Source of the DNA: an uncultured Alistipes sp.
Lineage (GTDB): Bacteria; Bacteroidota; Bacteroidia; Bacteroidales; Rikenellaceae
NCBI GenBank assembly: GCA_944321965.1
Contig: CALUNH010000012.1
Coordinates: 1-64,000 of the forward strand
Length of the DNA stretch: 64,000 nucleotides
Direction: 5' to 3'
Part shown: in pieces, positions 1-64,000 of the stretch
Numbering within the stretch: position 1 is the stretch's first letter
How the letters are laid out: every line of letters begins with the position of its first letter
Program-made: the position numbers and the translations under genes
The notes under the pieces: model-generated
Database searches by the model: none
The model's input: the letters and a program-made list of their open reading frames with translations, nothing else
Told to the model about the DNA's origin: nothing

Positions 1-1256
1 GGGATGCGCCACGGCTCGGAGCCGTTGGCGATGAAGCCGTCGGAGAGCAGCACCACGGGGGTCATGTGCTCCATGGCCAGACGTCCGGCCTCGAAGGCGT
101 AGTGGAAGCAGTCGCTGGGGGACGAGGCGGCCAGAACGATCACCGGGCACTCACCGTTTCGGCCGTAGAGGGCCTGAGCGAGGTCGCTCTGCTCGGTTTT
201 GGTGGGCAGGCCCGTCGAGGGGCCTCCGCGCTGCACGTCGACGACGACTAACGGCAGCTCGGTCATCACGGCCAGTCCGAGGGCTTCGCTCTTGAGCGAG
301 AGTCCCGGTCCGGAGGTGGTCGTCACGGCGAAGTTCCCGGCGAAGGCGGCGCCGATGGCGGTGCAGATTCCGGCGATTTCGTCTTCGGCCTGCAAGGTCT
401 TCACCCCGAGGTCCTTGCGTTTGGCCAGCTCTTCGAGGATGACCGTGGCGGGGGTGATGGGGTACGAACCGCAGAAGAGCGGCAGTCCGGCCTTTTCGGC
501 TGCGGCGCAGAGTCCCCAGGCCGTAGCGACGTTTCCGCTGATCGAACGGTAGGTCCCCTTCTCACGCGGCGCCGGGGCGACGGTGTAGTTGTTGGCGAAC
601 TGGTGGGTATTGGCGGCGTAGTTGTACCCGGCCTTGATAGCGAGTTTGTTGGCTTCGGCCACGGCTGGGTTTTTCTTGGCGAATTTCGTATCGATGTATC
701 GGAGGGCATACTCCTCGGGACGGTCGAAGAGCCAGAAGCAGATGCCCAGGGCGAACATGTTCTTGCACTTGGTGACGGCCTTGTTGTCGAGCCCGGTCTC
801 CTTGAGCGCTTCGCGGGTCATGGAGGTGATGTCGGGCACGACGACGTTGTACTCGTCGAGTTTGAGTTCGGCCAGCGGGTCGAGGGTTGCGAATCCGGCC
901 TTTTTGAGGTGCTCTTCGGTGATGGAGTCGCCGTCGATGATGACCGTGGCACCGGGTTTGAGCCATTTCCGGTTGGCCTTGAGAGCCGCGGGATTCATGG
1001 CTACCAGCACGTCGCAATAATCTCCGGGGTTTAGTTCGCGGTGATCGCCGAAGTGGACCTGGAATCCGGATACACCGGCGACGGTGCCCTGCGGGGCACG
1101 GATCTCGGCGGGATAGTCGGGGAATGTGGAGATTCCGTTCCCGAGCAGCGCCGAGGTGTCGGAGAAGAGCGTTCCGGTGAGCTGCATACCGTCGCCCGAA
1201 TCTCCGGAGAAACGGATGACCACATCCTGCAACGCCCTTGCTTTGGTCTGTTCCAT
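1..1256 (-). CDS. korA: 2-oxoacid:ferredoxin oxidoreductase subunit alpha (KorA type), 3' end outside window
   Basis: This gene encodes the alpha subunit of a thiamine-dependent, CoA-acylating 2-oxoacid oxidoreductase, most likely for 2-oxoglutarate, which passes electrons to ferredoxin in the cytoplasm. The protein begins MEQTKALQDVVIRFSGDSGD. Residues 1 to about 190 form the gamma-like domain, with the GDSGDGM motif. The pyrimidine-binding domain follows, with GSYPITPAT, a QAEDEIAG segment and TTTSGPGLSLK, which are characteristic of KorA/VorB fused gamma-alpha subunits. About 418 codons are present and the C-terminus lies beyond base 1. A TATATTTG box lies 43 nt upstream of the ATG. The partner beta subunit would be expected next, outside the window. 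Substrate choice between 2-oxoglutarate and branched-chain oxoacids cannot be fixed from this part. Confidence 0.88.
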   Translation of the reverse strand, partial: MEQTKARALQDVVIRFSGDSGDGMQLTGTLFSDTSALLGNGISTFPDYPAEIRAPQGTVAGVSGFQVHFGDHRELNPGDYCDVLVAMNPAALKANRKWLKPGATVIIDGDSITEEHLKKAGFATLDPLAELKLDEYNVVVPDITSMTREALKETGLDNKAVTKCKNMFALGICFWLFDRPEEYALRYIDTKFAKKNPAVAEANKLAIKAGYNYAANTHQFANNYTVAPAPREKGTYRSISGNVATAWGLCAAAEKAGLPLFCGSYPITPATVILEELAKRKDLGVKTLQAEDEIAGICTAIGAAFAGNFAVTTTSGPGLSLKSEALGLAVMTELPLVVVDVQRGGPSTGLPTKTEQSDLAQALYGRNGECPVIVLAASSPSDCFHYAFEAGRLAMEHMTPVVLLSDGFIANGSEPWRI

Positions 1257-1298
1257 GATTGAGTATGTTTTAGATGTGACTGATTGACAACGTTTCGA

Positions 1299-1306
1299 CA
1301 AATATA
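1299..1306 (-). promoter_or_regulatory. -7 promoter element of korA
   Basis: TATATTTG on the minus strand matches the Bacteroidota consensus TAnnTTTG and ends 42 nt before the korA ATG. No convincing -33 TTG was found at the usual distance. Confidence 0.55.
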
Positions 1307-1586
1307 ACAAAATAATTGTCACGACGGACTTCGCGTTGTGTATTTTTCGGTGTTTCGGACCATGAATCCGGCCGGTTGCGGTGCGATTTTGCTTAAGGAG
1401 TGTGACTTTGGTGGGTTTTTATGTGCTTTTTCGTAATGAAAAGCGACGGGAAAGATTTCGATCCGGAACGGTTGCGAATTATTAAATTTTTTTGTGAAAG
1501 GCTGCGGCCTCGGGCCGCGAGCAGCGGCGGTCGTGAGCATTCCGACCGCACGCATATCCTTTCCCGGGTTTGCATTGCACAACGGA

Positions 1587-1617
1587 AAAAGGCTGTCTCT
1601 GCAAGAGACAGCCTTTT
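1587..1617 (-). terminator. Rho-independent terminator of kduI-kduD
   Basis: A perfect 14-bp inverted repeat (arms 1587-1600 and 1604-1617) with a 3-nt loop. On the minus strand it is followed by a T run. It lies 38 bases after the kduD stop. Confidence 0.8.
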
Positions 1618-1654
1618 CGATTTCGGGCGGCGGCCTTTTACGGCCCTCCCCCGA

Positions 1655-2449
1655 TTATTGCGGCTGCTTGCCGATGTAGGCCAGAATACCGCCGTCGACG
1701 TAGAGGATGTGACCGTTCACGAAGTCCGAAGCATCCGAAGCGAGGAAGACGGCCGGACCCATCAGGTCTTCGGGCGTACCCCAGCGTGCAGCGGGCGTCT
1801 TGGCCACGATGAACGAATCGAACGGGTGACGCGAGCCGTCCGGCTGACGCTCGCGCAGCGGAGCGGTCTGCGGGGTAGCGATGTAGCCCGGGCCGATGCC
1901 GTTGCACTGGATGTTGTACTCGCCGTACTCGGAAGCGATGTTGCGGGTCAGCATCTTCAGACCGCCCTTTGCGGCGGCGTATGCCGAAACGGTCTCACGG
2001 CCGAGTTCGGACATCATCGAGCAGATGTTGATGATCTTTCCGTGACCCTTCTTGATCATCGAGGGGATGACGGCCTTCGAGACGATGAACGGACCGTTGA
2101 GGTCGATGTCGATCACCTGGCGGAAATCCTTGGCGCTCATCTCGACCATCGGGATACGCTTGATGATGCCGGCGTTGTTGACGAGGATGTCGATCACGCC
2201 GACCTCCTTTTCGATCTGTGCGACCATGGCGTTTACCTGCTCTTCGTTCGTTACGTCGCAGACGTATCCTTTGGCGTCGATGCCCTCCTCCTTGTAGGCG
2301 GCGAGGCCTTTGTCGACGAGTTCCTGTTTGATGTCGTTGAAGACGATCTTGGCGCCCTGGCGAGCGAATGCGGTAGCCAGAGCGAATCCGATTCCGTAGG
2401 AGGCGCCCGTTACGAGGGCTACCTTACCTTCCAGTGAAAAGTTTACCAT
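1655..2449 (-). CDS. kduD: 2-dehydro-3-deoxy-D-gluconate 5-dehydrogenase (KduD-type SDR)
   Basis: This is a cytoplasmic short-chain dehydrogenase of 264 residues. It probably reduces 2,5-diketo-3-deoxygluconate, the product of KduI, to 2-keto-3-deoxygluconate using NADH or NADPH. The Rossmann motif TGASYGIG is near residue 14, NNAG near residue 91, and the catalytic Ser and YAAAK tetrad near residues 144-161. The length fits the gluconate 5-dehydrogenase/KduD family. The gene starts 24 bases after kduI, so the two form one operon closed by the terminator at 1587-1617. Family membership alone could also mean a gluconate 5-dehydrogenase, but the kduI neighbour argues for KduD. Confidence 0.9.
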   Translation of the reverse strand: MVNFSLEGKVALVTGASYGIGFALATAFARQGAKIVFNDIKQELVDKGLAAYKEEGIDAKGYVCDVTNEEQVNAMVAQIEKEVGVIDILVNNAGIIKRIPMVEMSAKDFRQVIDIDLNGPFIVSKAVIPSMIKKGHGKIINICSMMSELGRETVSAYAAAKGGLKMLTRNIASEYGEYNIQCNGIGPGYIATPQTAPLRERQPDGSRHPFDSFIVAKTPAARWGTPEDLMGPAVFLASDASDFVNGHILYVDGGILAYIGKQPQ

Positions 2450-2473
2450 GTCTTATAGGTATTAGTGGATATG

Positions 2474-3316
2474 TTATTTCAGATCGGTAATTTTCGAGAA
2501 ATCCTGGTCTCCGTAGTCGAGGTTCTCACCGCCCATACCCCAGATGAAGGTGTAGTTGTGGGTAGCAGCGGCGCTGTGGATCGACCATTCGGGCGAGAGG
2601 ACGGCCTGATCGCCCTTCATCCAGATGTGACGGGTCTCGTCGACCTCGCCCATGAGGTGGCAGACGGCGTGCTCCTCGGGGACTTCGAAATAGAAGTAGG
2701 CCTCCATGCGGCGGGAGTGTACGTGAGCGGGCATGGTGTTCCATACGCTGCCGGGGAGGAGTTCGGTCATACCCATCTGGAGCTGGCAGGTGGGGAGCAC
2801 CTGGCTGACGAGCATCTTGTTGATGTTTCGGTCGTTCGATCCTTCGAGCGAACCCATGTGCGCCACGACGGCCTCGGCCTTGGTGACCTTCTTGTCGGGA
2901 TAGGAGCAATGAGCCGTGGTGGAGTTGAAGTAGAACTTGGCGGGGTTCTTGGGGTCCTTGCTTGCGAAGGTGACCTCACGGTCTCCGGCACCGAGGTAGA
3001 GAGCCTCCTTGTAGTCGAGGTCGAAGGCCTTGTCGCCGGAAGTTACGACGCCGGGTCCTCCGACGTTGAAGATACCCAGCTCGCGGCGGGTCAGGAAGTA
3101 GGGGGCCTTCAGGGGGTCGATTGCTTCGAGGCTGAGGGTTTCGTTGACGGGCATGGCGCCGCCGACGATCATGCGGTCGTACATCGAGTAGACCATATTT
3201 ACCTCATCGGCCGAGAATACCTTTTCGATAAGGAAGTCGCGGCGCAGGCGTGCCGTGTCGTAATGCTTGGCATCTTCGGGATGCGCAGCGTAGCGGATTT
3301 CGTAATTGGTTTTCAT
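2474..3316 (-). CDS. kduI: 5-dehydro-4-deoxy-D-glucuronate isomerase
   Basis: KduI isomerises 4-deoxy-5-ketouronate, the open form of the unsaturated uronate released from pectin or glycosaminoglycan by lyases and GH88 enzymes, to 2,5-diketo-3-deoxygluconate. The 280-residue protein has the cupin zinc site, with HVHSRRME around residues 198-205 and a later His in HSAAATHN. The start MKTNYEIRYAAHPED is typical of the family. It is the first gene of a kduI-kduD pair. A TATCTTTG box and a palindromic operator-like sequence lie upstream. The heparan sulfate locus from 32 kb onward would supply its substrate. Kinase and aldolase genes for the next steps are not in the window. Confidence 0.95.
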   Translation of the reverse strand: MKTNYEIRYAAHPEDAKHYDTARLRRDFLIEKVFSADEVNMVYSMYDRMIVGGAMPVNETLSLEAIDPLKAPYFLTRRELGIFNVGGPGVVTSGDKAFDLDYKEALYLGAGDREVTFASKDPKNPAKFYFNSTTAHCSYPDKKVTKAEAVVAHMGSLEGSNDRNINKMLVSQVLPTCQLQMGMTELLPGSVWNTMPAHVHSRRMEAYFYFEVPEEHAVCHLMGEVDETRHIWMKGDQAVLSPEWSIHSAAATHNYTFIWGMGGENLDYGDQDFSKITDLK

Positions 3317-3356
3317 GAGATGTATTGAAAATTAATATATTGTGTCTGTTTGCGGT

Positions 3357-3395
3357 GAAATTGGGCTGCCTTTTTGAAATTGGCAGACCAATTTC
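3357..3395 (-). promoter_or_regulatory. Operator-like repeats at the kduI promoter
   Basis: GAAATTGG at 3376-3383 and CCAATTTC at 3388-3395 form a perfect 8-bp palindrome with a 4-base spacer. A third GAAATTGG occurs at 3357-3364, 19 bases from the first. The group lies just downstream of the -7 box at 3404-3411, where a bound repressor would block initiation. The cognate regulator was not identified. Confidence 0.5.
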
Positions 3396-3403
3396 GATCC
3401 TTG

Positions 3404-3411
3404 CAAAGATA
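3404..3411 (-). promoter_or_regulatory. -7 promoter element of kduI-kduD
   Basis: TATCTTTG on the minus strand matches TAnnTTTG. It lies 87 bases upstream of the kduI start codon and directly abuts the palindromic repeats. No clear -33 TTG was found. Confidence 0.6.
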
Positions 3412-3469
3412 ATAAAAAAAACGGAATTGTACGATACGGAACCGAAATAATTTACGGGAGATCCCGGGG

Positions 3470-4141
3470 TCAGCGGATTGAATTCATGCGGATGCTGGCC
3501 TTGACGAGTGCGAGGGCGCGGATCCGGGCGATTTCGACCTCCTTGTCGGCATGGTGGGGGTTCTGGCTGACGAGCTTCACATGGCCGGGTCGTTCGGATT
3601 TCTGGATGTACTTGACGGTGATGTACTCTTCGCCGTCGATGTCGATCGAGAGGAGGTACATGTCGCCCCAGAAGATGTCTTCGATGTTTTTGAGCTGCTT
3701 GTAGAGTACGATGTCGCCGCTTTTGAGCAGGGGGTACATCGAGTCTCCGACGATGTAGATGGCTCCGTCGCACTTCGGGAGGTTTGGGATATGGATGAAG
3801 TTGACGGGTTTCTGCTGCTGGCGGTCGGTGAAGAGGGGGACGAGCCCGGCCGTTCCCTCGATGGAGTAGAGGGGGACGCTCTGCAGGGGGAGTGAATTGT
3901 CGGTTCGGTGCATGTAGGCAGTCAGGTCGGGTTCGGCATTGAACATCTCCCCGATGCCGGATTCGAGCCATTCGGGGTTAACGTTCAATTCCTGAACCAG
4001 GATGTTGCGGTTCCGGGCCGAGAGTCCGGCCTTTCCGGTTTCGATCATCGAGAGGGCGGCTTTTCCGATTCCAAGGTGTTGAGCCAGTTGTTCTTGGGTC
4101 ATCCCGAGCTGCTTCCGTATCAGTTTTACCCGTTCGTTCAT
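3470..4141 (-). CDS. XRE-family repressor with S24 (LexA/CI-like) peptidase domain
   Basis: This 223-residue protein has an N-terminal helix-turn-helix of the XRE type (residues 1-60, with QLGMTQEQLAQHLGIGKAAL). A C-terminal S24 peptidase domain follows. The catalytic serine is in VGDSMYPLLKSGD and a Lys lies about 40-45 residues later near VKYIQK. An Ala-Gly pair in EGTAGL before the peptidase domain is a plausible self-cleavage site, as in CI and LexA. The layout is that of a phage-type repressor inactivated by RecA-stimulated self-cleavage. It is divergent from a small gene and a terminase gene, with two TTTGAACTT repeats between them. It could instead be a general stress regulator. Confidence 0.85.
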   Translation of the reverse strand: MNERVKLIRKQLGMTQEQLAQHLGIGKAALSMIETGKAGLSARNRNILVQELNVNPEWLESGIGEMFNAEPDLTAYMHRTDNSLPLQSVPLYSIEGTAGLVPLFTDRQQQKPVNFIHIPNLPKCDGAIYIVGDSMYPLLKSGDIVLYKQLKNIEDIFWGDMYLLSIDIDGEEYITVKYIQKSERPGHVKLVSQNPHHADKEVEIARIRALALVKASIRMNSIR

Positions 4142-4172
4142 GGCATTCGATCAAAAAAAATTATATAAAATA

Positions 4173-4209
4173 TTTGAACTTTACCGCACAAAATACAAAT
4201 TTTGAACTT
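4173..4209. promoter_or_regulatory. Direct repeats, likely repressor operators
   Basis: TTTGAACTT occurs at 4173-4181 and again at 4201-4209, 28 bases apart, in the divergent region between the XRE/S24 gene and the small gene at 4282. The second copy touches the rightward -7 box at 4209-4216, so binding there would repress rightward transcription. Confidence 0.45.
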
Positions 4210-4216
4210 ATCTTTG
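4209..4216 (+). promoter_or_regulatory. -7 element for the small gene and terminase
   Basis: TATCTTTG fits TAnnTTTG and lies 65 bases upstream of the ATG at 4282. It overlaps the end of a TTTGAACTT repeat. Confidence 0.5.
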
Positions 4217-4281
4217 CGATACAAAGTTAAACAATTTATTTTTCTTCTGCAAAGCAATTTTGCAAAAAACCTTTGTATTCC

Positions 4282-4569
4282 ATGATGTATTCGGTATCAA
4301 CGGAACTTTACCTGGACGCGGCGGCACGCCTTCGGGATGCGATCGGAGACGGGAGTTACTTTTCGGGGACACTAAACTTCGTTTACGGCGAGGTGGAGTG
4401 TCGCCTGACGGCTTCGGTGATCGTCTACCGGGAGCGGGTCCGCTATCCGGAGGGTGATCGGGACGAGATTTCGGATCTGGTTCCGGTCTGGTGGGAGTTC
4501 CACACCTCGGATGCCGGGGGTGAGTTCCTGAACGACTTTTCGTTCTCCGATCTGCGGTCCTATCTCTGA
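4282..4569 (+). CDS. Small protein of unknown function next to a terminase gene
   Basis: I do not recognise this 95-residue protein. It begins MMYSVSTELYLDAAARLRDA. It is acidic, soluble in appearance, and has no signal peptide or membrane segment. It ends in FSFSDLRSYL. A TTG codon three codons upstream could also start it, but the ATG is preferred. It lies between the S24 repressor and the terminase gene, which suggests it belongs to the same phage-derived unit. Confidence 0.65.
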   Translation: MMYSVSTELYLDAAARLRDAIGDGSYFSGTLNFVYGEVECRLTASVIVYRERVRYPEGDRDEISDLVPVWWEFHTSDAGGEFLNDFSFSDLRSYL

Positions 4570-4732
4570 CCGTTTTCGGGTGGCGGTCCGCGATGCGGCC
4601 GTCACAGGGCTCCGGTCCATCCTTCCCGGGTGCGGCGCCACCCTCCGGAGCCTGTTTTCAGTTTCCATCGGCCGGGGATCCGCCCGTCGCGGCGCCGCCA
4701 GCACCGGATTTCCGGCCCCAAATTCCAACTCA

Positions 4733-6238
4733 ATGGCTAAAACAACCGAATCGATCTCTGCGGGAACGGCTCCCGCAGAGATTTTCGTACCCGACATCGG
4801 GGAGCTGGCCTTTCCGGCCGCACCGCCAGCCCCTCCGACATTTTCGGAGTTTGCGCTCGGGGTCTACCCGTTTCTCGAACTGCAACCCTTCCACCGGGTC
4901 TACTACCGGGTGCTGGAGGCCTTTGCCGAGGGGCGGATCCGGCGTCTGATCGTGACGATGCCACCGCAGCACGGCAAGAGCGTCGGGGCGACGACTCTGC
5001 TTCCGGCCTACCTGCTGGGGCTGGATCCCGACCTGCGGGTGGCGATTGCCTCCTATTCGGGGTCGCTGGCCTCGAAATTCAACCGCCGGGTGCAGCGCAT
5101 TCTCGACTCGCGCGAATACGGGGCCTTCTTTCCGGAGACCTGCATCAAGCAGGGCACCAAGCCGCCGGGTTACATCCGCACCTCGGAGGAGGTGGAGATC
5201 ATCGGCCACCGGGGCGGCCTGCTGTCGGTCGGCCGCGAGGGGTCGCTCACGGGTAACCGCGTGGACTGCTTTATTTTGGATGATTTATATAAAGATGCGC
5301 TTGAGGCCAATTCTCCGCTCATTCGGTCGAACTGCTGGGAATGGTACACGTCGGTGGTGCGGACGCGGATGCACAACGCCTCGCGCGAGTTGATCGTCTT
5401 CACGCGGTGGCACGAGGAGGATCTGATCGGGACGCTGCTGCGGCGCGAACCGGTCGAGGAGTTGTGCCGGTGGTCGCAGCTGGAGTCGCCGCTGGCGGAG
5501 GGGTGGCTGCACCTGAACTTCGAGGCGCTGAAGAACTCGCCGCCCACGGAACTCGACCCGCGTCAGCCGGGCGAGGCGCTGTGGGAGTCGCAGCAGGGGG
5601 CGACGCTGCTGGCTGCGAAGCGGCGGCTGGACCCCGTGCAGTTCGAGGCGATGTACCAGGGCCATCCGACCGTCCGCGAGGGGCTGCTCTACGGCTTGAA
5701 CTTCACGGAGTACGACGATCTGCCGCGCGAGATCGTGCGCCGGGCCAACTACACCGATACGGCCGATACGGGCGACGACTACCTCTGTTCGATCTCCTAT
5801 GCGGTGGATGCCGACGGGCTGATCTACGTGACGGATGCGGTCTATTCGCGGGCGCCGATGGAGGAGACCGAACCGCTGGTGGGGGATCTGTTCGTGCGGT
5901 CGGGGATACGGCAGGCCTTCATCGAGAGCAACAACGGCGGGCGTGGTTTTGCCCGGGCGGTGCAGGCTTTGGCGCGGGACGTGCGGGTGGAGTGGTTCCA
6001 CCAGAGCGGCAACAAGGAGGCCCGGATCCTTTCGAATGCCGCTACGGCACTGCATCTGGTGCGCTGGCCGCGGGGCTGGAACCTGCGCTGGCCCGATCTC
6101 TACGCGCATCTGACGACCTATCGGCGGCGGTTCCGGGCGAATCGCTGGCACGATGCGGCGGATGTGGTGACGGGGATTGTCGAGCGGGAGTTCTCGGATC
6201 GCAGCCGCAAGCGTCTCCGTGGGGTGCGCTTTGCGTGA
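4733..6238 (+). CDS. Phage terminase large subunit (orphan)
   Basis: The protein has an ATPase domain with Walker A PPQHGKS and Walker B CFILDDLYKD. A C-terminal region resembles the RNase H-like nuclease of terminases (acidic residues near DTADTGDDYL and a late HDAADVV). Such proteins cut and pump phage DNA into capsids. I place the start at the ATG of MAKTTESIS, giving 501 residues. The frame stays open upstream to 4580, but that part is low-complexity Arg/Ala/Gly and looks non-coding. No portal, capsid, tail or integrase genes flank it; bacterial genes follow at once. It may be a phage relic or a domesticated gene. The frame is intact, with no stop or frameshift. Confidence 0.85.
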   Translation: MAKTTESISAGTAPAEIFVPDIGELAFPAAPPAPPTFSEFALGVYPFLELQPFHRVYYRVLEAFAEGRIRRLIVTMPPQHGKSVGATTLLPAYLLGLDPDLRVAIASYSGSLASKFNRRVQRILDSREYGAFFPETCIKQGTKPPGYIRTSEEVEIIGHRGGLLSVGREGSLTGNRVDCFILDDLYKDALEANSPLIRSNCWEWYTSVVRTRMHNASRELIVFTRWHEEDLIGTLLRREPVEELCRWSQLESPLAEGWLHLNFEALKNSPPTELDPRQPGEALWESQQGATLLAAKRRLDPVQFEAMYQGHPTVREGLLYGLNFTEYDDLPREIVRRANYTDTADTGDDYLCSISYAVDADGLIYVTDAVYSRAPMEETEPLVGDLFVRSGIRQAFIESNNGGRGFARAVQALARDVRVEWFHQSGNKEARILSNAATALHLVRWPRGWNLRWPDLYAHLTTYRRRFRANRWHDAADVVTGIVEREFSDRSRKRLRGVRFA

Positions 6239-6402
6239 GAGCCCCTTTTCGTGAAGAGCCTCCTGCCTTCCGGCCCTCTCCCGGCGTTTGCCTCCCTGGG
6301 CCGGAGCAGCCCCTTCGGATTCCTGCCCGGCATTTGCTGCTTCTCGCTGACCCTCCCTCCCGGCCCCCCCCCGGTTCCGCTCCTTGCTCGCCCCCCCCCT
6401 TA

Positions 6403-6474
6403 CGAAAACACCCCTGTCGGATGCTCCGGCAGGGGTGTCTGGTGCTATGAGGACCGCAGGGGTGCGGGCCGATT
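6403..6474 (-). repeat. 72-nt repeat with terminator hairpin, copy 1
   Basis: The hairpin has arms 6408-6421 and 6425-6438 (one mismatch) and ends in TTTTCG on the minus strand, so it should terminate the beta-barrel gene at 6480. Adjacent sequence to 6474, including CCGCAGGGGTGCGGG, is shared with the copy at 7122-7193. Confidence 0.75.
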
Positions 6475-6479
6475 TGGGT

Positions 6480-7046
6480 TTAGAAGTAGAATTTGATGCC
6501 GACCGTGGGGCTGATGCCGAGCTGGAATGCCACGTCGTTGCTGGTTGCATTCTCACCCGAGAACGACAGCGTGGTATAATCGAGCGACATGAGGTTCAGC
6601 GACAGGCTCCATTTGGCAGAATGGCGGTATTCGAAGGCGCCGAGTTTGAATTCGGTGGCAAGGCCGACGCCGGAAGTTCCGTCGAAGGAGGCGTATGCGA
6701 ATCCCAGTCCGATTTCCGGAACATAGTAGATTCGATCGCACAGCTTGACATAGTAGGCGACGTTGGGTCCGATGGTTATCGTATGGGTGGTCCATCCCTC
6801 CAGTGGTTCGATGCCGTATTCGAGCAGTCCGCCGATCCGCAGATTGTCACGGACGAAGTAGCCGAACTCCGGAGCGATCCGGAAGGAGGTGTTTGATATG
6901 GAGGTTTCGTCGGCGCTGAACGACGACGTGGAGACGCCGAGGATTCCGCCGACATACATTTCGCCCTTGTTCTGGGCCGAGGCGATGGTGCACGATGCAA
7001 TGGCAAACAGTGCGCAGCAGAGGAGTTTTTTCATGTGGAGTTTCAT
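6480..7046 (-). CDS. Outer membrane beta-barrel protein
   Basis: This 188-residue protein has a clear signal peptide (KKLLCCALFAIASCTIASAQ). Amphipathic strands rich in Gly, Tyr and Phe follow, ending in ISPTVGIKFYF, a typical C-terminal outer-membrane insertion signal. The strands FGYFVRDNLRIGGLLEYG and AYYVKLCDRIYYVPEIGLG fit an OmpW/OmpX-like eight-strand barrel. The function is unknown. A second in-frame Met four codons in (MKKLL) could be the real start. It is a single-gene unit, with a well-formed promoter upstream and a hairpin at 6408-6438 downstream. Confidence 0.8.
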   Translation of the reverse strand: MKLHMKKLLCCALFAIASCTIASAQNKGEMYVGGILGVSTSSFSADETSISNTSFRIAPEFGYFVRDNLRIGGLLEYGIEPLEGWTTHTITIGPNVAYYVKLCDRIYYVPEIGLGFAYASFDGTSGVGLATEFKLGAFEYRHSAKWSLSLNLMSLDYTTLSFSGENATSNDVAFQLGISPTVGIKFYF

Positions 7047-7070
7047 TTGTTTGGGAATTTTTTATCAAAC

Positions 7071-7100
7071 AAAAGTAGAAAATTGTCAGGATTTGTGCAA
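7071..7100 (-). promoter_or_regulatory. Promoter of the beta-barrel gene
   Basis: TACTTTTG at 7071-7078 is the -7 element. A TTG at 7098-7100, 19 bases upstream of it, fits the -33 element. Both match the Bacteroidota pattern. Confidence 0.6.
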
Positions 7101-7121
7101 TGTTTTCGGCGGTTAATTTCC

Positions 7122-7193
7122 CGAAAACGCCCCTGCCGGATTTTCCGGCAGGGGCGTTTGGCGGTATGAGGGCCGCAGGGGTGCGGGCCGACT
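7122..7193 (-). repeat. 72-nt repeat with terminator hairpin, copy 2 (end of tsaD)
   Basis: A perfect 16-bp stem (7125-7140 and 7144-7159) with a 3-nt loop serves as terminator for tsaD. The rest matches copy 1 at 6403-6474 at most positions with no gap. Confidence 0.75.
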
Positions 7194-7214
7194 TTGTTCT
7201 CTTCCGGCTCCGGT

Positions 7215-8237
7215 TCAGAGCTCTTCGAGCCGGGCCACGGGCGAGACGTCGAGCGAGGCGAATTCGCCCTGCTGATAGTGGTAGTACCCGGCCATGGCGA
7301 TCATTGCGGCGTTGTCGGTCGTGAACTTGAACTCCGGGAGGAAGGTTCTCCAGCCGCGGCGTCGTCCCGCCTCGACGATGCCGTTTCGCAGTCCGGAGTT
7401 GGCCGAGACGCCGCCGGCGATGGCGATGTCGCGGATGCCGGTCTCCTTCGAGGCGCGGATCAGCTTGTCGAGCAGGATCTCGACGATCGTCGACTGCAGC
7501 GAGGCGCAGAGGTCGGCCTTGTGGCGTTCGATGAAGTCGGGGTCCTGGGCCACGGCGTCGCGCAGCATGTAGAGGAACGAGGTTTTCAGTCCGGAGAACG
7601 AGTAGTCGTAACCGTCGACGCGGGGGTGTGCGAAGTGGAAGGCCTTGGGATCGCCCTCCTTGGCCAGGCGGTCGATGACCGGGCCGCCCGGGTAGGGGAG
7701 TCCCATGACCTTGGCGCACTTGTCGAAGGCTTCGCCTGCGGCGTCGTCGATGGTGGTTCCGATGATTCGCATTTCGAGCGGGGAGTCCACGCGCACGATC
7801 TGGGTGTGTCCTCCGCTGACGAGCAGGCAGAGGAACGGGAAGTCGGGATGGGGCAGCGTGCGGTCGGGGAGGTCGATGAAGTGGGAGAGGATGTGTCCCT
7901 GGAGGTGGTTGACCTCGACCATCGGGATGTTGCGGGCGATGGAGAGGCCCTTGGTGAACGACACGCCCACGAGCAGCGACCCGACGAGTCCGGGGCCGCG
8001 CGTGAAGGCGATGGCGTCGATGTCGGAGGCCGTGAGCCCGGCGTCGCGCAGGGCGGTATCCACCACGGGAATGATGTTCTGCTGGTGGGCGCGGGAAGCC
8101 AGTTCGGGAATCACGCCGCCGTATTTGACGTGCACGGCCTGGGAGGCGATGACGTTCGAGAGCAGGACGTGGTTGCGCAGGACGGCCGCCGAGGTGTCGT
8201 CGCACGAGGATTCGATGCCGAGAATTGTAATATCCAT
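7215..8237 (-). CDS. tsaD: tRNA N6-threonylcarbamoyladenosine transferase TsaD
   Basis: TsaD transfers the threonylcarbamoyl group from TsaC product to adenosine 37 of ANN-decoding tRNAs, working with TsaB and TsaE in the cytoplasm. The 340-residue protein opens with ILGIESSCDDTS, has the metal-binding HLQGHILSH (two His separated by three residues), LLVSGGHTQ, the GEAFDKCAK region and IAGGVSANSGLR. All are family signatures, and the length is standard. It is divergent from tamB with 61 bases between the start codons, and its transcript ends at the hairpin of the 72-nt repeat. Confidence 0.97.
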   Translation of the reverse strand: MDITILGIESSCDDTSAAVLRNHVLLSNVIASQAVHVKYGGVIPELASRAHQQNIIPVVDTALRDAGLTASDIDAIAFTRGPGLVGSLLVGVSFTKGLSIARNIPMVEVNHLQGHILSHFIDLPDRTLPHPDFPFLCLLVSGGHTQIVRVDSPLEMRIIGTTIDDAAGEAFDKCAKVMGLPYPGGPVIDRLAKEGDPKAFHFAHPRVDGYDYSFSGLKTSFLYMLRDAVAQDPDFIERHKADLCASLQSTIVEILLDKLIRASKETGIRDIAIAGGVSANSGLRNGIVEAGRRRGWRTFLPEFKFTTDNAAMIAMAGYYHYQQGEFASLDVSPVARLEEL

Positions 8238-8270
8238 CCGGTTTTTCGCTGTTATTTTAACTATTTTCGC

Positions 8271-8278
8271 TAACTTTG
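8271..8278 (+). promoter_or_regulatory. -7 element of the tamB operon
   Basis: TAACTTTG fits TAnnTTTG and lies 20 bases upstream of the tamB ATG at 8299. This promoter also argues against the much longer upstream open frame. Confidence 0.55.
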
Positions 8279-8298
8279 CCAGTTATAACGGTGTTCCG

Positions 8299-11200
8299 AT
8301 GCGCAAAGGTATAAAAATATTGGGAATGGTGTTCTCGGCGGCGGTGTTGTTGCTGATAATTCTTCCCTTGGGCGTATCGCTGCTGCTCGACATCCGGCGG
8401 GTGCAGAACTTCGTGGTGCACAAGCTTGCGGAGGTGGTTTCGGAGCGCCTGCAGACCACCGTATCGATCGACCGCGTGGATATCGGGCTCTTCTCGAAGA
8501 TTCGTGTCGACGGCTTCTATGTCGAAGATTACGAACGGGATACGCTGCTTTATGTGGGCCATCTGGACGCCTACGTCACACGGTTCGGGCTGCTGGGCGG
8601 AGGGCTGGAGTTCAGCCGCGGGACGATTGCCGACGCCCGTCTCTACCTGCGCCAGACCCCTTCGGGTGAGATGAACATCAAGCAGATCGTCGACCGCATT
8701 TCGAATCCCGACCGCCCGAAGAAGGGGAATTTCCGGCTGACGCTCCGGAAGGCCTCGATCGAGGGGATGGACCTCTGCCTGGAGCGCCTCGACCGCCGCG
8801 ATCCGGAGTTCGGGATCGACTTTTCGCACATGCACCTCTACGACCTGACGGCCTCCGTCGAGGACTTCACCATCGACGGGCAGGCGATCTATACCACCAT
8901 CGAGCGGCTTTCGGCCCGCGAGCGGAGCGGTTTCGAACTGGAACGCCTCTCGGGCCGTTTCTACATGACACAGGGGTGCCTGGGGTTCGAGGACACCGAG
9001 ATCCTCACGCGCAACTCCGCCATCCATCTACCCTACATTTCGCTCGTGGGCAACTCCTGGGACGAGTACCGGGATTTTGTCGAGCGGGTGCGCATCGACG
9101 CTGCGGTGCGGGATTCGCGGGTTTCGAGCGACGACATCGCGTGGTTCGCCCCCCGCTTGCGGGAGTGGCACCTGACCTTTGACGACGCCGATCTCGAACT
9201 CACGGGTCAGGTTGCCGACTTTACGGGCCGGATCCGGAGCCTGACCCTCTGCGACAGCACGACCCTCGTGGCGGATATCGCCATGAAGGGGCTCCCGGAT
9301 GTCCGGAAGACGCATTTCGATCTGGATGTTTCGCACCTGCGCTCCTCGGCGGGGGCCCTCGACCGGATTGCGCTCGGCATCACGGGACGGCGGCTGCCGT
9401 CCCGGGTGACGGATCTTGTTTCGAATTCCGGACGGATTGATCTCAGCGGCCGTTTCCTGGGCAGCCTTTCATCGTTCGGATTGCAGTCCCGGATTGCCAC
9501 CGGGGTCGGCGACCTGACCTGCGATCTGTCGATGCGGCCGCTTCGGAAAGGGATGAGCAGCATCCGGGGCGGCGTCGAGACCCGCCGTTTCCGCCTGGGC
9601 GAACTGCTCGACCGCCGCGACCTGCTGGGCGAAGCCTCGCTCACGGCCCGGGTCGACGGCATGATCGGGCGGGGGATTGCCGATGCCAACATCGTGGGCA
9701 ACGTCTCGGACCTGAGTTTCAACGGATATGTCTACGATTCGCTGCGCCTTGCGGGGCGCCTGCGCAACCGGGAATTCGACGGCCTGATCACGGCCCGGGA
9801 CCCGAACCTCGGGTTCAATTTCTTCGGCAAGGTCGATCTCAACGATTCGGTTCCGCGCTACGACTTCACGCTGGACCTGAAGCACGCCGATCTGGCCAAA
9901 CTCCATATCAACCAACGCGATTCGGTGTCGCAGCTCTCGGCCTTTCTGGAGGCCCATGCCGGGGGCCGCTCGCTCGACGACCTGAACGGCCGGATCCGGG
10001 TTACCGACGCCCGTTACCGCTATAACGACAAGGAGGTCACGGCGTCGGAGATCGACGTGCGGGGCGAGAATTCCGCCGACAGCAAGTTTGTGGAGCTGCG
10101 TTCGGACTTCGCCGATGCGACGTTCCGTTCGAAGACCAGCTACCGCACCGTGTTCGAATACCTGCAGCGCAGTGCATGGCGCTACCTTCCGATTCTGGGG
10201 CGCGCCGACCCGGGGCTGGACTCCCTGGGAGGCAGGACCGCCGTGGCGAACGACTTCTCGCTGCTGTCGGTCAACATCCGCAACTTCAACCCCGTGGCGG
10301 ATGCCGTGGCGGCCGGGCTTCAGATTGCCGACGGTTCGTCGCTTCAGCTGCTGTTCAATCCGGCGAGCGACCAGCTCACGCTCAAGGCCTCGTCGGAGTA
10401 TATCGAACGGCGGCGGATGCTCGCCACGCGGCTTTCGGTCAACGCCTCGAACCGCGGGGATTCGCTGGAGGTCTATGCCTCGGCCGAGGACCTCTATGCC
10501 GGGATGCTGCATTTCCCGCAGTTGTCGCTGACCGGCGGGGCCCGTCAGGGTCGTGTTCTGGTTTCGGCCGGGTTTACCGATACGGCCCGCCAGGTTTCGG
10601 GGCTTGTGGGTTTCCGGGCCGGGGTGGTCGAGGAGAACGGGCCCAACGGCCGGGTCGTGGAGTTGCGGATCCAGCCCTCGCATGTCACCCGCGGGACAAA
10701 GAGATGGCAGGTCTTCGCGCGTAAGATCCTGATCGATACGGCACGGATGAAGATCGACCGCTTCCTGGTGATGAACGACGACCAGGAACTGCTGCTCGAC
10801 GGCGTAGCTTCGCGCAGCCGGGAGGATTCGCTGTCGCTGCGGCTGCAGAATTTCGACCTTTCGCCCTTCACGCAGGTCGCCGAACGCATGGGTTACTATA
10901 TCGAGGGCCGCACGAACGGCTCGGCGACGATGAAATCGGTGCTGAAGGGTGCGGAGGTGACGGCCGACATCCTGCTCGACAGCGTGGAGGTCAACGATAT
11001 TCCGGCTCCTCCGATGCGTCTGGCGTCGCGTTGGGACTTCGCCCGGAACCGGGCGGGGGTGACGGTCACCGACCGGGTGAAACGCGATACGCTGATTCAG
11101 GGCTTCTACGCTCCGGGCCGCAACCGCTATTATGCACGGATGCGGGTCGACAGCCTCGACATGGGGTTGCTGGACCCGATTCTTTCGGGCGTGATCTCCT

Positions 11201-12966
11201 CGACCGGGGGTTTGGCGTCGGCGGATCTGGTGTTGCAGGGTCAGGGCCGCACGGCCGATCTGGGGGGTGAGATCCGCGTGCGTGACCTGCGCACGACGGT
11301 CGACTATACGCGGGTCACCTATACGATGCCCGAAGCGGTGCTCACGGTGAAGAACAACCGCTTCCAGGCGTCGAACGTGCCGGTTTTCGACCCGCAGGGC
11401 AACCGCGGGCGGTTCGATTTCGACCTGAGCCTGCAGCATCTTTCGAATATCTCCTACGACGTGCGGGTCGCGCCGCAGCGGATGCTGGTGCTGAACACCA
11501 CGGCGGAGGACAACGATCTTTTCCATGGAGAGGTCTATGCTTCGGGTCTGGCCCGCATCCGGGGCGACAAGGGCTCGGTAGACATGCAGATCGCGGCCTC
11601 GACGGACGGGAATTCGACCTTCGTGATGCCGCTGTCGAGCAAGTCGAACATTTCGAGTGCGGATTTCGTGGTCTTCGTGCAGCCGGAGAAGGTCGACACG
11701 CTGGACGACGTGGCGCGCCGCAAACTCTCGTTCGAACGGCGCCGCCGCACGGAATTCAATGCTGGGAGCCGGATGAACATCGACATGGCTTTGGACGTGC
11801 GGCCCGATGCGGAGGTGGAGCTGGACGTGGCGGGCAATACGGTGCGGGGTCGTGGCGCCGGGGCGCTGAACCTGCAGATCAACCCCCGGGACAACGTCTT
11901 CATGATCAACGGCGACTATACGATCGAGGAGGGGAGTTTCATGCTCTCGCTGCAGCAGATCATCAACAAGCGCTTCACGATCGAGAGCGGGTCGTCGATC
12001 CAGTGGACGGGTTCGCCGATGAACGCCCTGCTGGACATCGATGCGGTATACAAGGTCAAGGCGTCGCTGCAGCCGCTGCTGCAGGGTACGTCGGAGAATC
12101 TGGGCGGGGACCGTTCGGTTCCGGTGGAGTGTGTGATCCACCTCGGGGATTTCCTCTCGAATCCGAGCATCGGGTTCGATGTCCGGGTTCCGGGTTCGGA
12201 TCCCGAGACGGCGGCGGTGGTTTCCAGTGCGCTGTCGACTCCCGAGACGGTCGACACGCAGTTCCTCTACCTGCTGCTTTTCAACAGTTTCATGTCCGAG
12301 GGCACGACGCAGGATACGTCGAATATCGGCAGTTCGGTGTCGGCGGCCACCGGTCTGGAGTTCGTGTCGAACATGGTGAGCAACTGGCTCTCGTCGTCGG
12401 ACTACAACGTGGTGATCCGCTACCGCCCGAAGTCGGAACTGACGAGCGACGAGGTGGATTTCGGGCTTTCGAAGAGCCTGATCAACAACCGGCTGTTCGT
12501 GGAGATCGAGGGCAACTATCTGATTGACAACAAGGAGGTGGTGAACAACAACAACTCGATGTCGAACTTCATGGGCGAGGCGTATATCACTTACCTGATC
12601 GACCGGGCCGGGACGTTGCGACTGAAGGCCTTCACGCAGACGATCGACCGTTTCGACGAGAACCAGGGTCTGCAGGAGACCGGTATCGGCGTTTATTTTA
12701 AGGAGGATTTCGACAATCTGCGGGATTTGCGGGACCGGATCCGGGATCGTTTTACGAACAAGCGTCGCAAGGCGCAGCGTCAGGCGCGTCGCGAGGCCCG
12801 GGCCGCGGCGAAGGCGGCGAAGGGGGCGACGGAGGCGGCGGAGGATGCTGCGGCGACGCCGTTCGGGGCGGTGGAGGCGCAACCTTCCCGGGATTCCGTC
12901 GAGGAGTCCGTTCCGGAGTCGGAGCGTAGCGCCCAGGAGCAGAGAAACCGAAAGGACAATTCATAG
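8299..12966 (+). CDS. tamB: TamB-like translocation/assembly module protein (DUF490)
   Basis: A 1555-residue inner-membrane-anchored periplasmic protein. One N-terminal membrane segment (residues about 8-30) is followed by a long beta-rich AsmA/TamB-type body. The C-terminal DUF490 region is near residues 1100-1480. TamB proteins span the periplasm and are linked to outer-membrane protein assembly or phospholipid transport. The start MRKGIKILG gives a proper anchor; the open frame continues about 200 codons upstream only as antisense of tsaD. The C-terminus is a charged Ala/Arg/Glu tail with a run of RRKAQRQARREARAA type, probably disordered. It leads a likely operon with exbB, exbD and tonB, starting 28 bases before exbB. 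Confidence 0.85.
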   Translation: MRKGIKILGMVFSAAVLLLIILPLGVSLLLDIRRVQNFVVHKLAEVVSERLQTTVSIDRVDIGLFSKIRVDGFYVEDYERDTLLYVGHLDAYVTRFGLLGGGLEFSRGTIADARLYLRQTPSGEMNIKQIVDRISNPDRPKKGNFRLTLRKASIEGMDLCLERLDRRDPEFGIDFSHMHLYDLTASVEDFTIDGQAIYTTIERLSARERSGFELERLSGRFYMTQGCLGFEDTEILTRNSAIHLPYISLVGNSWDEYRDFVERVRIDAAVRDSRVSSDDIAWFAPRLREWHLTFDDADLELTGQVADFTGRIRSLTLCDSTTLVADIAMKGLPDVRKTHFDLDVSHLRSSAGALDRIALGITGRRLPSRVTDLVSNSGRIDLSGRFLGSLSSFGLQSRIATGVGDLTCDLSMRPLRKGMSSIRGGVETRRFRLGELLDRRDLLGEASLTARVDGMIGRGIADANIVGNVSDLSFNGYVYDSLRLAGRLRNREFDGLITARDPNLGFNFFGKVDLNDSVPRYDFTLDLKHADLAKLHINQRDSVSQLSAFLEAHAGGRSLDDLNGRIRVTDARYRYNDKEVTASEIDVRGENSADSKFVELRSDFADATFRSKTSYRTVFEYLQRSAWRYLPILGRADPGLDSLGGRTAVANDFSLLSVNIRNFNPVADAVAAGLQIADGSSLQLLFNPASDQLTLKASSEYIERRRMLATRLSVNASNRGDSLEVYASAEDLYAGMLHFPQLSLTGGARQGRVLVSAGFTDTARQVSGLVGFRAGVVEENGPNGRVVELRIQPSHVTRGTKRWQVFARKILIDTARMKIDRFLVMNDDQELLLDGVASRSREDSLSLRLQNFDLSPFTQVAERMGYYIEGRTNGSATMKSVLKGAEVTADILLDSVEVNDIPAPPMRLASRWDFARNRAGVTVTDRVKRDTLIQGFYAPGRNRYYARMRVDSLDMGLLDPILSGVISSTGGLASADLVLQGQGRTADLGGEIRVRDLRTTVDYTRVTYTMPEAVLTVKNNRFQASNVPVFDPQGNRGRFDFDLSLQHLSNISYDVRVAPQRMLVLNTTAEDNDLFHGEVYASGLARIRGDKGSVDMQIAASTDGNSTFVMPLSSKSNISSADFVVFVQPEKVDTLDDVARRKLSFERRRRTEFNAGSRMNIDMALDVRPDAEVELDVAGNTVRGRGAGALNLQINPRDNVFMINGDYTIEEGSFMLSLQQIINKRFTIESGSSIQWTGSPMNALLDIDAVYKVKASLQPLLQGTSENLGGDRSVPVECVIHLGDFLSNPSIGFDVRVPGSDPETAAVVSSALSTPETVDTQFLYLLLFNSFMSEGTTQDTSNIGSSVSAATGLEFVSNMVSNWLSSSDYNVVIRYRPKSELTSDEVDFGLSKSLINNRLFVEIEGNYLIDNKEVVNNNNSMSNFMGEAYITYLIDRAGTLRLKAFTQTIDRFDENQGLQETGIGVYFKEDFDNLRDLRDRIRDRFTNKRRKAQRQARREARAAAKAAKGATEAAEDAAATPFGAVEAQPSRDSVEESVPESERSAQEQRNRKDNS

Positions 12967-12994
12967 GAAACATTAAAATTCACAAAACAACGTT

Positions 12995-13669
12995 ATGACA
13001 ACATTTTTGCAGGCTGCCGAAGCGGTGGCCGTCAGTGAGGAGGCCCGGATGGGCTTGTGGGAGCTGTTTACCAAGGGAGGCTGGCTGATGTGGCCGCTGC
13101 TGGCGCTGGGCGGCGTGACGATCTTTATCTTTGTGGAGCGCTTCCTGGCCATCCGCAAGGCTTCGGTGCTGGACATGAACTTCATGAACCGGATCCGCGA
13201 CTACATCTCCGACGGGAAGATCGCCACGGCCGTCAATCTGTGCAAGAAGACCGACACGCCGATTGCGCGGATGATCGAGAAGGGTATCGAGCGTATCGGG
13301 CGACCGATGAGCGACGTGCAGACGGCCATCGAGAATGTGGCGAACCTCGAAGTCTCGAAGCTGGAGAACGGGCTTCCGTTCCTGGCGACGATTGCCGGCG
13401 GCGCCCCGATGCTGGGCTTCCTCGGCACGGTGCTGGGTATGGTCCGGACCTTCATGGACATGTCGGCTGCGGGCGGTACGGTGGATATGGCGCTGCTGGC
13501 CAACGGCATGTACGTGGCGATGGTGACGACGGTCGGGGGTCTGATTGTCGGCATCCCGGCCTACTTCGGCTACAATTATTTGGTGGCGCGCATCGAGAAG
13601 CTGGTCTTCCAGATGGAGGCCAACTCGATCGCCTTTATGGATATTCTGAATCAACCCGTTCAAAAGTAG
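12995..13669 (+). CDS. exbB: MotA/TolQ/ExbB proton channel family protein
   Basis: ExbB forms the proton-conducting pentamer that powers TonB-dependent transport across the outer membrane. The 224-residue protein has three membrane segments: about residues 30-50 (WLMWPLLALGGVTIFIF), about 130-150 (LPFLATIAGGAPMLGFLGTV) and about 165-190 (GMYVAMVTTVGGLIVGIPAY). The conserved GMVRTF and TTVGGLIVGIPAY regions match the family. It lies 6 bases ahead of exbD, so coupling is likely. A TolQ role in cell-envelope maintenance is the alternative, since TamB is next to it. Confidence 0.92.
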   Translation: MTTFLQAAEAVAVSEEARMGLWELFTKGGWLMWPLLALGGVTIFIFVERFLAIRKASVLDMNFMNRIRDYISDGKIATAVNLCKKTDTPIARMIEKGIERIGRPMSDVQTAIENVANLEVSKLENGLPFLATIAGGAPMLGFLGTVLGMVRTFMDMSAAGGTVDMALLANGMYVAMVTTVGGLIVGIPAYFGYNYLVARIEKLVFQMEANSIAFMDILNQPVQK

Positions 13670-13675
13670 CGCGTT

Positions 13676-14080
13676 ATGGCAATCAAACACGGATCGAAAG
13701 TCGAGAAATCGTTCTCGGCGTCGTCGATGACCGACCTGATGTTCCTGCTGCTGCTGTTCCTGCTGATCGCCACGACGCTGATCAACCCCAACGCGCTGAA
13801 ACTGATGCTTCCGAAGAGTTCGAACCAGTTGAAGGACAAGGCGATGACAACGGTTTCGGTGCAGGATACGGGCGGCAAGTACCGTTATTACGTGGAGTTG
13901 CAGGAGGTGGGTTCGATCGAGGGTGTGGAGCGTGCGCTGAAGGCGCGTCTCGACGGCCAGAAGGACGCCACGGTATCGCTGCACTGCGACAAGACGGTGG
14001 CTGTCGACGAGGTGGTCAAGGTGATGAACATCGCCAAGGACAACAACTACAAACTGATATTGGCAACCCATCCGCGGTAG
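13676..14080 (+). CDS. exbD: ExbD/TolR family biopolymer transport protein
   Basis: A 134-residue protein with a short cytoplasmic N-terminus and one membrane helix that carries the essential Asp in MTDLMFLLLLFLL (about residues 22-34). A periplasmic domain follows. This is the ExbD/TolR plan. With ExbB it forms the proton-driven motor for TonB. It starts 6 bases after exbB and is followed 80 bases later by the tonB gene. Confidence 0.92.
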   Translation: MAIKHGSKVEKSFSASSMTDLMFLLLLFLLIATTLINPNALKLMLPKSSNQLKDKAMTTVSVQDTGGKYRYYVELQEVGSIEGVERALKARLDGQKDATVSLHCDKTVAVDEVVKVMNIAKDNNYKLILATHPR

Positions 14081-14160
14081 TCGGATGCAGGGGCGGAGTG
14101 CCGGGGATACGCTCCGGAAAGGAGCGCATTTCCGGCCGATAATCCGGATGAGATACGGCT

Positions 14161-14850
14161 ATGTATTATTATGATCCAGATAACAAGTCACCCCGCAGAT
14201 GGGCGATGATTGCGGCGGTGGCCTACGGGTTGCTGCTTGCGGGATCGTTCGTGCTGGTGTCGTTCGACTTTGCGCCGACACTGGAGAAGCCCGGCGACAC
14301 GATCCTCGTGGACTTCACCGACCCGCCCGTCGTGGAGCCTCCGAAGCCTCCGGTGAAGGTGGCCACGGAGCCGCGCGTGCATGACGAGGCGGCCCCGGTG
14401 GAACAGGTTGCGCAGGCTGCGGGCAAGGACGAGACGACGCAGACTCCGAATCCGAAGGCGCTCTTCAAGATGAACCGGGGCGGGTCGGACGAACCCGAGA
14501 ACGCCGGGAACCCGCGGGCCCCGGAGGGAGAGGAGAAGTCCTCGGGCAAGGGCCCGGGGCTGAATCCCGACGGCCTGGACCAGCTCGACAAGGGGCTGCA
14601 GGGCCGCGGACTGGTTGGCGACCTGCCTCGTCCGTCCTATCCCGGCGGGAAGAGCGGCAAGGTGGTGATCCGCGTGACGGTGGATGCCCGGGGGTATGTG
14701 ACGGGCGCCTCCTACGAACCGGTCGGTTCCACGACGGATGCTTCGGAGTTGATCGAGGCGGCGCGTGCCGCGGCGCTGAAGGCGCGTTTTACGGAGAGCC
14801 GGGCAACGGTCCAGGGCGGGACGATCACCTATGTTTTCAGGTTGAATTAA
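14161..14850 (+). CDS. tonB: TonB-like energy transducer
   Basis: A 229-residue protein with one N-terminal membrane helix (about residues 15-35). A Pro-rich stretch (VVEPPKPPVKVATEP) and a long polar linker rich in Gly, Pro and Glu follow. The C-terminal domain (about 155-229) includes PRPSYPGGKSGKVVIRVTVD and ends ITYVFRLN. This is the TonB layout: it links the ExbB-ExbD motor to outer-membrane receptors such as the SusC homologue at 38 kb. It sits in the tamB-exbB-exbD row. The C-terminal domain is divergent, so a TolA-like role is possible. Confidence 0.85.
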   Translation: MYYYDPDNKSPRRWAMIAAVAYGLLLAGSFVLVSFDFAPTLEKPGDTILVDFTDPPVVEPPKPPVKVATEPRVHDEAAPVEQVAQAAGKDETTQTPNPKALFKMNRGGSDEPENAGNPRAPEGEEKSSGKGPGLNPDGLDQLDKGLQGRGLVGDLPRPSYPGGKSGKVVIRVTVDARGYVTGASYEPVGSTTDASELIEAARAAALKARFTESRATVQGGTITYVFRLN

Positions 14851-14863
14851 CGATTTCGGAGGT

Positions 14864-15301
14864 ATGAAGAAGCTATTGTCAACACTTTTGGGCGGTCTGC
14901 TCCTCACGGGAGCCTATGCCGGGAAGCCGACCCCGGAGGGGAAGGGCGCCCACCTGCGGCTGGAGGGGAGTTCGTGGAACTTCGGCGACGTGCCGCGCCG
15001 GGGCGGGGATCTGGTCCACGAGTTCCGGTTCGTGAACGACGGGACCACGCCGCTGGTGATCCTGCGGGTTGTCACGTCGTGTTCGTGCCTGAAGGCTTCG
15101 TTTTCGAAGCGTCCGGTGGCTCCGGCCGATTCGGGGGTGATCCGCATCGTCTACGAACCGCACAAGAGCGAACCCGGGACCTTCAACAAGGTAATTCAGA
15201 TCTACTCGAATTCGGTCGACGGACGGGATATCCTCACCGTCCAGGGCAACTCCATCGACGGGGAGCCCCGGAAGGTCCGGAACGACCGGATGAAACAATA
15301 A
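14864..15301 (+). CDS. DUF1573 domain secreted protein
   Basis: A 145-residue protein with a signal peptide (residues 1-19, LLGGLLLTGAYA). A single immunoglobulin-like DUF1573 domain follows, with the family motif VVTSCSCLKASFSKRPVAP and a PHKSEPGTFNK segment. These small periplasmic or surface proteins are common in Bacteroidota; their function is not known. It starts 13 bases after tonB and 25 bases before the amidohydrolase, so it is probably co-transcribed. Confidence 0.8.
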   Translation: MKKLLSTLLGGLLLTGAYAGKPTPEGKGAHLRLEGSSWNFGDVPRRGGDLVHEFRFVNDGTTPLVILRVVTSCSCLKASFSKRPVAPADSGVIRIVYEPHKSEPGTFNKVIQIYSNSVDGRDILTVQGNSIDGEPRKVRNDRMKQ

Positions 15302-15326
15302 GTCACAAACAAGTATCAATCGATTT

Positions 15327-16640
15327 ATGACGCTTCTTTTTTCAAATGCTACGGTTTTGCCGATGACCGATCCGGGCAACGGGCCCCGAACCCTGACGGG
15401 TTGGGTGGGTGTTGTCGGAAACCGGGTGGCGCTGGTCACCGCCTCGGCGGACGATGCTGCGGCGTTCCGTGCGGCACATCCCGACCTGCGCGAGCTCGAC
15501 TGCCGGGGGAAACTCGTCATGCCGGGGCTGGTGAATACGCACTGCCACGCCGGGATGACGCTCCAGCGCAGCTATGCCGACGACATCCCGCTCATGACGT
15601 GGCTCAACGACTACATCTGGCCCTTCGAGTCGCGGCAGACGCCCGACGAGGTGGCGCTGGGCATGACGCTCGGGATCGTCGAGATGCTGCTGGGCGGCGT
15701 GACGTCGTTCGTGGACATGTACTATTTCCAGGATCGCTGCGTGGAGGTGGCCGAACGGCTGGGGATCCGCGCCGTGCTGGGCTGCAACTATTTCGATACG
15801 AACATCGGCGAGGTTTTCCCGCAGGTGGAGCGGGCCGTCGGGCTGGCTGCCGCGGGCAGCGGGCGGGTGCGGATCGCCGTGGCGCCCCATTCGCCCTATA
15901 CGGTCTCGCCGGAGAACCTCGTGCGGGGCAAGGAGTTGGCCGACCGCTTCGGGCTCGGGATGATGACCCATATCGCCGAGACGCGCGATGAGATCCGCAT
16001 CGTTCGCGAGCGCTACGGCCGCACGCCGGTCGAGCATCTCGATTCGCTGGGGCTGCTGACCCCGCACACGATCGGAGCCCACTGCGTGCATGTCACGGAG
16101 TCCGATATCGAAACGCTGGCGGCGCGGGGCGTGACCGTGTCGCACAACCCGCAGAGCAACATGAAGATTTCGAGCGGTGTGGCTCCGGTGGAGGCGCTGC
16201 GCCGGGCCGGGGCGCTGGTGACGGTGGCCACGGACGGCACCTGCTCGAACAACGACCTGGACCTGTGGGAGGAGCTGCGCACGGCGGCGTTCCTGCAGAA
16301 GTCCGCGACGGGCGACCCGACGGCACTCCCGGCGTGGGAGGCGCTGCGCATGGCCACAGCCAACGGCGCCCGGGCGATGGGATATGGCGACGGCGAACTG
16401 GGCGTGCTGCGCGAAGGGGCGCTGGCGGACCTGATCGTCGTGGACCTGCAGAAACCCCACCTGCAGCCGATTCACGACGTGGTTTCGAATCTGGTCTACT
16501 GCGGCAAGGCCGCGGACGTGGAGACGGTGGTGGTCGACGGGCGGATCGTCGTCGAGGGACGCCGGATCGAAGGGCTGGATCTCCCGGACCTCTACGCGCG
16601 GGTGTCCGAGGCGGTGCGCCGGATCACGACGGCCGGATAA
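15327..16640 (+). CDS. Amidohydrolase, methylthioadenosine/S-adenosylhomocysteine deaminase family
   Basis: A 437-residue cytoplasmic metal-dependent hydrolase. The metal ligands are seen in NTHCHAGMTL (His-X-His, about residue 72), THIAETRDE, GAHCVHVTESD and VATDGTCSNND. These patterns and the length match the MtaD/SsnA group, which deaminates S-adenosylhomocysteine, methylthioadenosine or related nucleosides. Substrate cannot be fixed from sequence. It is the last gene of the tamB row; tpx follows after 50 bases. Confidence 0.82.
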   Translation: MTLLFSNATVLPMTDPGNGPRTLTGWVGVVGNRVALVTASADDAAAFRAAHPDLRELDCRGKLVMPGLVNTHCHAGMTLQRSYADDIPLMTWLNDYIWPFESRQTPDEVALGMTLGIVEMLLGGVTSFVDMYYFQDRCVEVAERLGIRAVLGCNYFDTNIGEVFPQVERAVGLAAAGSGRVRIAVAPHSPYTVSPENLVRGKELADRFGLGMMTHIAETRDEIRIVRERYGRTPVEHLDSLGLLTPHTIGAHCVHVTESDIETLAARGVTVSHNPQSNMKISSGVAPVEALRRAGALVTVATDGTCSNNDLDLWEELRTAAFLQKSATGDPTALPAWEALRMATANGARAMGYGDGELGVLREGALADLIVVDLQKPHLQPIHDVVSNLVYCGKAADVETVVVDGRIVVEGRRIEGLDLPDLYARVSEAVRRITTAG

Positions 16641-16690
16641 GGATTCCGGCACCGGATTTGCGGGAGAGACAATACAAATTCTGTTGAATC

Positions 16691-17200
16691 ATGGAGTATC
16701 AGGTAACTTTCGGCGGCAAGGAGGTAAGGCTCCTCGGCCGGCATTGTGAAGTGGGCGAAAAGGCCCCGTCGTTTACGCTTGTCGACGGTTCGCTGGGATG
16801 CGTGCCGTCGGATCGTTTCTACGGCAAGGTGCGTATTTACAGCGTCTTTCCGTCGGTTGACACCCCGGTCTGCTCGCTGCAGAACGTCCGTTTCAACCGC
16901 GAGGCCGTCCAGTTGGGCGATGAAGTGGTCGTGCTGTCGATTTCGGTGGACCTTCCCTTTGCGCAGAAACGCTTCTGCGCCGCGGAGGGGATCGACCGCG
17001 TACATGTCCTCTCGGACTACCGCGAACTGGATTTCGGCCTGAAGTACGGTTTCGTGCTGGAGGGTTTTCGGCTGCTGGCCCGGGGTGTGGTGGTCGTCGA
17101 CCGCGACGACACGGTGCGCTACGTGGAGTATGTCCCGGAGGTGTCGCACGAACCCGACTATGAGCAGGCTTTGCATGTGGTGCGGGGCCTGGTGAGGTGA
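16691..17200 (+). CDS. tpx: Thiol peroxidase (Tpx)
   Basis: Tpx is an atypical 2-Cys peroxiredoxin that reduces hydrogen peroxide and alkyl hydroperoxides with thioredoxin. The 169-residue protein has the peroxidatic Cys in FPSVDTPVCSLQ (about residue 61) and the resolving Cys in LPFAQKRFCAAEGID (about residue 96), at the spacing known in E. coli Tpx. The transcript ends in the hairpin at 17217-17260. Confidence 0.95.
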   Translation: MEYQVTFGGKEVRLLGRHCEVGEKAPSFTLVDGSLGCVPSDRFYGKVRIYSVFPSVDTPVCSLQNVRFNREAVQLGDEVVVLSISVDLPFAQKRFCAAEGIDRVHVLSDYRELDFGLKYGFVLEGFRLLARGVVVVDRDDTVRYVEYVPEVSHEPDYEQALHVVRGLVR

Positions 17201-17216
17201 GCCGTTCCGCGGAACC

Positions 17217-17260
17217 ATGATAAAAGGCACGGAGCCGGAAGGCTCCGTGCCTTTTATCAT
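17217..17260. terminator. Bidirectional terminator between tpx and glgB
   Basis: A perfect 20-bp inverted repeat (17217-17236 and 17241-17260) with a GGAA loop and A/T-rich flanks on both sides. It serves the convergent tpx and glgB genes. Confidence 0.85.
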
Positions 17261-17299
17261 TCCGTGTCTTTTCACGTATGGGGCGCTCTCCGCCTCTCC

Positions 17300-19348
17300 C
17301 TACCGCTTGCGGAGGTAGACCGTCGCGGTGCGCGAGGTGTTGTAGATGCGGATCCGCGGGTACTTGTTCCCGGCCTCGTCCTCGACGTCGAACGTGAAGT
17401 GCTCGGAATCCATCGCCTGGCGCTCCTGGCCGCCGAAACGCTTCTCGTCGGTGGAGAGGATCGGCACGTACTTGCCCGGCCCCTGGACCGGCAGTTCGTA
17501 GTCGGGAATCGAGGCCGTGGGGTGCCAGTTGAAGACGAAGAGCAGGCGGCCGTGGGAGAAGACCATGGTCTTGTTCTGCTCGTCCATCAACTGGTTCCAG
17601 GCGTATCCGTCGGCGAGCACCTTGTACTTCTTGATGAGGCGGATCATCGCGCGGTCGAAATCCCCGAGCCAGACGTACCGCAGCAGTCCGTTGCGGGCCA
17701 GCGACCACTGGCGCCGGGCATGGGCGTAGCTCCAGCCGTTTCCCTCGCGCGGGAAGTCGATCCACTCGGGGTGTCCGAACTCGTTGCCCATGAAGTTGAG
17801 GTAGGCCTGCCCGCCGGTGGAGATGGTCATCAGTCGGATCATCTTGTGCAGGGCCATGCCGCGGTCGATGATGAGGTTTTCCGAAGCGCGGTCCATGTGG
17901 AAATACATCTCCTTGTCCATCAGCCGGAAGGCGATGGTCTTGTCGCCGACGAGGGCCTGGTCGTGCGATTCGGCGTAGGCCACGGTCTTGACGTCGGGCA
18001 GGCGGTCGGTCATCACGGACCACATTTCCCAGATGTTCCACTCCTCGTCGGGGATATCCTTCAGCAGTTTGATCCAGAAGTCGGGGATGGCCATGCCGAG
18101 GCGGTAGTCGAATCCGATTCCGCCGTCGTCGAGGGGGATGCACATTCCGGGCATACCGCTGACGTCCTCGGCGATGGTGACGGCCGCGGGGCGGAATTCG
18201 TGGACGAGGCGGTTGGCGAGCGAAAGGTAGGCGATGGCATCCTCGTTGACGCCCTCGTCGAAGAAGCGCTCGCGGGCGTCGAACGAGACGTAGCCGTGGT
18301 GGTGGTAGATCATCGAGGTCACGCCGTCGAAGCGGAAACCGTCGAAGTGGAACTCGTCGAGCCAGTACTTGACGTTCGAGAGCAGGAAGTGCTGGACCTC
18401 CTCCTTTCCGTAGTCGAAGAGTTTCGAATCCCAGTAGGGCTGGTTCCCGGCCTCGCCGGGTTTCGAGTAGAGGTGGTCCGTGCCGTCGAGTTCGTTGATT
18501 CCCTCGTTGAGGTTCTTGACGTAGTGGGCGTGCACGAGGTCCATGATGACGGCCAGCCCGAGCTTGTGGGCGCGTCGGATCAGCTCCTTCAGCTCCTCGG
18601 GGGTCCCGCAGCGCGACGTGGGGGCGAAGAAACTCGACACGTGGTATCCGAACGACCCGTAGTAGGGGTGTTCGGCGATGGCCATGAGCTGCACGGCATT
18701 GTATCCGTCGCGCTTGATGATCGGGAGGATCTTCTCGGTGAATTCGCGGTAGGTTCCGACGCCCTCGCGCTCCTGGGCCATGCCGACGTGGGCCTCGTAG
18801 ATCAGCAGGCTTCCGTTCTTCGAGGCGTCGAAGTTGTCGCCGCGCCAGTCGAACGGCTCGGCGGGCTGCCAGAACTGTGCGGTGTAGTCCTTGGTCGCGT
18901 CATCCTGGACCACGCGGCGGGCGTAGGCCGGGATGCGGTCCATCCATCCGTTGTCGCCGTGGACGTGGATCTTGTAGAGGGATCCGTGTGTGAGGCGGTC
19001 GCGGTACATCGCCGCGGGGAAGAAGGCGCTCCAGACGCCCGCGGCATCGCGGTGCATCCGGATTTCGGTGCGCTGCCAGTTGTTGAAGTCGCCGAAGACG
19101 TAGACGTCCCGGGCGCCGGGGAGCCATTCGCGGAGCCACCATCCGTCGAGCGTCTCGTCCCACTGCCAGCCGAAATAGCGGTATCCGTTGGCGTAGTCGA
19201 CGATCGATCCGGCGGCGCGTCGGATCTCCTCCATTTTGGTTTCATAACGGGCGTGTCGGCGGTTCATCTGCTCCTCGACGGGCTGGAGCCACTCGTCGCG
19301 TTCGACGATCGGGAGTCTTTTACAGTTATCTGTTTTTTCCATGTCCAT
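17300..19348 (-). CDS. glgB: 1,4-alpha-glucan branching enzyme (GH13)
   Basis: A 682-residue enzyme that creates alpha-1,6 branches in glycogen. An N-terminal CBM48-like domain (about residues 60-160, GDFNNWQR) is followed by the GH13 barrel. The nucleophile Asp is in FRFDGVTSM, the acid/base Glu in VTIAEDVSGMP and the third acid in AESHDQALVGD. The all-beta C-terminal domain ends in TATVYLRKR. The sequence style is that of the GH13_8 branching enzymes shared by eukaryotes and Bacteroidota. A second Met two codons in could be the start. No promoter was recognised upstream. Confidence 0.93.
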   Translation of the reverse strand: MDMEKTDNCKRLPIVERDEWLQPVEEQMNRRHARYETKMEEIRRAAGSIVDYANGYRYFGWQWDETLDGWWLREWLPGARDVYVFGDFNNWQRTEIRMHRDAAGVWSAFFPAAMYRDRLTHGSLYKIHVHGDNGWMDRIPAYARRVVQDDATKDYTAQFWQPAEPFDWRGDNFDASKNGSLLIYEAHVGMAQEREGVGTYREFTEKILPIIKRDGYNAVQLMAIAEHPYYGSFGYHVSSFFAPTSRCGTPEELKELIRRAHKLGLAVIMDLVHAHYVKNLNEGINELDGTDHLYSKPGEAGNQPYWDSKLFDYGKEEVQHFLLSNVKYWLDEFHFDGFRFDGVTSMIYHHHGYVSFDARERFFDEGVNEDAIAYLSLANRLVHEFRPAAVTIAEDVSGMPGMCIPLDDGGIGFDYRLGMAIPDFWIKLLKDIPDEEWNIWEMWSVMTDRLPDVKTVAYAESHDQALVGDKTIAFRLMDKEMYFHMDRASENLIIDRGMALHKMIRLMTISTGGQAYLNFMGNEFGHPEWIDFPREGNGWSYAHARRQWSLARNGLLRYVWLGDFDRAMIRLIKKYKVLADGYAWNQLMDEQNKTMVFSHGRLLFVFNWHPTASIPDYELPVQGPGKYVPILSTDEKRFGGQERQAMDSEHFTFDVEDEAGNKYPRIRIYNTSRTATVYLRKR

Positions 19349-19466
19349 GACGGCATTTTTTCATCAAGCGGGTTAAAATCGGGACCGGCGGCAGCAAAAA
19401 AGCGGATTGGCCTGTGAATTTTGCCGCGGCGTATCCTGTCTCATACAAATATATGAAAAATTTTTC

Positions 19467-19474
19467 TATCTTTG
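19467..19474 (+). promoter_or_regulatory. -7 element of the POT transporter gene
   Basis: TATCTTTG fits TAnnTTTG and lies 46 bases upstream of the ATG at 19521, in an AT-rich stretch. Confidence 0.6.
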
Positions 19475-19520
19475 TCGGCGAACCGGAAAAACCGTTTACT
19501 AATAATACCAAATCACAATT

Positions 19521-21209
19521 ATGTTCAAAGGACAACCCAAAGGTTTGTACGCCCTTTCGCTGGCCAATACGGGCGAGCGTTTCGGCTACTATACCATGCT
19601 TGCGATCTTCACGCTCTTCCTGCAGGCGAAATTCGGTTACACGGAGGCCGTCACGACCCAGATCTACGGTATCTTCCTGGCTGCGGTCTACTTCATGCCC
19701 TTCTTCGGGGGCATCCTGGCCGACAAGTTCGGCTTCGGGAAGATGGTTACGCTGGGCATCTTCGTGATGTTCGCGGGCTATGCGCTGCTCTCGATCCCGA
19801 CGGGTACGGGATTCGCGGGTCAGGCGATGATGTTCGGGGCCCTGGCCCTGATTGCCTGCGGTACGGGTCTCTTCAAGGGGAACCTGCAGGTGCTGGTGGG
19901 CAATCTCTACGACGACCCGGCCTACCAGTCGAAGCGCGACAACGCCTTCTCGATCTTCTACATGGCGATCAACATCGGTGCGATGTTCGCTCCGGCGATG
20001 GCCAAGTGGATCACGAACCACTTCCTGGCGCAGGACGGACTGGTCTATAACGGTCAGATCCCGGCCCTTGCGCACCAGTACCTCGAACTGGGCGAACAGA
20101 TGCCCGCCGAGCCGCTGTCGAAACTGCAGGAACTGGCCGCATCGATGGGCTCTTCGATCGCCGACCTGGGCGAATTCTCGCACCATTATATCGAAAAACT
20201 CTCCACGGCCTACAACATGGGCTTCGGGGTTGCGTGCGTGTCGCTGATTGTTTCGTACCTGATCTATGTGGGCTTCCGGCGGACCTTCAAGCACGCCGAC
20301 GTGACGGCCAAGCAGCAGGCTGCCGCCGCTACGGCCGCCGGTGTGAAACCCGTTGAGCTGACCCCCGCGCAGACCAAATCGCGCATCACGGCGCTGATGC
20401 TGGTCTTCGCCGTGGTGATCTTCTTCTGGATGGCCTTCCACCAGAACGGCTCGACGATGACCTTCTTCGCGCGCGACTACACGACCTCCGAGGCTACGGG
20501 CATCACCCGCATGGGCTTCGACATCTTCAACCTCGTGCTGGTGCTCGTCGGGGTCTACGGCATCGTGGGCTTCTTCCAGTCGGAGAAGGGCCGCGGCAAA
20601 CTCATCAGCGCCGCCGCCTTCGCCGTCGCCGCGGGAGCCCTGATCTACCGCTATACGCTCACGCCCGATCCGGTTCACATCCTGCCGCAGGAGTTCCAGC
20701 AGTTCAACCCCTTCTATGTCGTGGGTCTTACGCCGATCTCGGTGGCGATCTTCACGGCCCTGGCCCGCAAGGGCAAGGAGCCTTCGGCCCCGCGCAAGAT
20801 CGGCCTCGGGATGATCATCGCGGCCTTCGGGTTCCTGATCCTGACGATCGGTTCGCTGGGCCTGATGTCGCCCGTGGAGGTGAAGGCTGCCGGTGCCAGC
20901 GATACGTTCGTGTCGCAGAACTGGCTGATCTCGACCTATCTGGTGCTGACATTCGCCGAGCTGCTCCTCTCGCCGATGGGTATCTCGTTCGTGTCGAAGG
21001 TGGCGCCTCCGAAGTACAAGGGCATGATGATGGGTTGCTGGTTCGCAGCCACGGCCATCGGCAACTACGCCACGTCGCTCATCGGCTACCTCTGGGGCAG
21101 CGGCATGGCGCTGTGGATGGTCTGGAGCGTGCTGATCGTGCTGTGCCTGCTCTCGGCGCTCTTCATCTTCTCGATCATGCGCAAACTCGAAAACGCTACG
21201 GCGGCCTGA
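19521..21209 (+). CDS. Proton-coupled peptide transporter (POT/PTR2 family)
   Basis: A 562-residue inner-membrane MFS protein with about 12-14 hydrophobic segments. Transporters of this group import di- and tripeptides with protons. The family signature is seen near the N-terminus (NTGERFGYYTM). A second motif region follows, with FKGNLQVLVGNLY and FSIFYMAINIGAMFAP, which corresponds to the PTR2 FYxxINxG signature. It is a single-gene unit with its own promoter and a strong terminator at 21232-21264. Confidence 0.92.
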   Translation: MFKGQPKGLYALSLANTGERFGYYTMLAIFTLFLQAKFGYTEAVTTQIYGIFLAAVYFMPFFGGILADKFGFGKMVTLGIFVMFAGYALLSIPTGTGFAGQAMMFGALALIACGTGLFKGNLQVLVGNLYDDPAYQSKRDNAFSIFYMAINIGAMFAPAMAKWITNHFLAQDGLVYNGQIPALAHQYLELGEQMPAEPLSKLQELAASMGSSIADLGEFSHHYIEKLSTAYNMGFGVACVSLIVSYLIYVGFRRTFKHADVTAKQQAAAATAAGVKPVELTPAQTKSRITALMLVFAVVIFFWMAFHQNGSTMTFFARDYTTSEATGITRMGFDIFNLVLVLVGVYGIVGFFQSEKGRGKLISAAAFAVAAGALIYRYTLTPDPVHILPQEFQQFNPFYVVGLTPISVAIFTALARKGKEPSAPRKIGLGMIIAAFGFLILTIGSLGLMSPVEVKAAGASDTFVSQNWLISTYLVLTFAELLLSPMGISFVSKVAPPKYKGMMMGCWFAATAIGNYATSLIGYLWGSGMALWMVWSVLIVLCLLSALFIFSIMRKLENATAA

Positions 21210-21231
21210 TGCCTGCCTCTTTGCATCAGGG

Positions 21232-21264
21232 AAGCCCGGACGACGATCGTCCGGGCTTTTTTTT
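21232..21264 (+). terminator. Rho-independent terminator of the POT gene
   Basis: A 12-bp perfect stem (21232-21243 and 21247-21258), a 3-nt loop and a following run of T residues. Confidence 0.88.
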
Positions 21265-21306
21265 CGATCCCGGAGTGAGGGGGAGGGCAAAAAACCGGAA
21301 AACTTT

Positions 21307-21337
21307 TTTGGTTTCTCGGGTTTTCTTGCTATATTTG
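21307..21337 (+). promoter_or_regulatory. Promoter of the TetR-efflux operon
   Basis: TTTG at 21307-21310 and TATATTTG at 21330-21337 are 19 bases apart, an excellent match to the Bacteroidota -33/-7 consensus. The TetR ATG follows 21 bases later. Confidence 0.75.
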
Positions 21338-21357
21338 TTTTATCAACACCGGGCTCC

Positions 21358-21984
21358 ATGACTCAGAAAGAACGGATCATAGCACAGGCCATGCGGATGT
21401 TCGTCTCGCAGGGGATCAAGTCTGTGCGGATGGACGACATCGCGCAGCAGCTGGGTGTTTCGAAGCGCACGCTCTACGAATTTTTCGGCGACAAGGAGAG
21501 CCTGCTCTACCTGTCGATGGAGTATTTTTTCGAGTGTAAGCGTCTCGAACGCCGGGAGGCGTGTGCCGGGGCACGGAACGTGCTTGAAGCGATGTTCCGG
21601 GTGCTGGGGTGCATCATGGAGGATTCGGAGGTGATCCACCGCCTGCTGGGGAATCTTCGGAAGTTTTATCCGGGGGTTCACGAGCGGCTGTTGCGCGAAG
21701 GCTCGGCGAAGAGCCGCTGCGATCTGGGAAACATGCTCCGGCAGGGGATTGCCGACGGTCTGTTCGTGGAGACGATCAACGTCGACCTGGCCATTTCGGT
21801 GCTATACTATACGGCATCGGCGATCACCGACCGCAAGGATCTGCTGCTGCCCGAGGGAATGAGCGAACGCGAGGCCTTCGTACAGATCGTGAGCAACTTC
21901 TTCCGGGGGATCTCGACGCCCGAGGGCGCCCGGCTCGTGGACGACTACCGGCGGAGCCTGAACACCGCCGGGGCCGGGGTTTGA
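21358..21984 (+). CDS. TetR family transcriptional regulator
   Basis: A 208-residue regulator. The N-terminal helix-turn-helix (about residues 5-50) includes GIKSVRMDDIAQQLGVSKRT and LYEFFGDKESLL, a standard TetR DNA-binding domain. A helical ligand-binding domain follows. It is the first gene of a five-gene efflux operon and starts 38 bases ahead of the tolC-like gene, so it probably represses the operon and itself until a pump substrate binds. Confidence 0.9.
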   Translation: MTQKERIIAQAMRMFVSQGIKSVRMDDIAQQLGVSKRTLYEFFGDKESLLYLSMEYFFECKRLERREACAGARNVLEAMFRVLGCIMEDSEVIHRLLGNLRKFYPGVHERLLREGSAKSRCDLGNMLRQGIADGLFVETINVDLAISVLYYTASAITDRKDLLLPEGMSEREAFVQIVSNFFRGISTPEGARLVDDYRRSLNTAGAGV

Positions 21985-22022
21985 GCCGCCGGGGCTATCA
22001 ATGAAAAATCGGACATACAGAT

Positions 22023-23345
22023 ATGAAAAAGAGGGTACAGACCATGTTTCTGACTGCGGGACTTGTGTTTTTTTCGGGGCTTTCCGGCGTTTCGGCGCAG
22101 CTGCGTCTGACGCTTCCCGCGGCGTTGGAGATTGCGTTGAGCGAGAATCCGACCGTGCGTGTCGCGGAGATGGAGGTCGAGCGCTACGACTATGTGAAGC
22201 GTCAGACGTGGGGGAGTCTGCTTCCGCAGCTTACGGCTTCGGGCAGCTACACGCGGTCGATCGTGAAGTCGGAGATGCGGGGCGGGATCTCGTTCGGGGC
22301 GGACAATACGTTTGCCGTGCAGGGGGACCTGACGCTGCCGCTCTTTGCGCCGTCGGTCTACCGGACGCTGAAGATGAACGACACGCAGCGGGCCGCGGCG
22401 GTCGAGGCGGCTCGTTCGTCGCGCATCGACCTGGTGGCCGAGGTGCGCAAGGCGTTCTACAACATCCTGCTGGCCGAACAGTCGCTGGCGGTGCTGCGCG
22501 AATCGGAGGCCACGGTGCAGCGGACGGTCGACGACACGCGGGTGCAGTACGACCACGGCCTGGCTTCGGAGTACGACCTGCTGACGGCTCAGGTGCAGTT
22601 GAGCAACCTGCGTCCGACGATCCTGCAGACCGAGAATTCGATCAAGCTGGCGAAGCTGATGCTGAAGATGTACCTTTCGCTACCCGAGGAGGTGGAGATC
22701 GAGGTGGAGGGCGAGCTGGACGCCATGCGGGACGAGGTGCTGGCGGGGACCGAGGGACTGACGGCGGACGTTTCGCAGAACAGCAGCCTGCGGTCGCTGG
22801 AACTGCAGGAGGAGCTGCTCGAACGGTCGCTGCGGGCGGCCAATGCGGGCCGTCTGCCGACGCTGGCGGCCTTCGGGACGGCCTCCTATACGGGCAACGA
22901 CATGGAGCCCTTCCTGAACATGGGGGCGGGCGACGATTCGCGCTATTTCTGGACGCATCCGATCTCGGTGGGGGTGCAGCTGTCGGTTCCGATCTTTGCG
23001 GGGCTGACGCGGATGAACCGCTCGCGGGAGTTGAAGAACCAGCTTTCGCAGATCACCCTGCAGCGGGTCTACGCGCGTCAGCAGCTGGACGTGCAGGTCC
23101 GTTCGGCGCTGAACGACCTGCTGACGGCGCGGGAGACGATGTTCGCGCAGGAGAAGACCGTGGAGCAGGCGCGCAAGGCCTACCGGATTTCGGACACGCG
23201 CTACCGGGCCGGGGCGGGCACGATTCTCGAACTGAACAGCGCGCAGCTGTCGCAGACGCAGGCGCAGCTGAACTATTCGCAGGCGATCTACGACTACCTC
23301 ACGGCGAAGGCCGAGTACGACCGGATCGTGGGGCGCGAACGATAG
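22023..23345 (+). CDS. TolC family outer membrane efflux protein
   Basis: A 440-residue protein with a signal peptide (to about residue 26, SGLSGVSAQ) and two OEP repeats. Long heptad-rich helices (VEAARSSRIDLVAEVRKAFYNILLAEQ, written in part) are typical of the TolC alpha-barrel. It forms the outer-membrane channel of the tripartite pump encoded with the next two genes. It starts 38 bases after the TetR gene and ends 23 bases before the adaptor. Confidence 0.92.
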   Translation: MKKRVQTMFLTAGLVFFSGLSGVSAQLRLTLPAALEIALSENPTVRVAEMEVERYDYVKRQTWGSLLPQLTASGSYTRSIVKSEMRGGISFGADNTFAVQGDLTLPLFAPSVYRTLKMNDTQRAAAVEAARSSRIDLVAEVRKAFYNILLAEQSLAVLRESEATVQRTVDDTRVQYDHGLASEYDLLTAQVQLSNLRPTILQTENSIKLAKLMLKMYLSLPEEVEIEVEGELDAMRDEVLAGTEGLTADVSQNSSLRSLELQEELLERSLRAANAGRLPTLAAFGTASYTGNDMEPFLNMGAGDDSRYFWTHPISVGVQLSVPIFAGLTRMNRSRELKNQLSQITLQRVYARQQLDVQVRSALNDLLTARETMFAQEKTVEQARKAYRISDTRYRAGAGTILELNSAQLSQTQAQLNYSQAIYDYLTAKAEYDRIVGRER

Positions 23346-23368
23346 GGCAACGAAAAAAAACGACGGAT

Positions 23369-24385
23369 ATGAGAAAAATTCTGCTGATGATGGCTGTGGC
23401 TGCGATGACATGCGGCTGCGGCGGCGGGGGGAAGCGGACGGCTCCGGAGTCGGAGCAGACGGCGGTTCTGACCCGCAGTATGGAGGCCGAGGGTGCGACG
23501 GTGCGGCTTACGGAGGAGTTCACCTCGGAGATCGAGCCCTACCGGGAGAACGACATTACGCCGGCGGCGTCGGGCGTGCATATCGACCGGATCCTGGTCG
23601 AGGTGGGCGACGCGGTGCGGGAGGGTCAGCTGGTGGTTTCTCTGGACCCGACGCAGTACACGCAGCAGCTCGTGCAGCTGCAGACCGTCGAGAGCGACTA
23701 CAACCGCCTGCTCCCGGTCTACGAGGCGGGGGGCATCTCGGCGCAGCAGATCGAGCAGGCCAAGGCGCAGCTGGACGTGCAGCGGGAGGTGGTTGCGAAC
23801 CTGAAGAAGAACATCGAGGTTCGTTCGCCGATTGCGGGGGTTGTCACGGCGCGGAACTACGAGTCGGGGGACCTTTTCGCGCAGCAGCCGATCCTGCACA
23901 TCATGCAGATCGACCCGTTGAAGGTGATCGTGAACATTTCGGAGCAGTTTTTCCCGCAGGTGAAGGTCGGGATGCCGGTGGATCTGTATGTGGAGATCTT
24001 CCCCGACCGGCTTTTCACGGGACGGGTTTCGCTGATCTACCCGGCGTTGGACGCCACGACGCGGACCTTCAAGGTGGAGGTGACGGTTCCCAACGGCGAG
24101 GGGACGCTGCGCCCGGGGATGTATGCCCGCACGACGTTCGACATGGGCAGCAAGGATGGCGTGATGGTTCCGGACGTCGCCGTCCAGAAGCAGGTGGGCT
24201 CGGCCGAGCGTTATGTCTACGTCATCGTGGGGGACACGGTTGCCGAACGGCGTTCGGTGGAGGTGGGTCGCCAGGTGGGTGACCGGGTGGACATCCTGCA
24301 GGGCGTGGCGGCCGGCGAGCAGGTGGCCGTGACGGCGCTGTCGAAGCTTTACGACGGTGCCCGCGTGGAGATCAAACAGGACTAA
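23369..24385 (+). CDS. RND efflux periplasmic adaptor (HlyD/AcrA family)
   Basis: A 338-residue lipoprotein. The signal peptide ends in a lipobox with Cys 15 to 17 (MTCGCGG). The lipoyl/barrel-sandwich domain is seen in VGDAVREGQLVVSLDPTQY and SPIAGVVTARNYESGD, with a coiled-coil hairpin between. A beta-barrel domain follows (PALDATTRTFKVEV). The ATG at 23369 is chosen because it opens a lipoprotein signal. The same frame stays open further upstream only as a shadow of the tolC gene. The protein bridges TolC and the RND pump. Confidence 0.92.
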   Translation: MRKILLMMAVAAMTCGCGGGGKRTAPESEQTAVLTRSMEAEGATVRLTEEFTSEIEPYRENDITPAASGVHIDRILVEVGDAVREGQLVVSLDPTQYTQQLVQLQTVESDYNRLLPVYEAGGISAQQIEQAKAQLDVQREVVANLKKNIEVRSPIAGVVTARNYESGDLFAQQPILHIMQIDPLKVIVNISEQFFPQVKVGMPVDLYVEIFPDRLFTGRVSLIYPALDATTRTFKVEVTVPNGEGTLRPGMYARTTFDMGSKDGVMVPDVAVQKQVGSAERYVYVIVGDTVAERRSVEVGRQVGDRVDILQGVAAGEQVAVTALSKLYDGARVEIKQD

Positions 24386-24399
24386 AAAACGATGATCCG

Positions 24400-27300
24400 A
24401 TGAAAATATACGAAAGTGCGGTACGGAAACCGATCTCTACGGTGCTGTTGTTCCTCGGCGTGATGGTCTTCGGGCTCTTCTCGCTGTCGCACCTGGCCGT
24501 GGACCAGTATCCGGAGATCGAGATTCCGCAGATTTCGGTCATCACGATGTACCCGGGGGCGAATGCCGCGGAGATCGAGACCAACATCACGCGGGTGCTG
24601 GAGGACAACCTCAATACGGTGAGCAACCTCAAGAAACTGACCTCCAAATCGCAGGACAACGTTTCGATGATCAACGTGGAGTTCGAGTACGGATCGGACC
24701 TGGACGAGGGAGCGAACGAGATCCGGGATGCGGTTTCGCGCGTGCAGTCGATGCTTCCGGACGGGATCGAGTACCCGACGATCTTCAAGTTCTCGACGTC
24801 GATGATGCCGATCATGATGCTTGCGGTGACGGCCGAGGAGAGTTACCCGGCGTTGAGCAAGATTCTGGACGACAAGCTGGTCAACGTGCTGAACCGCGTG
24901 GACGGTGTGGGAGCCGTCTCGGTGATCGGGGCTCCGGAGCGTGAGGTGCAGGTGAATGTCGATCCGGTGCGCCTGGACGCCTACGGGCTGACGGTCGAGC
25001 AGCTGGGCCAGATCATCGCCGCGGAGAACGTGAACATCCCGAGCGGGACGATCGACATCGGCAACAATACGTTCAACATCAAGGCCGACGGGGAGTTCAA
25101 GCTTTCGGACGAACTGCGCAAGGTGGTGGTTTCGAACGCCGGGGGCCGCACGGTGATGCTTTCGGACGTGGCGGAGATCCGCGACACGCTGGAGAAGGCG
25201 ACCATGGACGAGCGCGTCAACGGCCAGCGGGGAGTCCGTGTGATGTTCCAGAAGCAGTCGGGGGCCAATACGGTGAATATCGTCCACGAGATCCAGTCGC
25301 GGCTGCCTGCAATCCAGAAGACGCTGCCGCGGGACGTGAAGATGGAGTTGATCTTCGAGGGTTCGCAGGAGATCACCGACGCCATCCATTCGCTGTCGGA
25401 GACGATCCTCTATGCGTTTGTCTTCGTGGTGCTGGTGGTGATGATCTTCCTCGGGCGGTGGCGGGCGACGCTGATCATCTGCATGACGATCCCGGTGTCG
25501 CTGATCTGTTCGTTCATCTACCTCTTCGCCACGGGTTCGACGCTCAATATCATCTCGCTGTCGTCGCTCTCGATTGCCATCGGCATGGTGGTCGACGACG
25601 CCATCGTGGTGCTGGAGAACATCACGACGCACATCGAGCGGGGCTCGAACCCGAAGGAGGCGGCGATCTACGCCACGAACGAGGTGTGGCTGTCGGTGAT
25701 TGCCACGACGCTGGTGGTTGTGGCGGTGTTCCTGCCGCTGACGATGGTCCCGGGCATGGCGGGCATCCTGTTCCGCGAGCTGGGGTGGATCGTGACGATC
25801 GTGGTGTGCGTCTCGACGACGGCGGCGATTTCGCTTACGCCGATGATGTCGGCCTACATGCTCCGTCTCGAAGGGGGCGTGCACGACTACAAGGGCCTGG
25901 GCGTGGTCTACAAACCGATCGACCGGGCGCTGACGTGGCTGGACGAGGCCTATGCCCGGGCGCTGAACTGGGTGGTCCATCACCGCCGGATTACGGTTTT
26001 CTCGATGATGTCGGTCTTCGTGGTGTCGCTGGGGCTTCTGACGCAGGTGCCGACGGAGTTCTTCCCGCCGTCGGACAACAACCGGATTTCGGCGACCGTC
26101 GAGCTGGAGCAGAACATTGCGGTGGAGTACACGTCGCGGATTGCGCGGCAGATCGACAGCATCATCTATGCGAAATATCCCGAGGTGATTCTGGTTTCGG
26201 CGTCGGCCGGAGCGAACTCCTCGGACAACGCCTTTGCGGCGATGCAGACCACGGGGTCGCACATCATCAACTACAACATCCGCCTGACGGACGTCGAGAC
26301 GCGCGAGCGGTCGATCTACGTGATTTCGGACCTGCTGCGCCAGGACCTCGACGGGATTCCGGAGATCCGGCAGTATACGATTACGCCGGGCGGGTCGATG
26401 GGAGGAATGAGCGGTTCGGCAACGGTGGACATCAAGGTTTTCGGCTATGACATGGACCTGACTAACACGGTTGCGAACGATCTGAAGGAGAAGGTGCGCG
26501 GGCTGTCGGACGTGCGGGACGTGAAGCTCTCGCGCGACGACCTGCGCCCGGAGTACAACGTGGTCTTCGACCGAGACCGGCTGTCGTACTACGGGATGAA
26601 CAGCGCGACGGCGTCGCAGGCCGTTCGGAACCGCATCGACGGCCTGGTGGCTTCGAAATACCGCGAGGACGGCGACGAGTACGACATTGTGGTGCGTTAT
26701 GCCGAACCCTTCCGCACGCGCGTGGAGGATGTCGAGAACATCACCCTGTATAATGCGCAGGGGCGCCCTGTGAAGCTCAAGGAGGTGGGATCGGTCGTTG
26801 AGGAGTACGCCGCGCCGGAGATCGAGCGCGAAAACCGCCAGCGGGTCATTTCGGTGGAGTCGACCCTCGGGGCGGGCGTTGCGCTGGGCGACGTGGTGGC
26901 GGAGGTGAACCGGCTGCTTGCCGACTACCCGACGCCGGACGGCGTGGATCTGGAGGTGGGCGGTACGGTCGAGGACCAGGGTGACGCCTTCTCGGACCTG
27001 CTGACGCTCTTCGCGCTGATCGTTGTCCTGGTCTACATCGTCATGGCCACGCAGTTCGAGTCGCTGAAGTTCCCGTTCATCATCATGTTCACGATTCCGT
27101 TCGCCTTCACGGGGGTATTCCTGGCGTTGTGGCTGACCTCCACGCCGCTGTCGCTCATTGCGTTGATCGGTGCGATCATGCTGGTGGGCATCGTGACGAA
27201 GAACGGCATCGTGATGGTGGACTATATGAACCTCCTGATCGAACGTGGATCGGGGGTCTTCGACGCGGTGATTGCGGGCGGAAAGAGCCGTCTGCGTCCG

Positions 27301-27525
27301 GTGCTGATGACGTCGTTCACGACGGTGCTGGGCATGTTGCCGCTGGCCATCGGCACGGGAGCCGGGTCGGAGACGTGGCAGCCGATGGGTATCGCGGTGA
27401 TCGGGGGTCTGACCTTCTCGACGATCCTGACGCTCTTCATCGTGCCGGTGCTCTACTCGATTCTGGTGCACCGCTCGCAGCGCAAGGAGCGGGAACGTCA
27501 GGCGCGTCAGGCGGACGCCCGTTGA
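24400..27525 (+). CDS. RND family multidrug efflux permease (AcrB type)
   Basis: A 1041-residue inner-membrane pump with twelve membrane segments and two large periplasmic loops, which is the HAE1/AcrB plan. The first helix is near residues 10-28. The central helix 4 has the proton-relay Asp pair in IGMVVDDAIVVLEN. Helix 10-12 regions include GIVTKNGIVMVDYMN. It uses proton entry to expel drugs, bile acids or similar compounds through the adaptor and TolC partners. It starts 14 bases after the adaptor gene. Confidence 0.94.
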   Translation: MKIYESAVRKPISTVLLFLGVMVFGLFSLSHLAVDQYPEIEIPQISVITMYPGANAAEIETNITRVLEDNLNTVSNLKKLTSKSQDNVSMINVEFEYGSDLDEGANEIRDAVSRVQSMLPDGIEYPTIFKFSTSMMPIMMLAVTAEESYPALSKILDDKLVNVLNRVDGVGAVSVIGAPEREVQVNVDPVRLDAYGLTVEQLGQIIAAENVNIPSGTIDIGNNTFNIKADGEFKLSDELRKVVVSNAGGRTVMLSDVAEIRDTLEKATMDERVNGQRGVRVMFQKQSGANTVNIVHEIQSRLPAIQKTLPRDVKMELIFEGSQEITDAIHSLSETILYAFVFVVLVVMIFLGRWRATLIICMTIPVSLICSFIYLFATGSTLNIISLSSLSIAIGMVVDDAIVVLENITTHIERGSNPKEAAIYATNEVWLSVIATTLVVVAVFLPLTMVPGMAGILFRELGWIVTIVVCVSTTAAISLTPMMSAYMLRLEGGVHDYKGLGVVYKPIDRALTWLDEAYARALNWVVHHRRITVFSMMSVFVVSLGLLTQVPTEFFPPSDNNRISATVELEQNIAVEYTSRIARQIDSIIYAKYPEVILVSASAGANSSDNAFAAMQTTGSHIINYNIRLTDVETRERSIYVISDLLRQDLDGIPEIRQYTITPGGSMGGMSGSATVDIKVFGYDMDLTNTVANDLKEKVRGLSDVRDVKLSRDDLRPEYNVVFDRDRLSYYGMNSATASQAVRNRIDGLVASKYREDGDEYDIVVRYAEPFRTRVEDVENITLYNAQGRPVKLKEVGSVVEEYAAPEIERENRQRVISVESTLGAGVALGDVVAEVNRLLADYPTPDGVDLEVGGTVEDQGDAFSDLLTLFALIVVLVYIVMATQFESLKFPFIIMFTIPFAFTGVFLALWLTSTPLSLIALIGAIMLVGIVTKNGIVMVDYMNLLIERGSGVFDAVIAGGKSRLRPVLMTSFTTVLGMLPLAIGTGAGSETWQPMGIAVIGGLTFSTILTLFIVPVLYSILVHRSQRKERERQARQADAR

Positions 27526-27558
27526 GGAAAGTAAAACCGAAAAAAACGAGAACACGCT

Positions 27559-27852
27559 ATGAAAGCCGTATTTTTATCCTATAACCAGGCGCTGACCGAC
27601 CGGGTCCACGCGATTCTGGACGAACAGGGGATCCGGGGTTTCACGAAGTGGGCCCTGACCGAGGGCCGGGGTTCGGTGGACGGTGAGCCCCACTACGGGA
27701 CGCACGCCTGGCCGTCGATGAATGCCTCGATCCTGGCCATCGTCGAGGACGCGCAGGTTGCACCGCTCATGGAGGCGTTCCGGGCGATGGATGCCGCCAC
27801 GAAGATGCAGGGTTCACGGGCCTTCTACTGGAATATCGAAGGGGGGTTCTGA
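27559..27852 (+). CDS. Small transporter-associated protein (PG0541-like)
   Basis: A 97-residue cytoplasmic protein that begins MKAVFLSYNQALTDRVHAIL and ends RAFYWNIEGGF. It resembles the PG0541 family of small proteins found next to RND pumps in Bacteroidota, which may have a PII-like ferredoxin fold. It has no signal peptide or membrane helix. It starts 33 bases after the pump gene and ends the operon before the terminator at 27911-27948. Its role is unknown; sensing of nucleotide or energy state for the pump is a guess from the fold. Confidence 0.7.
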   Translation: MKAVFLSYNQALTDRVHAILDEQGIRGFTKWALTEGRGSVDGEPHYGTHAWPSMNASILAIVEDAQVAPLMEAFRAMDAATKMQGSRAFYWNIEGGF

Positions 27853-27910
27853 GCCTCCCACTCTCTCCACTCTCTCCGTTTCTCTCCATCCTCTCCGCCC
27901 CCCCCCTCAC

Positions 27911-27948
27911 GAAAAGTCCCCCGCACAGTCAGGTGCGGGGGATTTTTC
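27911..27948. terminator. Bidirectional terminator between the efflux operon and GH97
   Basis: A 10-bp GC-rich stem (27917-27926 and 27933-27942) with A run before and T run after. It serves both convergent genes. Confidence 0.8.
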
Positions 27949-27967
27949 GTAGGAAGGATTCCGGAAG

Positions 27968-29962
27968 CTATTCGGCCTCGACCTTCAGGGTGAAGCCGCC
28001 TCCGGGAGCGAGATGCACCTCGAAGGGGCGGGATGTATCGATCCGGATCTTCTCGCGGCGGTAGTCCGAGGCTTTGCGGTCGGCATTCACGCCGTCGCGG
28101 AAGAGCTCTGCGGGGCGGGTTCCGCCGAGGAACGAAAGGTCGACCTTCAGGTCGCGGGGCGTCCAGTCGGTGATACCTCCGATGTACCACGTGGAGCCCT
28201 TGCGGCGTGCGGTGACGATGTACTCGCCGATTTCACCCGCGAGGATGCGGGTTTCGTTCCAGACGGTCGGGATTGCGGCGATGAAGCGCGTGCACTCCAT
28301 CTCCTTGAGGTAATTGGTCGGGGAGTCGCAGAGCATGTTGAGCGGGGAGTCCAGTACGATGTAGAGTCCGAGCTGGTGGCAGCGGGTTCCCTGGCTCATG
28401 GGTTCCGAATTCGAGGGACGGTAGTTCTGGCGCGTGGCGTTGATCATCGCGCCCTGGGTGTAGTCCATCGGCCCGGCGACCTGGCGGATGAAGGGGAGTT
28501 GGGTGTCGTATTTCACCTGGTCGTGGGATGCGGGGCGCCATTTGAGCTGCTCCAGGCCGTGCACGCCCTCGAAATTGAGGACGTTGGGCCAGGTGCGGTT
28601 CAGCCCGGCGGGCTTGTGTGTTCCGTGGAAGTCGATCAGGAGCCGGTATTTTGCGGCGGTAGCAGCGGCGCGGTGGTTGAAGGCGGTCATCTGCTGGTCG
28701 TCGCGGTCCATGAAGTCGACCTTGAATCCCTTGACGCCCATCTCGGCGTAGTGGCGGCAGACGCGCTCCATGTCGCGGTCGAAGGCGTAATACCCGGCCC
28801 AGAGGATAATCCCGACGTTGCGGGCGGCTCCGTACTCGACGAGTTCGCGCAGGTCGATCTCCGGCACGACCTGCATCAGGTCGGCCTGGAGGTTGACGGC
28901 CCATCCTTCGTCGAGAATGACGTATTCGATGCCGTTTTCGGCGGCAAAATCGATGTAGTATTTGTAGGTGGCATTGTTGACGCCGGTGCGGAAGTCGACG
29001 CCGACGAGGTTCCAGTCGTTCCACCACTCCCAGGCGACCTTTCCGGGCCGGATCCACGACGTGTCGTCGATTTTCGAGGGTGCGGCGAGCAGGTAGCTCA
29101 GGTTCGAGGCGGCGAGCTGCGTGTCACTGCCCACGACGGCCATGCGCCAGGGGAAGCTCCGCGGGGCGGAGACTTCGGCGATGCACTCCTTCCGTTCCCG
29201 GACGACCATCTGCAACTGGTTGTGCCCGCCCTGTTCGAGCCGGTCGGGGCAGGGTGCGAACATTCCCGTCAGGCGGTTTTTGCCGTCGGCCTTGCGGAGA
29301 TAGAGCCCGGGATAGTCGCAGAGGTCGCTCTCCGAGAGGCAGAGCTTCACGCCCTGCCCGGCATCGACCACGAGGGGCAGGAAGGCCAGACGTCCGGGAT
29401 TCATCTGCGAGAGGGGCGCTTCGGTGTAGACGTTCTCGAACGAGTGGAAGAACTGCGAGTCGAAATCGCCGTCGGTTCCTGCGGTGACATAGGGGACCGT
29501 GGTCTGGAAATCTTCGGGGAAGCGGTACTCGACGCACTCGTTCACGACGTGGAAGGGTTTGCGGGCGTTGCTCACGAAGCGGTAGGCCACGCCGTCGTCG
29601 TAGGCGCGGAACTCCACGCTCCAGTCGCCCTTCATGCGGAGGGTCAGGGCGTTGTAGTTTTCGCGGATCGAATCGGCGCGGTAGAGGGGCGAGGCGATCC
29701 ACCGGTCGACGCTGGTGCGGGCGGCTTTGGTCACGCGGGGTGCGGCGCCCCACACGGCGCCGTTGTCGAGCGTCATGGCTACGGGCGAAGCTTCCAGCAG
29801 CGTGCGTCCGTTGCGTACGATGTCGTAGGTCAGCTCCTCTCCGGCCGCAACGGTCGTCTGCAGCCGTCCGTCGGGAGAGGCGAGGGTGTAGGTTTTCCGG
29901 GGCTGGGCCTGGGTTGCGGTGGCCAGCAGCAGCGCCGCGGCGAGGAAGATCGTTTTTTTCAT
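27968..29962 (-). CDS. GH97 glycoside hydrolase
   Basis: A 664-residue secreted or periplasmic enzyme with a signal peptide (residues 1-19, ending ATATQAQ). The three GH97 domains are visible: an N-terminal beta-sandwich (to about 270), the catalytic barrel (about 290-550, with WEWWNDWN, ILDEGWAV and KGFKVDFMDRDDQ) and a C-terminal beta domain. The Asp in KVDF is at the position used as nucleophile in retaining GH97 alpha-galactosidases, whereas SusB-type inverting alpha-glucosidases lack it. I therefore lean to alpha-galactosidase over alpha-glucosidase. No promoter was recognised. It is convergent with the efflux operon. Confidence 0.88.
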   Translation of the reverse strand: MKKTIFLAAALLLATATQAQPRKTYTLASPDGRLQTTVAAGEELTYDIVRNGRTLLEASPVAMTLDNGAVWGAAPRVTKAARTSVDRWIASPLYRADSIRENYNALTLRMKGDWSVEFRAYDDGVAYRFVSNARKPFHVVNECVEYRFPEDFQTTVPYVTAGTDGDFDSQFFHSFENVYTEAPLSQMNPGRLAFLPLVVDAGQGVKLCLSESDLCDYPGLYLRKADGKNRLTGMFAPCPDRLEQGGHNQLQMVVRERKECIAEVSAPRSFPWRMAVVGSDTQLAASNLSYLLAAPSKIDDTSWIRPGKVAWEWWNDWNLVGVDFRTGVNNATYKYYIDFAAENGIEYVILDEGWAVNLQADLMQVVPEIDLRELVEYGAARNVGIILWAGYYAFDRDMERVCRHYAEMGVKGFKVDFMDRDDQQMTAFNHRAAATAAKYRLLIDFHGTHKPAGLNRTWPNVLNFEGVHGLEQLKWRPASHDQVKYDTQLPFIRQVAGPMDYTQGAMINATRQNYRPSNSEPMSQGTRCHQLGLYIVLDSPLNMLCDSPTNYLKEMECTRFIAAIPTVWNETRILAGEIGEYIVTARRKGSTWYIGGITDWTPRDLKVDLSFLGGTRPAELFRDGVNADRKASDYRREKIRIDTSRPFEVHLAPGGGFTLKVEAE

Positions 29963-30132
29963 TCGTTATGCGTTTGGGTTTGCTTCAAAGGGAGTATCCA
30001 GTTCGTAAAAATACTGAAAATATCCCGATCCTGCAAACGTTTTTTCGGACGATGGATTCGGCGGCGGCACCTCCGGGAAGAGTCCCGGAGGTGTTTTCGG
30101 CGGCGGGACGCGGCATTTTGCGTGAAAATAGT

Positions 30133-30140
30133 TACCTTTG
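30133..30140 (+). promoter_or_regulatory. -7 element almost touching the MBL gene
   Basis: TACCTTTG fits TAnnTTTG and ends 5 bases before the ATG at 30146. Initiation a few bases downstream would give a leaderless or nearly leaderless transcript. Confidence 0.5.
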
Positions 30141-30145
30141 CAACC

Positions 30146-30931
30146 ATGAAACTCACCTTTCTGGGAACCGGAACCTCGCAGGGCGTGCCCGTCATCGGGT
30201 GCCGCTGCCGGGTCTGCACGTCGGCGGACCGTCGTGACCACCGTCTGCGGACCTCGGCGATGGTCGAGACGCGGGGCGTGCGGCTCGTGATCGACGCGGG
30301 GCCTGATTTCCGCTACCAGATGCTCCGCACGGGGGTGCGCCACCTCGACGGCATCCTGCTGACCCACGAACACAAGGACCACATCGGCGGTCTGGACGAC
30401 GTGCGGGCGTTCAATTTCGTGGATTATCCCCCGACGGTCCACCGCGTGGATATCTACGCTTCGCCGCGGACCGCGGCGTGCGTGCGCAAGGATTTCGACT
30501 ACGCCTTCGCGCAGGACAAGTACCGCGGGGTCCCGGAGATCGCGCTTCACGAGATCGATGTCGAGCGGCCCTTCACGATTCAGGGCGTCGAGATCATCCC
30601 CGTTTCGGGGCACCATTCCGAGCGCTTCACCGTGACGGGCTACCGGATCGGTCGGCTGGCCTACCTGACGGACTTCAAGACGATCGCGGAATCGGAGGTG
30701 GAGAAACTCCGGGGTGTGGAGGTGCTGGTGGTCAATGCGCTGCGCTTTGCGGAGCACTACTCGCACTTCAACGTGGCGGAGGCGCTGGAGCTGATCCGGC
30801 GGGTGGGGCCTCGGGAGGCGTGGCTGACGCACATGTCGCACGACATCGGGCTGCAGGCCGAGACGGAACCGACGCTGCCGCCGGGGGTCCGGATGGCGTG
30901 CGACACGCTGGAGATCGAGTGTGCGGAGTGA
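30146..30931 (+). CDS. MBL-fold metallo-hydrolase (PhnP-like)
   Basis: A 261-residue cytoplasmic metal-dependent hydrolase. It starts MKLTFLGTGTSQGVPVIGC, has the Cys-rich CRCRVCTS segment and the metal motif THEHKDHIGG (about residue 79), and later GHHSERFTV and HMSHDIG. The closest family shape is PhnP-like cyclic phosphate phosphodiesterase or related nucleases. The substrate is unknown. The ATG at 30146 is chosen because it lies just after a promoter and gives a normal N-terminus; the frame continues upstream only as antisense of the GH97 gene. It is followed 49 bases later by an SDR gene. Confidence 0.82.
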   Translation: MKLTFLGTGTSQGVPVIGCRCRVCTSADRRDHRLRTSAMVETRGVRLVIDAGPDFRYQMLRTGVRHLDGILLTHEHKDHIGGLDDVRAFNFVDYPPTVHRVDIYASPRTAACVRKDFDYAFAQDKYRGVPEIALHEIDVERPFTIQGVEIIPVSGHHSERFTVTGYRIGRLAYLTDFKTIAESEVEKLRGVEVLVVNALRFAEHYSHFNVAEALELIRRVGPREAWLTHMSHDIGLQAETEPTLPPGVRMACDTLEIECAE

Positions 30932-30980
30932 GGCTCCGGGGCTGCGGCGTGACATCGGAAACAAAGCGTAAACAAACGAT

Positions 30981-31796
30981 ATGAAGACATTGAAGGATCG
31001 CGTGATTGTCATCACGGGCGCTTCGTCGGGGATCGGCGAGGCGATGGCGAAGGTCTATGCGGCGCAGGGCGCGAAGGTGGTGCTCGGGGCGCGGAGCGTG
31101 CAGAAGCTCCAGTTGCTGACGGGTGAAATCCGCGCGCAGGGAGGCCAGGCGGCCTACTGCGGGGTGGACGTGACGAAACCCGCGGAGTGCCGCGAGTTGA
31201 TCGAAACGGCCGTCCGGGAGTTCGGGCGTCTGGATGTGCTGATCTGCAATGCGGGGATCTCGATGCGTGCGATTTTCGACGACGTGGATCTCGACGTGCT
31301 CCACCGCCTGATGGATGTGAACTTCTGGGGCACGGTCAACTGCTGCAAATATGCGCTGCCGTACCTCCAGCGGACGAAGGGCTCGATCGTCGGCATCTCG
31401 TCGGTTGCGGGGCTGCACGGACTGCCCGGCCGCACGGGCTATTCGGCGTCGAAATACGCCATGACGGGCTTCCTGGAGACGCTGCGCATCGAGAATCTCA
31501 AGAAGGGCCTCCACGTAATGATCGCCTGCCCGGGGTTCACGGCCTCGAACGTGCGCTTTTCGGCGCTGACGGCCGACGGCTCGCAGCAGGGCGAGACGCC
31601 GCGCGACGAATCGAAGATGATGACCGCCGAGCAGGTGGCCCGGATCGTGGGGCGGGGGATCGTGCGCCGGAAGCGGCTGTGCCTGATGGAGGCCGAGGGG
31701 CGTGCGACGCACTTCGTGAAGAAGTTCGCGCCGGGCTTCCTCGACCGGATGTTCTACCTGGTGATGTCCCGCGAACCGGATTCGCCGCTGAAATAG
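30981..31796 (+). CDS. Short-chain dehydrogenase/reductase
   Basis: A 271-residue SDR enzyme. The cofactor motif ITGASSGIGEAMAKVY is near residue 11, ICNAG near residue 88, and the catalytic Ser and YSASK near residues 142-160. A longer C-terminal part (about 225-271) resembles membrane-associated DHRS7-type enzymes. The substrate is unknown. It is probably co-transcribed with the MBL gene and ends at the hairpin at 31818-31852. Confidence 0.85.
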   Translation: MKTLKDRVIVITGASSGIGEAMAKVYAAQGAKVVLGARSVQKLQLLTGEIRAQGGQAAYCGVDVTKPAECRELIETAVREFGRLDVLICNAGISMRAIFDDVDLDVLHRLMDVNFWGTVNCCKYALPYLQRTKGSIVGISSVAGLHGLPGRTGYSASKYAMTGFLETLRIENLKKGLHVMIACPGFTASNVRFSALTADGSQQGETPRDESKMMTAEQVARIVGRGIVRRKRLCLMEAEGRATHFVKKFAPGFLDRMFYLVMSREPDSPLK

Positions 31797-31817
31797 GAGT
31801 CCGCGAAGGCCGCAGAC

Positions 31818-31852
31818 AAGGGGTGCCGCAACAGTGCGGCACCCCTTCTTTT
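31818..31852 (+). terminator. Terminator of the MBL-SDR operon
   Basis: A 13-bp perfect stem (31818-31830 and 31835-31847), an ACAG loop and a T-rich end. It isolates the polysaccharide locus from upstream transcription. Confidence 0.85.
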
Positions 31853-31940
31853 GTCTTGGGGAGGCCCCGGCAACTCCGTTCGAGAGAACTGCGGGGGGTT
31901 CGAGAAAATCCCCGCAGGAATGCCTTCCCGGGCGGTTTTT

Positions 31941-31976
31941 GGACAAATTCCGCATTCCATTGCACAAAATTGAAGG
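31941..31976 (+). promoter_or_regulatory. Putative HTCS operator, copy A
   Basis: A 36-bp element shared with copies at 48753-48788 (minus) and 48826-48861 (plus). Its two ACAAA repeats start at 31943 and 31964, exactly 21 bp apart. It begins 98 bp upstream of the -7 box at 32039. It matches copy B at 28 of 36 positions and copy C at 26 of 36. Confidence 0.75.
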
Positions 31977-32038
31977 TTATTTGAGCGGTTTTGAAAATCA
32001 ATTCTTCAATTCTCGGGGTCTCTCCGCGGGGTTATGGG

Positions 32039-32046
32039 TACTTTTG
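32039..32046 (+). promoter_or_regulatory. -7 element of the GH88-SusCD operon
   Basis: TACTTTTG fits TAnnTTTG. No -33 TTG is seen at 19-23 bases upstream, as expected for a promoter that needs an activator. It lies 41 bases upstream of the GH88 ATG. Confidence 0.65.
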
Positions 32047-32087
32047 TATTCGTCAAAACAACCTGAACACAAAAACCTGAACCATTC

Positions 32088-33284
32088 ATGAGAAAAAACC
32101 TCCTCCTGATTCCGGGACTTTTTTCCCTTTTCGTGCTGAGTTCCTGCCACACGGGGTCCGATCCGAAGATCGACGCCGTGAAGCGGGCCATCGACGTTGC
32201 CCACGCCCAGTTGGAACTCTCCGCCGCGGAGTTCGATTCGCTGCCGGGTTTTCCGCGCTCGCTGATGCCGAAATTCAAGGTCGTGGACCCGAAGGACTGG
32301 ACCAGCGGCTTCTATCCGGGGACGCTGTGGGAAGCCTACCGTCTGACGGGCGACGAGCACCTGCGTGCCGAGGCCGAGAAGTTCACCGCGCGGCTCGAAG
32401 GCATACAATATTATAAGGGGACGCACGATCTGGGCTTCATGGTCTTCTGCAGCTACGGACAGCAGCAGCAGGCCCTTCACGACGCACACTCGGCCGACGT
32501 GATCGTCGAGGCGGCCAACAGCCTCATCTCGCGTCGGGATTCGGTCATCGGCGTGATCCGCTCGTGGGACTTCGGGGAGTGGAACTACCCGGTGATCATC
32601 GACAACATGATGAACCTGGAGATGCTCTTCTGGGCCTCGAAGCATACGGGAGACCCGAAATACCGCGACGTGGCGGTGCGCCATGCGGACATCACGCTGC
32701 AGAACCACTTCCGCGAGGACGCCAGCTCGTACCACGTGGTGAGCTACAACGACGACGGCACGGTCGAGAGCCGCGGGACGTTCCAGGGCTACTCCGACGC
32801 TTCGGCCTGGGCCCGGGGCCAGGGCTGGGGTCTCTACGGCTATACGATGTGCTACCGCGAGACGGGCGACACGAAATATCTGGACCATGCGCGTCGCATC
32901 GCCGCCTTCATCATGAACCATCCGCGGACGCCCGAGGATCTGATTCCTTACTGGGACTACGACGCTCCGGACATCCCGGAGGCCCCGCGCGACGCTTCGG
33001 CTGCGGCGGTGATTGCCTCGGCGCTCTTCGAGTTGTCGACGCTGGTTCCCGAGAGCGAGGGCAAGGCCTATTTCGAGCGGGCCGAAGCGATGCTGATGAG
33101 CCTGTCGTCGGACGCCTACCTGGCCGGGAAGGGCACCAACGGGGGCTTCATCCTGAAGCACAGCGTGGGTCACCTGCCCGCCGAGAGCGAGATCGACACG
33201 CCGCTCAACTACGCGGACTACTACTACCTGGAGGCGATCCAGCGTTATCTTTCGCTGCGGGGCGTGGATCCGCAGCAACTCTGA
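32088..33284 (+). CDS. GH88 unsaturated glucuronyl hydrolase, lipoprotein
   Basis: This enzyme removes the 4,5-unsaturated uronic acid left at the non-reducing end by polysaccharide lyases. The 398-residue protein has a lipoprotein signal with Cys 20 (LFVLSSCH), so it probably sits on a membrane. The two catalytic Asp residues of the family are seen as D114 (THDLGFM) and D172 (IIDNMMN). The alpha/alpha barrel pattern of repeated Trp/Tyr-rich helices is clear. It is the first gene of the operon that also holds SusC and SusD, followed after 28 bases by the PL12-like gene. The freed uronate can enter the KduI-KduD route. Confidence 0.93.
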   Translation: MRKNLLLIPGLFSLFVLSSCHTGSDPKIDAVKRAIDVAHAQLELSAAEFDSLPGFPRSLMPKFKVVDPKDWTSGFYPGTLWEAYRLTGDEHLRAEAEKFTARLEGIQYYKGTHDLGFMVFCSYGQQQQALHDAHSADVIVEAANSLISRRDSVIGVIRSWDFGEWNYPVIIDNMMNLEMLFWASKHTGDPKYRDVAVRHADITLQNHFREDASSYHVVSYNDDGTVESRGTFQGYSDASAWARGQGWGLYGYTMCYRETGDTKYLDHARRIAAFIMNHPRTPEDLIPYWDYDAPDIPEAPRDASAAAVIASALFELSTLVPESEGKAYFERAEAMLMSLSSDAYLAGKGTNGGFILKHSVGHLPAESEIDTPLNYADYYYLEAIQRYLSLRGVDPQQL

Positions 33285-33312
33285 AACAGCAATCCCTAAA
33301 ACCATTAACCAT

Positions 33313-36231
33313 ATGAAACGAATCTTTACGAAGATCTCGTTGCTCTGTCTCGTTGTCTCGTCGGCCCTCACCGTAGGGTGTCTGGGGGACGAAGTGATGG
33401 GCACCGAGGAGAGCAACGGTTCGGAAACGACCGATTCGACGATTCCCGGAAACAGCGTGATCGACGCCCGCGTATTCAAGGCGTTGAACCTGGATCTTCC
33501 GGAACTCGCCTCCGTGAAGGCCTACTACGAATCCGACCAGTATTACCTGGCGGCGCAGGCCCTGTTGAACTATTTCCGTTCGCGGAGTCTGGTCAACGGC
33601 AACGTCAATCTGATCGCGCCGTCGATCACGACCCGTGAGCAGGCGTGGGCCGACTACGCCCTTCCGGCGTCGGGCGACGCGAAGGACGGTTACCGATTCT
33701 ATGTCGAGGGTTATCTCGACGGAGACAAACCCTACTCCTATCAGAACACCAGCGGCAAACTCGACTGGAAGGCCCGTTCGACGGGTGAGACCGAGGAGCG
33801 TTTCCGCCTGCACCGCCTGGAGTGGATGGTCCCGCAGGGCAAGGCCTACCGCACGTCGCTCGACGAGACTTACGTCACGTCGTGGGCATCGGTCTACGAG
33901 AGCTGGCTGGAGACCTTCCCGCTTCCGGAGGGCGACTACGATTTCAATGCCGATCCGTCGGGCCAGCCCGAGGCGGTTCGGGAGGCGCTCTATGCGTGGC
34001 GTCCGATCGACGTGTCGTACCGCGTTGAGGCGCAGTGCGACCTGCTCTACTATTTCATGCAGTCCACGTCCTTCACGCCGCAGCTGCTTTCGTCGTACCT
34101 CTCGAATCTGGTCGAGCAGGTGGGGCACGTGATGAACCACTATGCGGAGGATGGCGACGAACTGGCCCAGGAGTCCTATGCGGTCTACCGTGCGGGCACG
34201 ATCTTCCCCGAGATGAAGGATGCGAAGGCGTGGGTCGAGAGCGGTTCGGTGGCGATGAACGGCGGGATCGACGCTTCGGTCTTCGAATTGCTGGATCTCT
34301 CCTACGGAGGGCTCTCGAAGGTCTCGGCAGCCTGTGCGGCCGGGGACTACCGGCTGGCGCAGCAGGAGCTGCTGAACTACTACCGTGCACGGACTCACGG
34401 CCTGAACCCCAACGTGAAGGTCGAGAGCGACCAGGCGACGGCCTCGGAGAAGAGTTGGGCGGACTACGCCTTCCGGGAGAACGGCTACCGTTTCTACGTG
34501 AAGAACTACTTCGACACGTCGGCCGGGACGAACGTTCCCTATTCGTTCATGAACGGCTCGAACGACGGTATCGACTGGACGATTTCGCACCTCTCGGACA
34601 ATGAATTCCGCTGGCAGCTGCACCGCCACCAGTGGATGATCATGCAGGGCAAGGCCTATAACGCGACGCGCGACGAGCGCTATGTCGAGAACTGGATGGA
34701 GGTCTACGGCGACTGGCTGGAGAAGAACCCCAAACCGGAGCAGGGTACCGATGTGACGAATTCGTGGACGTGGCGTCCGCTGGACGTTGCGGCGCGAGTG
34801 ATCGACCAGTGCGCGCTGCTGGAGTATTACCAGCCGTCGACGACGATGACGGGCGAGTGGCTGTCTACGGTTCTGAAGCACTTCGACGAGCAGGTGAACC
34901 ACATCATGAACAACTATTCGACGGCGACGAACCACCTGATCACGCAGGCTCAGGCCGTAACCTTCGCGGGGATGCTCTTCCCCGAGCTGAAGAACGCCGC
35001 GACGTGGCGGACGAACGGCCCGGGTGTGCTGGGGCGCCAGATCACGGAGCAGTATTTCGACGACGGCTGGCTCAAGGACGGTGACTTCTCGTACCACATT
35101 TCGAGTATCGAGGATTTCCGTTCGGCGCTGCTGGTGGCGCAGCTCAACAACGGAGAGAGCAGCTTCCCGTCGAACTACGTTTCGTCGATGCAGAAGATGG
35201 TCGACGTGGTGATGAACATGATCTACCCGGACTATACGGTTCCGAACATGGCCGACACGCGGGCCTCCTCGTGGACGAAGAGCGTGCTGACGCGCAACCT
35301 GACGAACTTCATGACGCTCTTCCCCGAGAATGCGGAGCTGGCGTGGATGGCAACCGAGGGCGCTCAGGGGACGGCTCCCGCGACGCGCGTGAAGTGCTAC
35401 ACGGACGGCGGCTATTACATGATGCGCACGGGCTGGACGATGCAGGATCTGATGATGGTTCTGCAGAACCGTCCCGACGTGGATGTGGACCAGTGGCACC
35501 GCCAGTCGGACAACAATACGTTCGAGCTGTGGGTCAAGGGCCGGAACTTCTTCCCCGATTCGGGCGCCGGAGCCTACCAGGGGGATGCGGCCACGAATGC
35601 GATTCGGGCTCGCTACGCCGCCACGACGGCCCACAATACGCTGACGCTCGATGGCAAGAACGTGACGAGCGCGGGCCGGATGCTCAAGCAGGAGACACGC
35701 TCGACCTCCTCCTATTCCTACGATATTCTGGTGCTGGAGAACCCCTCCTACGCGGGTCTGACGCACCGTCGTTCGGTCTTCCTGGTGAACGACAAGTTCT
35801 ACGTGATTCTCGACGAGGGCTACGGTGCGGCCGAGGGTACGGTGAACCTGAACTTCAACGTCGTGGAGGGCAACGATTCGCAGGTGGTGCTGGATACGGC
35901 CGAGGGCGGATTCCATACGGCCTTCTCCGACGGCAACAACCTGCTGGTCCGGACGGCATCGGACAAGGCGTTCACCTTTGCCGAGAAGGATGGCTTCGTG
36001 GCCTACAACATCGTGACCGACTCCTACAAGGAGATCGAGCGCAAGGCCTATCAGCTCAACGTTGAGAAGAGCGCTTCGGATGCAGCGGTCCGTTACGTGA
36101 CGGTTCTGCTTCCGACGACGGACGCTGCGGCCCAGACGGTCGAGATCAATACGGGCGAGTGGTCGGAGACGGGAGCCTCGATTTCGGTTCGGGTCGGCGG
36201 CAAGACCTACAACCTCTCCTATACGCTGTAA
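33313..36231 (+). CDS. Heparinase II/III (PL12-like) lipoprotein with duplicated N-terminal domain
   Basis: A 972-residue lipoprotein (lipobox at Cys 23, SSALTVGC). Two copies of the heparinase III N-terminal helical domain are visible, about residues 53-310 and 322-576. The C-terminal Hepar_II_III beta domain follows to the end (SVRVGGKTYNLSYTL). Copy 2 keeps the catalytic Asn-His (N540, H541), followed by Tyr 594 and His 774, as in PL12 enzymes. In copy 1 the Asn-His pair is Asp-Glu (D282, E283), so it is probably not catalytic. The usual family length is about 650-680. The protein would cleave heparan sulfate by beta-elimination at the cell surface, with the extra domain perhaps binding substrate. 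It lies between GH88 and the surface glycan-binding gene. Confidence 0.85.
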   Translation: MKRIFTKISLLCLVVSSALTVGCLGDEVMGTEESNGSETTDSTIPGNSVIDARVFKALNLDLPELASVKAYYESDQYYLAAQALLNYFRSRSLVNGNVNLIAPSITTREQAWADYALPASGDAKDGYRFYVEGYLDGDKPYSYQNTSGKLDWKARSTGETEERFRLHRLEWMVPQGKAYRTSLDETYVTSWASVYESWLETFPLPEGDYDFNADPSGQPEAVREALYAWRPIDVSYRVEAQCDLLYYFMQSTSFTPQLLSSYLSNLVEQVGHVMNHYAEDGDELAQESYAVYRAGTIFPEMKDAKAWVESGSVAMNGGIDASVFELLDLSYGGLSKVSAACAAGDYRLAQQELLNYYRARTHGLNPNVKVESDQATASEKSWADYAFRENGYRFYVKNYFDTSAGTNVPYSFMNGSNDGIDWTISHLSDNEFRWQLHRHQWMIMQGKAYNATRDERYVENWMEVYGDWLEKNPKPEQGTDVTNSWTWRPLDVAARVIDQCALLEYYQPSTTMTGEWLSTVLKHFDEQVNHIMNNYSTATNHLITQAQAVTFAGMLFPELKNAATWRTNGPGVLGRQITEQYFDDGWLKDGDFSYHISSIEDFRSALLVAQLNNGESSFPSNYVSSMQKMVDVVMNMIYPDYTVPNMADTRASSWTKSVLTRNLTNFMTLFPENAELAWMATEGAQGTAPATRVKCYTDGGYYMMRTGWTMQDLMMVLQNRPDVDVDQWHRQSDNNTFELWVKGRNFFPDSGAGAYQGDAATNAIRARYAATTAHNTLTLDGKNVTSAGRMLKQETRSTSSYSYDILVLENPSYAGLTHRRSVFLVNDKFYVILDEGYGAAEGTVNLNFNVVEGNDSQVVLDTAEGGFHTAFSDGNNLLVRTASDKAFTFAEKDGFVAYNIVTDSYKEIERKAYQLNVEKSASDAAVRYVTVLLPTTDAAAQTVEINTGEWSETGASISVRVGGKTYNLSYTL

Positions 36232-36252
36232 ACCTAAAACTGCAAAACGAAT

Positions 36253-38364
36253 ATGAAATCAATGTTTCGAAATATCAGCCTTGCCGTCACGGCGTTTTTG
36301 CTGGGCGGGGTGCTCTTTGCGGGCTGTAAGGACGACGAAACGTCGGATGCTTTGGACCTCTACTATTCGGAGGTTGTGAATATCGGGCCTTCGATGCTTT
36401 TCAACTCGGATGCTCCGACCTACTACGGACCTGCGCCGTCGGATTTTGCCATTACGGCGGTTACGCTCGATGATGCGGCCATTGCGAGCGAGAGTTTCAC
36501 GATCAATGCCGCGACGGGTATCGTCTCCATTGTGAATACGGAGGCGCTGGAGCCGGGCGTTTACAAACTGACGATTTCGTGTCTGGCCGGCGGAGCCCGC
36601 TACACGTTCAAGGACATCTTCACGGTGCGGATGTCGCCCGCGACGCCCGTGGCGTTGACGGTCAGCGCCCCGACGCTGGAGATACCCTATGCCGATCTGG
36701 AGACGAGTGAGGCTTCGGTGACCGTGACGCCCGTCGGGGAGACGGTTTCGATCCAGGCTTACAGCCTCGTGCAGCCGGAGGGTCAGGAGTATTTCTCGAT
36801 CTCCACGTCCGGCGTCGTGTCGCTCAACGCCAACTTCAAGGGCGAGGTGATGCCGGGGAACTACCCGCTTCCGATCCGGGTGAAGACCTACGCCGGTGAG
36901 ATGACCTATGAGAATCTGCTGACGGCGCGGATTACGAGTCTTCCGCTTTCGGTGAGCTATCCCACGTCGGCCGGACGTATCGAGACCGACATGTCATTCA
37001 GCAGCACGACCCCGACGCTGAAGGGTTCTCCCGACGGACTTAGCTGGGCCATTCGGCAGGTTCGCCCGGGCGAGAACAGCCCCGAGACGGATCTGATCAA
37101 GATCGATCCTGCAACGGGAGTCATCTCGGTGGATGCGGGCAACGGCCTGACTGTCGGAGCGGTCTATACGCTGGATCTGACGGTGACGAACGACTTCGGG
37201 TCTGCGGATTTCGACGGGGCCTTCACGCTGACGGTGGTCGACTACATCGAGCCGATCGATGCCGCGACGTTTGCCTACGATCCCGTTGAGGCGATCCAGG
37301 GCGGCGAGTTCAAGGCCGAGAAGCGTGCCGGGTTTGTTGGTGACGAGGCGGTCTTTGCACTGGGGACGCTTCCGGCAGAGGTCGAAGGTCAGATTACGAT
37401 CGATGCCGCGACGGGCAAGATTTCGGCCGCGAAGGGACACTCGATACCGCTGGGCAGCTATACGATTCCGGTTGTGGCGTCGAACCTGAAGGGCCAGGCG
37501 GAGACGACGCTCCAGTTGACGGTCATCGAGAATCCCTACTACTTCACGAAGATCGTTTACGGCAACAACCTGGGTCTGGAACCGGCCGAGAACTATGCCA
37601 ACCAGTTCCGCTGTGCGAAGGAGAGCGAATTGACGTCTCTGAAGCTGATGCCGACGACCGATGCCAAACCGGGTACGCAACTCTCCTGGTCGATCAAGAT
37701 CAAGCATCAGTGCAAAGGATCACTTATCGACTCCGAGACGGGCGAACTTTCTCCGAGTGGCTTCAATGTCAATAATGGCGGTCTGATCTTTGTGACGGCA
37801 ACGGCCGGCAAGGGAAAAGTGGGTGAGACGTCGGTAACGGTTCCGGTCTTCTTCTCGTTCATCCAGGCTAAGGATGGTGTGACGGTCCATTATACGCCGT
37901 TCGTCTTCCAGGTGAACCCGCGCACGGGTGGCACATCGGTGATTCCGACCGTTGATGGAGTCGATCCGTCGCTCTTCCTGATGGACTACCGTCGTACGTT
38001 CAACTATTATAACTTCAACGGGCCGACGAATTACCTGGATACTACGCCTGCGACAGCAGGGTCGTTCCTGAATATGATTTGGACCACCTATTATACGAAC
38101 ATCGGCAAGACCGTCAATACGGGTTCGAAGGATCCCGTCTCCTACTACTCGAACAAGACCAGTCTGAGCATGGCGATGTGCTATGTGGATCCTGTAACAA
38201 AGGCGCTGGTTGTCAACCCGAACAAGTGGATGGATCCCAATGGTGTAATGGCCAACGGAATGTTTATTGGTCAGATGACCTTTGTCCAGAACGGTACTGA
38301 GAGCGGTATTAATAATGGATCGCAGATTTTCCCGCTGTGGGTATGGTTCGACGAGAAATTTTAA
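36253..38364 (+). CDS. Surface glycan-binding lipoprotein (DUF4958-like)
   Basis: A 703-residue protein with a lipoprotein signal (lipobox Cys 25, GVLFAGCKDD). Several cadherin- or immunoglobulin-like beta modules follow. Repeated segments of the type INAATGIVSI, IDPATGVISVDAG and IDAATGKISAAKG mark at least three of them. The C-terminal third (from about 430) is Tyr/Asn-rich and ends FPLWVWFDEKF, similar to DUF4958 surface glycan-binding proteins of polysaccharide loci. It probably binds heparan sulfate outside the cell and hands it to the SusC/SusD pair encoded next. Family assignment rests on overall look and position. Confidence 0.72.
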   Translation: MKSMFRNISLAVTAFLLGGVLFAGCKDDETSDALDLYYSEVVNIGPSMLFNSDAPTYYGPAPSDFAITAVTLDDAAIASESFTINAATGIVSIVNTEALEPGVYKLTISCLAGGARYTFKDIFTVRMSPATPVALTVSAPTLEIPYADLETSEASVTVTPVGETVSIQAYSLVQPEGQEYFSISTSGVVSLNANFKGEVMPGNYPLPIRVKTYAGEMTYENLLTARITSLPLSVSYPTSAGRIETDMSFSSTTPTLKGSPDGLSWAIRQVRPGENSPETDLIKIDPATGVISVDAGNGLTVGAVYTLDLTVTNDFGSADFDGAFTLTVVDYIEPIDAATFAYDPVEAIQGGEFKAEKRAGFVGDEAVFALGTLPAEVEGQITIDAATGKISAAKGHSIPLGSYTIPVVASNLKGQAETTLQLTVIENPYYFTKIVYGNNLGLEPAENYANQFRCAKESELTSLKLMPTTDAKPGTQLSWSIKIKHQCKGSLIDSETGELSPSGFNVNNGGLIFVTATAGKGKVGETSVTVPVFFSFIQAKDGVTVHYTPFVFQVNPRTGGTSVIPTVDGVDPSLFLMDYRRTFNYYNFNGPTNYLDTTPATAGSFLNMIWTTYYTNIGKTVNTGSKDPVSYYSNKTSLSMAMCYVDPVTKALVVNPNKWMDPNGVMANGMFIGQMTFVQNGTESGINNGSQIFPLWVWFDEKF

Positions 38365-38382
38365 CCTAACTGAAAGAATCTT

Positions 38383-41300
38383 ATGAAAGATATGAAGAAA
38401 CGGGCATTCGGGCTGAGAGGGGTTCTGACCCTTCTCGCCCTGGTAGTGGCCTTCGCGGCCACGGCCCAGAACAAGATAACGGGCAAGGTGGTCGACGAGA
38501 ACGGACAGCCGGCCATCGGAGCCAACGTCGTGGTGAAGGGCACGACGCAGGGTGTCTCGACGGACCTGAACGGTGTGTACAACCTCTCGGTGAAGAAGGG
38601 TTCGGTGCTGGTTTTCTCCTACCTGGGCTACAAGCCGCAGGAGATTACGGTGCTGGCTCAGACGACGATCAATGTGACGCTGGAGCCCGAAGCCAACATC
38701 ATGGATGAAGTGGTTGTGGTGGGTTACGGTGCGCAGAAGCGCAGCGACCTGACGGGTTCGATTGCTTCGGTTTCGGCCAAGGATGTCGAGGGCTTCAAGT
38801 CGGGCTCGGTGATGGAGGCGCTGGGAGGCCAGATCGCGGGAGTGCAGATCACGGCGACGGACGGTACGCCGGGTGCGGGTTTCGACATCAAGATCCGCGG
38901 TATCGGGTCGGTCAACGGGGACACCACGCCGCTTTACATCGTCGACGGCTTCCAGGTTGACAACATCGACTACCTTTCGAATTCGGATATTGCCTCGATC
39001 GAGGTGCTGAAGGATGCCTCGTCGTCGGCGATCTACGGTTCGCGGGCTGCGAACGGTGTGGTGATGGTGACGACCAAGTCCGGTAAGAAGGGCCGCCCGG
39101 TGGTGACCTACAACGGTTCTGCGAGCTACCGCGAGATCTCGAAGACGCTCGACCTGCTTTCGCCCTACGAATTCGTGCGTCTGCAGACCGAGGCGTGGCC
39201 CGACAAGTTCGGCGACACCTACTACAAGGTCGGCAACGACGATAACGGCAATCCGTATCGTTACCAGACGATTGACGACTACATCGGGGTTTCGGGCATC
39301 GACTGGCAGAGCGAGACCTTCCAGCCGACGTGGTCGCAGGATCACAATGTCTCGGTGTCGGGCGGTTCGGACCGCACGAAGTATGCCTTCTCGTTCTCGG
39401 ACTTCCTGGAGAACGGTATCTTCAGGAACAGCGCCTTCAACAAGATCACGGCGAAGATGCGCGTGAGCCACAAGGTTTCGAAACTGCTGACCGTCGACGC
39501 GACGGTGAACTACGCCTTCACGGACAAGCGCGGTGTGGGTACTTCGGGTGATAACGGACGTTTCAACATGCTGGGTCAGATTCTGCGTGCGCGTCCGACG
39601 GGCGGCATTCGGATGACCGACGAGGAGTTGTTGAATTCGGCAATCGACCCGCTGGAGCTGGAGTCGTCGGAGTCGCTTTCGCAGGTGAACCCGATCAAGC
39701 AGGCTGAGTCGGTGACCAACACGCGCAAGGCGGAGATGTGGTCCGGAAACGTGGCCCTGAACTTCAACCTCGGCAAGGGGTGGAGCTTCCGCACGGCGGG
39801 TTCCTACTTCACGACCAATACGCGCTACTACCAGTTCTACTACGACGGTTCGAAGGAGGCCTACCGCAACGGCCAGACTCCCTACGGTTCGACGCAGATG
39901 ACGCGCGACGTGCGTTGGACGAACTTCAACTACCTGACCTACAAGTATGAGAAGAAGAACGGCCACGCTTTCGACGTGATGCTGGGCCAGGAGACCTCGT
40001 TCAAGGGTACGGAGTATCTCAAGGGCCAGTCGACGGACTTTCCGTTCGACAACCTGGGGAACAACAATCTGGGGCTGGGAGCTACGCCGAGCCAGGTGAC
40101 CTCGTCCCGTTCGGACAACATGCTGGTTTCGTTCTTTGCCCGCGGGAACTACAGTTACAAGGACCGCTACCTTTTCACGGCGACGATCCGGGCCGACGGT
40201 TCCACGGTTTTCTCGAAGAACAACAAGTGGGGTTACTTCCCCTCGTTCTCGGCGGCATGGCGTATTTCGGAGGAGCCGTTCATGAAGAATCAGGACGTGG
40301 TTTCGAACCTGAAGCTGCGTGCCGGCTGGGGTATGGTAGGTAACGACCGCATCACGAACTACCTTTCGCTGACGCTCTATTCGCAGGGCAAGTACGGCTA
40401 CGGGAACAACCTCATCACGGTGCTTTCGCCCAAGCAGCTTCCGAACGAGGACCTCAAGTGGGAGGCATCGCAGAGTACGAATATCGGTATCGACCTGGGT
40501 CTGTTCCGCAACCGGTTGAACATCACGGCGGATGTCTTCCTCAAGGATACGAAGGACCTGCTGATGGAGGCCAGCAAGGCGTATGTTTCGGGTTTCGGGT
40601 CGCAGTGGCAGAATGTGGGCAAGATCCGCAACCAGGGTCTCGAACTGGCGATCAACTCGACGAACATCGCTTCAGCGAGCGGGTTCCGCTGGACGACGGA
40701 CTTCAACATCTCGTTCATCCGCAACGAACTGCGGGCCCTGGCCGACGGAGCGAAGTCGATGACCTCCAAGGCGAGCTGGAACAGCGATTATACGAACGAC
40801 GACTATATCGCCTATGTCGGCCAGTCGCTGGGTCTGATTTATGGATATGCCTTCGACGGGGTTTACCAGTCTTCGGATTTCGTGGTCGATGCGGCTACGG
40901 GCGAGATGCGTCTGCGTGAGGGCGTTGTGGACATGTCGACGCACTATACGAGCGGCGAATTCGGCCCTGGCGTGGTGAAGTACAAGGATGTGGACGGCGA
41001 CGGGAAGATCACGGCCGCGGATCGTACGGTGATCGGCAACGGTACGCCGAAGTGGTACGGCGGTATCACGAATACCTTCTCCTACAAGGGTGTGGATCTG
41101 AGTTTCATGTTCCAGTTCAACTACGGCAACGACGTCTACAACGCCACGCGGATCTACGCATCGCAGTCGCAGGACCAGCGTGCGAACCTGATGGCGGAGG
41201 TTGCCGACCGCTGGACGGCGACGAACGCTTCGAACAGCGTGCCGCGCTGGGACGGTTACGTAAAGAACGAGATCTACTCGCGGTTCATCGAGGACGGTTC

Positions 41301-41541
41301 GTTCCTGCGACTGAAGAGCCTGACGCTGGGCTATACGCTCCCGCAGCACTGGACGCGGAAATTCTACGTATCGAAACTGCGGGTCTACTTCTCGGGTCAG
41401 AACCTCTTCGTGGTGACGGGCTATACGGGCTACGATCCCGAGGTGAACATGCGCTCTTCGAACCCGATGACTCCGTCGCTTGACTGGGGCGCCTATCCGC
41501 GCAGCAAAGTATATACGGTCGGACTTGACCTGACATTCTAA
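38383..41541 (+). CDS. SusC-like TonB-dependent outer membrane transporter
   Basis: A 1052-residue protein with a signal peptide (to about residue 28). A carboxypeptidase-like regulatory domain follows (KITGKVVDENGQPAIGANVV), then the SusC plug signature (NIMDEVVVVGYGAQKRSDLTG), and a large beta-barrel ending in YTVGLDLTF. SusC proteins import oligosaccharides with the matching SusD lid, powered by TonB-ExbBD. It starts 18 bases after the binding protein gene and ends 17 bases before susD. In most loci SusC comes first in the operon; here GH88 and PL12 genes precede it. Confidence 0.96.
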   Translation: MKDMKKRAFGLRGVLTLLALVVAFAATAQNKITGKVVDENGQPAIGANVVVKGTTQGVSTDLNGVYNLSVKKGSVLVFSYLGYKPQEITVLAQTTINVTLEPEANIMDEVVVVGYGAQKRSDLTGSIASVSAKDVEGFKSGSVMEALGGQIAGVQITATDGTPGAGFDIKIRGIGSVNGDTTPLYIVDGFQVDNIDYLSNSDIASIEVLKDASSSAIYGSRAANGVVMVTTKSGKKGRPVVTYNGSASYREISKTLDLLSPYEFVRLQTEAWPDKFGDTYYKVGNDDNGNPYRYQTIDDYIGVSGIDWQSETFQPTWSQDHNVSVSGGSDRTKYAFSFSDFLENGIFRNSAFNKITAKMRVSHKVSKLLTVDATVNYAFTDKRGVGTSGDNGRFNMLGQILRARPTGGIRMTDEELLNSAIDPLELESSESLSQVNPIKQAESVTNTRKAEMWSGNVALNFNLGKGWSFRTAGSYFTTNTRYYQFYYDGSKEAYRNGQTPYGSTQMTRDVRWTNFNYLTYKYEKKNGHAFDVMLGQETSFKGTEYLKGQSTDFPFDNLGNNNLGLGATPSQVTSSRSDNMLVSFFARGNYSYKDRYLFTATIRADGSTVFSKNNKWGYFPSFSAAWRISEEPFMKNQDVVSNLKLRAGWGMVGNDRITNYLSLTLYSQGKYGYGNNLITVLSPKQLPNEDLKWEASQSTNIGIDLGLFRNRLNITADVFLKDTKDLLMEASKAYVSGFGSQWQNVGKIRNQGLELAINSTNIASASGFRWTTDFNISFIRNELRALADGAKSMTSKASWNSDYTNDDYIAYVGQSLGLIYGYAFDGVYQSSDFVVDAATGEMRLREGVVDMSTHYTSGEFGPGVVKYKDVDGDGKITAADRTVIGNGTPKWYGGITNTFSYKGVDLSFMFQFNYGNDVYNATRIYASQSQDQRANLMAEVADRWTATNASNSVPRWDGYVKNEIYSRFIEDGSFLRLKSLTLGYTLPQHWTRKFYVSKLRVYFSGQNLFVVTGYTGYDPEVNMRSSNPMTPSLDWGAYPRSKVYTVGLDLTF

Positions 41542-41558
41542 AAAAACGCTTGAGCATT

Positions 41559-43202
41559 ATGAAAAAGATATTATTGTACGGTTTGTCGACGCTGGGGCTT
41601 CTTTTCGGGGTATCGTGCTCCGATCTGCTGGAGGAGGAGTCCTATACGGAGGTCGGCAAGGATAACTACCTGAACAACGCTTCGGAGGCCGAGACGGTGC
41701 TGATGGGCATCTACAAGGACCTGACCAACGAGTACCTGTATTCCTATCATCTGTCGCTGCTGTTTACCATTTCGTCGGACATCGCGCAGTGCGAGGGCAG
41801 CGCGACGACGTCGTTCCGCGAGATTCCGACCAACTCGCACAACCCGTCGACCTCGCAGATCATGCAGACGTGGCAGAAGCTCTATTCGTCGATCTACGAC
41901 GCCAACGATTTCATCGAGACGGTTTCGTCGCGCATGGACGGCTGGAACTCCTCGAACCGGGAGTTGGCGACGATCTGCCTGGGCGAAGCGCGGGCGCTGC
42001 GTGCGTTGTTCTATTTCGAACTGGTCCGCTGGTACGGGAACGTAGTGCTGGTGAAGTCGACGGCGGAGTCGAACATTCCGGCCACGGAGTATGTGCAGGC
42101 CGATCCGAAGGAGGTCTATGCCTTCATCGAGGAGGATCTGAAATATGCTGCGGAGGTTCTTCCGTGGGCCGTTGACGATACGAAGCGTTCGTCGAACGCC
42201 TACCGTTTTTCGAAGGGTGCGGCGCTGGGACTGCTGGCGAAGGTTTACTGCACGTGGGCGGGTTATCCGGTGCGCGACGAGTCGAAATGGGCCGAGGCTG
42301 CGAAGGCGGCGCGTCAGGTTGTGGAGTCGGGCAAGCACCGTCTGATTCCGGATTACGAGACCGTATGGTCGAACACCTGCAACGGGATCTGGGATGCGGG
42401 CGAGAGCCTGATCGAGGTGTCGTTCTACTCGCCGACGAGTCTGGACAGCGATCAGACGGCCGGGCGTATCGGCAAGTGGAACGGTGTGTTGGCCGATGCG
42501 GTCGAGGGCAAGCGCGGACGTAACGCCGCGAACTGGAAGGTGGTCTATACTTTCACGCGGGAGTGGGAGTCGCATAAAGACCCGCGCATGGCGCTGTCGA
42601 TTGCGGACTACAGATACGATTCGTCGAAGGGCGACGGGCCTGTCACCTACTTCTCGACGGTGAGCAACCCGACGGAGGATAATCTGAACAAACAGCGCCA
42701 GATCTTCACCCCGGCGAAGTGGGATACGGAGAAGTACGTCAATTCGGCGAACTACATGATCAACAACGACAAGTCGTGCATCAACTGGTATATCCTGCGT
42801 TATTCGGACGTACTGCTGCTGTTTGCCGAGGCGTTGAACGAGTCGGGCGGTTCTGTTGTGGATGCGGTGGATGCGGTGAATGCGGTCCGTCGCCGCGGGT
42901 TCGGGGATACGAACCACGATCTTTCCTACGGGCTTTCGCAGGAGGAGCTGCGGGAGGCGATCCGCAAGGAGCGGGCCTACGAGCTCTGCTTCGAGGGACA
43001 CCGCAAGCAGGACCTGATCCGTTGGGGGATCTATTACACGACGATCCGCAACACGGCCCAGGAGTTGGTGAACTGGTTTACGAATGCCAATTATACGGTT
43101 GCGCGCTTTACGGTGGAGGGGCGTCACGAGTTGCTGCCCATTCCGCAGCGGGATCTCGACCTGATGAAGCAGTGCAAGCAGAATCCCGGCTGGGACGAAT
43201 AG
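41559..43202 (+). CDS. SusD-like nutrient-binding outer membrane lipoprotein
   Basis: A 547-residue lipoprotein (LLFGVSCSDLLEEE, lipobox Cys 18). It has the SusD fold pattern: TPR-like helices near residues 30-300 and the characteristic ALRALFYFELVRWYGNV segment. The RagB/SusD C-terminal pattern is seen in LREAIRKERAYELCFEGHRKQDL. It forms the lid over the SusC barrel and binds heparan sulfate oligosaccharides. The ATG at 41559 is preferred to a TTG three codons upstream because MKKILLYG opens a normal lipoprotein signal. Confidence 0.95.
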   Translation: MKKILLYGLSTLGLLFGVSCSDLLEEESYTEVGKDNYLNNASEAETVLMGIYKDLTNEYLYSYHLSLLFTISSDIAQCEGSATTSFREIPTNSHNPSTSQIMQTWQKLYSSIYDANDFIETVSSRMDGWNSSNRELATICLGEARALRALFYFELVRWYGNVVLVKSTAESNIPATEYVQADPKEVYAFIEEDLKYAAEVLPWAVDDTKRSSNAYRFSKGAALGLLAKVYCTWAGYPVRDESKWAEAAKAARQVVESGKHRLIPDYETVWSNTCNGIWDAGESLIEVSFYSPTSLDSDQTAGRIGKWNGVLADAVEGKRGRNAANWKVVYTFTREWESHKDPRMALSIADYRYDSSKGDGPVTYFSTVSNPTEDNLNKQRQIFTPAKWDTEKYVNSANYMINNDKSCINWYILRYSDVLLLFAEALNESGGSVVDAVDAVNAVRRRGFGDTNHDLSYGLSQEELREAIRKERAYELCFEGHRKQDLIRWGIYYTTIRNTAQELVNWFTNANYTVARFTVEGRHELLPIPQRDLDLMKQCKQNPGWDE

Positions 43203-43220
43203 TCCGGCCCTCCGGAGACG

Positions 43221-43257
43221 AAAAAAACCGATCGGATACCTCCGATCGGTTTTTTTC
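43221..43257 (+). terminator. Terminator of the GH88-SusCD operon
   Basis: A 16-bp perfect inverted repeat (43221-43236 and 43241-43256), whose outer part is A7 and T7, with a TACC loop. It lies 19 bases after the susD stop. Confidence 0.9.
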
Positions 43258-43399
43258 GTGACTTACGAGACCGGCACACCGGGGATGCCGACCTGCCGGA
43301 TCACTCCGGTAGCTTCCGTGCTTCGGACGAATCCCGACACCTGACAGTCCCGGGCCACCCTCAGGTTTTGAGGTTGACACCCGTCTCTTTTCCGGCATG

Positions 43400-43430
43400 A
43401 AAAAGCCCCGAGGTGGAAAGTCGGGGCTTG
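43400..43430 (-). terminator. Terminator of the PL12-PL12-PL13 operon
   Basis: Stem 43403-43411 with 43421-43429, loop of 9. On the minus strand it is followed by a T run. It lies 26 bases past the PL13 stop. Confidence 0.75.
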
Positions 43431-43455
43431 GTGTGTTCGGGTTGGGGCGGCGAGG

Positions 43456-44592
43456 TCAGTCGATTGGCTGCTGGGCGAATCCGGCGAGGTTGTAGCTGAC
43501 CGGCACGGTACTTCCGGCCACGCGATAAATGCCGTATTTGAAGTAGTATCCGGCTTCGTCATTGCGTCCGATAAGGATCTCCCGGTTGTCGACCAACTTG
43601 CGGGACTGTCCGTCGCAAAGCATCGCCACGTCGAGGCGTCCGGGCTGCAGGATCGTTTCGGCCTCACCGCCGTAGCGGGTCCAGCGGACCTCGACGGTGA
43701 AGGTGACCCAACGGTCCTTCGGGAACTCCGCGAAGGGCATCTTGGCGGCGATTGTCGACGCCTTGAATTCCGAGGTGACGGGCTGCATTACCCCGGCCTT
43801 CTCGGGGTTGGCGTTGCAACGGTCGTCCTTGTCGGTGAACCAGCGGCGGTCGGAGTTGGCCTTGATGTAGAACCATCCGCCGGAGAATCCGAACGCCAGC
43901 GGGGGATATCCTCCCTGTTCGACCTTCCAGCCGGTCGGATCTCCGGCCTTCCAGATCGTGCGGCCCTTGCGGTCGGTGGCTTCGACGCGGCGGTAGGCGA
44001 CCTCCTTCTTGATGACGACCGTATCGTACAGGGCGACGAACTCCTCCGTCGAAAGCTGCCGGACGCGGCCGTCCGGATCCGTCACGAGCGTTCGGTCGGG
44101 CATTCCGTGCCACTGTGCGAAGATGGTCGAGACCCGGCCGTCGAGCTCTTTCGGGACGTAGACGGCAAAGGTGTATCGCCACGCCGTACCCTGGGGGCAA
44201 ATTCCCTTGCCGTGGTGGTAGACGGTCTTCATCTTCTGCGCGGCGGCATAGGCATCGGGCGTCATCTCCGCGAAATCCGCGGCCGTAGCGTAGCAGTACG
44301 AGAGTTCCGAGCGGCCCTTGGTCTCGCCGGGGCTGTATCCCTTGAGGGTGTTGTCCTCCGCTCCGAGCGTGAAGCGGAAGGAGGGTTTTCCGTCGTACAT
44401 CCGGGTGTAGTCGCGGCACAGCGCCTCGGGCTTCCGGATTCCCACGGCGACCCACTCGCCGTCGATCACCTGTTCGCGGCGTGCCGAATCGGCCTGGATG
44501 TTCACCCGTTCGGCGATGGGTTGCAGTTCGGGTTGCTGGGCCGCTGCCGCTGCCCCGACGAGCAGTGCCCCGAGGATTCCGATCGTTTTCAT
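43456..44592 (-). CDS. Heparin lyase I (PL13)
   Basis: A 378-residue secreted lyase that cuts highly sulfated heparin and heparan sulfate by beta-elimination. It has a signal peptide (ALLVGAAAAAQ). Family residues are visible: Cys 132 in GICPQGTAW, His 162 in AQWHGMPDR, and Lys 352 with Tyr 356 in YFKYGIYR, matching the catalytic His, Lys and Tyr of heparinase I. The start MKTIGILG lies one base after the stop of the PL12 gene, so translation is probably coupled; upstream in-frame Met codons fall inside that gene. It is the last gene of the operon. Confidence 0.92.
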   Translation of the reverse strand: MKTIGILGALLVGAAAAAQQPELQPIAERVNIQADSARREQVIDGEWVAVGIRKPEALCRDYTRMYDGKPSFRFTLGAEDNTLKGYSPGETKGRSELSYCYATAADFAEMTPDAYAAAQKMKTVYHHGKGICPQGTAWRYTFAVYVPKELDGRVSTIFAQWHGMPDRTLVTDPDGRVRQLSTEEFVALYDTVVIKKEVAYRRVEATDRKGRTIWKAGDPTGWKVEQGGYPPLAFGFSGGWFYIKANSDRRWFTDKDDRCNANPEKAGVMQPVTSEFKASTIAAKMPFAEFPKDRWVTFTVEVRWTRYGGEAETILQPGRLDVAMLCDGQSRKLVDNREILIGRNDEAGYYFKYGIYRVAGSTVPVSYNLAGFAQQPID

Positions 44593-44593
44593 C

Positions 44594-46600
44594 TCAGAGC
44601 TCATAGCCGAAACGGTAGGTTTTGCCGCCGACGCGGATTGCGACGCCGAACCGGCTGCCGGTATTCTCCTGGTCGGGGACGATGGCGATCGAACCCTTCC
44701 GGGCATCGTCGTCGGGTGTGATGACGGTGATGAGCCAGAGACTCTCCCCGGCCTTCTTGGGCATCTCGACGGCGTAGGCCGGACGCTCCTCCTTTTTGCG
44801 GTAGGCGTTCGAGACCCATCCCTCTTCCTGCCGGATCTTCACCGGAACGCTCCCCGAGCTTTTGATGCGGATGTTGTTTCCGTCATCGAAGAGCGTGCGG
44901 AGCGTGCCGTCCTTGGCGAACTCCACCTTGCCGGGGCAGAGGTTGAAGTGCACGCCGACGGTCCCGGCAGCCGCCCCCGTGGCGAGGTCGGCGATTACGA
45001 GCAGCCCGTCCTGCGTGGCGAAGAAGGCCCGGCGGTGTGTGAGACCCTCGTAGGAGGGGTTCTCGGTGACGAGTACGGTCTCTTCGGGCGCGGCCTTCCA
45101 CAAGAGGAGCTTCGAGTCGGTAGAGTCGAGGTTTCGGTTGTCGAGCGTCAGGGTGTTGTGCACGCGGGTCTGGCGGAACCAGTTGCGCTGGGCGAGTACG
45201 GCGCTGTCGCCGCCGTATACGTAGCTGCCCGAATCGGGGAAGAAGTTGCGGCCGCGGCGCCAGTAGTCGAAGGTTCCGTTGTCGGGCTGGTTGTGCCAGA
45301 AGGCCGGGGGCCCGGCCTTGACGACCGTGACGGTGGCATCCGTATCCCATCCCGTGCGCAGGACGTAGAATCCCGAAGCGGGGAACTGCTGCGAGGTGCA
45401 GTCGGGGAGAGCGCCTTTTCGGCCTTCCGTGGCGAACCACTGGAGCTGGCGGTCGTCGGGGAAGACGCGGCTCCAGTTGCGGAACTGCTTCTTGAGCGAG
45501 GCTTTGTCGTGGCTCTTGGTGTCGCCGAACATCGGGTTGGAGTAGTCGGGGAAGAGGAGGTTCCACGTGACGGTGGTCATCTTCCCGACGGTCTCGATGT
45601 AGGAGGCGGGGAATTCGTCCTCGAAACCGTTCTGACGGGCCATGCCGAGGGCCTTGAGGAAGATGTCGATGGCGGCGATGTGGTATCCGAAGTCCAGTTC
45701 GAACTGCATCCCGTCGGGATAGACCTGGACGCCGATTTCGCGGTTGAGGATCTCGATGCCGCTGCGGCGCCACTCGGGGGCTTCGCGGAACTCCGGGAAG
45801 TAGATGCCTGCGAAGAGCATCCGCTGGGCCTCGAAGAGCAGGTGGTTGCCCTGCTTCGAATAGTTGTGCAGGATGTGGTCGGCGTGCTGGCGGTAGGTGC
45901 GCAGGAAGAGGTTGAGGAATTCGGGCGTGAAGCGCGGCGACTGAATCGTCAGTGCGAACTCCGTCAGCAGGTCCTGCAGCCGTCGTCCGGCCTCCATGGG
46001 CCGCCATGCGAATCGGATGTTTTCGCGTTCGGCGGCGATCTCCTCCTCGGAGGCTCCGGCGGCCTTGAGGCGCTCGACGCCGTCCAGCGGGTTTTTTTTC
46101 ACCCAGTCGGTGTACTGGTCGATCCAGGCGTCGATGTAGCGGTTGTCGCGGGTCAGGTAGTAGCACTTGGCCAGCGGAATGAACCAGTAGTGGCGGTGGA
46201 GCTGCCAGCGGAGTTCGTTGTCCCGCACGGGCCAGTATCGCCAGTCGATGTCGTCGCCGTAGAAGTAGGAGGGCTGATAGCCCTTGTGGGCGTAGAACTT
46301 GTGTTCGAGGGCTTCGTCGGCCTGGCGCTGTTCGAGTTTGCTGACCTTGATGTTTTCGAGGTCGAGCCCGAAGAGCTGCACGGGTTTTCGTGTGCGGAAA
46401 TACTTGAGCAGCTCCTTGTCTGCGGCGGGGATGTTCCCCTTCTCGACGGCCTTTTTCACGTTCTTGAGCTCCGGGCGTTCGAGGTCCAGCAGGTCGTAGA
46501 GCGATTTTTCATCGCCGAGCGTCGGTTTTACCGGTTCCGCGGCTGCCGCTGCCGAGGCGAATGCCAGCAGGGCGCAGCCGATCATCACGATTCGTTTCAT
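44594..46600 (-). CDS. Heparinase II/III family lyase (PL12), second copy
   Basis: A 668-residue secreted heparan sulfate lyase with a signal peptide (to about residue 21, FASAAAAAE). The N-terminal helical toroid is followed by the C-terminal beta domain. Catalytic positions fit PL12: Asn 252 and His 253 (GNHLLF), Tyr 306 (FGYHIAA) and His 481 (VHNTLTLD). The length is standard for PL12. It lies 39 bases after the first PL12 gene. Two stretches are nearly identical at the DNA level to that gene, including 45140-45257. Confidence 0.93.
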   Translation of the reverse strand: MKRIVMIGCALLAFASAAAAAEPVKPTLGDEKSLYDLLDLERPELKNVKKAVEKGNIPAADKELLKYFRTRKPVQLFGLDLENIKVSKLEQRQADEALEHKFYAHKGYQPSYFYGDDIDWRYWPVRDNELRWQLHRHYWFIPLAKCYYLTRDNRYIDAWIDQYTDWVKKNPLDGVERLKAAGASEEEIAAERENIRFAWRPMEAGRRLQDLLTEFALTIQSPRFTPEFLNLFLRTYRQHADHILHNYSKQGNHLLFEAQRMLFAGIYFPEFREAPEWRRSGIEILNREIGVQVYPDGMQFELDFGYHIAAIDIFLKALGMARQNGFEDEFPASYIETVGKMTTVTWNLLFPDYSNPMFGDTKSHDKASLKKQFRNWSRVFPDDRQLQWFATEGRKGALPDCTSQQFPASGFYVLRTGWDTDATVTVVKAGPPAFWHNQPDNGTFDYWRRGRNFFPDSGSYVYGGDSAVLAQRNWFRQTRVHNTLTLDNRNLDSTDSKLLLWKAAPEETVLVTENPSYEGLTHRRAFFATQDGLLVIADLATGAAAGTVGVHFNLCPGKVEFAKDGTLRTLFDDGNNIRIKSSGSVPVKIRQEEGWVSNAYRKKEERPAYAVEMPKKAGESLWLITVITPDDDARKGSIAIVPDQENTGSRFGVAIRVGGKTYRFGYEL
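45140..45257 (-). repeat. 118-bp segment shared with the neighbouring PL12 gene
   Basis: It matches 47156-47273 at 114 of 118 positions. It encodes the region from the Gly-rich SYVYGGD to the catalytic His and LTLD. The genes are far less alike elsewhere. Confidence 0.8.
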
Positions 46601-46639
46601 GTCGGTTTTCCTGGTTTTTCGGTTGTATGTTTTTTTGAA

Positions 46640-48577
46640 CTATTTCAGGACGTATTTCCGGCCGTCGACCGTCACGCGGATGGCGCCGCGGCGGCGTTCG
46701 GCCTTGATTTTGGCTTCGGCGGGGCGTTCGGCGGGGAGCAGGACGGTGATGAAACGCACCTCCCTGCCGGGCTGTTTCTCCGCCGTGAAGGCGTAGGCCG
46801 GACGGGGGTTGCGCGAACGGTAGACGTGCGAAACCCACCCCTCCTGCGGCTCCGCAGCTTCGGCCCCGAAGACCTGTACGAGGAGGTTGTTCCCATCCTC
46901 GAAACGGGTTGCGACGCGCCCGGCCGCGAGCTCCTCTTCGGGCTGGCCCTCCGCGAGGTTGTAGTGCAGGGCGACGCGGCCCGCGGCCTCGCCTGCGGCC
47001 ACATCCTCGATGACGAAGAAGCGCCGGTCGACGAACCACACCGTGCGCCGGTGCGCAAGGCCCTCGTAGGAGGGGTTCTCGACCGTGAGGATGTCGGTTC
47101 CGCCGACGGTCTCCCAGCGGAGGCACTTCGAGTCGGTTGCATCGAGGTTGCGGCCGTCGAGCGTCAGGGTGTTGTGCACGCGGGTCTGTCGGAACCAGTT
47201 TCGCTGGGCCAGTACGGCGCTGTCGCCGCCGTATACGTAGCTGCCCGAATCGGGAAAGAAGTTGCGGCCGCGGTGCCAGATTTCGAAGGTCCCGTTGTCG
47301 GGCTGGCAGTGCCAGAAGGCCTGGGGCCCGGCCTTGAGGATCATCACCGTGGCGTCGTTGTCCCAGCCGTTGCGCAGGACGTAGAATCCCGAGGTGCGGA
47401 ACGCTCGCGAGAGATACCCCGGAGCGCAGCCTTCATCCCCCTGTGTGGCACGTTCGCGGATGAGGGCGTTTTCGGGGAATACCGTCAGCCATTCGCGGTA
47501 GGATTCGAGCAGGTGAGCCTTCTCCTGCTGCCGGTTGTCGCTGAAGAGCGGGGTGGTGTAGTCGGGGTAGGAGCAGTTGAGGTGGACGTCGATCATGCGT
47601 TCGACGGTCGTGAGGTATTCGGCGGGGAATTCGCCGCGGTAGCCGTTGGCGTCCATCATCTGCAGGGCCTTGAAGAAGATGTTGATCGACTCCAGGTGGT
47701 AGTGGGGGTCGAGTTCGTACTGCATACCGTCGTCGTAGACCTGTTTGCGGATTTCGCGGTTGAGGATCTCGACGCCGGTGGCGCGCCAGTGAGCGGCGTC
47801 GCGGAACTCGGGGAAGAAGGCCCCGGCGAAGAGCAGCCGCTGGGCCTGGAACAGCAGGTGGTTGCCCGAGGCGGAGAAGTGTCGGGTGATGTGTTCGGCG
47901 TGACGGTGGTAGTTTTCGAGGAACTGCAGGAGGAACTCCCCGTCGAATGCCCGGGCGGGCAGGAAGTAGAGGAACTGGTGGATCTGGAACTCCAGACGGT
48001 CGCTCACTTCGAGGGGCCGCCAGGCGAAGTAGACGTTGTCGGCCGAGGTCCAGTCGCCGATTCGGCTTTCGTCATACTCGGTGAGGGGGTTCTTGCGGAT
48101 CCAGTCGAGGTATTCGGCGCACCACTCCGCAGCGTAGCGTTCGTCGCCCGAGCGGCGGTATGCCTTTCCCATGGGGACCCACCACTTCATGCGGTGCAAC
48201 TGCCAGCGGAGTTCGTTGTCCCGCACGGGCCAGTACTGCCAGTCGATGTCGTTGCCATAGAAATAGGAGGGCTGGTAGCCCGAATGGACGAAGAAGCGGT
48301 GTTCGAGGGCTTCGTCGGCCCAGCGCTGCTCGTCGGGGGTGATCTCCGGGGCGTCGGTCTCGACTCCGGGGCAGCGGACCGAGGTGCGGTTGCGGAAATA
48401 GGCCAGCAGGACGTCGGCGGCTGCCGGGTCGTTGCCTGCGGCGTGATATCGGGCGACCTCTTCGAGTCCGGGGCGGGTGAGGTCGAGCAGGGCGAAGACG
48501 GTCGAATCGGTTTGGGCCATTCCCGGCAGGCCGAGGAGCAGGGCCAGCAGCGGGGCGAGGAGTTTGGCGGTTTTCAT
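46640..48577 (-). CDS. Heparinase II/III family lyase (PL12), first copy
   Basis: A 645-residue secreted lyase with a signal peptide (LLALLLGLPGMAQ). The helical N-terminal domain has YQPSYFYGNDIDWQYWPV. Catalytic positions are Asn 239 and His 240 (GNHLLF), Tyr 293 (PHYHLES) and His 468 (RVHNTLTLD). It is the first gene of the minus-strand operon. Its promoter and the operator copy at 48753-48788 lie upstream. Differences from the second PL12 may give a preference for another sulfation pattern. Confidence 0.93.
   Translation of the reverse strand: MKTAKLLAPLLALLLGLPGMAQTDSTVFALLDLTRPGLEEVARYHAAGNDPAAADVLLAYFRNRTSVRCPGVETDAPEITPDEQRWADEALEHRFFVHSGYQPSYFYGNDIDWQYWPVRDNELRWQLHRMKWWVPMGKAYRRSGDERYAAEWCAEYLDWIRKNPLTEYDESRIGDWTSADNVYFAWRPLEVSDRLEFQIHQFLYFLPARAFDGEFLLQFLENYHRHAEHITRHFSASGNHLLFQAQRLLFAGAFFPEFRDAAHWRATGVEILNREIRKQVYDDGMQYELDPHYHLESINIFFKALQMMDANGYRGEFPAEYLTTVERMIDVHLNCSYPDYTTPLFSDNRQQEKAHLLESYREWLTVFPENALIRERATQGDEGCAPGYLSRAFRTSGFYVLRNGWDNDATVMILKAGPQAFWHCQPDNGTFEIWHRGRNFFPDSGSYVYGGDSAVLAQRNWFRQTRVHNTLTLDGRNLDATDSKCLRWETVGGTDILTVENPSYEGLAHRRTVWFVDRRFFVIEDVAAGEAAGRVALHYNLAEGQPEEELAAGRVATRFEDGNNLLVQVFGAEAAEPQEGWVSHVYRSRNPRPAYAFTAEKQPGREVRFITVLLPAERPAEAKIKAERRRGAIRVTVDGRKYVLK
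47156..47273 (-). repeat. 118-bp segment shared with the second PL12 gene
   Basis: Counterpart of 45140-45257, with four base differences in 118. A second similar stretch lies near 48190-48280 against 46200-46285. Confidence 0.8.
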
Positions 48578-48682
48578 GGGTGTCGCAGGTTTTCGGTTTG
48601 GGTGGTTTCAGGGTTTCGGAGGCGTCTGCGGACTTCGGATTCCGCGGCCGGACCGCGGCGTCCGGGGATTCCGGCGCAAAGA

Positions 48683-48690
48683 CAAAGATA
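48683..48690 (-). promoter_or_regulatory. -7 element of the PL12-PL12-PL13 operon
   Basis: TATCTTTG on the minus strand fits TAnnTTTG. It lies 98 bases downstream of the operator copy C start at 48788. No -33 TTG is present. Confidence 0.65.
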
Positions 48691-48752
48691 CGACAAAGCG
48701 GCGAGCTCTTTTATCAGAATCTCACAAACCTCGGCGGAAATTCTGCAAAGGA

Positions 48753-48788
48753 GTATCAGATTTGTGCAACCGGATGCCGCATTTGTCG
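48753..48788 (-). promoter_or_regulatory. Putative HTCS operator, copy C
   Basis: Read on the minus strand, this 36-bp element has ACAAA repeats 21 bp apart and matches copy A at 26 of 36 positions. I predicted its position from the 98-bp spacing of the other two copies and found it there. Confidence 0.75.
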
Positions 48789-48825
48789 AATTTCGGCCTC
48801 GGGAGGGGCTTGCGGCGGGGTTTTA

Positions 48826-48861
48826 GGACAAATTTGGGATTCGATTCTACAAAATCGAAAG
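48826..48861 (+). promoter_or_regulatory. Putative HTCS operator, copy B
   Basis: The 36-bp element has ACAAA starts at 48828 and 48849, 21 bp apart, and begins 98 bp upstream of the -7 box at 48924. It also holds a TTCGATT / AATCGAA inverted repeat. Confidence 0.75.
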
Positions 48862-48923
48862 AGTTTTGCACACGATCCGGGATTTTGGGGACAAACGCCG
48901 GGGCCCGGGCGAGCGCTTTTTCC

Positions 48924-48931
48924 TAAATTTG
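48924..48931 (+). promoter_or_regulatory. -7 element of the sulfatase-PL15 operon
   Basis: TAAATTTG fits TAnnTTTG. No -33 TTG is seen, and operator copy B lies at the fixed distance upstream. Confidence 0.65.
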
Positions 48932-49052
48932 CCATACTGAAAAACCGTCCGGACCTCCGGTTCCGCCGCTGCGGCCTGCCGCCGACCCGCCTGCTTCGGG
49001 GTCGTCGCGCACGGCTGCCCGAACCCGGTCCTCCGGGAACCTGAAACCGCTT

Positions 49053-50462
49053 ATGACCGACCTGAACACTTCCGCTTTGGCGGCGGTTCTTGCCGCCGTA
49101 GCGACGGCCGCCGATGCCTCCGCCGCCCCGATTTCGAAGCCTGCACCCTCCGCCGGGCAGCAACCAGACATCATCGTCATCATGACCGACCAGCAGACGG
49201 CCGGAGCCCTGTCGTGTGCCGGGAATCCGTGGGTCCGAACCCCGGCGATGGATTCCCTGGCGGCCGACGGCGTTCGTTTCACGCGGGCCTACTGCCCCTA
49301 TCCGCTGAGCGGACCGTGCCGGGCCTCGCTCATCACGGGCCGGATGCCCTTCGAGGTGGGGGCCACCGACAACGGCGTGCGCCCGACGGCCGAAGCCATG
49401 CGCGAAGGGATCGGGCACCGCATCGCGGCGGCGGGTTACGAATGCCTCTACGCCGGGAAGTGGCACGTCCCGGAAGTGAACCTCCCCGATTCGGGCACGG
49501 GATTCCGGCGCATCGCGAAGATGGGCGACCCGACGCTGGCTGCGGCGTGCGACGAGGCGCTCGGGGATTACGACGGCGACAAGCCCCTCTTCCTGGTGGC
49601 GTCGCTGCTCAATCCGCACGAGATCTGCGAATACGGCCGCAACGAGACCCTCCAGTACGGCGAACTGGAACCCTTCGCGACGGGGGAGTGCCCGAATCTT
49701 CCGGCGAACTTCATGCCCTCGACCTATGCGGCCGAGGCCCTGACGTTGGAACGCGCCGCCTCGCCCCGCTACCACGACACCTACACCTATACCCAGGACG
49801 ACTGGCGCCGCTACCTTTATGCCTACTACCGTTTTGTCGAGCGGGTCGACCGCGAGGTGGGGCGGATCGTCGGGGTGCTCAAAAAATACGGTCTTTACGA
49901 CGATGCGGTGATCCTCTTCCTGTCGGACCACGGCGACGGCGCGGCGGCCCACGGCTGGAACCAGAAGTGGAACCTGCAGGAGGAGGTCGTCAACGTGCCG
50001 CTGATCGTCAAGTCGCCGAAGGGCCGGGGGCTGCGGGGTGCGGTGAACACCGCGGCGCTGTCGAACGTGGGGCTGGACCTCTACGCCACGGTGTGCGACT
50101 ATGCGGGCGTGGCGCTCGATCCGGCGCGTTACCGGGGCCGGAGCCTGCGCCCCGTGGCCGAAGGGCGTGCGGAGACGCTCCACGAGGAGGTCTTCGTCGA
50201 GACGCTGCTTTCGGGTGTGGGGATGCGCGGCTGGAGCATCGTCGGACCCCGCTACAAGTATGTGCTCTACCAGTGGGGCCGCAACCGCGAGGCGCTTTAC
50301 GACCTGCAGTCCGATCCGGGCGAGATGGTCAATCTGGCCGTCGATGGCCGCTATGCCGGGGAGCTTGCCCGCCTGCGCCGGGCGCTTTACGAGTGGGGCG
50401 TGCGGATCGGCGAGCAGCGCCTGATCCGGAATATGACCCCTTACGCCCGAACCGGGGAGTGA
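49053..50462 (+). CDS. Ser-type sulfatase (S1), candidate uronate 2-O-sulfatase
   Basis: A 469-residue sulfatase. The N-terminus is an Ala-rich likely signal (to about residue 25). Metal-site residues start in IMTDQQ. The formylglycine motif is Ser-type, S86-G-P-C-R90, followed by ASLITGR; it needs the radical SAM maturase anSME, which is not in the window. A later metal/catalytic region has LSDHGDG. Length and the MTDQQ style fit sulfatases acting on unsaturated uronate 2-O-sulfate in heparan sulfate disaccharides, but the position specificity is inferred from the locus. It heads operon 3. Confidence 0.85.
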   Translation: MTDLNTSALAAVLAAVATAADASAAPISKPAPSAGQQPDIIVIMTDQQTAGALSCAGNPWVRTPAMDSLAADGVRFTRAYCPYPLSGPCRASLITGRMPFEVGATDNGVRPTAEAMREGIGHRIAAAGYECLYAGKWHVPEVNLPDSGTGFRRIAKMGDPTLAAACDEALGDYDGDKPLFLVASLLNPHEICEYGRNETLQYGELEPFATGECPNLPANFMPSTYAAEALTLERAASPRYHDTYTYTQDDWRRYLYAYYRFVERVDREVGRIVGVLKKYGLYDDAVILFLSDHGDGAAAHGWNQKWNLQEEVVNVPLIVKSPKGRGLRGAVNTAALSNVGLDLYATVCDYAGVALDPARYRGRSLRPVAEGRAETLHEEVFVETLLSGVGMRGWSIVGPRYKYVLYQWGRNREALYDLQSDPGEMVNLAVDGRYAGELARLRRALYEWGVRIGEQRLIRNMTPYARTGE

Positions 50463-50526
50463 TCCCGCGGAGTGTTCTGGCCGTCAGCCTGCCGTGCTGG
50501 CCCGGCCTTCTCTCCGCCCCGACAGC

Positions 50527-50651
50527 CGGGCCCGCCGAATGTCCTGCAACCCGGATCTGCCGACCCGGACCCGCCGAACAGCCCGCGACCCGGCCCTGCC
50601 GACCCGCCCTCCCGGACCCGCCGAACGGCCTGCGACCCGGACCTGCCGATC
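50527..50651 (+). repeat. Three 39-bp tandem repeats between sulfatase genes
   Basis: Units lie at 50527-50565, 50566-50604 and 50613-50651, with an 8-base insert before the third. They are very C-rich and about 80-90 percent alike. The 257-base gap between the two sulfatase genes is mostly this array; no gene or promoter was seen in it. Confidence 0.75.
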
Positions 50652-50719
50652 CGACCCGACCCCGGCATCCGAACCCTTGACACGAACAACCAAACTCCGT
50701 TGACCGGAACCAAAACTTT

Positions 50720-52390
50720 ATGAAAAACCTCGAAACCTTGCGGACGGGCGTTCGTTACGCTGCCGTGCCGCTGACGCTGGCGACCCTTGCGGGTTGCGGC
50801 GGGGGGCAGCCCAAGCGCCCCAACATTCTGGTGATGATGACCGACGACCACACGGCGCAGGCCATGAGCTGCTACGGGAGCCTGCTGGTCGAGACTCCGA
50901 ACCTGGACCGGCTGGCGCGCGAAGGGATGCTCTTCGAGAACTGCTACGTCTCGAACGCCATTTCGGGACCTTCGCGGGCCTGCATCCTCACGGGCAAGTA
51001 CAGCCACGTGAACGGCTTCACGGACAATTCGCGCACGTTCGACGGCGACCAGCAGACCTTCCCCAAACTGCTCCATGCGGCGGGTTACCAGACGGCGATG
51101 ATCGGCAAATGGCACCTGAACTCCGACCCGCAGGGCTTCGATTTCTGGAGCATCCTCGTGGGACAGGGCGAATACTACGCGCCGCTGTTCATCGAAAACG
51201 GCGAGGAGCGCGTCGAGGAGGGCTATGTCACGGACATCATCACCGACAAGGCGATCTCGTTTCTCGAAGGGCGCGATCCCTCGCGGCCCTTTGCGATGCT
51301 CTACTACCATAAGGCGCCGCACCGCAACTGGATGCCTGCGCAGCGCCACCTGGGGATGAACGACGCGCGGGTCTATCCCGAGCCTTTCAACCTGCTGGAC
51401 GACTACGCGGGGCGCGGGAGCGCCGCGCGCGAGCAGGCGATGGAGATCGGGCGCGACATGTGGCCCGAGTGGGACCTGAAGCTGATGACGCCCGAGCAGC
51501 TGGCGCAGTCCTACGAGCTGGAGACGACGGGCGACGCGAACCGGGACGATGTGTCGCGAGCGAACGACTGGCGGAGCAGCGTGATGCAGTACCAGGCGGC
51601 CTACAACCGGATGACCGATGCCGAGAAGGCGCGCTGGAACGAGGCCTACGCTTCGCGCATCGCCGAGTACGAGCAGTTGAAGCGGACGGCCGCGCCCGAG
51701 GAGATGACGCGCTGGAAGTACCAGCAGTACATGAAGGACTACTGCGCGGTGATCAAGGCCGTGGACGAGAACGTCGGCCGTCTGCTGGACTACCTGGAGC
51801 AGATCGGCGAGCTGGACAACACGATCATCGTCTACACGTCGGACCAGGGCTTCTTCCTGGGCGAGCACGGCTGGTTCGACAAGCGCTTCATGTACGAGGA
51901 GTGCCAGCGCACGCCGCTGCTGGTGCGCTACCCGAAGGCCGTGGGGGCCGGGACGCGGAGCCGGGCGCTGGCCATGAACATCGACCTGGCGCCGACGTTC
52001 GTCGACATGGCGGGGCTGCCGGTTCCCGACGACATGCAGGGGCGTTCGCTGCGCGGGGTGCTGACCTCGGGCGGCCAGGCTCCCGAGGGGTGGCGCACGG
52101 GGGTCTACTACCACTACTACGAATACCCCTCGTGGCACTCCGTGAAGCGCCACTACGGCATCCGCACGGCTGACTATAAGCTCATCCACTTCTACAACGA
52201 CGTTGACGAGTGGGAGCTCTACGACCTGAAGCACGACCCGCACGAGATGCAGAACGTCTATAACGACCCGGCCTATGCCGACATCCGCCAGGAACTCCAC
52301 CGGGAGCTCGAAAAGCTCCAGACGGAGTGCGGGGATACGGACCCCTGCGAGCGGGAGTACGAATTCTTCCAGGGGGCGGACAAACTCTGA
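50720..52390 (+). CDS. Ser-type sulfatase (S1), candidate GlcNAc-6-O-sulfatase
   Basis: A 556-residue sulfatase with a lipoprotein signal (LATLAGCGGG, Cys 26). The metal site begins MMTDDHTAQAMSCYG. The Ser-type formylglycine motif is S82-G-P-S-R86, followed by ACILTGKYSHVNGF. Later regions include YYHKAPHRNW, YTSDQGFFLGEHGWFDKR and the C-terminal YDLKHDPHEMQN. The overall sequence resembles the Bacteroides N-acetylglucosamine-6-O-sulfatase of the heparan sulfate locus. It would remove 6-O-sulfate from glucosamine. The next gene starts 76 bases after its stop. Confidence 0.87.
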   Translation: MKNLETLRTGVRYAAVPLTLATLAGCGGGQPKRPNILVMMTDDHTAQAMSCYGSLLVETPNLDRLAREGMLFENCYVSNAISGPSRACILTGKYSHVNGFTDNSRTFDGDQQTFPKLLHAAGYQTAMIGKWHLNSDPQGFDFWSILVGQGEYYAPLFIENGEERVEEGYVTDIITDKAISFLEGRDPSRPFAMLYYHKAPHRNWMPAQRHLGMNDARVYPEPFNLLDDYAGRGSAAREQAMEIGRDMWPEWDLKLMTPEQLAQSYELETTGDANRDDVSRANDWRSSVMQYQAAYNRMTDAEKARWNEAYASRIAEYEQLKRTAAPEEMTRWKYQQYMKDYCAVIKAVDENVGRLLDYLEQIGELDNTIIVYTSDQGFFLGEHGWFDKRFMYEECQRTPLLVRYPKAVGAGTRSRALAMNIDLAPTFVDMAGLPVPDDMQGRSLRGVLTSGGQAPEGWRTGVYYHYYEYPSWHSVKRHYGIRTADYKLIHFYNDVDEWELYDLKHDPHEMQNVYNDPAYADIRQELHRELEKLQTECGDTDPCEREYEFFQGADKL

Positions 52391-52466
52391 CGAACGAACA
52401 CGAACCATCAATAATCGATTCGGGGAGCGGGCGACGTTCCGGCCCCGACCCAAAACTGCAACGGAT

Positions 52467-54113
52467 ATGGACAGACGAGAATTTCTGAAAACTTCGGGAT
52501 GGACCCTGCTGGGTCTGGCGGCGGCGAACGCCCTGCCGGGCTGCTCGCGCCTCGGGGATCGGGAGTCGCTTCCCGACGAGGTGAAGAAGGGCTTTCCCTC
52601 GCTCCGGGACCTGAAGGTCTTCTGGGGCGATGTGCACAACCACTGCAACGTGACCTACGGCCACGGCGACCTGTCGGACGCCCTGGCGGCCGCGGCGCAG
52701 CAGCTCGACTTCGTGTCGGTGACGCCGCACGCCCTGTGGCCCGACATCCCGGGCGAGAACGACCCGCGGCTGAACTGGGTGATCGGCTATCACACCGAGG
52801 CCTTCAAGCGCCTGCGGGCCGGGGGCTATGAGAAGTACCGCCGGATGGTCGAGGCGGCGAACCGCCCGGGCGAGTTCCTGACGTTCGTCTCCTACGAGTG
52901 CCACAGCATGGAGCACGGCGACCACGTGGCGCTGTTCCGCGATTTCGACGTGCCGCTGGTGGAGTGCACGTCGGTTCCCGACCTGAAGGAGCGGCTTCGG
53001 GAGTACGCCTGCTACGTCACGCCGCACCACATGGGCTACCAGACCGGATTCCGGGGCTACAACTGGGCGGCTTTTTCGGATAACGACCCGCAGCTGCCGT
53101 TCGTGGAGATGTTCTCGCGCCACGGCCTTGCGGAGAGCGACACGGGCGACTACGACTACCTGCACGACATGGGCCCGCGCATCTGGGAGGGTTCGATCCA
53201 GTACGGGCTGGAGCAGGGCCACAAGTTCGGCCTGATGTGCTCGACGGATCAGCACGCCGGTTACCCGGGCAGCTACGGCGACGGCCGCATCGGCGTCTAC
53301 GCCCCGTCGCTCGACCGCGACGCGCTGTGGGAGCAGATGGGCAAACGTCACGTCTGCGGCGTGACGGGCGACAAGATCAAGATCGACTTCCGCATCAACG
53401 GCGGGGTAGGGGGCGACGTGATCCGTGCCTCTCGCCGGGAGATCTACCTCAATGTCGAGGCGCAGAACGCCATCGACTACGTCGACCTGATCAAGAACGG
53501 GCAGTGCGTGGCGCGTCTGAACGGCCCGCACCGTGCGGCGGCACCTTCCGACGAGGTGATCCGCACGAAGGTGAAGGTCAACTTCGGCTGGAACCGCGAG
53601 GAGGAGTACGTCCACTGGACGGGCGCCCTGCGGTTGACCGAGGGGTCGATCACCGACCTGCAGACCTGCTTCCGCGGGGCGGCCTTCACCTCGCCGCAGC
53701 CGGGCGAGACGGAGTTCCACACGCGCGTGAACCGCGTCGTGGAGCGCGACGCGCGGCATGTGGCGCTGGACCTCTATTCGTCGAAGAACCCCAACGTGAT
53801 GACCCCGGCGATGCAGGGCGTGGTGCTCGACATCACGGCTCCGCGCACGGCGCGGCTCGTGGCGGAGTTCAACGGCCGGAGCTACGAGCACACGATCGGC
53901 GAACTGCTCGAAGGGGCTCGGGCGCACTTCCTGCGGGGTTGGCTTTCGGAGGCGGTCCAGTTCGAGCGTGCACAGCCCGAGGCGGCCTTCTGCGTCGGAC
54001 ACCGCATGGTCGACACGGAGGCGCAGCGCGATACGGATTACTATTACGTGCGGGTGCGCCAGCGCGACGGACAGTGGGGCTGGTCGTCGCCGATCTGGGT
54101 GGAACGGGCCTGA
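52467..54113 (+). CDS. PHP-like DUF3604 lipoprotein of unknown activity
   Basis: A 548-residue protein whose N-terminus MDRREFLKTSGW looks like a twin-arginine signal and has a lipobox (NALPGC, Cys 26). A complete set of PHP-fold metal motifs follows: H57-X-H59 (DVHNHC), His 88 (VTPHALW), E144-X-H146 (YECHS), H187-H188 (TPHHMG) and D261-X-H263 (TDQHAG). DUF3604 proteins are predicted metal-dependent hydrolases, possibly phosphoesterases or lactonases. Its place between sulfatases and a sugar kinase suggests a role on heparan sulfate fragments. The ATG at 52467 was chosen for the signal; the frame upstream overlaps the sulfatase gene. It ends 2 bases before the ROK gene. Confidence 0.78.
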   Translation: MDRREFLKTSGWTLLGLAAANALPGCSRLGDRESLPDEVKKGFPSLRDLKVFWGDVHNHCNVTYGHGDLSDALAAAAQQLDFVSVTPHALWPDIPGENDPRLNWVIGYHTEAFKRLRAGGYEKYRRMVEAANRPGEFLTFVSYECHSMEHGDHVALFRDFDVPLVECTSVPDLKERLREYACYVTPHHMGYQTGFRGYNWAAFSDNDPQLPFVEMFSRHGLAESDTGDYDYLHDMGPRIWEGSIQYGLEQGHKFGLMCSTDQHAGYPGSYGDGRIGVYAPSLDRDALWEQMGKRHVCGVTGDKIKIDFRINGGVGGDVIRASRREIYLNVEAQNAIDYVDLIKNGQCVARLNGPHRAAAPSDEVIRTKVKVNFGWNREEEYVHWTGALRLTEGSITDLQTCFRGAAFTSPQPGETEFHTRVNRVVERDARHVALDLYSSKNPNVMTPAMQGVVLDITAPRTARLVAEFNGRSYEHTIGELLEGARAHFLRGWLSEAVQFERAQPEAAFCVGHRMVDTEAQRDTDYYYVRVRQRDGQWGWSSPIWVERA

Positions 54114-54115
54114 CG

Positions 54116-55042
54116 ATGGAGCGCCATGCCATAGGAATCGACCTCGGCGGCACTTCGGTGAAGTACGCCGTGGTCGCCGCGTCGGGGCGGATTCTCTTCA
54201 GCGGGGAGCATGGCTCCCGGGCTGCGGAGGGCGCCGACGCGGTGCTGGAACAGATCATAAAGGGCATCGAAGCCTGCCGGGCGTATGCCGCCGGGGCGGG
54301 GCTGGAGCTTGCGGGGGTCGGGATCGGCACCCCGGGCGTGGTCTCGGCCGACGGCCGCACGGTGCTGGGCGGTGCGGAGAATATCGCGGGCTGGGAGAAC
54401 GTCCCGCTCGCGTCGCGGATTGAGGCGGCCACGGGACTGGGGGCCGTGGCCGGAAACGACGCCAACGCCATGGCTTTGGGCGAGACGCTCTACGGAGCGG
54501 CCCGGGGGGCTACGGACGTGGTTTTCGTGACGGTGGGGACCGGGATCGGCTGTGGGGTGCTGATCGACGGCCGCCTCTTCCGCGGCTACCGCGGCCGCGG
54601 CATGGAGATGGGCCACATTACGGTCAAGTGCGACGGCGAACACTGTGCCTGCGGCGGGGTGGGGTGCCTGGAGCACTACGCCTCGACTTCGGCGTTGGTG
54701 CGTCGCTTCCGCGAACTGAGCGGTGCGTCGGAGGCCGACGGCCGCGAGGTGGTTCGCCGCTACGAAGCGGGGGATGCGGCGGCCGTCCGGGCGCTGGAGG
54801 AGCACTGGATGTACCTCTCGCACGGCATCGCCTCGATGGTGAATCTTTTCGCGCCGCAGCGGGTCGTCGTCGGGGGTGGGATCTCCGAGGCGGGCCCCTT
54901 CTATCTGGAACGCCTGCGTGAAGGGGTGCGTCGTCAGATGATGGATGTGTGCGGTGCGGAGACCGAAATTGTGGCTGCGCAGCTCGGCAACCGGGCCGGG
55001 AGCCTCGGGGCTGCGGGTCTGATTCTCGGAAAGAAGGCGTGA
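54116..55042 (+). CDS. ROK family sugar kinase
   Basis: A 308-residue cytoplasmic kinase of the ROK family. The ATP-binding phosphate loop is in IGIDLGGTSVKYAV. The catalytic Asp is in GNDANAMALGE. The zinc motif is CACGGVGCLE (about residue 175), and VTVGTGIGCGV is also present. Such kinases phosphorylate glucosamine, N-acetylglucosamine or glucose at O-6. In a heparan sulfate locus the freed amino sugar is the likely substrate. It has no helix-turn-helix, so it is an enzyme and not a ROK repressor. It starts 2 bases after the DUF3604 gene. Confidence 0.88.
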   Translation: MERHAIGIDLGGTSVKYAVVAASGRILFSGEHGSRAAEGADAVLEQIIKGIEACRAYAAGAGLELAGVGIGTPGVVSADGRTVLGGAENIAGWENVPLASRIEAATGLGAVAGNDANAMALGETLYGAARGATDVVFVTVGTGIGCGVLIDGRLFRGYRGRGMEMGHITVKCDGEHCACGGVGCLEHYASTSALVRRFRELSGASEADGREVVRRYEAGDAAAVRALEEHWMYLSHGIASMVNLFAPQRVVVGGGISEAGPFYLERLREGVRRQMMDVCGAETEIVAAQLGNRAGSLGAAGLILGKKA

Positions 55043-55044
55043 CG

Positions 55045-55158
55045 ATGAGACGCAACTATGCACTGGTGGGGCTGATCATGCTCTTCTGGTTCGTGATCTC
55101 GTTCATCACGAACATTATCGGGCCGCTGATTGAAAACAAACGTTACTCCCTCGGGTAA
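55045..55158 (+). pseudogene. Truncated N-terminus of an MFS sugar transporter
   Basis: An open frame of 37 codons begins MRRNYALVGLIMLFWFVISF and continues with TNIIGPLI, the typical first helix of an MFS transporter of the kind found in glycan loci. After about residue 29 the sequence changes to ENKRYSLG and stops. The rest of the transporter (about 370-400 residues expected) is absent; the PL15 gene starts 23 bases later. It starts 2 bases after the ROK gene, so the full gene was once in the operon. It could also act as a short membrane peptide, but decay is more likely. Confidence 0.7.
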
Positions 55159-55181
55159 CTTTTCCGTAAAACGAACCGATC

Positions 55182-57812
55182 ATGAAACGAACCATCACGC
55201 TGCTGGCGCTGCTGCTGACGGCCTTCGGAGCCGCGGCACAATCTGCAGCACAGCCTGCAACACAATCCGCGGCACAGTCTGCGGCACAACCCGCCGATGA
55301 ATCCGCTGCGGGCCGACCTTCCGATATCCCGGCCGCCGAACAACACCTTGACAAACAGGCGCTGCGCCCCCGCTACCGGGCGTGGATGCAGCCTGCCGGA
55401 GGGGTTTGCGTGACGCAGAATCCGCCGTCGCTGCTCTGGCCCGCGGGCGGGAAGGAGGTCACGGGCTACCGGGTCGAACTGGCCCCGTCGCCCGACTTCC
55501 CGGCCGACAGGATGCTGACCGGCGATCAGGAGTGGGCCGTCTGGGCACTCCACCGGCCGCTGGCGCCGGGCCGCTACTGGTGGCGGGTGACGACCTTCAC
55601 GCGGGACGGGGCGTCGCAACGTTCCGCGGCTTGCGACTTCACCGTTGCGGACACCGCGCGGCGCTTCGCCACCCCGACGGGTGACGAGCTCGTGCGCCGG
55701 ATCGCCGAGACGCCCCACCACCGGCTCTATGTCACGCGCGACGGCCTCCAGTCGTTCCGCACCCGCACGGCGTCGAACCCCGAGGCCCGGGAGTTCCTCG
55801 GCCGTGCGCGGAAACGCATCGACATGGACCTGGTGCCGATCGCCCCGACGCGGCCGCGCGACACGACCGGGATGTCGCCCTTCCAGAAACGCTCGCTCAT
55901 CAACTTCATGTACCACAAGTTCGGCGAGGTGGCCACCCAGCCGATCGTCGACTTTTCGCTGGCGTGGCTGCTTTCGGGCGAGGAAGCCTTTCTGGACGCC
56001 GTGGTTCGCCATGCGCGGCACGTGGCGGCGATGCCCGTCGACAGCGACGCCACGTCGGAGGACTTCAACCGCTCGGCGATCATGTACGGCCTGGCCTTCG
56101 GCTACGACACGGCGTGCGACCGCATGACGGCGGAGGAGCGTGCGGCGGTGCTCGAAGCGATCCGCGTGCGCGGCGAACGCTTCTACCGGCAGTACGTGCG
56201 CGATTTCGAGTGCCATTCGATGGACAACCACGTCTGGCAGCATACCTTCCGGAACTTCTTCTTCACGGCGATTGCGACGCTGGGCGACCTGCCCGAAGCG
56301 GAGCGGTGGCTGCGCTACTGCTACGAGGTGTGGTGCGGGCGCTTCCCGATCCTCGGGGGCGACGACGGCGGCTGGCACGACGGCAGCAGCTACATGCAGG
56401 CCAATCTGGTGACCTTCATCTACGTGCCGTTCGTACTGACGCGCCTGACGGGGACGGACTTCTTCGCGCTGCCGTGGTACCGCAACCTGCCGTCGTTCCT
56501 GGTCTACTCCTTCCCGAAGGGCTCCTACGCCACGGGCTTCGGCGACGACTACGAGAAGATGACCACGCCGTCGCAACTCTACATGGGCTTTGCCGATGCG
56601 CTGGCGCGCGAGACCGGCAGCGGCGAGGCGCGCTGGTATGCCGACCAACTGATCGGCCCGGACCCGCAGAACCTCTACCGTTCGAAGGGCTTCACGCTCT
56701 ACCGCATCCTGACGGACAAACCCCTCGGCTGCGTGGCTCCCGTGGCTCCGGCGCGCAATACGTCGCGGTTCTATCCCGATGCGGGCTTTTCGCTGATGCA
56801 CACCGACCCGGCCGATGCGTCGGACGACCTGATGGCGGCCTTCTTCGCGCTGCCGTTCGGTTCGACGGGCCACGCCCACGCCGCCCACAACGGCTTTACG
56901 ATCAACTACGGCGGCCGTCAGCTCTTCGGGGGCACGGGCTACTACTCGAATTTCAACGACAAACATACGCTGCTGCACTACCGCTCGCGGGGGCACAATA
57001 CGATCCTGGCCGACGGACTGGCGCAGGTGATCGGCGAGAACGGCTACGGCTGGCTGGCGCGCTTCGCCGATACCGAGGCGCTGACCTACACGCTGGGCGA
57101 CGCTTCGCACGCCTACGACTCGATCCGCACACCCTTCTGGATCGACCGCATGGAGAAGTCCGGTGTGGCCTATACGCGCGAGAACGGCCTCGGGGATCCG
57201 GGTGTGACGCGCTTCCGGCGCCACTTCCTCTTCCTGAAGCCCGACGTGATCGTCCTCTACGACGAGCTGGCGGCCCGCGAACCGATCACCTGGACGTGGC
57301 TGCTGCACAGCCACCACCGGCTGACGCAGCCCGGCGATGCGACGGCCGTCGAGGCGGATAACGGCCTGGCGGTGGGGCGGATGGACCTCTTTACCTCAAG
57401 TGGTCTGGAGGTGAATGTCACCGACGAATTCTTCTCCCCGGCAATCAACTGGAAAAAACGCACGGGCCCCGACGGCAAGGTGATGGAGTATGTGAACCAG
57501 TGGCATTCGGAGTTCACGACCCCGGCGAAGAGCCGTGCGCAGCGTTTCCTGGCGGTGTTCCGCATCACGCCTGCGGGTCGGGAGCCGCTGCCGCTGGCGC
57601 GTCATGCCGACGGCAGCCTCACGGTCGGGGCGTGGACCGTCCGCGCCGAACTCGACGCCTCGCGACCCGCGCGGCTCGAAGTCTCCGACTCCCGCGGCCA
57701 TGCCGTGCTCTACCATACCGAAGCCTCGACCGTCGAGGGCAGCACCCTCGTCCGTGTGCCCGGTGAGCCGGACCGCGAACTGGTTGATATCGTTCCGGCT
57801 TCGGTCCGCTGA
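55182..57812 (+). CDS. Heparinase II/III-type lyase with DUF4962 (PL15-like)
   Basis: An 876-residue secreted lyase, probably exo-acting on heparin and heparan sulfate oligosaccharides. It has a signal peptide followed by an Ala/Gln repeat (about residues 20-45). A DUF4962/fibronectin-like N-terminal domain follows (PPSLLWPAGGKEVTGYRVEL). The helical toroid is next, with the key region MDNHVWQHT and GWHDGSSYMQANL. The beta domain has SRGHNTILADG. This layout and length fit PL15 heparan sulfate lyases of Bacteroides. It is the last gene of operon 3, and the terminator at 57832 follows. Confidence 0.82.
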   Translation: MKRTITLLALLLTAFGAAAQSAAQPATQSAAQSAAQPADESAAGRPSDIPAAEQHLDKQALRPRYRAWMQPAGGVCVTQNPPSLLWPAGGKEVTGYRVELAPSPDFPADRMLTGDQEWAVWALHRPLAPGRYWWRVTTFTRDGASQRSAACDFTVADTARRFATPTGDELVRRIAETPHHRLYVTRDGLQSFRTRTASNPEAREFLGRARKRIDMDLVPIAPTRPRDTTGMSPFQKRSLINFMYHKFGEVATQPIVDFSLAWLLSGEEAFLDAVVRHARHVAAMPVDSDATSEDFNRSAIMYGLAFGYDTACDRMTAEERAAVLEAIRVRGERFYRQYVRDFECHSMDNHVWQHTFRNFFFTAIATLGDLPEAERWLRYCYEVWCGRFPILGGDDGGWHDGSSYMQANLVTFIYVPFVLTRLTGTDFFALPWYRNLPSFLVYSFPKGSYATGFGDDYEKMTTPSQLYMGFADALARETGSGEARWYADQLIGPDPQNLYRSKGFTLYRILTDKPLGCVAPVAPARNTSRFYPDAGFSLMHTDPADASDDLMAAFFALPFGSTGHAHAAHNGFTINYGGRQLFGGTGYYSNFNDKHTLLHYRSRGHNTILADGLAQVIGENGYGWLARFADTEALTYTLGDASHAYDSIRTPFWIDRMEKSGVAYTRENGLGDPGVTRFRRHFLFLKPDVIVLYDELAAREPITWTWLLHSHHRLTQPGDATAVEADNGLAVGRMDLFTSSGLEVNVTDEFFSPAINWKKRTGPDGKVMEYVNQWHSEFTTPAKSRAQRFLAVFRITPAGREPLPLARHADGSLTVGAWTVRAELDASRPARLEVSDSRGHAVLYHTEASTVEGSTLVRVPGEPDRELVDIVPASVR

Positions 57813-57831
57813 CGACCCTGTTTTTCGATAA

Positions 57832-57866
57832 CCGCCGGAGGCCCGACCTCCGGCGGTCCTCTTTTT
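57832..57866 (+). terminator. Terminator of the sulfatase-PL15 operon
   Basis: A perfect 10-bp GC stem (57832-57841 and 57847-57856), a 5-base loop and a T-rich end. It separates operon 3 from the HTCS gene. Confidence 0.85.
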
Positions 57867-57936
57867 GGCGGACGAAAAACCCGCCGAAGGTGCGGAATTC
57901 TCCGAAAAAAACCGTAATTTTACTCCTGATAACACG

Positions 57937-60900
57937 ATGCCCATGCTTAAATTCCGATACTCGCTCTTTGGTCTGTTTGCTGTTTTGTTTGCCGTGCCGG
58001 CCTTCGCCACGATCGAATTCCGGACGCTGTCGGTCAACGACGGACTCTCGCAATCGACCGTGCTGGCCATTGCCCAGGACCCGCTGGGCCGCATCTGGAT
58101 GGGTACGCAGGACGGCCTGAACTGCTACGACGGCTATTCGTTCAAGGTCTTCCGCCACGTCGAGAACGACCCGCAGAGCCTGGGCGACAATGCGATCAGC
58201 GCCCTGCTCGCCGACGGCGGGAAACTCTGGGTCGGAACCTCTTCGGGCCTTTCGTGCTACGATGCCGCGACGCAACGCTTCGAGAACTTCCGGCTCGAAG
58301 GCTACAACATGCAGGTCTCCGACATCGCGCGTCAGAATGACGGCAACCTGCTGCTGGCTACGGACCTGGGCATCGTTCTCTTCGACCGTGCGAGCCGTTC
58401 GCTCGAAATCCGCACCTACCTCAAGGGAATCAGCGTCCATACCGTGTGCCCTTCGCGCGACGGATTCCTGGTCGGGACCTCCGACGGCGTCTATACCTAC
58501 TCGTCGACCTACGGCAACGCAATCCGGGTGCTGCCGCAGATGGCCCGCTTCGACATCGCCTGCATCATTCCGGCCGACGGCGGCTACTGGGTCGCCACCC
58601 ACGGAAACGGTCTCTACCGGCTGGATTCGGCCCTGCAGGTCGTTGCCCGCTATACGGCGGCGGCGTATCCCGGACTGGCGTCGGACTACATCCGCGTGCT
58701 GCGCAGCGACTCCGAAGGGCGCCTGTGGGTCGGGACCTTCGACGGGCTGTCGATCCTCGACCCCCGCACGGGACACTTCGAAAAATACGTCTATACGCCC
58801 CGTCCCGGGACCTTGAGCCACAACTCCATCCGTGCGATCTTCATCGACGACCAGCGGGGCGTCTGGCTCGGAACCTATTACGGCGGGGTGAGCTATTACC
58901 ATCCGCTGGCGCGGCGTTTCGGGGTGCTGCGCCACGATCCGGCCCGCAATTCGCTGGGCGACAATACGGTGAGCTGCATTGTCGAGGACCCCGCAGGGGA
59001 GAGTCTCTGGGTGGGGACCAACGACGACGGCGTGAACCTCTACGACCGCCGCACGGGCCGGTTCGCGGAGTTCAATACGGCGAACGGCGCCCTGCTGTCG
59101 AACAATATCAAGTGCATCCTTCCCGACGGCCGCGGGAACCTCTGGATCGGCACCCACGCCGGGGGCCTGACCCGGATGGATGCCTCCTCGCACCGGACCC
59201 GCCACTATTCTGTCAATGCCTCGATCCCGATCAACAACAGCTGTTACGCCCTGCTCGACGGGGACGACGGCACGCTGTGGGTCGGGACGCTCAACGGTCT
59301 GCTGTCGTTCGATCCCGCGGCGGGGCGATTCTCGCGGCATCCGTGCACCGATTACGAACCCCGGTTGGGGTCGCTTCCGATTACGACGCTCTTCCGCGAT
59401 TCGAAACGCCGGGTCTGGATCGGCACCCAGGCGGGTCTCTACCTCTGGCAGCCCGATCAGCGGCAGGTGCTGGCCTGCGATCTGACCACTTCGGACCAGT
59501 GCGTTTCCCCCCCCCTTCGTAAGGAGGCCGTCGTGATGTGCGTTGCCGAGGATTCGCACCGCAACGTCTGGATCGGAACCCGCCAGGGACTCTACCGCTT
59601 CAATGCCGCGGACCACGGCTTCACGCGCTTCGCCGCAGCCGACGGACTGCCCAACGACGTGGTGTACGGCATTCTGGAGGATGAACTGTCGCGCCTCTGG
59701 ATCTCGACCAATGCCGGTCTGGCGTGCTTCGACGTGCCGAAAAACACCTTCCGCAACTACACCCTGCGCGACGGGATCGCCAACAACCAGTTCAATCCCT
59801 ACTCCTATTGCCGGAGCCGCGACGGCGTCTTCTGGTTCGGGGGAATCGGGGGTATCACCTGGTTCCGCCCCCACGATCTGGTGGACAATCCCTTTGCGCC
59901 GCAGGCCCGGATTACGGAGGTCACCGTCGCCGATGCCGGGAACGACCGCCGGGTGCGGATCGAACGCGATTCGCTGGGAAGGGTCGTGCGGGCCGCCTTC
60001 CCGTCGGAGCGCAACATCTTCTCGGTGCACTTCGTGGCGGTGAATCCCCTGTCCGCGGGCCGCAACACCTTCGCCTACAAGCTCGAAGGCTTCAATACCC
60101 GGTGGTACGAGACCTCCTACCTCGAAGCCAGCTACTCGAACCTCAAGCCCGGACGCTATCTCTTCAAGGTCCGGGCCGCGAACAACGACGGACGCTGGTG
60201 CGACGGGGAGACGGCGGTCGAGATCCGCGTGCTGCCGATGTGGTGGCAGACGCTGGCGGCGAAACTCCTGTGGATTGTCCTGGCCCTCGGGGCTGTCGGG
60301 GGTGTGCTGGCTGCGGTTTTCGGCCGCATGAAGATGAAGGTGCAGCTGCGGCTGGAACGCATGGAGAAGGAGTCCGTCGCGGAACTGAGCCAGGAGAAGA
60401 TCCGCTTCTACATCAACCTTTCGCACGAACTCCGCACGCCGCTGACGCTGATCCTCTCGCCGCTGCAGGAGATCCGCGACCACGGAACGTCGGACAAATA
60501 CGTCGCCTCGCGGCTCGACTACATCCACCGCAACAGCCTCAAGCTCCTGCATATCGTCAATCAGCTGCTGGACTACCGCAAGGCCGAACTGGGCATGTTC
60601 CGGATGCGGGTGGCCGTGCAGGACGTGGACGCCATCGTCGCGGAGGTCTTCTCGATGTTCGAGGAGGTGGCCCAGAACCGCGACATGGATTACATCCTCA
60701 GCTCCGACCTGCGGGGCGAGGCGCTTCCCGTGGACCGGATGTTCCTCGAAATGATGGTGACGAACCTCCTCTCGAACGCCTTCAAGTTCACGCCCGACGG
60801 CGGGATCATCCGTGTGGCGCTCCAGCGCGGCGAAGGGTGCTTCCGCATCCAGGTGCGTGACAGCGGCATCGGCATCACGGCCGAGCAGCAGAAGCATATT

Positions 60901-62034
60901 TTCGAGCGTTTCTATCAGGTCGACGAATCCTCGGCGGGCTCGGGCATCGGATTGTCGATCGTGCAGCGCATCGTGGAGCTCCATCAGGGGACGATCGCCC
61001 TGCGCAGCGAGCCGAACCGCTATTCGGAGTTTACGATTACGCTGTCGGACGACCTGGAGAGCTATCCCGCGGAGAAACGGGCCCGGGAGAACGACGTGCG
61101 TGCGACGATTCTTCGCGATGCGGAGAAGTTCCTGCCCGAGGAGTGGTCGGGGAACGGGAACGGACAGCTTCCGGTGGAGGAGCCCGAAGAGAAGAAGCGC
61201 GGGACGATTCTCGTTGCGGAGGCCAATCCCGACGTGGCGCGTTATATTGCCGACCACTTCCGGATCCGTTACCACGTCGTGTCGGTCGCCGACGGAAACG
61301 AGGCGCAGGAGCGTCTGAAGAGCCTGGAGCCCGATCTGATCATTGCCGACCGGCTGTTGCCGGGACTGGACGGACTGAAACTCTGCCAGGCCGTGAAGCA
61401 GAACATCCGCACGTGCCATATTCCGGTGGTGATCCTCGCCACGGAGGGGAGCCTCGAAGAGCAGATCTCGGGCATCGAGGCCGGGGCGGACAGCTATCTG
61501 CCGATGCCGTTGTCGATCTCGCTCCTTTCGGCCAAGGTCCAGAACCTGTTGAAGGCCCGTTACCGGATGCGTCACCACTATTCGGACGACGGGGAGATCG
61601 ATCCCGACAAGATCACCTCGAATTCGATGGACGGGGAGTTCCTGAAGAAGGCGATCCGGATCGTCGAGGAGAACATGGACAACGAGGAGTTCTCGTCGAA
61701 CGATTTCAGCAAGGCGTTGTGCATGAGCCGTTCGAACCTCCACCTGAAGATGAAGTCCATCACGGGCGAATCGGCCACGAAGTTCATTCGCAAGATCCGT
61801 TTCAACTACGCCTGCAGGCTGTTGATGGACCGCAAGTATTCGATTTCGGAGATCAGTTCGATGGTGGGCTTCAATTCGCCCTCCTATTTCGCCACGAGTT
61901 TCAAGAAGCACGTGGGGTGCCTGCCTACGGAGTATGTCCGCACCCGCACGCGCGGCGACCGGGACAAGGATCGGGACAAGGATCGGGACAAGGATCGTGA
62001 GCAGGACCGGGAGCGGGAGAGCGGCGGTGAATAG
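57937..62034 (+). CDS. Hybrid two-component system regulator (HTCS)
   Basis: A 1365-residue inner-membrane sensor, kinase and DNA-binding protein in one chain. Signal peptide residues 1-24. A periplasmic two-bladed-propeller sensor follows to about 660 with many WIGT/WVGT...GL blades and a YYY domain. A membrane helix lies near 770-795. The histidine kinase has H830 in NLSHELRTPL and ATP-binding motifs. The receiver domain has Asp 1138 (IIADRLLPG), and an AraC helix-turn-helix lies near 1220-1325. It probably senses heparan sulfate oligosaccharides and activates the three operons through the 36-bp elements. A frame upstream of 57937 is less likely because it lacks a signal peptide. The C-terminus ends in a charged repeat. 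Confidence 0.93.
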   Translation: MPMLKFRYSLFGLFAVLFAVPAFATIEFRTLSVNDGLSQSTVLAIAQDPLGRIWMGTQDGLNCYDGYSFKVFRHVENDPQSLGDNAISALLADGGKLWVGTSSGLSCYDAATQRFENFRLEGYNMQVSDIARQNDGNLLLATDLGIVLFDRASRSLEIRTYLKGISVHTVCPSRDGFLVGTSDGVYTYSSTYGNAIRVLPQMARFDIACIIPADGGYWVATHGNGLYRLDSALQVVARYTAAAYPGLASDYIRVLRSDSEGRLWVGTFDGLSILDPRTGHFEKYVYTPRPGTLSHNSIRAIFIDDQRGVWLGTYYGGVSYYHPLARRFGVLRHDPARNSLGDNTVSCIVEDPAGESLWVGTNDDGVNLYDRRTGRFAEFNTANGALLSNNIKCILPDGRGNLWIGTHAGGLTRMDASSHRTRHYSVNASIPINNSCYALLDGDDGTLWVGTLNGLLSFDPAAGRFSRHPCTDYEPRLGSLPITTLFRDSKRRVWIGTQAGLYLWQPDQRQVLACDLTTSDQCVSPPLRKEAVVMCVAEDSHRNVWIGTRQGLYRFNAADHGFTRFAAADGLPNDVVYGILEDELSRLWISTNAGLACFDVPKNTFRNYTLRDGIANNQFNPYSYCRSRDGVFWFGGIGGITWFRPHDLVDNPFAPQARITEVTVADAGNDRRVRIERDSLGRVVRAAFPSERNIFSVHFVAVNPLSAGRNTFAYKLEGFNTRWYETSYLEASYSNLKPGRYLFKVRAANNDGRWCDGETAVEIRVLPMWWQTLAAKLLWIVLALGAVGGVLAAVFGRMKMKVQLRLERMEKESVAELSQEKIRFYINLSHELRTPLTLILSPLQEIRDHGTSDKYVASRLDYIHRNSLKLLHIVNQLLDYRKAELGMFRMRVAVQDVDAIVAEVFSMFEEVAQNRDMDYILSSDLRGEALPVDRMFLEMMVTNLLSNAFKFTPDGGIIRVALQRGEGCFRIQVRDSGIGITAEQQKHIFERFYQVDESSAGSGIGLSIVQRIVELHQGTIALRSEPNRYSEFTITLSDDLESYPAEKRARENDVRATILRDAEKFLPEEWSGNGNGQLPVEEPEEKKRGTILVAEANPDVARYIADHFRIRYHVVSVADGNEAQERLKSLEPDLIIADRLLPGLDGLKLCQAVKQNIRTCHIPVVILATEGSLEEQISGIEAGADSYLPMPLSISLLSAKVQNLLKARYRMRHHYSDDGEIDPDKITSNSMDGEFLKKAIRIVEENMDNEEFSSNDFSKALCMSRSNLHLKMKSITGESATKFIRKIRFNYACRLLMDRKYSISEISSMVGFNSPSYFATSFKKHVGCLPTEYVRTRTRGDRDKDRDKDRDKDREQDRERESGGE
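61965..62003 (+). repeat. 12-bp tandem repeat at the end of the HTCS gene
   Basis: GGGACAAGGATC-type units occur about three times and encode a DKDR tetrapeptide repeat in the C-terminal tail, after the DNA-binding domain. The unit length keeps the frame. Confidence 0.7.
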
Positions 62035-62145
62035 CGTCCCGCGCTTGGGTTATCCGATCCGGGGATGGCGGCGTTCGGATTTGGGCCAGCCGGGTTTGGC
62101 TCCGACTGATTGGAGCGTATCGGGGGCCCCTCCCGGTTCAGGAAA

Positions 62146-62188
62146 AAGATTCTCCCCTGTCGCGTTGTTGCGGCAGGGGAGATTTTCG
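62146..62188. terminator. Terminator between the HTCS gene and prs
   Basis: Stem of about 13 bp (62151-62163 and 62170-62182, one mismatch) with A-rich and T-rich flanks. It can end both convergent transcripts. Confidence 0.75.
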
Positions 62189-62217
62189 TATGCGGTAGTC
62201 TGACGTTGCTTGGTTGT

Positions 62218-62289
62218 GCCGTTTGTGTTGCGCCGCGCCTGCCCGACACCTGTTGCGTTGCGCCGTTTGTGTTGCGCCGCGCCTGTCCG
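62218..62289. repeat. Two copies of a 28-bp repeat before prs
   Basis: Copies at 62218-62245 and 62262-62289 differ at about one base, with a 44-base period. They lie just past the prs stop codon. Confidence 0.65.
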
Positions 62290-62295
62290 GCCCGC

Positions 62296-63237
62296 CTATT
62301 TGAAGAAGATCGAGGAGATCTCCTTGTAGTTGTGGACGCGCTCGATGACGTCGGCGAAGATGTCGGCCACCGAGAGTACCGTGAACTTGTGCAGGTCCTT
62401 GTCGGGGTTGAGCGGAATGGTGTCGGTGACGATCACCTCCTCCAGGGCGCTGTCGTTGATGCGCTCGTAGGCGGGACCCGACAGCACGGGGTGGGTGATG
62501 GCGGCCCGCACGCTCTTCGCACCGCGCGACATGAGCATGTCGGCAGCCATGCAGATCGTGCCGGCCGTGTCGATCATGTCGTCGACGATCAGGATATTGC
62601 GGCCCTCGACCTCGCCGATGGCGGTCATCTTGCCCACGACGTTGGCTTTCGCACGCTCCTTGTGGGAGATGATGATCGGGGTTCCGAGGTGTTTGGCGTA
62701 GGTGTTGGCGCGTTTGGCGCCGCCCATGTCGGGGGCAGCGATCGAGAGGTCTTCGATGTTGAGGCTCTTGATGTAGGGCACGAAGATGCCGCTGGCGTAG
62801 AGTGCATCGACGGGAATGTCGAAGAATCCCTGAATCTGGTCGGCATGGAGGTCCATGGTCATCACGCGGTCGACGCCTGCGGCCATCAGGAGGTTGGCTA
62901 CCAGTTTGGCTCCGATCGGCACGCGGGGGCGGTCCTTGCGGTCCTGGCGGGCCCAGCCGAAGTAGGGCATCACGGCGACGACCTTGTATGCCGATGCGCG
63001 GCGTGCGGCGTCGATCATCATGAGCAGCTCCATGAGGTTGTCCGAGGGCGGGAAGGTCGACTGGATGATGAATACCGTGCATCCGCGGATCGATTCGTTG
63101 TAGCAGGGCTGGAATTCGCCGTCGCTGAAGCGCAGCACTTCGACCTGACCGAGAGTGGTGCCGAAACTTGCGGCGATCTTCTTGGCGAGGTATTCCGAGC
63201 CGCGGCCGGAAAAGATTTTGATTTTGTGGATAGCCAT
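62296..63237 (-). CDS. prs: Ribose-phosphate pyrophosphokinase
   Basis: Prs makes 5-phosphoribosyl 1-diphosphate from ribose 5-phosphate and ATP for nucleotide and amino acid synthesis. The 313-residue cytoplasmic enzyme has the N-terminal ATP site (FSDGEFQPCYNESIRG), the RQDRKDRPRVPIGAKLVA flexible loop, TMDLHADQIQGFF and the PRPP loop ILIVDDMIDTAGT. All are family signatures and the length is standard. It is a single-gene unit with its own promoter. Confidence 0.97.
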   Translation of the reverse strand: MAIHKIKIFSGRGSEYLAKKIAASFGTTLGQVEVLRFSDGEFQPCYNESIRGCTVFIIQSTFPPSDNLMELLMMIDAARRASAYKVVAVMPYFGWARQDRKDRPRVPIGAKLVANLLMAAGVDRVMTMDLHADQIQGFFDIPVDALYASGIFVPYIKSLNIEDLSIAAPDMGGAKRANTYAKHLGTPIIISHKERAKANVVGKMTAIGEVEGRNILIVDDMIDTAGTICMAADMLMSRGAKSVRAAITHPVLSGPAYERINDSALEEVIVTDTIPLNPDKDLHKFTVLSVADIFADVIERVHNYKEISSIFFK

Positions 63238-63260
63238 AGGTTACGGGGATTTTGACGTTG

Positions 63261-63268
63261 CAAAGATA
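63261..63268 (-). promoter_or_regulatory. -7 element of prs
   Basis: TATCTTTG on the minus strand fits TAnnTTTG and ends 23 bases before the prs ATG. Confidence 0.6.
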
Positions 63269-63320
63269 GGACAATAGGATGAAAAAATGCGCCCCGGGGG
63301 GCGCTAATTATCAACAAAAA

Positions 63321-63914
63321 TTAAACTTTCAGGATGGAATCGATGAAATCCAGGATTTCGTCGCGTCCGAGTCCCCGTTCCGAGGAGCTGACCAGCATGG
63401 GCGGCAGTTCCTCCCACTGTTCGGAGAGCGCCGTCCGGAAGCGTTCGACACTCTTTTCGCGCTGGGTTTTGGAGAGTTTGTCGGCCTTGGTGAAGATGAT
63501 TCCGAAGGGCACGCCGTTTTCGCCGAGCATCTCGATGAAGCGCAGGTCGATGCGCTGGGGTTCGAGCCGGATGTCGACCAGCACGAAGAGGAAGTGGAGT
63601 TTTTCGCAGCGGAGGACGTAATCGGTGATGAGTTTCGAGAATTCACCCCGCTGGACCTTCGAGGTGCGGGCGTATCCGTAACCCGGGAGGTCGACCAGAT
63701 ACCATGCGTCGTTGATGCGGAAGTGGTTGATCAGGCGGGTCTTGCCGGGCGTTCCGGAGACTTTGGCCAGGCCCTGGCGTCCGGTGAGGAGGTTGATGAG
63801 CGACGACTTCCCGACGTTGCTCCGCCCGATGAAGGCGATGTCGGGGAGTGGGTCCTTCGGGACCTGTGCAATGCGCTCCGACGAGCATTTGAATTCGGCT
63901 TTCGAGATTTGCAT
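63321..63914 (-). CDS. ysxC: Ribosome biogenesis GTPase YihA/YsxC
   Basis: This GTPase takes part in late assembly of the 50S ribosomal subunit. The protein has 197 residues from the chosen start MQISKAEFKC. GTPase motifs are G1 GRSNVGKSS (about residue 29), G2 near GTPGKT, G3 DLPGYGYA and G4 TKADK, with a final SSSERGLG as G5. The ATG at 63914 lies 18 bases after a TATCTTTG box, so the longer frame to 63983 would start before the promoter and is rejected. Confidence 0.93.
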   Translation of the reverse strand: MQISKAEFKCSSERIAQVPKDPLPDIAFIGRSNVGKSSLINLLTGRQGLAKVSGTPGKTRLINHFRINDAWYLVDLPGYGYARTSKVQRGEFSKLITDYVLRCEKLHFLFVLVDIRLEPQRIDLRFIEMLGENGVPFGIIFTKADKLSKTQREKSVERFRTALSEQWEELPPMLVSSSERGLGRDEILDFIDSILKV

Positions 63915-63931
63915 CGTTCGGCAGTTTTCGG

Positions 63932-63939
63932 CAAAGATA
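63932..63939 (-). promoter_or_regulatory. -7 element of ysxC
   Basis: TATCTTTG on the minus strand fits TAnnTTTG. It fixes the ysxC start at 63914. Confidence 0.65.
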
Positions 63940-64000
63940 GCGTTTGTCGGGGGGATTGCCAAATTTCGGGCCGTCCGGGCCATTCTGGAGCTGCGGAATC

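Follow-up and report, generated by a model that had tools for sequence, protein, structure and literature searches.

Each of the three operons in what looks like a heparin/heparan-sulfate utilisation locus (32-62 kb) of an uncultured Alistipes sp. was headed by four tandem half-sites at 21-bp steps, the strong ones at -96/-75 and the weak ones at -54/-33 from a -7 box (TAnnTTTG). At the level of sequence, the analysis established the repeats and how well they are conserved, the register that they keep to the box, and the fact that they occur together with the adjoining HTCS; this BT4663-type HTCS is likely to be the ligand of the three operators, here named A, B and C. The reading that we favour, with some confidence, is that the elements first noticed at these promoters are the distal, high-affinity halves of four-half-site operators for this regulator.

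The window (the whole stretch analysed, 64,000 nucleotides) covers the greater part of contig 12, which is 64,172 bases long and belongs to a 2.6-Mb genome that is 85% complete. Genes were assigned by Pfam domains and grouped into operons by their order. Operon A (32088-43202, forward strand) would encode a GH88-like enzyme (32088-33284), a heparinase II/III lyase (33313-36231), a BT4661-like surface glycan-binding protein (SGBP; 36253-38364), SusC (38383-41541) and SusD (41550-43202). Operon C (43456-48577, reverse strand) comprises two heparinase II/III lyases (46640-48577 and 44594-46600) and a PF14099 polysaccharide lyase (43456-44706), and operon B (49053-57812, forward strand) a sulfatase (49053-50462), an SGSH-type sulfatase (50720-52390), an uncertain ORF (52275-54113), a ROK kinase at the end of the ORF at 53237-55042 and a DUF4962/heparinase II/III lyase (55182-57812). 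Next to this last gene lies the HTCS gene (57865-62034, forward strand; the ATG at 57937 is the likely start), which combines a propeller sensor, a kinase, a receiver and an AraC-type DNA-binding domain and whose nearest named relatives are in Alistipes species and MAGs, including Alistipes sp. An66. This domain set, beside a heparin PUL with a BT4661-like SGBP, fits a BT4663-type heparin HTCS. We note that the PF14099 lyase is placed within the Alistipes locus, whereas the BT4675 heparin lyase of B. theta, a possible relative, is distantly located according to the accessible part of the regulon study (PMC3878776).

The original prediction rested on three 36-bp elements, at 31941-31976 and 48826-48861 on the forward strand and at 48753-48788 on the reverse strand. 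All three were found, with ACAAA repeats exactly 21 bp apart in each and TAnnTTTG exactly 98 bp downstream of the first base in A, B and C, and they do stand at the heads of all three heparin/heparan-sulfate operons. Its claim that the promoters lack a -33 element also held, as no TTG was present 14-36 bp upstream of the A, B or C box. Identity to copy A was 28/36 for B, as claimed, and 25/36 for C rather than 26; the B and C elements are identical at 23/36 positions. The 36-bp element itself is real, but it is only the distal part of a four-repeat array. Operator A (31938-32021, forward) has cores at 31943 (ACAAA), 31964 (ACAAA), 31985 (GCGGT, weak) and 32006 (TCAAT, weak), followed by the -7 box TACTTTTG of promoter A at 32039-32046 (forward). 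Operator B (48823-48906, forward) has cores at 48828 (ACAAA), 48849 (ACAAA), 48870 (ACACG) and 48891 (ACAAA), with the box of promoter B, TAAATTTG, at 48924-48931 (forward). For operator C (48708-48791, reverse), the cores, reading down, are 48786 (ACAAA), 48765 (ACAAA), 48744 (AGAAT, weak) and 48723 (GAGAT, weak), and the promoter C box, TATCTTTG, lies at 48683-48690 (reverse). The divergent operators B and C are separated by 42 bp from ACAAA to ACAAA (48786 to 48828), a distance shared by 12 of the 14 genomes that carry them; it is 32 bp, one helical turn shorter, in G163 and G166, both of which may share one event.

The composite pattern ACAAA-N16-ACAAA-N70-TAnnTTTG occurred exactly three times in the 2.6-Mb genome, as A, B and C and nowhere else. 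Allowing two mismatches gave four further genome matches, compared with one match for a reversed control pattern, and none of 100 dinucleotide-shuffled versions of the window contained the pattern, even at two mismatches.

Evidence for the full array came from a 21-bp half-site matrix: two promoter groups at a time supplied their units 1 and 2 to build it, and the third group was then scored, with 41 sites from the genome and its relatives. When scores were summed over the groups, offsets 0, 21, 42 and 63 were the best four of 140. By group, the best offsets in order were 0, 21, 63 and 42 for A and 0, 21, 42 and 63 for C, and for B 21, 0 and 42, with 63 fifth behind -1. Columns of the alignment between the strong pair and the box were then permuted, which keeps composition and relatedness (20,000 permutations, 41 of the 42 sites); units 3 and 4 stood out overall (z 7.4, p 5e-5) and in each of A, B and C (p at most 2e-4), although the three groups are not fully independent since the promoters could be old duplicates. 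Unit 3 of A by itself was barely recognisable (p 0.07). The core of the fourth half-site lies 33 bp before the box and its unit spans the -33 region; four half-sites of which the last covers this region would account for the constant 98 bp as well as for the absence of a -33 element. In a class II AraC-type promoter the proximal half-site overlaps the -35/-33 region and a consensus -33 element is lacking; here the half-site seen 33 bp before the box is weak and there is no TTG at that place, so that A, B and C could conceivably belong to that class.

One explanation for the data is a plain class-I operator, in which a dimer binds -96/-75 only and touches RNA polymerase from afar, repeats 3 and 4 being left over from an earlier tandem duplication or from a proximal site that the ancestor had. 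The distal pair does hold most of the operator's information over the 41 sites, as such an arrangement would have it. However, units 3 and 4 are in register and exceed the permutation level in A, B and C separately, as they do in other families (see below), and positions 64-67 are conserved over the 41 sites, so that we regard the class-I explanation as unlikely. Another possibility is that the HTCS has the distal pair only, and that a different regulator, perhaps a Crp-like protein such as BT4338, occupies the weak proximal half. The spacer of promoter A (31990-32020) contains a TTGAA-N9-TTCAA symmetry, strongly conserved in many copies as judged by eye and a possible site for a second factor, and the accessible part of one study describes B. 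theta arabinan genes under the HTCS BT0366 that also need BT4338 (PMC5061871). The symmetric stretch is, however, confined to A, whereas B and C have the 21-bp half-site pattern at this place, and we consider a second regulator at the proximal half highly improbable.

The distribution of the operators among relatives followed that of the HTCS. An ortholog search with the HTCS protein against 180 genus genomes (E at most 1e-250, three candidates scored per genome) returned an ortholog in 14 of them, and when the pattern was scanned with a free gap of 55-85 in 268 family genomes, the same 14 carried the operators at gap 70 or 71. Each has three, giving 42 in all, a number that includes two sites with one mismatch and one that was found by matrix and then checked. 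The trio was absent from all of the other 166 genus genomes; at trio level, then, sites were present in genus genomes only together with the cognate HTCS. Lone exact gap-70 matches were seen in three of the 166 (G011, G109 and G131) and in six genomes of other genera (G183, G193, G201, G233, G234 and G237). The gene downstream was the expected ortholog for 41/41 sites examined, the A site of G167 being left out. As the HTCS gene sits in the operators' own locus, the two occur together in part because the locus is inherited as a unit. The HTCS frame was broken or contained stops in three of the 14 genomes (G016, G154 and G170), possibly through assembly errors.

The gap-70 matches of genus g20 (G233, G234 and G237; L056 and L057) were considered as a further case and rejected: the G233 site precedes a lipoprotein-like ORF, as judged by eye, and no HTCS-like ORF was seen in the ORF list for the 5 kb fetched around it. 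These sites are left as unexplained or chance.

The distance from the first ACAAA to the box was 96 bp in 40 of the 42 sites and 97 bp in the other two. Downstream of the box, distances to a candidate in-frame ATG, of which several copies offer more than one, were 46-57 nt in 12 of 13 copies of A and 105-153 nt in the remaining one, 29-147 nt for B (the G163 copy lacks an in-frame ATG) and 12-252 nt for C. Insertions and deletions are thus frequent beyond the box, chiefly in B and C, and almost lacking between operator and box. These figures bear on the proposal, compatible with an HTCS operator, that the three promoters are copies of one ancestor and that the 98 bp was inherited rather than selected. 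A, B and C do lie in one locus and have their half-sites in common, yet most of the spacer differs among them, the distance from box to ATG has drifted freely in B and C while operator and box kept their spacing in 40/42 sites, and the register recurs in other families; mere inheritance of the spacing has, we think, a very slender chance.

A sequence-only matrix, R1 (54 bp, from 41 operators, with the promoter left out), was used for the genome scan that had been suggested with the original prediction. On the window's genome its matches to A, B and C had E values of 1.6e-14 to 8.4e-13, the next best match lying at E 0.063, which leaves only three strong sites, all at polysaccharide operons. 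R1 was also run on 32 chosen genomes. The 13 relatives with the HTCS gave 39 strong sites, three in every genome and all at E 9.2e-8 or better, and a few weak matches outside the locus, the best in G014 at E 0.0011, so that strong sites were confined to the PUL in the window's genome and in these 13 relatives. Among 11 Alistipes genomes chosen without the HTCS, eight were without a match at E 0.05 (R1 found nothing in G011) and three had weak ones only (best E 0.0145). Weak matches were present in all three genomes of genus g20 (best E 3.3e-4, in G237). Five genomes of other families with heparin loci yielded the heparin operator in one case (G275, E 0.0035); at E 0.05 there was nothing in G286, G326 and G475, and in G536 a match on another contig only. 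Nearly all of the strong sites were in R1's own training set, so the informative results are the lack of further strong sites, G275, and the third site of G167, which R1 recovered though it was outside the model. The many genomic matches unrelated to polysaccharide genes that would have spoken against an operator did not appear in the window's genome or in its relatives.

Similar half-sites, whose distance to the box is within one base of that in Alistipes, were also present at the heads of heparin loci in other Bacteroidales. These loci were found through PF16319 (the BT4661-like protein) in G286, G326, G475, G536 and G275, and the B. finegoldii locus (L159) by tblastn with the window's BT4661-like protein. 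The best half-site pair had TAnnTTTG at +95 in each of the stretches L150-L154 (20 kb each, both strands) and at +96 in L158, and in L159 the box followed at +96, +95 and +55 for the best three of the four pairs listed. No such pair was among the best four listed in L155, L156 or L157, out of 10 stretches scanned. By gene order, compared with the accessible part of PMC3878776, the L159 site at +95 is the counterpart of the bt4662 promoter. The +55 site places a strong pair in the proximal slot of a B. finegoldii promoter, which argues against the class-I explanation. Units 3 and 4 were examined in seven of these promoters, L152 being dropped as near-identical to L150 and the L159 +55 site because its strong pair already fills the proximal slot. 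When the seven were aligned by their boxes, the Alistipes matrix peaked at -74 and -95 (and -75), then at -33, -96 and -54, the last tied with -44; aligned on the first core, unit 4 came fourth (offset 62) and unit 3 fell outside the top ten offsets. Together units 3 and 4 were above permutation (p 5e-5), with absolute scores that were mostly negative, i.e. the units are degenerate. The B. finegoldii HTCS, the only one of another family to be so compared, is BT4663-type, with 42% identity over the whole length, and is closest to the Alistipes HTCS in the C-terminal AraC domain, as judged by eye. Taken with the 21-bp direct repeats, the 14/180 co-occurrence and the matrix scan, these loci support the original suggestion of an HTCS operator.

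How the heparin operators relate to other HTCS promoters was addressed with TAnnTTTG promoters near HTCS genes, gathered by a simple ORF-based script. In a first pool, of 136 promoters, self-similarity was highest at lag 21 (z 4.3), as it was in four of six overlapping subsets of that pool; lag 21 did not come first in the subsets from G326 (14 promoters) and from Sphingobacteria/Flavobacteria (22 promoters). For non-heparin HTCS promoters the lag-21 signal was in the proximal slot (z 5.9 in 106 promoters of the first set, z 4.4 in 103 from independent loci), the distal slot showing no enrichment (z 1.4 and 0.3 respectively); an intermediate position was raised too in the independent 103 (z 3.1). 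Control promoters from random stretches of G013 (35) also had a proximal lag-21 rise, if a weaker one (z 2.4), so HTCSs may not account for all of the general proximal signal. A lag-21 match of at least 11/14 was found in 10/103 and 14/136 promoters, compared with 1-4 and 0-3 at lags 19, 20, 22 and 23. The heparin loci of other families were the reverse, with z 5.3 in the distal and 0.1 in the proximal slot (30 promoters, not all independent), and this purely distal group signal is a further point for the class-I explanation. There would thus be a tendency for other HTCS promoters to carry a repeat pair in the proximal slot, whereas the heparin family has its strong pair one 42-bp module upstream. 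Self-similarity at lag 42 was not raised across the 136 HTCS promoters (z 0.4), which rules out the full four-site array as a trait of all HTCS promoters and makes it a feature of the heparin family.

The HTCS gene itself was unexpected in one respect, in that its receiver appears to be degenerate. Kinase residues such as H854 were invariant in nine aligned orthologs. Within the receiver, around residues 1112-1230, the phospho-Asp was retained in 13/13 of the readable orthologs (of 14), but the second acidic-pocket D was replaced by A, S or P in 13/13, the conserved K by M in 13/13 and the T/S by A in 12/13; we take these residues to have the roles assigned to their counterparts in CheY-type receivers. 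The Alistipes heparin HTCS receiver therefore lacks the conserved phosphorylation-site set (E/D-D, D, T/S, K), whereas 47/48 other HTCS receivers in the loci studied keep all of its residues, and the exception, L160, keeps D, T and K, with an acidic pocket that reads like a frame or alignment problem. With key residues lost, activation by phosphorylation cannot be assumed and the usual switch is doubtful. For BT4663, a regulator of the orthologous type, the accessible part of a recent study reports EMSA data in which BT4663-RR binds bt4662 promoter DNA with an apparent KD of 1.7 uM when phosphorylated and >22 uM when not (PMC11253607). The CHIP part of the receiver motif is common to BT4663 and the window's HTCS; binding by BT4663 is phosphorylation-dependent in that account (PMC11253607), whereas the Alistipes receiver is without the acid-pocket D, the T/S and the K. 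As BT4663 binds DNA much better when phosphorylated, the Alistipes clade would have to tolerate poor phosphorylation or switch otherwise.

We also asked whether operator B might serve to autoregulate the HTCS gene, and think this unlikely. Between operon B and the gene lies a terminator-like hairpin with 11 pairs (57831-57857, forward); such hairpins number 14 in 43200-62400 compared with 13.7 in shuffles, and this one has the second longest stem. Just before the HTCS start, 8/8 relatives have a TAnnTTTA-like stretch and no TAnnTTTG, as judged by eye. Given the hairpin and this stretch, the gene probably has its own promoter without the operator.

We propose that the head-to-tail row of four half-sites is an operator for the adjoining BT4663-type heparin sensor. 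The 21-bp steps put all four half-sites on one face of the helix. One HTCS dimer would dock on the strong distal pair, and a second dimer, or the same protein spreading, would cooperatively fill the weak pair; the half-site at -33 would then set an AraC-type domain against RNA polymerase in place of the missing -33 element. The fixed 98 bp would then be made up of the four half-sites and of the usual spacing up to the -7 box. In promoters of other HTCSs, a single good pair tends to occupy the -54/-33 slot itself. A bolder and rather doubtful extension is that the heparin HTCSs left this slot for two cooperating dimers seeded 42 bp upstream, and that in Alistipes, the chemistry of the receiver being lost, binding is governed by cooperative occupancy and a ligand-set conformation of the kinase and not by phosphorylation.

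AraC at araI1-I2 and XylS-type class II regulators bind direct half-sites 21 bp apart, the proximal one at -35/-33. The Alistipes operators have this spacing and this position of the promoter-proximal half-site in common with them; unlike them, they carry the strong pair 42 bp further upstream, and their proximal pair is degenerate. For 16 HTCSs, among them HTCS_Hep (BT4663) with three target promoters, Ravcheev et al. (2013) predicted direct repeats with a mean distance of 21 bp, and they proposed that HTCS dimers bind one face of the DNA at a distance of two turns, according to the accessible part of the paper (PMC3878776). In its basic form the interpretation therefore has a precedent. The hallmark of an HTCS operator in that part of the paper, a pair of direct repeats about 21 bp apart ahead of PUL genes, is present here, and the HTCS_Hep regulon is alike in having such a repeat before heparin operons beside a BT4663-type HTCS; its motif, as given there, has two sites (PMC3878776), whereas the Alistipes operators have four phased half-sites, a register to the box, and distal and proximal slots. 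A search of the accessible literature found no report of the four-site array, of an HTCS with a degenerate receiver, or of a fixed register between operator and -7 box. The operator is of a known kind; what is new is the four-site array, the shift of slot and the degenerate receiver.

Among the regulators of glycan use in gut Bacteroidota, HTCSs form a major class. Their contact with the promoter is little described in the literature searched, and a two-slot tendency tied to the -7 box bears on that; such a tendency would also be of use in regulon prediction for unculturable relatives. The existence of a conserved clade of HTCSs whose receiver is degenerate would call into question whether all HTCSs switch by phosphorylation.
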